20,386 nt of DNA. Source: a virus. Of the stretch, positions 1 through 20,386 are shown in pieces (within the stretch, counting starts at the first letter, position 1; every line of letters starts with the position of its first letter). The translations under genes and the position numbers were made by a program. Below the pieces are notes generated by a model. The model had not been told where the DNA came from, made no database searches, and worked only from the letters and a program-made list of their open reading frames with translations. Where the stretch lies: positions 1 to 20,386 of IMG/VR virus record IMGVR_UViG_3300027779_000207; one strand, given 5' to 3'.

Positions 1-1255
1 CGGCTGCTTTATCTACTATAACTGAGGTAACACCTGTTCCTGCTGGATTGTGTCCGTAACGGATTGCACATGAGTTTAATCTTTTTCCGCACACATCTCC
101 AAATTCCCAAAAAGAAATATTAGTTGGTTTTATAATATCATCAACACTATCTGAAACTGCAATACTATGAGCCGTTATACATTTATATAAAGTAACTCTA
201 GTAAGTTGTAGAAACCCCGAAGATGAAGTTATTGTTGCGCTTGGGTTTTGTACAGTAACAGTAGTACTAGTCTTACCAGTTACGTATAAGGGTACTGATT
301 TAAAGTTTGCATCTGCATCCGTAAAACCTTTTGCTATTACAAAATCTCCTATTTCTATGCCATGCCCAGTATCTACACCTGTATAGGTAACGTTAGCCCC
401 CGTGCTTACTGCTGGCGTTGTCTCAGTACCTATGGCAGCTATCAGGCCTCCAATAGGTCTATAGAACTCTACGTAGTCTCCTAGAGCATAACTTGTTGCG
501 GCGTAGAGATTAGAAGTTCTATTACTAGCAACATCTTGTCTGCCCCAAGTAGGGTGAGTAGTAATTCTTACATCATCTTTATCAAAGTATAAAATCTGTT
601 CAGTTCCATCTATTGTAAACCTATTATCACTAGGCCAGTCACAACCACCTTGGTCACTATCTTTATATTTCCAAGGACAGCGTGCTGCAATAATGCTTCT
701 TCTAGGTAACTTAATTCCTTGTACGTCAAATGCAGAAGTAAGTTCAAATTCTACTAGTATAGGTGTTTCAGATGATTTTCTTTCTATATAGTATACATCT
801 CGGTTAAACTCTACAGGAGCAGCGTCTAGAACTACATACTTTGCTAGAGTTCTTCTTCGTGTTACTTTTGCACCTACCAAATCATCATAGTCACTCAAAT
901 GAGCGTTCCAGTATTGATTTATATTTGCAAACCTAATTGTAGGTCTAGCCAATGAGCCTGTGCCACTTCCTCGAACTTCCCAACCTTCTGACTCTACCGG
1001 AAACGCACTATAAGTTTGTTCTCCGTAGTGACTTAGTGTACTTGAACCAAAGTTACTATCCTCCTTTAGACTTAGCCATTGAACATCTGCTGTTCCGTTT
1101 GCTCCGTCATGGAAGTATAATTTATCGACACCCCCGCCCCCAATATCACTACCAGGTATCTCGACTTCAAACACAGTTATAAAACCACTTAATTGGCTCT
1201 GTGTTTGTACGTCACTTACGATGACATTATTACTTCCTACGTTGGGCTGGCTCAT
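1..1255 (-). CDS. Minor tail protein L-like tail-tip protein (3' end cut by window edge)
   Basis: The frame is open from an ATG at 1255 to base 2, giving 418 visible residues with no stop, so the gene continues beyond the left edge. It follows the gpM-like gene with an ATGA overlap, the same order as lambda M-L. The visible cysteines C193, C205, C389 and C396 match the four-cysteine layout of lambda gpL, whose C-terminal domain binds an iron-sulfur cluster in the tail tip. The fourth lies in an SCAIRYG context typical of the family. Unlike lambda gpL (about 230 residues), roughly 180 residues separate the second and third cysteines. That insert begins YALGDYVEFY and later has LYKCITAH, a pattern like small carbohydrate-binding folds. 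A Gly-rich linker lies at about 38-43. The family call is fairly sure; cluster binding is inferred from the family. Confidence 0.82.
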   Translation of the reverse strand, partial: MSQPNVGSNNVIVSDVQTQSQLSGFITVFEVEIPGSDIGGGGVDKLYFHDGANGTADVQWLSLKEDSNFGSSTLSHYGEQTYSAFPVESEGWEVRGSGTGSLARPTIRFANINQYWNAHLSDYDDLVGAKVTRRRTLAKYVVLDAAPVEFNRDVYYIERKSSETPILVEFELTSAFDVQGIKLPRRSIIAARCPWKYKDSDQGGCDWPSDNRFTIDGTEQILYFDKDDVRITTHPTWGRQDVASNRTSNLYAATSYALGDYVEFYRPIGGLIAAIGTETTPAVSTGANVTYTGVDTGHGIEIGDFVIAKGFTDADANFKSVPLYVTGKTSTTVTVQNPSATITSSSGFLQLTRVTLYKCITAHSIAVSDSVDDIIKPTNISFWEFGDVCGKRLNSCAIRYGHNPAGTGVTSVIVDKAA

Positions 1256-1647
1256 GCTTCAAATACTTCTCTTGCTGTGCAGGATAAACTATAGTAGTCA
1301 TCATATGCTAATGTTTTTGAGTACCCTTCTAGTATTACAACGACAGCATCTTCGTTACCACTAGAGTTAGTATCTGGTACTGTAAGTTTTGCTGTGTCTA
1401 CTTCTGCGAGTCCATTCATGAAAGTATATAAGTCATCAATATCTGCTTTTGTTCTATTAGCGAAGGATAGCGTCCACGTACGAGGAGTATTGTTTATACC
1501 ATCTTTCATTCTCATCTCGTAGCCATCGCCAAACTGTGCTTTTAATATACGAGGTTTTGCACTCTGTTGCAGTCCTCTATCGTACACGACAGGGGCACTA
1601 AAGCCAGTTATATTACTTCCGTTTTTTTGTGTTAATCCTAATGCCAT
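1252..1647 (-). CDS. Minor tail protein M-like (tail tip)
   Basis: This 131-residue protein has the hallmark FGDGYE motif followed by a GIN segment (about residues 39-52) of the phage minor tail protein family that includes lambda gpM. Members of this family sit at the tail tip between the tape-measure complex and gpL. The rest is predicted beta-rich, with a WTLSF strand and the segment ADIDDLYTFMNG, also usual for the family. Its start overlaps the tape-measure stop in a TAATG junction, and its stop overlaps the gpL-like start in an ATGA junction. This implies translational coupling of all three. The length is close to the family norm, and gene order agrees with the call. Confidence 0.85.
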   Translation of the reverse strand: MALGLTQKNGSNITGFSAPVVYDRGLQQSAKPRILKAQFGDGYEMRMKDGINNTPRTWTLSFANRTKADIDDLYTFMNGLAEVDTAKLTVPDTNSSGNEDAVVVILEGYSKTLAYDDYYSLSCTAREVFEA

Positions 1648-4600
1648 TATCCTCTACCCTTAGTACCTTGTTGATTCAATAATCCACCAGGTCTCATTTC
1701 TTGTTGTAAGTGTTGCTGTACTAAGCCACCAATAGATCTTCCGAGTCCTTGCATAGCTCCGTCGCCTTGTGTTTGTGTTTGTCCTTGTCCGCCAGACATA
1801 TTAACAGTAACATTTACTGTATTTTGTCCACCGCCGCCGTTTAAGTGTACAGGAATAGATTTGTCGTTTCCTAAAGGAATTACTGCTTCATTACCGTGTA
1901 GGGTTGCTTGATAGCCTGACTGAGGTCCGCTAGCTACTCCACCATACGCAAATGATTTACCACTCGGTGACATAATTCCTCCATATCTACCTGCGGGTAG
2001 TCCTGGAAGTCCCATTGCTCTTAACGCAGTCATAGCGGCAGCTGTCATATAAGCGGCTGCCAAATCTGCAAGTACTTGTTTCATCACGCCTTTCATAGCG
2101 TCTCCGAATGATTGAGTACCATCTAGCAATGCTTGGAATAAACTTTCAAATCCACCTCTCATAATGTCACTAGTCTTATTTGCTAGGTCTAATTCGATAT
2201 TTAGTCCTGCTTGTGCATCAGCTTGTTCTTTCATTACCTCTAATTTATTTCTCTGTACTACCACTCCGTCTTGTAGAATCGACACTTCTTGTAGTGCAGC
2301 TTGTGCAGCTGTTAGTCCTTCAGCATTTAATGACTGATTTAAAAGTTTTGATTGAGGAGTAATATTATTCACACCAAAACCTGGTAGCATGCCCGGAGCT
2401 CCTCCAGTCATATTACTTACATTTGCTCCCTGATTTACTATCTTATCTGCTCTTGCAGCTGCAAGTAAAGAGCCGGCCTGCTTGCTTTGAAGTGCCATAA
2501 TTTCTTGACGAAGTTTTAATTGGTCTTCCACAGACTTAGTTATAGCTGCTTCCATTTGTACAGCTTTTTCTTTATCGTGTCCCTCTATAGCTATAAATTC
2601 TGCTAAGTCTAGTCTTGCATTCTTTTCTTTTTCTAGCAATTGAGTATGTTTCTCTTCCATATCCAGAACTTGTTTTTGTGCTAGCACATTCTTCGCAAAC
2701 TTGCCTGCGGTTAGGTCCATAAGCCTTTTTCTTTCGGCAGCACTAGTTGCTGTTTTTGCTGTTTCTAAGGCGTGTTCTTCAGTTAGTCTGAGTCTTCTTT
2801 CGGCTTGGGTGTTTGCTAGATTTCCAAATTTGACTTCGAGTGCTGTTTGTGTTGTTTGTGCCTTAGAGGTCTTCAACATCTCTCTTTTCTGTTCCACTAA
2901 GAACGCGGCTGATTTTTTCTGCTGTGGTGAAGAATCGTCTGTAATTGCTTTCTCTGCTGTTAGTGCCATTTCTAAATCAAGTTGTTTTTGTTTTTGATTG
3001 TTTATAGCTTTCTCATTCTTTATATTATTAAAGGTATTTTTAGTGACAGCATCTGATTGCATACCCCTAGACGCTAGTTGAGTTTGAATTGAAAGATTCT
3101 TAAGAGATATCTCCATTGAGGTATTCTGGAAGCCTTTCATTTTCTTCATTAGAGCAATTTGTTTTACCTGTTCATCTGTATATAGCTTTTCTTGATCGTT
3201 CGCTTCTACTTGAGTTTGTAAGGCGTCGTTTAGTGCTTTTTGTGCACCTGCTTCATCGAGATCGCCTAGTCCTTGCCCTCTGAGTGACCTACTCATATCT
3301 CCTTGGCTCATACCAAACTGTTTTTCAAGCAAGGCATTGTTGTCATTATATGTTTTAGAACTTGCGTTTCCAGTCTTTGCTCTAAAAGCCTTTTGAGCCG
3401 CTCTCATAGCTTCAGCTCTTGCTTTTTTTGTTTTGTTTGTCTGAACTTCTGCTAATTTTGCCTTAGCTGCATCTACTCCAGTATCTGCAGTTCCTACTGC
3501 CAGGCTACCCATTGCTAGCATAGAAGTAGAGTTGTCTGTCATAGTTTTGAGGTTTTCAATTTGACCCGAAAAAGGAAGTTTTGCAGCTGATCCTGCTAAC
3601 TGTTGTAGCGATTGAGATAAGGCTTTATTTGCTTGTGAGAAGTTCTTTGATGCAGCAGCTCCTGCTTGCATTTGCTTCCCTAAGTCCATTACTCTTTCAC
3701 CTATTGAATCTTTGCCGCTAGGAATCTTGTTTTTACCTGCGACGAGATCCATAACTTCTTTCAATTCTTTAGGGGCTCCTGATAAATCTGACAAACCTTG
3801 AAGAGAGGATGTTATTCCAGCTAGGGCGGCTTCTTGTGCTTCTGGGTCTTTTATGGTTAAAGCTTTGTTGTAATCAGCCAGCACTTTAGCTATATCAACG
3901 GAACCAAAAGCTGAACCTATTTGTTCTATAGTTCCTCTAAACCCTAAAAGTCCTGCTCGCTGGACCTCTATCATATTACCTATTTCTGATGTTAGACCCG
4001 TATATCTCTCTTTAATGCCTTCGGCGAGTTTCTTTTCGGCTTCTGCTGCCTCATCTACACCTTTAATCCATGTATATAAAGCTTTTACTGCTTCAAAGAT
4101 CATAAGTGCAATACCGATCCAACCCATCAGTTTCATAGCCCCATTCATTGCTCTTGAAGCCATCTTTGTAACTGCTACCATTTGCATCTGTGTCTTTTTA
4201 TAGAACGCAGTTGTTCCAGCATATAAAGCTCTTGCTCTGTATTGTTGTCGAGTTATAAATCCCTGTCTTTTGCCTAAAGAGGCATTGAGCGCAATATCTT
4301 GGTCGGTCAGGAATCTTCTATAATCCGCTAACTGCCTTTTGTTCATATTCTTTGCAAAACCAGTTCCAGCTTGTAAATGCTTCTTTCGCATATTTATTTG
4401 TCGTTGAGACATCTGACCGCCAATCTTACCGTCTGCACCTTTAATCTTATTTTTCTTCATGTAATCATTGTCAACTAAACCTTCAGCACCTTTACCACTT
4501 GCGCCACTTAATGCGGCTTTTGCTCTTTGAGCTTCGTCTGCGGCTTCTCCAGCAGCAGTAGCCGCTATCTTATAGTTTGCCGAAGCGGCAACTCCCATTG

Positions 4601-5531
4601 CAGCAAAGTCTGGTAATATAGATTTAAGGATTGGCGCTAGGAATAGCGTTAGAGCGCCTACTAGAGCGTAGACGTTTTTAGAGGCGAACTGCATTATTGG
4701 TATCATAAATTCTGCAGTACCTTTTTGAATTTTCATTACAAGTTCGTCAAATGCTACTGCGAACTGTTGTAACGCAAAAGCACTAGGATCCATTATCTTA
4801 GTAATAGAACCAAATTTTGCTTCTGCCTGTCCTAGAACTTCATTAGCGACCGCCTGAGATTTCTCAAACTGTGTTAAATCGGCTACGTTTTTCTGAATAG
4901 ATGTAGCATATGCTTTCAATGCAGGTTCTAGTCTCAAAATGATACCAAGTTCGTCTAGTAGTTCTGGTTCGGCTTTTGTTATACCTCTTGTAAGACGGTT
5001 AAAAGAATCAGTCATGTCCCTACCAAGGGCAAGAGATGTATTCTTGGCGGCTACACCAATTTGTTCTAACTGACCCGCGCTTAGGCCCGCAGCTGTACCA
5101 ATAGCGGCTGCTTGTGCGGCTTCTTTAAATTGAATCATGCCACCGGTAGCGGCTTGTATATCGTGAGTTAAGGACTTGTATGCAACACCTGTGGTTGCTC
5201 CGAAGGCTGCTTGACCTTCGATAAGGTTTCGCATCTCCATAGATCCTTTTAGGAATTGGAACGCGGCTGAAACAGCAAATACTTGAGCAGCAATGGTTGC
5301 ATAGACAGCAACAATACCACCTTGCATGGTCTGTGCTTGCTTACTGAAGTTTTTAGTAGCGTTAGAAGATTGTTGGGTTACCCCTTTCATTCTTCTGTCA
5401 GTATTTTGGGAAGCTCCTCCCAATTTGTCCATACTCTTAGCAGCTTTCTTTGTTTTTTGCTCTAATAGTTTTAAGGACCCGTCGTCGCTAACGGTAAATA
5501 CTAGTTGTCCGCCTTGAATCTTTTTAGCCAT
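1647..5531 (-). CDS. Tail tape-measure protein
   Basis: At 1294 residues this is the largest gene in the window, and it lies directly after the tail chaperone pair, the standard place for a tape measure. Hydrophobic stretches near residues 71-95, about 275-310 and 462-492 fit the membrane-insertion segments of these proteins. Long Ala/Gln/Lys-rich helical regions fill the middle. The C-terminal part (about 1184-1225) has the motif series YGGVASGPQSG and GNEAVIPLG, close to the end of lambda-type tape measures, then a Gly/Gln-rich tail. Using the general rule of about 0.15 nm per residue, the tail would be near 190 nm; this is an inference. The ATG start lies two bases after the preceding stop. 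The protein is expected to wind inside the tail tube, set its length, and leave during DNA injection. Confidence 0.93.
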   Translation of the reverse strand: MAKKIQGGQLVFTVSDDGSLKLLEQKTKKAAKSMDKLGGASQNTDRRMKGVTQQSSNATKNFSKQAQTMQGGIVAVYATIAAQVFAVSAAFQFLKGSMEMRNLIEGQAAFGATTGVAYKSLTHDIQAATGGMIQFKEAAQAAAIGTAAGLSAGQLEQIGVAAKNTSLALGRDMTDSFNRLTRGITKAEPELLDELGIILRLEPALKAYATSIQKNVADLTQFEKSQAVANEVLGQAEAKFGSITKIMDPSAFALQQFAVAFDELVMKIQKGTAEFMIPIMQFASKNVYALVGALTLFLAPILKSILPDFAAMGVAASANYKIAATAAGEAADEAQRAKAALSGASGKGAEGLVDNDYMKKNKIKGADGKIGGQMSQRQINMRKKHLQAGTGFAKNMNKRQLADYRRFLTDQDIALNASLGKRQGFITRQQYRARALYAGTTAFYKKTQMQMVAVTKMASRAMNGAMKLMGWIGIALMIFEAVKALYTWIKGVDEAAEAEKKLAEGIKERYTGLTSEIGNMIEVQRAGLLGFRGTIEQIGSAFGSVDIAKVLADYNKALTIKDPEAQEAALAGITSSLQGLSDLSGAPKELKEVMDLVAGKNKIPSGKDSIGERVMDLGKQMQAGAAASKNFSQANKALSQSLQQLAGSAAKLPFSGQIENLKTMTDNSTSMLAMGSLAVGTADTGVDAAKAKLAEVQTNKTKKARAEAMRAAQKAFRAKTGNASSKTYNDNNALLEKQFGMSQGDMSRSLRGQGLGDLDEAGAQKALNDALQTQVEANDQEKLYTDEQVKQIALMKKMKGFQNTSMEISLKNLSIQTQLASRGMQSDAVTKNTFNNIKNEKAINNQKQKQLDLEMALTAEKAITDDSSPQQKKSAAFLVEQKREMLKTSKAQTTQTALEVKFGNLANTQAERRLRLTEEHALETAKTATSAAERKRLMDLTAGKFAKNVLAQKQVLDMEEKHTQLLEKEKNARLDLAEFIAIEGHDKEKAVQMEAAITKSVEDQLKLRQEIMALQSKQAGSLLAAARADKIVNQGANVSNMTGGAPGMLPGFGVNNITPQSKLLNQSLNAEGLTAAQAALQEVSILQDGVVVQRNKLEVMKEQADAQAGLNIELDLANKTSDIMRGGFESLFQALLDGTQSFGDAMKGVMKQVLADLAAAYMTAAAMTALRAMGLPGLPAGRYGGIMSPSGKSFAYGGVASGPQSGYQATLHGNEAVIPLGNDKSIPVHLNGGGGQNTVNVTVNMSGGQGQTQTQGDGAMQGLGRSIGGLVQQHLQQEMRPGGLLNQQGTKGRG

Positions 5532-5533
5532 AG

Positions 5534-5959
5534 TTAATTTGCTTTTGTTCGCCTCTTATCGGCGTCTTGCTTACGTTTTAGTTCAGCATTGATATTTATC
5601 GTGTTTGAACCGTCTATGTACTTCAAGAAAAAGCATGTAGTCTTTTTGTCAACTACACCTTGTATATTTAATAGGTCATTTAAAGGAGACCAGTCCTTTC
5701 CAAAATAAGAGCCCGAAGCTCCGTCCCATCTGTCTGGCAGCATTGAATGTACAACAAAAGCTTCTTGTACCTCCAATGGAAAAGTATCCAATTCTACTGG
5801 CATTTCATCTGGGTCCGGCTCTTGGCCCAATTGATGCTTCATTTGTAAGTAAGCATCAACAGTCATTTGATCGCTAAAGAAGCGACCTATTTGAGCAAGT
5901 GCCCAGGCTACTTGCTCTTGGTAAAATTTTCTAATTCGCCAACTTGTTCTGTTACCCAA
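5534..5959 (-). CDS. Tail assembly chaperone extension (gpT-like), made by -1 frameshift
   Basis: This frame overlaps the end of the upstream chaperone gene by 52 bases and lies just before the tape measure, as lambda T does relative to G. Its only upstream start candidate is a TTG at 5959 with no Shine-Dalgarno sequence, so I do not think it is translated alone. Read through the frameshift site, translation would switch at TAC (5923-5921). It would add 129 residues to the first 144 of the upstream protein, giving a fusion of about 273 residues. In lambda the equivalent gpGT fusion recruits tail tube subunits to the tape measure and is absent from the finished virion. The sequence has an N-terminal helical region and a Lys/Arg-rich C-terminus; gpT regions are poorly conserved. 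Confidence 0.8.
   Translation of the reverse strand: MGNRTSWRIRKFYQEQVAWALAQIGRFFSDQMTVDAYLQMKHQLGQEPDPDEMPVELDTFPLEVQEAFVVHSMLPDRWDGASGSYFGKDWSPLNDLLNIQGVVDKKTTCFFLKYIDGSNTININAELKRKQDADKRRTKAN
5893..5929 (-). promoter_or_regulatory. Programmed -1 ribosomal frameshift signal
   Basis: On the minus strand the heptamer A AAT TTT occupies 5929-5923, in the correct phase relative to the upstream frame (GAA AAT TTT ACC), and so fits X XXY YYZ. Five bases later a perfect 8-bp stem begins: GAGCAAGT (5917-5910) pairs with ACTTGCTC (5900-5893) around a 9-base loop. The zero-frame stop TAG (5910-5908) follows five codons after the slip site. Slip site, spacer, stem and position between the two tail chaperone frames all match known G/GT frameshift signals. 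Confidence 0.88.
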
Positions 5960-6354
5960 GTATCAAAATCGCCTGAATTCTTCATGAGTACTTCTACGTT
6001 CTCTGGAGAAAAGTCTAGCATTTGATCTTCTTGTTCAGGAGTTAAATCTCCTAGTAGTAACATATTTTTGGCATAACCAAGTTTAAAGCCTGTCCAGCCT
6101 TTAATTACGGCTGTGGTATATTCAGTAAGAAACTTATCGTCATCCATTTTTTCTTCGTAGCCTCTAGTCTTCTTATTGAATACTTGAGATACGCAACGGT
6201 TTCTAAGTTTCATTAACTCTTCTCTAGCTAGATAACAAAGTTTTACTTTGAAATCGTCACAGCCAGGATAGTCAAATTCTACTGTTTTTGTTGGAGTCAT
6301 TAGACTCTTTAGTGAAACAGCTTTTACTGCTTCTTTTTTTACTATATCATTCAT
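5908..6354 (-). CDS. Tail assembly chaperone (gpG-like)
   Basis: This 148-residue protein lies between the tail tube gene and the tape measure, in the place of lambda G. It begins with a tube-substrate-like segment containing DYPGCDDFKVKL and continues with AVIKGWTGFK and SPENVEVLM, a pattern seen in phage tail assembly chaperones. It ends five codons after a -1 frameshift heptamer, so most ribosomes should make this form and a minority the longer fusion. Its role would be to keep tube subunits and tape measure in an assembly-ready complex. No clear Shine-Dalgarno sequence precedes the ATG, only an A-rich tract downstream of the terminator-like hairpin at 6374-6402. Translation may therefore be modest or depend on readthrough transcripts. 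Confidence 0.85.
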   Translation of the reverse strand: MNDIVKKEAVKAVSLKSLMTPTKTVEFDYPGCDDFKVKLCYLAREELMKLRNRCVSQVFNKKTRGYEEKMDDDKFLTEYTTAVIKGWTGFKLGYAKNMLLLGDLTPEQEDQMLDFSPENVEVLMKNSGDFDTWVTEQVGELENFTKSK

Positions 6355-6373
6355 TTGTTTTTTAAAAATCCAT

Positions 6374-6402
6374 AAAAAGGCGAGTAACCGAAGCTACCCG
6401 CC
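6374..6402 (-). terminator. Rho-independent terminator after the tail tube gene
   Basis: On the minus strand a 10-bp stem (two G-T pairs) closes a TTCG loop with a C-G pair: GGCGGGTAGC / GTTACTCGCC at 6402-6379. Five T residues follow immediately (6378-6374). It begins 11 bases after the tail tube stop codon. Because essential tail genes lie downstream with no new promoter seen, termination is probably partial. Confidence 0.85.
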
Positions 6403-6412
6403 GTAAGTTAAG

Positions 6413-7810
6413 TTATGAGCTGTAAACTATGCTCAATTCGTTAGCACTGCTAGAAGCGGTTGCACTCGAAAGGTCTGCTGGTAAAGCATGGAAATTAACA
6501 TCTACACTAATTACGTCTTCAATCGAATGAGTCGGTAATTCTAGATGACAATTTGGTAATGCCACAGCTACTTTCGGTGAGTTCGCGCCACCAATACTAA
6601 ATGTCATGTTGAAGCTGTTTGTAATAGTACTCGTAGCTTCGTGTAGGTCTTCTAAAAGATCTTGCGAGCCATTTACCGCACTATTTAGGTAACAAGTAAA
6701 GTTACCTGAAACATTTCTTGTTCCCATGACGTGTCCTAAGGGCTGATTAACAGTTCCTAGAGTTTCTGGTGTTAAGTAAGTCAAACTATTTTCAATAGAA
6801 ATATTACCACCTGTGAGTATCACATTATAAGTTGCATCTGCTGCACCGTATTTTGCTTCAAAAACTGTACCAGTACCTATAGCGGCAACTGATCCTCTTG
6901 TGAAGATAGTTCCGACAGCACTGCTACTTGCACCCACGTTAGTTACTGTAAAGTCAGTAGTTCCTGCGACTGCAATTTTATATACTCTGCCTTCTACCAT
7001 TGTTGTAGCATTGACTGCTGTTGCTTCAAATCCAGCTGCGCCAGACCCGACAGAAACATCAGATGCTATAGCTAATGAAGTAAGCTTTTGTCTAATAAAG
7101 TTTGAAGTACTTGATATTCCTTCATCGATTAGACCTTTTGTTGTAGTACCTGCCGCAGCTGTGTTTAACTGTGCGACTTCACTAATTTTTTTACCTTGAC
7201 CAGACCAAGCAACTTGTGCCAAACCTTCAATGTCAAAATCTATTGACGCAGTACCGATTGAACAATCACTAATTTTATAAACTGTGACGCCATCTGTGCC
7301 TGTGTCGTACGTTGCAGACGTACTATCTTTTGCTGCTCCTAATACAAAGAACAGATCAAAAACACCAAGTGCTACTTTATTTGAGTTCTGAAAGTTAAAT
7401 GTCTTCGGTTCCCAAGTTGCTATAGACTGTACATCTGTTGCTGCTACTCCTAGTCCATAGCTCTCTGCAGACATTGCTGCCCATAGTGGTCCTTCTACTG
7501 CAAATGTCTTTGCGTTACCTGCATGTTGCTTAGTTACAAATGTGTCGCCCGCACCACTAGTGGTTGGTCGCATATAAGTACTAAAACTCCATTCTGCTGG
7601 TGCGAAAGAGTCATTAAACATTGCTCTTCCTCTCTTGCTGTTACCCGCTGAGTCAGCTGCTTCGCTCAGAGTAATCTCTGAACTGTTTGTAGCCTGACTA
7701 AAGGAGTAACCGTCTAGTACTGGTAATTCATAAAGAGCATCAGTGCTACCTGCTACAGTCCCTTTGAACTTCATGAATACTTTGGTATCTCTACTAAAAT
7801 GAAATGCCAT
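6413..7810 (-). CDS. Major tail tube protein
   Basis: This 465-residue protein sits between the tail terminator and the chaperone pair, the usual position of the tail tube subunit. Its N-terminus (KVFMKFKG, then ALYELPVLDGYSFSQ) and the segment FSTYMRP are typical of siphovirus tube proteins of the TP901-1 or lambda gpV type. The C-terminal third (NVSGNFTCYLN, NMTFSIGG, SVDVNFHALP) is also typical. Residues about 268-322 form a separate beta-rich, Gly/Thr-rich segment with VYKIAVAGTTDFTVTNVGA. It looks like an added domain, probably displayed on the tail surface. An AGGAG ribosome binding site lies seven bases before the ATG. A strong hairpin terminator follows the gene, consistent with high expression of an abundant subunit. 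Confidence 0.87.
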   Translation of the reverse strand: MAFHFSRDTKVFMKFKGTVAGSTDALYELPVLDGYSFSQATNSSEITLSEAADSAGNSKRGRAMFNDSFAPAEWSFSTYMRPTTSGAGDTFVTKQHAGNAKTFAVEGPLWAAMSAESYGLGVAATDVQSIATWEPKTFNFQNSNKVALGVFDLFFVLGAAKDSTSATYDTGTDGVTVYKISDCSIGTASIDFDIEGLAQVAWSGQGKKISEVAQLNTAAAGTTTKGLIDEGISSTSNFIRQKLTSLAIASDVSVGSGAAGFEATAVNATTMVEGRVYKIAVAGTTDFTVTNVGASSSAVGTIFTRGSVAAIGTGTVFEAKYGAADATYNVILTGGNISIENSLTYLTPETLGTVNQPLGHVMGTRNVSGNFTCYLNSAVNGSQDLLEDLHEATSTITNSFNMTFSIGGANSPKVAVALPNCHLELPTHSIEDVISVDVNFHALPADLSSATASSSANELSIVYSS

Positions 7811-7872
7811 TATTTTTCTCCTAATATTCTCTGGAAGAGCCTTACTAAATGTTTATTCAGCTTGGGCTTTTC

Positions 7873-8337
7873 CTAGTATTGAATCTCTACGATGACTTCT
7901 CCGACACCGAGAGGCTCCAAAACGCCTTCGTCTGTATCTATGCTTAAGATTGTAGTCTTTGCAGTAGAATGAGACGTATTTGTTGAATCTGTATACGTTA
8001 AAGGATCATTATCTTCAAGTACAGTTTCAACGTCTTCAAGTAGTTCTTCTAGTGCTAAAATGACGTCATCGTTGTCGTTCACATAGCACCTGATTGTTAC
8101 TCGTAAAAATCTAAATCGGAAACCACCGCCTTCATACTCGCGTGTTTCCTGTCCAGCTCCAACTTGAAGTGCGGGGAAGTCTGTAACTTCGTCCCAGAAC
8201 CTCAGTCTTGGCTCGACACTTTGAACGGAACTCCTATAAGGATATGACCCATTCAAACTTTCATACAACTTGTCTGCGATTGCTCCTACTATGGATCGTC
8301 TACGCGTTGAGTGTGCTCTAGCTGTAGTTGAGTCCAT
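7873..8337 (-). CDS. Tail terminator protein (gpU-like)
   Basis: The 154-residue protein has the pattern of small siphovirus tail terminators. It has an N-terminal helix, then WDEVTDFPALQVGAG followed by beta strands with FRFLRVTIRCYV. A helix follows with ALEELLEDVETVL, and a final strand reads EPLGVGEVIVEIQY. In lambda the equivalent gpU caps the growing tail tube and provides the surface that joins the head. It is coded directly before the tube gene and overlaps the preceding structural gene through a TAATG junction, which fits. The 62 bases between its stop and the tube gene hold only a weak imperfect hairpin and the tube gene's ribosome binding site. The assignment rests on pattern and position rather than on an invariant motif. 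Confidence 0.75.
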   Translation of the reverse strand: MDSTTARAHSTRRRSIVGAIADKLYESLNGSYPYRSSVQSVEPRLRFWDEVTDFPALQVGAGQETREYEGGGFRFRFLRVTIRCYVNDNDDVILALEELLEDVETVLEDNDPLTYTDSTNTSHSTAKTTILSIDTDEGVLEPLGVGEVIVEIQY

Positions 8338-9872
8338 TAGTTTCTCCTAATCGAGGAAAGTTGTCTTCCTAGTATTCCTTGTGCAAGTTCTCGTAAACTT
8401 GCTCCTATTATTTTTCGAGGGTCTCTTTGAGTACTCCCCTGTTTGTTTCCTGGCTCAAAAGTTTCATAAGGCTCTCTTTGATAAGTATAGTCTACATGTG
8501 TTCCACCTCTTGGTCCAATATTTACATTCTCAACCCTGGCTGAGTTTGCAAATCTACCAGTCCTAAATTGTAGTGCTGGTGAGGTCATTTTACTCGCTAC
8601 CATTGCAGGTAGTAATTGATTTAGCAGATTCCTTAAAGCTATTGGACTTTCCGAAGTTTTAGCCCCTGCTTGCCCTCTTTTCTTTTTACTCTTTTTAGGT
8701 AACGCTGAGGCCATTAACATTTTAGTCATGTTCTTTGACTTCTTACCTTTAACTTTTTTATTCCTAACTTCGTTAGAGGACATCTTGCCTCTAGCTGCTA
8801 AAGCGTGTAATTTCTTATTAACTTTAAATCTCATATCGGCTTTTGTCTTATGAGGAAATAAATTATCAATAACTATCTTAGGTAAGTTACGTTGTACATG
8901 CTCTTCTATACTAGCAGACCCTCTTAACTTTATTAGCTCGGGAGCAAACTTGGTGGAGGCTCTTATAATATCCCTTATTAAATCTGCCTGTATCCTATCT
9001 AAAATTTTAGTAAGATTATTGGCAAGTCCACCGCCTGTACCTGCGTCCCATTCTTTTAAAGCTTTTGTATACTGGCTACCTATCTTACCAGGGCCATAAC
9101 CTGTACCTAGTGCAAATTTAATATGGATAATATTGTCTACTTCTATTACCCCCGCCTTAGACCTGCTCTTATCCAACATTTTTAAAGGAACTCTATCAAA
9201 ACCTAGTATACATTGTATATGGTCAGAAAGTCTAGTAAGTACTAGATGGTATAATGAGTCGGAGCTAGATCGCTGATCTATGCCGTTCAATATATCTTCT
9301 AAACTACCAGCACTTGACATTCCTTTCGATTCTCTGTGGGCAGCTGTGTCTTTTTCAACTTTTAACAAACCCCCTGTAGTTATAGGGTCGTTTGCTCTAG
9401 GAGTAGCTACGTCTGAGTGATGCCCGTGCATTGTTGACTGTAACTTCTCTCTCTGGGCCTTAGTTAAGGAACTAGCTACTATGGCTACCGCATCTCTCTT
9501 AGCTGCTCTTATAGCCTTATCAGCTGAAGAACCTGCTTTTTGAAAACTTGCAGACTGCTTATTAAGCTGAGTTACAACAAATGCGTTATTTTCCATCGCA
9601 AAATGTATTCCTTGTCCGCTACTATCTTTTTTAAACCTGTTTTTTAAAGTTTTAAACATTGCAGCTGTCATACGTCTGCCTTTCCCAGTAACTGTGATTC
9701 CGCCAAGAGTACTTACTTCGCCTTGAATCCAACTACACCATTCTAATACTAAATTTTTATCAAATATGTATTGTTCAACTCCAACTGCTGATAGTCTTGC
9801 TTTTGCATCTCTATCAATCTTTTGTCCAAATTGCCTTGAAGCAATAAATGTATTTATTGCATTTAGTGCCAT
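8337..9872 (-). CDS. Large neck-region virion protein, gp10-like C-terminus
   Basis: At 511 residues this is much larger than usual head-closure or tail-completion proteins, yet it lies exactly where they are coded: between the head-tail connector and the tail terminator, joined to both by TAATG overlaps. The C-terminal part (about 437-475) has TGRFANS and VDYTYQREPYETFEPG, reminiscent of HK97 gp10-like proteins, whose cores read TGRL followed by VDYA and a glutamate-phenylalanine-glycine segment. The N-terminal 340 residues are unlike anything I recognise. A highly basic region spans about 350-405 with KVKGKKSKN and KKSKKKRG, which could contact DNA or RNA. It is probably a virion component at the neck, but its exact role is unknown. 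A fusion of an extra domain to a gp10-like core would explain the length. Confidence 0.6.
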   Translation of the reverse strand: MALNAINTFIASRQFGQKIDRDAKARLSAVGVEQYIFDKNLVLEWCSWIQGEVSTLGGITVTGKGRRMTAAMFKTLKNRFKKDSSGQGIHFAMENNAFVVTQLNKQSASFQKAGSSADKAIRAAKRDAVAIVASSLTKAQREKLQSTMHGHHSDVATPRANDPITTGGLLKVEKDTAAHRESKGMSSAGSLEDILNGIDQRSSSDSLYHLVLTRLSDHIQCILGFDRVPLKMLDKSRSKAGVIEVDNIIHIKFALGTGYGPGKIGSQYTKALKEWDAGTGGGLANNLTKILDRIQADLIRDIIRASTKFAPELIKLRGSASIEEHVQRNLPKIVIDNLFPHKTKADMRFKVNKKLHALAARGKMSSNEVRNKKVKGKKSKNMTKMLMASALPKKSKKKRGQAGAKTSESPIALRNLLNQLLPAMVASKMTSPALQFRTGRFANSARVENVNIGPRGGTHVDYTYQREPYETFEPGNKQGSTQRDPRKIIGASLRELAQGILGRQLSSIRRN

Positions 9873-10468
9873 TACACAACTACCCTGTATAGGTCTAGTA
9901 CTCTTTTGATATGATCAGGAAAGTCAGTACTCATTCTCATTCCAGAAGTGCCTTGGTTTTGTAACGTTGCACCTCCAAGAGACTGTCTTACCTTGTGTTC
10001 ATCTTTCAAATAGTAAGTAACTAAATCGAATACAGCTAGTTTTAAATCTTTAGGAGTCTCAGTGTACCCCGCATTATACGTAATTTTTACTGATCCAACT
10101 CCTTGTGCCCAAGGTCTTGTATTACCTTGTTCATTTGTTCTTATAATTGCGTCAGACTCATAGTCTACGTAATATTCATAGTTCCCTGTCGTTAAAGTGG
10201 CATAAGCACCACTATAAGCAGTTCGTTCTTGTACAATATCTACTGCGGTTAACGGACACTCGCTGACAATAATCGTTGAGGTGTAGTTATCACTAATAGA
10301 AAATGTTTCCACTTTGTTTGTACTAATATAATCGACAAATGAAGTTCCACAATACTTTTTTACAAGATCGGATATCTGAGGTACTAGAACGTTTAGACGA
10401 TCGTCGTCTTTCTCGCCCCTGATTCCTTCAGCGTCTTTGTATTCATGCGTATGTATTAAATCTGCCAT
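9872..10468 (-). CDS. Head-tail connector / adaptor protein (gp6-like)
   Basis: The 198-residue protein follows the capsid gene and precedes the neck genes, the place of the HK97 gp6-type adaptor that forms a ring under the portal. An N-terminal helical region with LNVLVPQISDLVKKYCGTSF fits the family, as does the middle beta region ending GSVKITYNAGYTETPKDLKLAVFDLVTYYLKDE and the C-terminal helix DHIKRVLDLYRVV. Many adaptor proteins share the Gly-Tyr-Thr then Pro-x-x-Leu-Lys pattern. Its start lies just beyond the hairpin at 10492-10509, and no good Shine-Dalgarno sequence is visible. It may therefore be made at much lower levels than capsid. The stop overlaps the next start (TAATG). Confidence 0.75.
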   Translation of the reverse strand: MADLIHTHEYKDAEGIRGEKDDDRLNVLVPQISDLVKKYCGTSFVDYISTNKVETFSISDNYTSTIIVSECPLTAVDIVQERTAYSGAYATLTTGNYEYYVDYESDAIIRTNEQGNTRPWAQGVGSVKITYNAGYTETPKDLKLAVFDLVTYYLKDEHKVRQSLGGATLQNQGTSGMRMSTDFPDHIKRVLDLYRVVV

Positions 10469-10477
10469 AATATTACC

Positions 10478-10509
10478 AAAAAAATATTGCAGTGGGGGCG
10501 AACCCCCAC
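10478..10509 (-). terminator. Terminator-like hairpin after the capsid gene
   Basis: On the minus strand GTGGGGG (10509-10503) pairs perfectly with CCCCCAC (10498-10492) around a TTCG loop. A run of seven T residues (10484-10478) follows, but seven bases of mixed sequence separate it from the stem, so termination is likely incomplete. It starts 19 bases after the capsid stop codon, in the only notable gap of the head gene cluster. An alternative role is to protect the 3' end of capsid mRNA. Confidence 0.65.
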
Positions 10510-10527
10510 CACAAAATAGATAAGCTA

Positions 10528-12552
10528 TTAACTAGCTTTGAACTTATATGCCCACTTAGAAGTAGCGCCTTCAATGAGTTCAGCGAAGCCGATTCTCTGT
10601 GAAGCAACTAGTACTCTTCTTTGGTTTGCAACTTCGTAATCGGACTCAATGGTAATTCCTCTGAGTCTTGGCATTACGTAGTTTCTCGCATATACTGCGA
10701 TTGCTCCAAATCCATTGGCTGCTTGAGCAGGGAATTCGTCACAAAGGAGAACCTTTGAACCAAATACCTGACCAATCTCACCAGTGAGTTTAGTAGCCAT
10801 ATCACCAACTAGATTAGCATCTTGGAATTCTGCGTCTTCTAGTAACTGGAAGTATGCACTTTGTGAAACAATATATGTTACATCTGCAGGATTAACCCCG
10901 TATTTGCCCATATTCTTTCTCATGTTTAACAACTCAGCTGCAGTTACAGTATCAGTTGCAACAGCTGTTGCTGATTGCGTGAAGTCACTGTCGTCTGCTG
11001 CCATCTTGACAAGACCATCAAAAGTTCCTGATGTATAAACACCAGTAGAATTGTTACCTAATAGTAACGCATTCTCAATACCTTTTGCGTGTGATCTTAC
11101 AATTGATTCCCTAATTAAAGGAAGGATTGGTAAAATTGCATCTTCTTCAGTTTCATTACCTAAGTATGATTGTGAAATAAGTTTATGAGTTGATAGAACT
11201 TTTTCAGTTAAATCTACTCCGCCGTACGGTGCACCCTGGCTGTCTCCAGTCTGGGATAAGTTACCGTGTGGAGATGATCCACTGGCTGTTTGGGCTGTCG
11301 CGAATTCAGCATATCCACTATCTGGTAGAATTGGGATAATCATATTAGCGGAATTCATTTGAATTTCTCTAAATAGCGGCGCTAATACTAGCGAGCTTTG
11401 AATATCTCTTTCTACGTTAGTTGATACGATTTGTTCGAAGTCCGCACTAGAAACGCCAACACCTGAGTGTGCGTTAATTTTTTCCATTACGCTTTTAGCG
11501 AATGGTGTGTCGAATCCTCTACCGGTTGAAAGACCTAAGATCTTTGCATCTACGATATCTCCTTCAAACGCTTCTTTCCAATTTTTGTTACCACGATCTT
11601 GGAAAATTCTTTTTGATTCGCGCATAGCTTGAATCTCTTCTGATCTTTCCATTAGATCTTTTTGTAGTTCTTTAACAACTGACTCTAGGTCACCTTGTCT
11701 CTCTTCTACTTTTCTAGCAACATCATTTATTAGTGCTTCTGCACCACTGATTCCTGCTTTCACAACAATCTTTTGTTTTTCCTGCTCTGCTTCCACATTA
11801 GCTTTCTCAGCAACGTCTGCATCAGCTTGCGCTTTTGTTTCTGCTTGCTCAGCGGCTTTTTGTTCAGCTTGCTTCATTGCGATGCTAGTAGCAGTTTGAT
11901 CTGCAACTTGCTTAGCGAATGCTTCAAGGTCGAACTCAGGGCTCACAGGAGTTTTCTTTTCTTCTGACATAATAGTCTCCGTTTTGTCGGCTTGCGCCTT
12001 GCTTGACTGCTCTATCTCTGCGTTTGCATCGATTGAGTTAGTCTTAATAAAGTCTTTTTTGAACGAGTTGTACTCTTCCATGTTATCGAAGGATTTCGCT
12101 AACGAGAAGACCGCGTTTTGGTTACAAGGAACCGAAACAACAGACACTTCAAACAGTTCTGCGTCCTTTATTCTATATCCGTCGGTTTCAGGTAAGTATT
12201 CAGCGTCCTTGACTTTGAAACCAACAGAAAAAGCTCCAAGTACGCCGTCTTTAATAAGATCTTTGATATCGCCTGCAGATTTTGAAATTCGAGCAGTTAG
12301 CTCTAATCCATTCTCTGAGACTCCAATTTCCTTCGCCCGACCAATTGGTCGATCGTAGTTATGGTTAAATAGGATTACTGGATTATTTTTAAAATTATCC
12401 AATCCACCCTTTAACCAAGCATCACATTCAATAGTGTCACCAGCTCTGTCGATATGGTTCGTACTAGCTGATCCTTTGATATCTAGTCCGCCATCTTCGT
12501 CTTCTGATAACATCTTGAATGAGTTTGTCCAGTGAAAAATTTTCTCAGACAT
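10528..12552 (-). CDS. Fused prohead protease and HK97-fold major capsid protein
   Basis: This 674-residue protein joins two normally separate functions. Residues 1-155 match the S78 prohead protease family: FNHNYDRPIG with probable catalytic His64, GAFSVGF with Ser109, and the following ELFEVSVVSVPCN segment. Residues about 200-325 are charged, Ala/Glu/Gln-rich and probably coiled coil, resembling the scaffolding delta domain removed during maturation. From about 330 onward the sequence looks like an HK97-type capsid subunit (LAPLFREIQMNSANMIIPILPD, ending GFAELIEGATSKWAYKF). The gene starts after a strong AAGGAGG ribosome binding site formed by the end of the preceding gene. Met195 has its own GGAG site, so capsid may also be made alone. 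A hairpin terminator follows. The domain calls are firm; the two-product model is inferred. Confidence 0.92.
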   Translation of the reverse strand: MSEKIFHWTNSFKMLSEDEDGGLDIKGSASTNHIDRAGDTIECDAWLKGGLDNFKNNPVILFNHNYDRPIGRAKEIGVSENGLELTARISKSAGDIKDLIKDGVLGAFSVGFKVKDAEYLPETDGYRIKDAELFEVSVVSVPCNQNAVFSLAKSFDNMEEYNSFKKDFIKTNSIDANAEIEQSSKAQADKTETIMSEEKKTPVSPEFDLEAFAKQVADQTATSIAMKQAEQKAAEQAETKAQADADVAEKANVEAEQEKQKIVVKAGISGAEALINDVARKVEERQGDLESVVKELQKDLMERSEEIQAMRESKRIFQDRGNKNWKEAFEGDIVDAKILGLSTGRGFDTPFAKSVMEKINAHSGVGVSSADFEQIVSTNVERDIQSSLVLAPLFREIQMNSANMIIPILPDSGYAEFATAQTASGSSPHGNLSQTGDSQGAPYGGVDLTEKVLSTHKLISQSYLGNETEEDAILPILPLIRESIVRSHAKGIENALLLGNNSTGVYTSGTFDGLVKMAADDSDFTQSATAVATDTVTAAELLNMRKNMGKYGVNPADVTYIVSQSAYFQLLEDAEFQDANLVGDMATKLTGEIGQVFGSKVLLCDEFPAQAANGFGAIAVYARNYVMPRLRGITIESDYEVANQRRVLVASQRIGFAELIEGATSKWAYKFKAS
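11968..11980 (-). promoter_or_regulatory. Internal ribosome binding site and start for capsid alone
   Basis: Within the fused gene, GGAG (11980-11977) lies six bases before an in-frame ATG (11970-11968, codon 195), exactly between the protease and scaffold-capsid parts. Starting here would give a 480-residue product beginning MSEEKKTP. Particles need hundreds of capsid subunits but few proteases, so an internal start makes sense. Confidence 0.7.
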
Positions 12553-12554
12553 AG

Positions 12555-12809
12555 TTAGTCCTCCTTCTTAGCTTTAGCCTTCTTAGGGGCGGGAGCTACA
12601 ACCGGTGCTTCTACAACTGGTGTCATTTCTACTGGAAACCTGTGTCTAGCTGCTGCTAGAACTCTATTCCATGATCCAAATTTCCTTCTTAAGAGAAAGT
12701 CTCTTACAGGAGCTTTCGGATCCGCTTTATATTCTGGTAGGCTAATCTTATCTACGTTTTTTGCTTGTAAATACTCGCTTAAAGCCTTTATCATCATATG
12801 TTTTGTCAT
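12555..12809 (-). CDS. Small protein with HNH-repeat-like motif
   Basis: This 84-residue protein sits between portal and protease-capsid genes, with gaps of two bases on each side. Residues about 33-60 contain RDFLLRRKFGSWNRVLAAAR. The FGSWN core followed by an Ala-rich helix resembles the short helical DNA-binding repeat often found beside homing endonuclease domains. The C-terminus (about 62-84) is Pro/Ala/Val then Lys-rich, probably disordered. No nuclease residues are present. It might be a remnant of a homing element, a DNA-binding packaging factor or a minor head protein. The end of the gene also supplies the strong ribosome binding site for the capsid fusion. The gene is likely real given tight packing, but its function is unknown. 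Confidence 0.72.
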   Translation of the reverse strand: MTKHMMIKALSEYLQAKNVDKISLPEYKADPKAPVRDFLLRRKFGSWNRVLAAARHRFPVEMTPVVEAPVVAPAPKKAKAKKED

Positions 12810-12811
12810 AA

Positions 12812-14029
12812 TTATTCCTCTGCGGGTGGGGTTTCTTCTGGTCTGCCACCTTGCTCTGGATTTGCGGCCGATCCTGCAATATTTGCAGGAATTCGCGGTG
12901 TATCAAATCCGTCAATCTTCTCAAGTCTCAACGCCTCCCTTGCTTCATTCGGTGTTAATATTCCCGTGTTTACAAGTGTAGCGTAGTAAGCTGCCTGGTC
13001 TTTCAACTCAGGCTGAAGTGCTGGCGTATCGCTAACATCTTCGTTAAGTTTAAAACCGAAGAACCTCTCGAAAGCATATCCCATCTTTCTAATGATAGGT
13101 AATATGGTTTCTAAATAGTATAGACGGTGGTTGGGTCTAATGTTTGCATTATTCCCTCCGTCCAATAAAATAGGTGGTATACCCATCGCTTCTAAAATTA
13201 TCTTCTCATTCGACGTTATTGCCGCTTGAAAGTCTAAATCTTTGAAGTTAACTTCCGTTAGGTTTTCCACTTCCAATCCACCATCTAGGAATAACGGTCT
13301 ACGTCCTCCTGATTGTGGGTTGTATCTAGCGACCCAAGCCTGTAACATTCTTTCTTTGATTTTCTCCGAAAGTGTGTTAGGTGACTTAAGTACTAAACCT
13401 GGTACTGCTCCGTTCTTGAAGAAGTTATCTTGGAATCTTCTCATACTTCCAAGTAACTGCATGGTTCTCCATGCTGGCTTCAATCTAGGAACTCCTCTAT
13501 AAATAGAGTTAAAACTGTTCTCTTTAATGTGAATGATTTCACTAGGACTATACTCGATACCGGAGTCGTAAACATATTTATCTACGTAGGTACTTTCATT
13601 AGTCTCGATTGTTACGTGTTCTGCTGGCAAATGATAGAGATGTACTCCATCATAGTATATAAAGATATTGCCGTCTATAAGTAGATCAACTATTAAGTTT
13701 CTCTTAAAGGCGCTAATATCTTGAAAAGGATTTGGTTCTACGTTAAGTAGTAAATTGAGCTTAGTTCTTCTCATGTTTTTTACTACACCAGTAACACCTT
13801 GTATCTTCTCGCCTACATCGAATGGTATATCCGCAGCGTCGTCCACTATCATGTTGACTGCTCGGTTTACCACTTCTAATTGCTCGTAAGCATTTCTGTA
13901 GTTAGTTGTTATTTCACGACTAGAAAGAGTACCACCTTCATCATTGGCGATATGAGACTGAGAAGGGTTTAGTTTCTCGTAGTCCTCGCTAAAGGTTGTT
14001 CTTCCTATAATCCTGTCATACCATGCCAT
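12812..14029 (-). CDS. Portal protein (HK97 family)
   Basis: The 405-residue length and sequence match HK97-type portals, the 12-subunit ring through which DNA enters and leaves the head. Typical segments are the N-terminal VNRAVNMIVDDAADIP helix, IIHIKENSFNSIYRGVPRLKPAW (written here only as a landmark between about 165 and 188), the FFKNGAVPG core, and the AMGIPPILLDG segment. The C-terminal LVNTGILTPNEARE is nearly diagnostic, being part of the GxLTxNEAR motif of this family. The start overlaps the HNH gene by 14 bases, and only a weak GAGAG ribosome binding site is visible, so translation is probably coupled. It lies two genes after the terminase, with a promoter between. Confidence 0.94.
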   Translation of the reverse strand: MAWYDRIIGRTTFSEDYEKLNPSQSHIANDEGGTLSSREITTNYRNAYEQLEVVNRAVNMIVDDAADIPFDVGEKIQGVTGVVKNMRRTKLNLLLNVEPNPFQDISAFKRNLIVDLLIDGNIFIYYDGVHLYHLPAEHVTIETNESTYVDKYVYDSGIEYSPSEIIHIKENSFNSIYRGVPRLKPAWRTMQLLGSMRRFQDNFFKNGAVPGLVLKSPNTLSEKIKERMLQAWVARYNPQSGGRRPLFLDGGLEVENLTEVNFKDLDFQAAITSNEKIILEAMGIPPILLDGGNNANIRPNHRLYYLETILPIIRKMGYAFERFFGFKLNEDVSDTPALQPELKDQAAYYATLVNTGILTPNEAREALRLEKIDGFDTPRIPANIAGSAANPEQGGRPEETPPAEE

Positions 14030-14387
14030 ATTTGTCTCTCTGTATACTCACCCATCTTTCTTGTTTTAGTGCTGTTACTACTCTTGGGCGTTTGCCGTAG
14101 ATGGAGTGTAGTTTCATATGATGCTCGTGACATAATGTAACAGCTGCGTCGTAAATTTCTTTAGTGTGTTCGGCTATAAACTGTTCACGAAGGTTTAATA
14201 TATCTTCTTCGCCAGTTATTTTCAGCTTATTCTTTCTTAACCAAATTTCTAACAACTCTGTTAGACCATGAAAATGATGGAAGTCTAGATTCTGCGTAGA
14301 TTTACAGATATAACATTCCGTTCCTTTGTCGTACTTAGACTTAGCCTTGTCCCGAACATATTTAACTAGATCTCTTTTTAGTTCCAT
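14016..14387 (-). CDS. HNH endonuclease (packaging-associated)
   Basis: The 123-residue protein has the zinc and catalytic layout of an HNH nuclease: C25-x2-C28, DFHHFH at 35-40 carrying the catalytic His, then LCHEHHMKLH at 85-94. In many HK97-like phages a small HNH protein is coded beside the terminase and is needed for cutting DNA at the packaging site. Its place between large terminase and portal fits that role. A free-standing homing nuclease is the main alternative. It is the first gene after a consensus promoter whose expected transcript start (about 14400) leaves a leader of only some 13 bases. That leader contains an AAGGA at its very start. Confidence 0.85.
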   Translation of the reverse strand: MELKRDLVKYVRDKAKSKYDKGTECYICKSTQNLDFHHFHGLTELLEIWLRKNKLKITGEEDILNLREQFIAEHTKEIYDAAVTLCHEHHMKLHSIYGKRPRVVTALKQERWVSIQRDKYGMV

Positions 14388-14406
14388 AACTTATTCCATT
14401 CCTTAA

Positions 14407-14448
14407 ATTATACTATTATTTGGGGGTGTTGTCAAGAACTATTTTTGT
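14407..14448 (-). promoter_or_regulatory. Consensus sigma70-type promoter for the head-tail genes
   Basis: On the minus strand TTGACA (14435-14430) and TATAAT (14412-14407) are separated by exactly 17 bases, a perfect match to the consensus for the housekeeping sigma factor. The upstream AT-rich block, which together with the -35 reads ACAAAAATAGTTCTTGACA (14448-14430), recurs exactly at the other promoter in this window. The ten bases from the -10 onward (TATAATTTAA) are also identical. The promoter lies just after the terminase stop codon and would drive the HNH gene and the structural genes beyond. Confidence 0.9.
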
Positions 14449-14458
14449 GCGGTGGTCA

Positions 14459-15757
14459 TTAGAAGCTAGTGGCACTTGTTTCGAACGAGTACATCGCATA
14501 GCGTAGTGCATCTGCCATATGAGAAGCATAGTTGTGTTTTGGCTTCTCTTTTAGTAAGTTAGGATTGGGATCCCACTGGTACTGATCAAGGGAGCTCAGA
14601 CTCTCATGACATGTCTGGTGAACTATTAGTGCGTCATTATCACAGATCGCTGCTACATGACCAATTCCATCAAGTACAGATTTCTTTGCGTTAATAGTAC
14701 TAATGTCGTAGTTTTGTGCAAGGTCAAATCTTGTTTGCTGTGCGGCTGAATCAATATAAATATAATCTATATTATACTTATGAATTAGTTTCTGTATCTC
14801 GATTGCGTGTTGTTCTGTGGTTCTTTCTGAGTTTAAGTATTCAGCTAATAGATAATACTTTCTAGCGTCCCAGTCGTAGGCAATTACACAGAAAGCTGTA
14901 GGATCTTTGAAACCTACGTCCATTCCTGCGAATACGTCCATGCCGGATAGGTCTAGCTCTGATAAATCCTGCTGGCACTTCTCCATGTTGAATCCCCATA
15001 CCTGGCCTTCAAATACATTGAAGTCTGCCATATACTCTTGATTAAATTCGGATTCAGACATTGTTTTTCTTGCTTCATGAATGTCCTGGTCTGAGATACG
15101 TGGGTTTTCATGGTAAGTAGCCTTGACACTTGCCCACTCTGGAAAGTCTCCTGAGTAACCTCTATACCAGAACTCTGCAAACCAATTGTTCCTACCACGA
15201 GGGGTAGAAATGAATATAGCTTTAGAGTTTTCTTTGTCTAGTGTAGGTCGTAGTGCGACGTTGAAAGCGTCCCTTCCATCCACGAGGGCAGCTTCATCAA
15301 AGATGATGAGATCATAGGACCTACCAACGACCGAATCCACTTGGTTAACCGATCCCATACGGATCGTAGAATTGTTTGATAATTGAATAACTTTATCTTT
15401 TGCATTGTCTTTAATTACTTCTAAATCAAAATGTTTGATTAAGGTTCTCTGAAGGTCGAAGGATATCTGGGACAATGAGTAGTTAGGCGACATCAATAGA
15501 ACATTGGTGTTTGGTACTAAACATAGTAGCTGAGCGATTACGTTCGCTATGTATGTTTTTCCTTGCCTACGGGATACTGCCGCAGTAACAAAACGATACT
15601 TCGGATTATTGATTGAATTGATAATAGCTTTTTGGGTACTATTAGGTTCTATTCCTAATAAGTCCATATAGCCATCTATTGGGAGTTTGATGAATCTGCG
15701 TTCATCGAAAGACATGAGCTCTTCGGCTGTGACGTCTTTTCTACTTATCTCTAGCAT
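14459..15757 (-). CDS. terL: Terminase large subunit
   Basis: This 432-residue protein is the DNA packaging motor and nuclease. The ATPase half has a Walker A-like SRRQGKT (62-68), Walker B LIIFDEAA (150-157) and coupling motif STPRG (184-188). The nuclease half has the expected acidic residues D280 in AGMDVGFKDPTA, D336 in IYIDSA, and D416 in HMADALRYA. Length and motif spacing are normal for siphovirus terminases. It overlaps the preceding 74-residue gene by one base (TAATG), while a strong promoter directly follows its stop. It is therefore the last gene of the first transcription unit unless transcripts run on. All key residues are present. Confidence 0.96.
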   Translation of the reverse strand: MLEISRKDVTAEELMSFDERRFIKLPIDGYMDLLGIEPNSTQKAIINSINNPKYRFVTAAVSRRQGKTYIANVIAQLLCLVPNTNVLLMSPNYSLSQISFDLQRTLIKHFDLEVIKDNAKDKVIQLSNNSTIRMGSVNQVDSVVGRSYDLIIFDEAALVDGRDAFNVALRPTLDKENSKAIFISTPRGRNNWFAEFWYRGYSGDFPEWASVKATYHENPRISDQDIHEARKTMSESEFNQEYMADFNVFEGQVWGFNMEKCQQDLSELDLSGMDVFAGMDVGFKDPTAFCVIAYDWDARKYYLLAEYLNSERTTEQHAIEIQKLIHKYNIDYIYIDSAAQQTRFDLAQNYDISTINAKKSVLDGIGHVAAICDNDALIVHQTCHESLSSLDQYQWDPNPNLLKEKPKHNYASHMADALRYAMYSFETSATSF

Positions 15758-15981
15758 TAGTGTATTGTTTCTTCTGCGAACAAGGACTCTACGTCGTCTA
15801 ATAGACCTTTGTCCTCTACTATATTATAGAGGTACATGAAAGCAAGGGATACATTCTTCATGTCGAACTCTTTACGAGTTAATTCCCTTTTAGATTCAAC
15901 TAAGTTAACGGCTGCTGTAAAAGCGCTCGCATTAACTATATTTTCTTGTAACCAAAGTGTTCTTCCGTCCACTGCTTTCAT
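15757..15981 (-). CDS. Small protein upstream of terminase, unknown function
   Basis: This 74-residue, mostly helical protein is coded immediately before the large terminase with a TAATG overlap. That is the place where the small terminase subunit is normally found. However, it is much shorter than usual small terminases, and I see no helix-turn-helix pattern. Its visible content is NASAFTAAVNLVESKRELTRKEFD followed by SLAFMYLYNIVEDKGLLDDVESLF and an acidic end. A GGAG ribosome binding site lies five bases before the ATG. It could be a divergent or reduced terminase partner, since its coupling implies matched amounts with the motor. No function can be assigned from sequence alone. Confidence 0.7.
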   Translation of the reverse strand: MKAVDGRTLWLQENIVNASAFTAAVNLVESKRELTRKEFDMKNVSLAFMYLYNIVEDKGLLDDVESLFAEETIH

Positions 15982-15996
15982 ATCTTCTCCGTTTGT

Positions 15997-16266
15997 TTAA
16001 CGTCTAGTGTTAATTGGGGCACCCTTAACTGTCGCGGCTGATGCATAGATTCTATCTTCCATATCCTTAGATATGTACTCAGAAGCTCCTGCTTCTAAGG
16101 TAAATGAACCCTGTACATCTGTACCTGATGCTCCGTTAAGAATAGTAACAGTCGCTTCTGCAGCGGCTACATTTACTATTCTTACTTCGGGCGAAAGCTC
16201 GAAGTTACTGGCTGCTCCTGCGGTAGTACCGCAAGCAGCTTCTGCCCCTATAAATCTTGTTGACAT
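15997..16266 (-). CDS. Small beta-rich virion-like protein, paralogue A
   Basis: The 89-residue protein is rich in Ala, Thr, Val and Gly with short alternating strands (VRIVNVAAAEATVTIL, then GSFTLEAGASEYISK, then DRIYASAATVKGAPI). It aligns by eye with the 99-residue protein at 17334-17633, sharing VR-[IL]-VN near the start of the core and YAS-[AS]-A-x-V near the end. Similar small beta-sandwich proteins are common in marine phage virion gene clusters. Capsid decoration or stabilisation is a reasonable guess but is not shown here. An AGGAG site precedes the ATG by eight bases. The gene lies between the outer-membrane barrel gene and the terminase block. Confidence 0.72.
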   Translation of the reverse strand: MSTRFIGAEAACGTTAGAASNFELSPEVRIVNVAAAEATVTILNGASGTDVQGSFTLEAGASEYISKDMEDRIYASAATVKGAPINTRR

Positions 16267-16277
16267 AATTTATTCTC

Positions 16278-16889
16278 CTAAAATGTCTTCATTAAAAAGA
16301 CTGATGCGCTGTCCATTACCTGGCCATGTCGGGCAGAGTCAAGAATTTCCATTCCCATTCTCCAACCTTTTACATCTTTTGAAATAGTAAGCATTTGATA
16401 CGTATCGTCATTTTCATAAATTGCATGACGTAGACTTAAGTCAGCCCAAGTAACTGTAGGCATCATTAAAGTGACTTCCTTATAGTTCTTGTCTGCATCG
16501 TCCATGTCAGTCCATACGCTCATCTGCACCCAGTGATTTCCACCTCTGACAAACCACTCTTCTTTGTGATCGATTGCTTTGTCGTCGTATCTATACTGAA
16601 TCAAACCGCCACCAACAGACCATTTGTCTGTTACTGCCATGTCGTATCCTGCATATAAATCATATTCGTAGCTAGCATCTCCGATGCCATCTACTTGTCC
16701 TACCCATGTGCCGACGTAAGCGCCGCCAATATTGTAGTTAGCCCAGCCTTGCATTGAATTACCGCCTATAGTTTGGCTCTCGCCTCTAAATAAGTAATCG
16801 CTGGCATAGCCGACTTCGCCTTCTACATTTCCTGCGTAAGATGTGATGCTCATTGAGCAGAGTATCAGTGCTGCTAATAGTTTATTCAT
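16278..16889 (-). CDS. Outer-membrane beta-barrel protein with signal peptide (Gcw_chp-like)
   Basis: The 203-residue protein starts with a clear signal peptide: MNKLLAALILC, then a hydrophobic core, and a likely signal peptidase I cut after SYA at about residue 19. The mature part is made of amphipathic strands rich in Tyr, Trp and Gly. Its beginning, VGYASDYLFRGESQT, and the later YVGTWVGQVD and YEYDLYAGY match the proteobacterial outer-membrane family known as Gcw_chp. It ends in Phe, as many outer-membrane barrels do. Family members are usually chromosomal and poorly characterised. Here it is embedded in a phage late operon, overlapping the preceding gene by ATGA. It should be exported and inserted in the host outer membrane. 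Receptor masking, altered permeability or help in lysis are possible roles, all inferred. Confidence 0.82.
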   Translation of the reverse strand: MNKLLAALILCSMSITSYAGNVEGEVGYASDYLFRGESQTIGGNSMQGWANYNIGGAYVGTWVGQVDGIGDASYEYDLYAGYDMAVTDKWSVGGGLIQYRYDDKAIDHKEEWFVRGGNHWVQMSVWTDMDDADKNYKEVTLMMPTVTWADLSLRHAIYENDDTYQMLTISKDVKGWRMGMEILDSARHGQVMDSASVFLMKTF

Positions 16890-17089
16890 TTATTTCTCCC
16901 TATTACTTGTGAAAGCAGTGCCTCGCGGATTTCGCCACGAGGTAGTGCTGTCAACTCTTTTGTTCTGAGAAGGCGATGCAACTTAGCGCGTTGCTTATAA
17001 ATGAGTATCGCGGTAGCCTTCTCAATAGCGAATATCATTGTAGGTATAGATAACTTATTCTCTAAATTACGTTGTTCAGTTGTCTGCAT
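16886..17089 (-). CDS. Small basic protein, unknown function
   Basis: I do not recognise this 67-residue protein. It is helical and basic, with a mildly hydrophobic stretch (about 14-31, SIPTMIFAIEKATAILIY) followed by KQRAKLHRLLRTKEL and a short C-terminal helix. The hydrophobic part contains Glu and Lys, so a membrane span is unlikely. A good AAGGAG ribosome binding site lies six bases before the ATG, and its stop overlaps the outer-membrane protein start, so the two are probably translated together. That coupling suggests, without proving, a related job. Tight packing on both sides supports a real gene. Confidence 0.68.
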   Translation of the reverse strand: MQTTEQRNLENKLSIPTMIFAIEKATAILIYKQRAKLHRLLRTKELTALPRGEIREALLSQVIGRNK

Positions 17090-17104
17090 AACAGACTCCT
17101 TAAA

Positions 17105-17296
17105 TTAGTCAAGTAGAGGGTTTCTATCTTTAGCCTTGCCAATATTTAGTGCAAAACGATCAATCCATTTATACGCCTTAGCCCATAGTGCATCATCGGC
17201 AGGTGTGTCAGTCATAGCTACTACGGCTGAACATACTGTGATGAGTATAGGTAAGACTTGGATTAGTCCCCATATGAATTTTATCAATTCAAACAT
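17105..17296 (-). CDS. One-TM small membrane protein
   Basis: The 63-residue protein has one strong membrane segment (about 4-28, containing FIWGLIQVLPILITVCSAVV). A soluble tail follows with TPADDALWAKAYKWIDRFALNIGKAKD. I have seen this DDxxxxKAYKxID-type tail in marine phage mini-proteins without an assigned function. It could be a holin-like or pinholin-like lysis protein or a membrane-anchored helper. No endolysin is present in the window to strengthen that idea. A GGGAG site lies six bases before the ATG. A short hairpin (17308-17324) just upstream may shape translation. Gene order places it between a virion-like protein and a 67-residue protein. Confidence 0.75.
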   Translation of the reverse strand: MFELIKFIWGLIQVLPILITVCSAVVAMTDTPADDALWAKAYKWIDRFALNIGKAKDRNPLLD

Positions 17297-17333
17297 TCTA
17301 TTCTCCCAGAAGGTTACCCCTTCTCTTTGCTTC

Positions 17334-17633
17334 TTATTTGTTAGGCCCTAAAGATACAGGTCTGGCCATTCCGCCAGTCGCGTATACAGAAGCGCTAGAA
17401 GCATACAACTTATGGAATTGTCTTCTTTTCCATAAAATCATAACTTCACCTGGTTGTAATCGGCATGTGCCCATAACAACAGGTGTTTCTGCTGATGTAA
17501 CATAAGAAACAGTTTCAACAGTAGCAGACTCATTTACTAGTCTGACATACGTTAATCTGTCTCCACAGGTTACTGCAGTTTCTACAGTGGTTGGGAGAGC
17601 AATAACTGCTTGTCCCGGTGAAAATGCTAACAT
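17334..17633 (-). CDS. Small beta-rich virion-like protein, paralogue B
   Basis: I chose the ATG at 17633 because AAGGAG lies eight bases upstream, giving 99 residues. A longer reading from 17699 would overlap the preceding gene by about 50 bases and has no such site. The protein has VRLVNESATVETVSYV, then CRLQPGEVMILWKRR, then HKLYASSASVYATGG. These match the same three blocks in the 89-residue protein at 15997-16266, so the two look like paralogues from an ancient duplication. A compact beta-sandwich is likely. Capsid decoration or another virion surface role is plausible but unproven. The ribosome binding site overlaps the stop codon of the preceding Lys-rich gene, which suggests coupled translation. 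Confidence 0.75.
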   Translation of the reverse strand: MLAFSPGQAVIALPTTVETAVTCGDRLTYVRLVNESATVETVSYVTSAETPVVMGTCRLQPGEVMILWKRRQFHKLYASSASVYATGGMARPVSLGPNK

Positions 17634-17646
17634 TTTACTTTCTCCT

Positions 17647-17964
17647 TTACCATTTGACTTTGTCGGCCCAATAAGCGGCGGACATTTTACCTCTCGCAAT
17701 ATTCTTTGCGTGCCTTGCTTTAAAACTCTTTCTCTTTGCTTTCATTCGAGCTGACTCACCAGCTTTTGGTTTCCCTGCTGTGCTAGCTCCTTTCTGTCCA
17801 AAACGAATAGTCTTAATTCGACTTCCAACCTTAGCCACAACAATGTGCGACTTAGTCTTGTGTCCAGGTGTTCTTTTGGGTTTATTAAATCCTTTTACAC
17901 CTGCTCTTTTGATTCTTGAGTCCTTTTTACGACCCTTGGGTTTACTTCTTCTTCTTACTGCCAC
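17647..17964 (-). CDS. Conserved Lys/Arg-rich phage protein (DUF6321-like)
   Basis: The 105-residue protein is extremely basic. Its N-terminus is full of Arg and Lys. The core has NKPKRTPGHKTKSH, VAKVGSRIKTIRFGQKG and the C-terminal block KRKSFKARHAKNIARGKM ending SAAYWADKVKW. I recognise this layout from many marine phage genomes, and I believe it matches the family named DUF6321. The name is from memory and the function is unknown. DNA or RNA binding is likely from charge alone. The start is a GTG at 17964, with GAGG upstream, and it lies 23 bases inside the preceding gene in another frame. Its stop overlaps the ribosome binding site of the next gene. Confidence 0.82.
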   Translation of the reverse strand: MAVRRRSKPKGRKKDSRIKRAGVKGFNKPKRTPGHKTKSHIVVAKVGSRIKTIRFGQKGASTAGKPKAGESARMKAKRKSFKARHAKNIARGKMSAAYWADKVKW

Positions 17965-18091
17965 GTTTCTTCCTCTTTTTCTTAAATCCTGCCTTCATGA
18001 AAGCAAACGCTTTTTTGGAGATAGTAGATTTCTTCTTTGACCTACTCTTACCACTCTTTTTTCTTTTGTTGATATTAGCGTATAAGCTCAT
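17942..18091 (-). CDS. Lys-rich mini-protein (49 residues, MSLYANI type)
   Basis: A 49-residue frame starts with ATG at 18091, sharing one base with the preceding stop (TAATG), and ends at 17942. It begins MSLYANINKRKKSGKS, continues with SKKKSTISKKAFAFMKAGF and ends in a run of Lys. I recall mini-proteins with the same SLYANI opening and KAxAxMKAGF segment in marine phages, usually beside the DUF6321-like gene as here. The last 23 bases also code the start of the next protein in another frame. Such basicity suggests binding to nucleic acid; no function is known. The opposite strand looks like a membrane protein only because Lys codons read as Leu and Phe. Confidence 0.75.
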   Translation of the reverse strand: MSLYANINKRKKSGKSRSKKKSTISKKAFAFMKAGFKKKRKKRGSKKKK

Positions 18092-18171
18092 TACTTCTTA
18101 CCTCGCTTTTTCCCCTTTTTCTTTTTTGGTCTTCCTCTTACTTTTCCGTAAGTTCCTTTACCTGCTGGCAT
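18091..18171 (-). CDS. Lys-rich mini-protein (26 residues, MPAGKGTYG type)
   Basis: A 26-residue frame starts at 18171 after AGGGG with six bases spacing and ends at 18091. It begins MPAGKGTYGKVRGRPKKKKG and ends in Lys/Arg. The opening MPxGKGTYG followed by a GRPKKK AT-hook-like stretch is a pattern I know from tiny proteins of marine phages. The GRP core flanked by basic residues could bind the minor groove of AT-rich DNA. It is coupled to the next mini-gene by TAATG. Its small size limits certainty, but ribosome binding site, coupling and recurring pattern together support it. Confidence 0.68.
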   Translation of the reverse strand: MPAGKGTYGKVRGRPKKKKGKKRGKK

Positions 18172-18180
18172 GTTTTACCC

Positions 18181-18342
18181 CTATTTAAGAAGGCTTTTTG
18201 GTAGTTTACCGTATCCCCTTTTCTTGCGTTGAAGTTGTATCTTCCTCGCAGCTAATAAATTTGCTCTAATGTTCCTTTTCTCAGGAACACATTCGCATGG
18301 GTCACAATTACAAGTGACACATTCGCATGATTCTTTACCCAT
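18181..18342 (-). CDS. Cys-cluster mini-protein, probable metal binder
   Basis: A 53-residue frame starts at ATG 18342, seven bases after AAGGAG, overlapping the preceding gene by eight bases. The N-terminus holds six cysteines at 6, 8, 11, 13, 16 and 18: MGKESCECVTCNCDPCECVP, a regular C-x-C-x2 pattern. The remainder is basic and helical (NLLAARKIQLQRKKRGYGK). The pattern resembles metallothionein-like or zinc-cluster peptides, so metal binding is a fair inference; a disulphide-rich role is less likely in the cytoplasm. The Cys part is built from a ten-residue repeat that is also visible in the DNA. I do not know a named family. Confidence 0.7.
   Translation of the reverse strand: MGKESCECVTCNCDPCECVPEKRNIRANLLAARKIQLQRKKRGYGKLPKSLLK
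18287..18329. repeat. 13-bp direct repeat, 30-bp period
   Basis: ACACATTCGCATG occurs at 18287-18299 and again at 18317-18329 on the plus strand. The 30-bp period equals ten codons of the Cys-cluster mini-gene and encodes the repeated Cys-Glu-Cys-Val, so the repeat probably reflects internal duplication within that gene. Confidence 0.9.
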
Positions 18343-18529
18343 TGGCGTACTCCTTGGCTGCTTCTAACGAAGCATGTTTGGTTTGTTTTCCGTTAGGGTC
18401 TAATGTGCAATGTGCACCACGCTTTACGTAGTACTGCCAGCCCTCTGGGAAATCTCTCTTTGTCTTTTTCTTTACAACTTTTGTTTCAGGGGACGCTGTA
18501 ATATCCTTTTTATCATAATCTTGTTTCAT
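18335..18529 (-). CDS. Small charged protein, unknown function
   Basis: I place the start at ATG 18529, five bases after AGGAG, giving 64 residues. A longer reading from 18562 would overlap the preceding gene and lacks this site. The N-terminal half is charged and Lys-rich (MKQDYDKKDIT, VVKKKTKRDF). The C-terminal half has FPEGWQYYVKRGAHCTLDPNG and a helix HASLEAAKEYANG, which may form a small folded unit. I do not recognise a family. The ribosome binding site overlaps the stop codon of the preceding membrane-protein gene, and the next start lies inside its own last codons. It is therefore part of a tightly coupled run of mini-genes. Confidence 0.7.
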   Translation of the reverse strand: MKQDYDKKDITASPETKVVKKKTKRDFPEGWQYYVKRGAHCTLDPNGKQTKHASLEAAKEYANG

Positions 18530-18537
18530 TGGTTCTC

Positions 18538-18798
18538 CTAGTGAAATGATGACATAGTCCATAAGAACCCTGCCCCACCTACTATAATAGTGCCAGCTGC
18601 TCCGATAAGTATTGTTTCAATTCGTGTTACGGATGAAAAAAACGAATTTTCAATTCGTGTTATTGTTTGTTCAACACTATCAAATCGCGCTGCACTTCTT
18701 TCTTCTATGCCTTTGAGTTGGTTGAACACAGTCTTCCATCTTTCTTCGCATACAGCTTCGTGCTTTGCAAGCTCGGCTGCTAGATCATCGGTGTTCAT
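18538..18798 (-). CDS. Coiled-coil protein with C-terminal TM, XhlA/holin-like candidate
   Basis: I chose ATG 18798 (86 residues) because GAGGAG lies six bases upstream. The alternative GTG at 18837 would lie at or next to the expected transcript start. Residues 1-60 form a charged helix with heptad-like spacing (KHEAVCEERWKTVFNQLKGI, then SVEQTITRIENSF). A single membrane segment follows, ILIGAAGTIIVGGAGFLW (about 64-81). This layout, coiled coil then C-terminal anchor, resembles the XhlA-type haemolysin or holin accessory proteins and some phage lysis proteins. It is the first gene after a strong promoter. No endolysin is in the window, so a lysis role is a hypothesis. Confidence 0.7.
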   Translation of the reverse strand: MNTDDLAAELAKHEAVCEERWKTVFNQLKGIEERSAARFDSVEQTITRIENSFFSSVTRIETILIGAAGTIIVGGAGFLWTMSSFH

Positions 18799-18821
18799 AT
18801 AACTCTCCTCATATGATTCTC

Positions 18822-18837
18822 GTGTATAAATATACAC
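18822..18837. promoter_or_regulatory. Perfect palindrome at the predicted transcript start
   Basis: GTGTATA (18822-18828) and TATACAC (18831-18837) form a perfect 7-bp inverted repeat with a two-base centre. It lies directly downstream of the -10 box at 18850-18845, at about +1 to +16. It may be an operator for a repressor that blocks this promoter. A two-base loop makes an RNA hairpin less favourable, though possible. Confidence 0.5.
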
Positions 18838-18844
18838 AATTTAA

Positions 18845-18886
18845 ATTATACCAAAATTATAAGGTCATGTCAAGAACTATTTTTGT
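18845..18886 (-). promoter_or_regulatory. Consensus sigma70-type promoter for the mini-gene to terminase unit
   Basis: On the minus strand TTGACA (18873-18868) and TATAAT (18850-18845) are exactly 17 bases apart. The block ACAAAAATAGTTCTTGACA (18886-18868) is identical to that at 14448-14430, and TATAATTTAA is shared too, while the spacers differ. The upstream part of the block contains the last codons and TAG stop of the cyclase gene. It would drive the genes from 18798 to the terminase. Confidence 0.9.
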
Positions 18887-20386
18887 ATGGTGTATATTTT
18901 GACTGGCTCAGTCTTTCCTTTAACAATTACCTCATCTATAAACTGATACTCATAGCCATCGACTCTACTATGTTCACTAATAATTAAGTCTGTCTCATAT
19001 TGCTTACAGCTACTCTCTAGGCGAGCAGCGAGATTAACAGCGTCCCCGAGAACACTATAGTCGAAACGACTACTACTACCCATATTACCGACAACACACG
19101 GTCCTGTGTTGATTCCGACTCCTGTATGGATTTCAGGGCTTCCTTCAGATTTGAGAACAATATTTAATTCCTCCAAAGCTACTCTCATTTCAAGAGCTGC
19201 TGCTGTTGCCTTCCTTGCGTGATCTTCTACATCTAGAGGCGCGTTCCAAAAAGCCATGATGCAGTCCCCCATGTACTTATCAATAGTTCCCTCGTGCTTC
19301 ATAATGATGTCACTCTGATTAGTTAAAAAACGATTTACCAGAGCCACTAGTTTTTGAGGGTCTGACTGGTAAAATTCCGAAATCGGGGTAAATCCTCGAA
19401 TATCCGAAAAAAGAAAAGTTAGTTGTTTTGTCGACCCACCCAATCTCAGTAATGATGGGTCTTTTTGGAGTGCTTCTACCTGGGCAGGGCTAACATAAGT
19501 CCCGAATTGTTGTTTGATCTGTAATCTCAACAAGAACTGTGTAATAAAACTCTTGAAGGTTACAATACTCCAGAATAAAAACAGTATCACTAGCGATCCG
19601 GAAACGTCAAACAAGTACGAAGACTCAACAAGCTTCCAGGAAGTGTACCCTAGGCCTCCTAATAGTGTTAAAATGACGGGTAGGCTAAAGTATATAGAAG
19701 CAGAAGCTACAACTATTAGTACCATTCCGATAAGTACTACTCCGAGTTGTGCTAAAGAGCTCCAAGATGGTTGTGAAAGTGCATTTCCGTTAACAATTGT
19801 ATTAAGAACGGTTGCTTGAATATCGTGGGGGTACATTGTACCACCCGGAGTTGCTACAAGAGGAGCCACTCCCTCTGCAGTTACCCCAAATATTACAAAT
19901 GGGGCAGGGATTGGCTCTTTCATAAACTGTGCAGCTGTCTGTCTGTAGAACTTTGTGTTCCAATTTGCGTAAACTAGTCCATTTTCATTGGTTGCTAGCT
20001 TTCCGTACTGTGGAAGGCGTACCCACTCTATACCCTGCTCGCCAGTTTTAATCTGGTAGCTAGGATCTCCTGTTCCTAGTCTTAGCATTTCTAGTGCGAA
20101 GCTTGGATACAGCTTTTCTTGGGAGGATATTACTAGTGGCAGTCTTCTTACTACTCCGTCTAGTTCGGGATTTGTGCTTATTAGCCCCACCCCTTGTGAG
20201 GTTAGTTTTGATCTTAAAATTCCTGGGTAATTGTATAGCCATTTGGTTGGGTCTCCATTACCTAACTGCGCCGTACCGACGTGCGGGCCTTGTTCAGAAC
20301 TTTGCGTGCTACCTATAAAAGATAACACAGTAGGTATTTGATTTAAATATGTTTGAAAGTATGCATCTTTGCCGTGGACGTCTTTA
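18877..20386 (-). CDS. CHASE2-domain membrane adenylate cyclase, class III (5' end cut)
   Basis: The frame runs open to the window edge, showing 502 residues; the start lies outside. Positions here count from the GTG codon at 20328. Residues up to about 180 fit the C-terminal part of a CHASE2 sensor (LDGVVRRLPLV at 57-66, FVIFGVTAEGV, then MYPHDIQATVLN). Three membrane spans follow at about 192-212, 213-232 and 243-262. A class III cyclase domain covers 300-483 with the full catalytic set: D309 in FSDIRGF, K351 and D355 in IDKYMGD, S425, N432 and R436 in DYSVLGDAVNLAARLE. Lys with Ser/Thr at the base-selecting sites points to ATP, giving cAMP, of the IIIb type. CHASE2 would face the periplasm and the cyclase the cytoplasm. 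The stop lies inside the phage-type promoter block. It could be phage-carried or a neighbouring host gene. Confidence 0.93.
   Translation of the reverse strand, partial: KDVHGKDAYFQTYLNQIPTVLSFIGSTQSSEQGPHVGTAQLGNGDPTKWLYNYPGILRSKLTSQGVGLISTNPELDGVVRRLPLVISSQEKLYPSFALEMLRLGTGDPSYQIKTGEQGIEWVRLPQYGKLATNENGLVYANWNTKFYRQTAAQFMKEPIPAPFVIFGVTAEGVAPLVATPGGTMYPHDIQATVLNTIVNGNALSQPSWSSLAQLGVVLIGMVLIVVASASIYFSLPVILTLLGGLGYTSWKLVESSYLFDVSGSLVILFLFWSIVTFKSFITQFLLRLQIKQQFGTYVSPAQVEALQKDPSLLRLGGSTKQLTFLFSDIRGFTPISEFYQSDPQKLVALVNRFLTNQSDIIMKHEGTIDKYMGDCIMAFWNAPLDVEDHARKATAAALEMRVALEELNIVLKSEGSPEIHTGVGINTGPCVVGNMGSSSRFDYSVLGDAVNLAARLESSCKQYETDLIISEHSRVDGYEYQFIDEVIVKGKTEPVKIYTIQK

Follow-up and report, generated by a model that had tools for sequence, protein, structure and literature searches.

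Why should a gene for a membrane-bound sensor cyclase lie beside the late genes of a tailed phage: does it belong to the virus or to a host chromosome, and what could its product do during infection? We addressed these questions using a stretch of 20,386 nucleotides, positions 1 to 20,386 of the IMG/VR record IMGVR_UViG_3300027779_000207 (hereafter the window), together with its relatives among viral contigs and bacterial genomes.

The Cyclase Gene and Its Setting

At the right end of the window, a minus-strand frame of 502 residues with no internal stops matches the Pfam CHASE2 (PF05226, E 2e-17) and Guanylate_cyc (PF00211, E 7e-22) profiles, both above their cut-offs; its best match among the solved class III adenylate cyclases has an E-value of 1e-35. 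The frame is still open at the end of the record. As full-length relatives have about 590 residues, some 87–89 N-terminal residues are absent from the window copy, namely the first transmembrane helix and the start of CHASE2, whose profile match begins only at position 102 of 257. The catalytic domain, in contrast, is whole. Thus, an earlier note that described a complete CHASE2 adenylate cyclase was right about the identity of the two domains and about the catalytic part, but the gene itself is 5′-truncated at the record end. The features of the gene are:

18877–20385, minus strand: CHASE2 class III adenylate cyclase, 5′-truncated, 502 of about 590 residues (PF05226, PF00211, phrog_35576, solved cyclases and full-length relatives)
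19723–20202, minus strand: periplasmic CHASE2 sensor domain, the Pfam-matched part (residues 62–221)
19504–19761, minus strand: three transmembrane helices and a signalling helix, approximate, transferred from the AlphaFold model of the cyclase of a relative (L066)
18883–19431, minus strand: class III cyclase catalytic domain with D328, K370, D374, S444, N451 and R455 (Pfam, solved cyclases and alignment)

Full-length relatives have a transmembrane helix at the N-terminus, and the AlphaFold model of the L066 cyclase (pLDDT 81.5) displays, in order, a transmembrane helix, CHASE2, three transmembrane helices, the signalling helix and the cyclase domain. Pfam and this model together give the layout of a CHASE2 receptor—a transmembrane helix, a periplasmic CHASE2 domain, three further helices and a cytoplasmic output domain—of which the truncated window copy lacks the first helix.

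The cyclase stands directly upstream of phage late genes on the same strand, as the earlier note had proposed. The landmarks of this operon are:

14459–15757, minus strand: T5-like terminase large subunit (Pfam and PHROG profiles; 48% identity to T5-like phages)
12812–14029, minus strand: portal protein (profile matches)
10528–12552, minus strand: fused prohead protease and major capsid protein (profile matches; about 33% identity to T5-like phages)
6413–7810, minus strand: T5-like major tail protein of a long non-contractile tail (27–30% identity to T5-like phages)
1647–5531, minus strand: tail length tape measure protein of 1294 residues (profile match)

Reading along the minus strand from the right end, the cyclase is followed by small genes, the terminase, an HNH protein, the portal and the fused protease/capsid protein, and then by head–tail connectors, the major tail protein, tail chaperones, the tape measure and minor tail proteins. 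The identities of the terminase, capsid and tail tube to those of T5-like phages therefore mark the virus as a T5-like phage with a long non-contractile tail. Two further genes lie between the cyclase and the terminase: a putative porin of the TorF/Gcw_chp family (16278–16889, minus strand; TIGR02001 above cut-off, PF09694), present in only some relatives, and a small Lys/Arg-rich protein (phrog_7595; 17647–17964, minus strand) that is up to 95% identical between phages. The latter gene changes place, lying instead inside the curli cassette described below in L005 (8368–8640), L017 (9459–9740) and other relatives. A scan of the window against Rfam returned no match.

Distribution of the Cyclase in T5-like Phages

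We collected a cyclase-anchored sample of 80 IMG/VR relatives, several of the locus counts below being drawn from fragmentary contigs. First, 77 of the 80 have the same terminase 1.3–5.0 kb past the cyclase and in the same orientation, and in the remaining three the contig ends less than 2 kb from it. Second, when the terminase gene (terL) was the bait, so that sampling was independent of the cyclase, the cyclase was present on 35 of the 36 contigs whose upstream DNA reached 4.5 kb or more, a figure that applies within the clade delimited by a terminase identity of about 80% or higher and that comes from contigs partly common to the cyclase sample. The one terL-anchored contig in which no cyclase was detectable, L196, has 7.6 kb of upstream DNA. 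Third, cyclase and terminase distances correlate (Mantel r 0.68), with 0 of 999 permutations reaching so high a value. The terL-anchored count and this correlation point to a long-standing, near-core cyclase in the T5-like clade.

Thus, the cyclase is a genuine phage gene of ocean T5-like phages. The window does end within the gene, but the opposite account, that of host DNA beside a prophage (offered in the earlier note) or of a chimeric contig, has a negligible probability and was rejected, since dozens of viral contigs, each assembled separately, show the same arrangement, and some of them extend over 65–75 kb and carry phage genes beyond the terminase. Nor is the gene without precedent in phages, as that note had supposed: Pelagibacter phage HTVC008M and Methylophilales phage Melnitz have annotated cyclases, and a cassette containing one has been published for podo- and myophages (PMC9599517).

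The Curli Cassette Upstream of the Cyclase

Wherever a contig reaches far enough upstream, the cyclase is the final gene of a cassette with the order csgF, csgG, curlin, FecR, curlin, cyclase. In long enough relatives, FecR is found upstream of the cyclase in 29/29, CsgG in 22/22 and CsgF in 21/21, all three scoring above their Pfam cut-offs; the order csgF, csgG, FecR, cyclase holds in 33/33, with curlin-repeat genes in between. The cassette escaped the first reading of the sequence because it lies past the record end, the window holding only its cyclase end. With the cassette upstream wherever it can be seen, alongside the shared late genes downstream and the terL-anchored count, the attribution of the cyclase to the phage gains a further line of support. 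We are accordingly close to certain that the cyclase closes a curli (type VIII secretion) cassette carried by marine T5-like siphoviruses.

This kind of cassette is already known. Wittmers et al. 2022 (PMC9599517) describe a curli/FecR/cyclase cassette in podo- and myophages that is expressed in metatranscriptomes; in HTVC023P-type podophages and pelagimyophages it has the same set and order, i.e., CsgF, CsgG, curlin, FecR, a second curlin and the cyclase. Compared with those published descriptions, the carriers here are T5-like phages with a long non-contractile tail and a near-core cyclase, and a histidine kinase upstream of csgF was not found in the small scanned subset of loci (Pfam scans of genes preceding csgF in L005 and L025 gave none). 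HTVC008M (AGE60353.1, 39% identity) and Melnitz (QZI94833.1, 36%) code for homologous full-length cyclases, likewise placed behind csgF-csgG-curlin-FecR in the order of the T5-like cassette, but both are T4-like myophages. What is new is the T5-like siphovirus lineage as a carrier in which the cyclase is near-core; the accessible parts of the published accounts, mainly open-access literature, contain no T5-like or siphovirus carrier.

A Conserved Promoter after the Cyclase Stop

Two elements lie immediately beyond the cyclase gene:

18845–18873, minus strand: sigma-70 promoter, TTGACA-17-TATAAT with an extended −10, starting 3–4 bases past the cyclase stop (consensus match)
18822–18837, minus strand: palindrome or hairpin GTGTATATTTATACAC just downstream of the promoter (stem search)

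The promoter matches 11–12 of the 12 consensus positions in 75 of 80 T5-like sequences at a nearly constant distance from the stop, a score found in about 2% of 130-bp windows drawn at random from these loci. A stem of six or more follows it in 49% of cases against 23% of shuffles, a modest excess, and its sequence varies between phages. Upstream of csgF we found no comparably strong promoter, the best scores being 8–10. Judging from these sequence patterns, the genes leading into the late operon appear to have their own start, with the cyclase ending the transcription unit of the cassette. Transcription of the cyclase and the late operon together from an upstream promoter alone is unlikely, given the conserved promoter that follows the cyclase stop.

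Active Site and Selection

All the residues expected of a class III catalytic site are present in the window cyclase, as the earlier note had claimed: the metal-binding aspartates D328 and D374, the purine-selecting K370, and the transition-state residues N451 and R455. In an alignment of 83 sequences the aspartate pair, the Asn and the Arg are invariant with a single exception, and K370 is retained in all 83. The second specificity position, at which an Asp or Thr would accompany the Lys in an adenine-selecting pair, is S444, a Ser in 82 of the 83, which corresponds to a Thr, close to Ser, in CyaB (PDB). Among pairs that differ, dN/dS ranges from 0.04 to 0.26 and is mostly near 0.1; by this measure the gene is under purifying selection. 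The intact residues and the low dN/dS are consistent with an active enzyme, in line with the suggestion of the earlier note that it may be active. The exception is the Melnitz cyclase (L083), where a Ser aligned with N451 sets it apart from the other 82 sequences; this enzyme may have lost or changed its activity. As Melnitz is an infectious isolate that has lost the catalytic Asn, catalysis is perhaps not always required.

FecR and Its C-Terminal Domain

The cassette FecR is predicted to comprise a signal helix, the FecR domain and a C-terminal domain built from short strands at regular intervals. In a Foldseek search, its model matched a PupR/FecR-type anti-sigma signalling domain (E 5e-4). 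Each of the 53 phage FecRs whose 3′ end is complete terminates in [IVLF]x[IVLF]xQ, the final Gln being invariant in a 27-sequence alignment, and the same ending is common in the cassette curlins (55 of 80 ORFs). Support for a curlin-like tail is limited to this pattern and the predicted strand spacing, since Foldseek of the FecR model returned no curlin match; with the pattern short and recognized post hoc, we treat it as a lead.

FecR genes also lie upstream of CHASE2 cyclases in several bacteria, so that the adjacency recurs. The tail pattern is shared by the FecR of one bacterial curli operon (L084, below) and is absent from the other listed bacterial FecRs near CHASE2 cyclases. The FecR of a second such operon (L166) is without it; hence the tail is not universal.

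Bacterial Counterparts and Phylogeny

The best bacterial match of the cyclase is on a Caulobacteraceae MAG contig (L084), as the last gene of a csgF-csgG-two curlins-FecR-cyclase operon (3947–10001) flanked by glycosyltransferase, TonB-receptor and sulfotransferase-like genes, as named from their translations. A csgF-csgG-curlin-FecR-cyclase operon (L166; 9476–15496) lies inside a 706-kb contig of genome G415 from the same order, Caulobacterales. Such operons were found in 2 of 398 genomes of the order; samples of the class (385 genomes) and phylum (398 genomes) yielded no further chromosomal operons, and a search of both with the cassette FecR recovered L084 again and nothing else. The two operons share the gene order of the phage cassette, their FecR and cyclase genes overlap, and their cyclases group with the phage versions; they differ in being chromosomal, in their higher GC and in the longer cyclase C-terminus. 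The C-terminal tail of the T5-like cyclases is shorter than those of both the bacterial and the Melnitz proteins. According to the abstract of PMC9599517, adenylate cyclase and FecR fall outside bacterial T8SS operons; L084 and L166 are exceptions to that statement.

In a maximum-likelihood tree with 39 other bacterial CHASE2 cyclases as the contrast set, the T5-like (28), myophage (2) and bacterial curli-operon (2) cyclases cluster together with an SH-aLRT of 100; the root of this tree is not fixed, and podophage sequences are absent from it.

Functional Readings of the Cassette

The explanation that we consider probable overall is that of a terminal cyclase of a phage curli cassette whose cAMP output is governed by FecR and CHASE2. 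On this model, curlins and the CsgG/CsgF pore would be produced in the infected cell, and FecR in the periplasm would touch the CHASE2 domain of the inner-membrane cyclase, a contact suggested by gene adjacency. Curlin export or the state of the envelope would then act through FecR and CHASE2 on the cAMP level of the infected cell, and cAMP might in turn act via a host effector, e.g., a CRP-type regulator. Two published systems bear on this. In Burkholderia, a FecR–CHASE2 histidine kinase operon controls biofilm (PMC5192318); like the phage cassette it places a periplasmic FecR beside a CHASE2 sensor, but its output is a kinase and response regulator, and curli genes are not reported. The cyclase CyaD1 of S. 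meliloti produces cAMP constitutively when CHASE2 is removed (PMC5498481).

The mechanistic parts of this model are less secure than the identity of the gene. Curli-coupled sensing by FecR and CHASE2 is a tentative proposal, slightly short of an even chance. The report of Melnitz cultures without clumping (PMC9004378) counts against the model. We hold a CRP-type host effector to be similarly conjectural: the cNMP-binding domain PF00027 was not found in 22 viral records, partly fragmentary and including HTVC008M and Melnitz, while control genomes were positive, and the effector would for this reason be the host's. A more specific form, in which the cassette is a self-contained curlin export line with a checkpoint—the curlin-like strand of FecR occupying or reading the CsgG path, signalling via CHASE2 and tuning host cAMP—seems to us rather unlikely.

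Similarly unlikely is a general host-takeover gene, whose cAMP would reprogram host carbon metabolism or receptor expression, the curli linkage being a historical relic. The conservation of the catalytic residues under purifying selection fits this account, as does the lack of a detected phage-coded effector, by which the output must act on the host. However, a cyclase that acted on its own should at least occasionally turn up away from the cassette, whereas FecR, CsgG and CsgF accompany it in every case open to view, across two unrelated types of phage and two bacterial chromosomes.

Somewhat less probable again is a device for lysis timing or envelope permeability that is built on the CsgG pore and triggered by the cyclase acting as sensor. 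The 2020 pelagimyophage paper (PMC7029224) and the 2022 Melnitz paper (PMC9004378) discuss sibling capture and lysis timing, the latter paper proposing such a device for Melnitz from CsgG/F models; but curlin repeat proteins are encoded in the T5-like loci as well, and a device consisting of the pore alone would have no use for them.

That the enzyme is a pyrimidine cyclase of the Pycsar kind, or serves as a decoy for Pycsar/CBASS defence, is very improbable: the PADLOC PycC models do match the catalytic domain (E 8e-28), but they span only the domain shared by class III enzymes, CHASE2 being found by Pfam; moreover, the enzyme has the purine-type Lys, its matches among solved structures are adenylate cyclases, and we identified no Pycsar effector among the genes of the cassette. 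We therefore set aside PycC as a domain-level match.

For the FecR- and CHASE2-sensed cyclase that we favor, the bacterial operons of the same layout make the link from FecR through CHASE2 to cAMP open to ordinary genetics. More generally, the cassette now extends to one more phage morphotype, and the near universality of the cyclase there speaks for a real role during infection.
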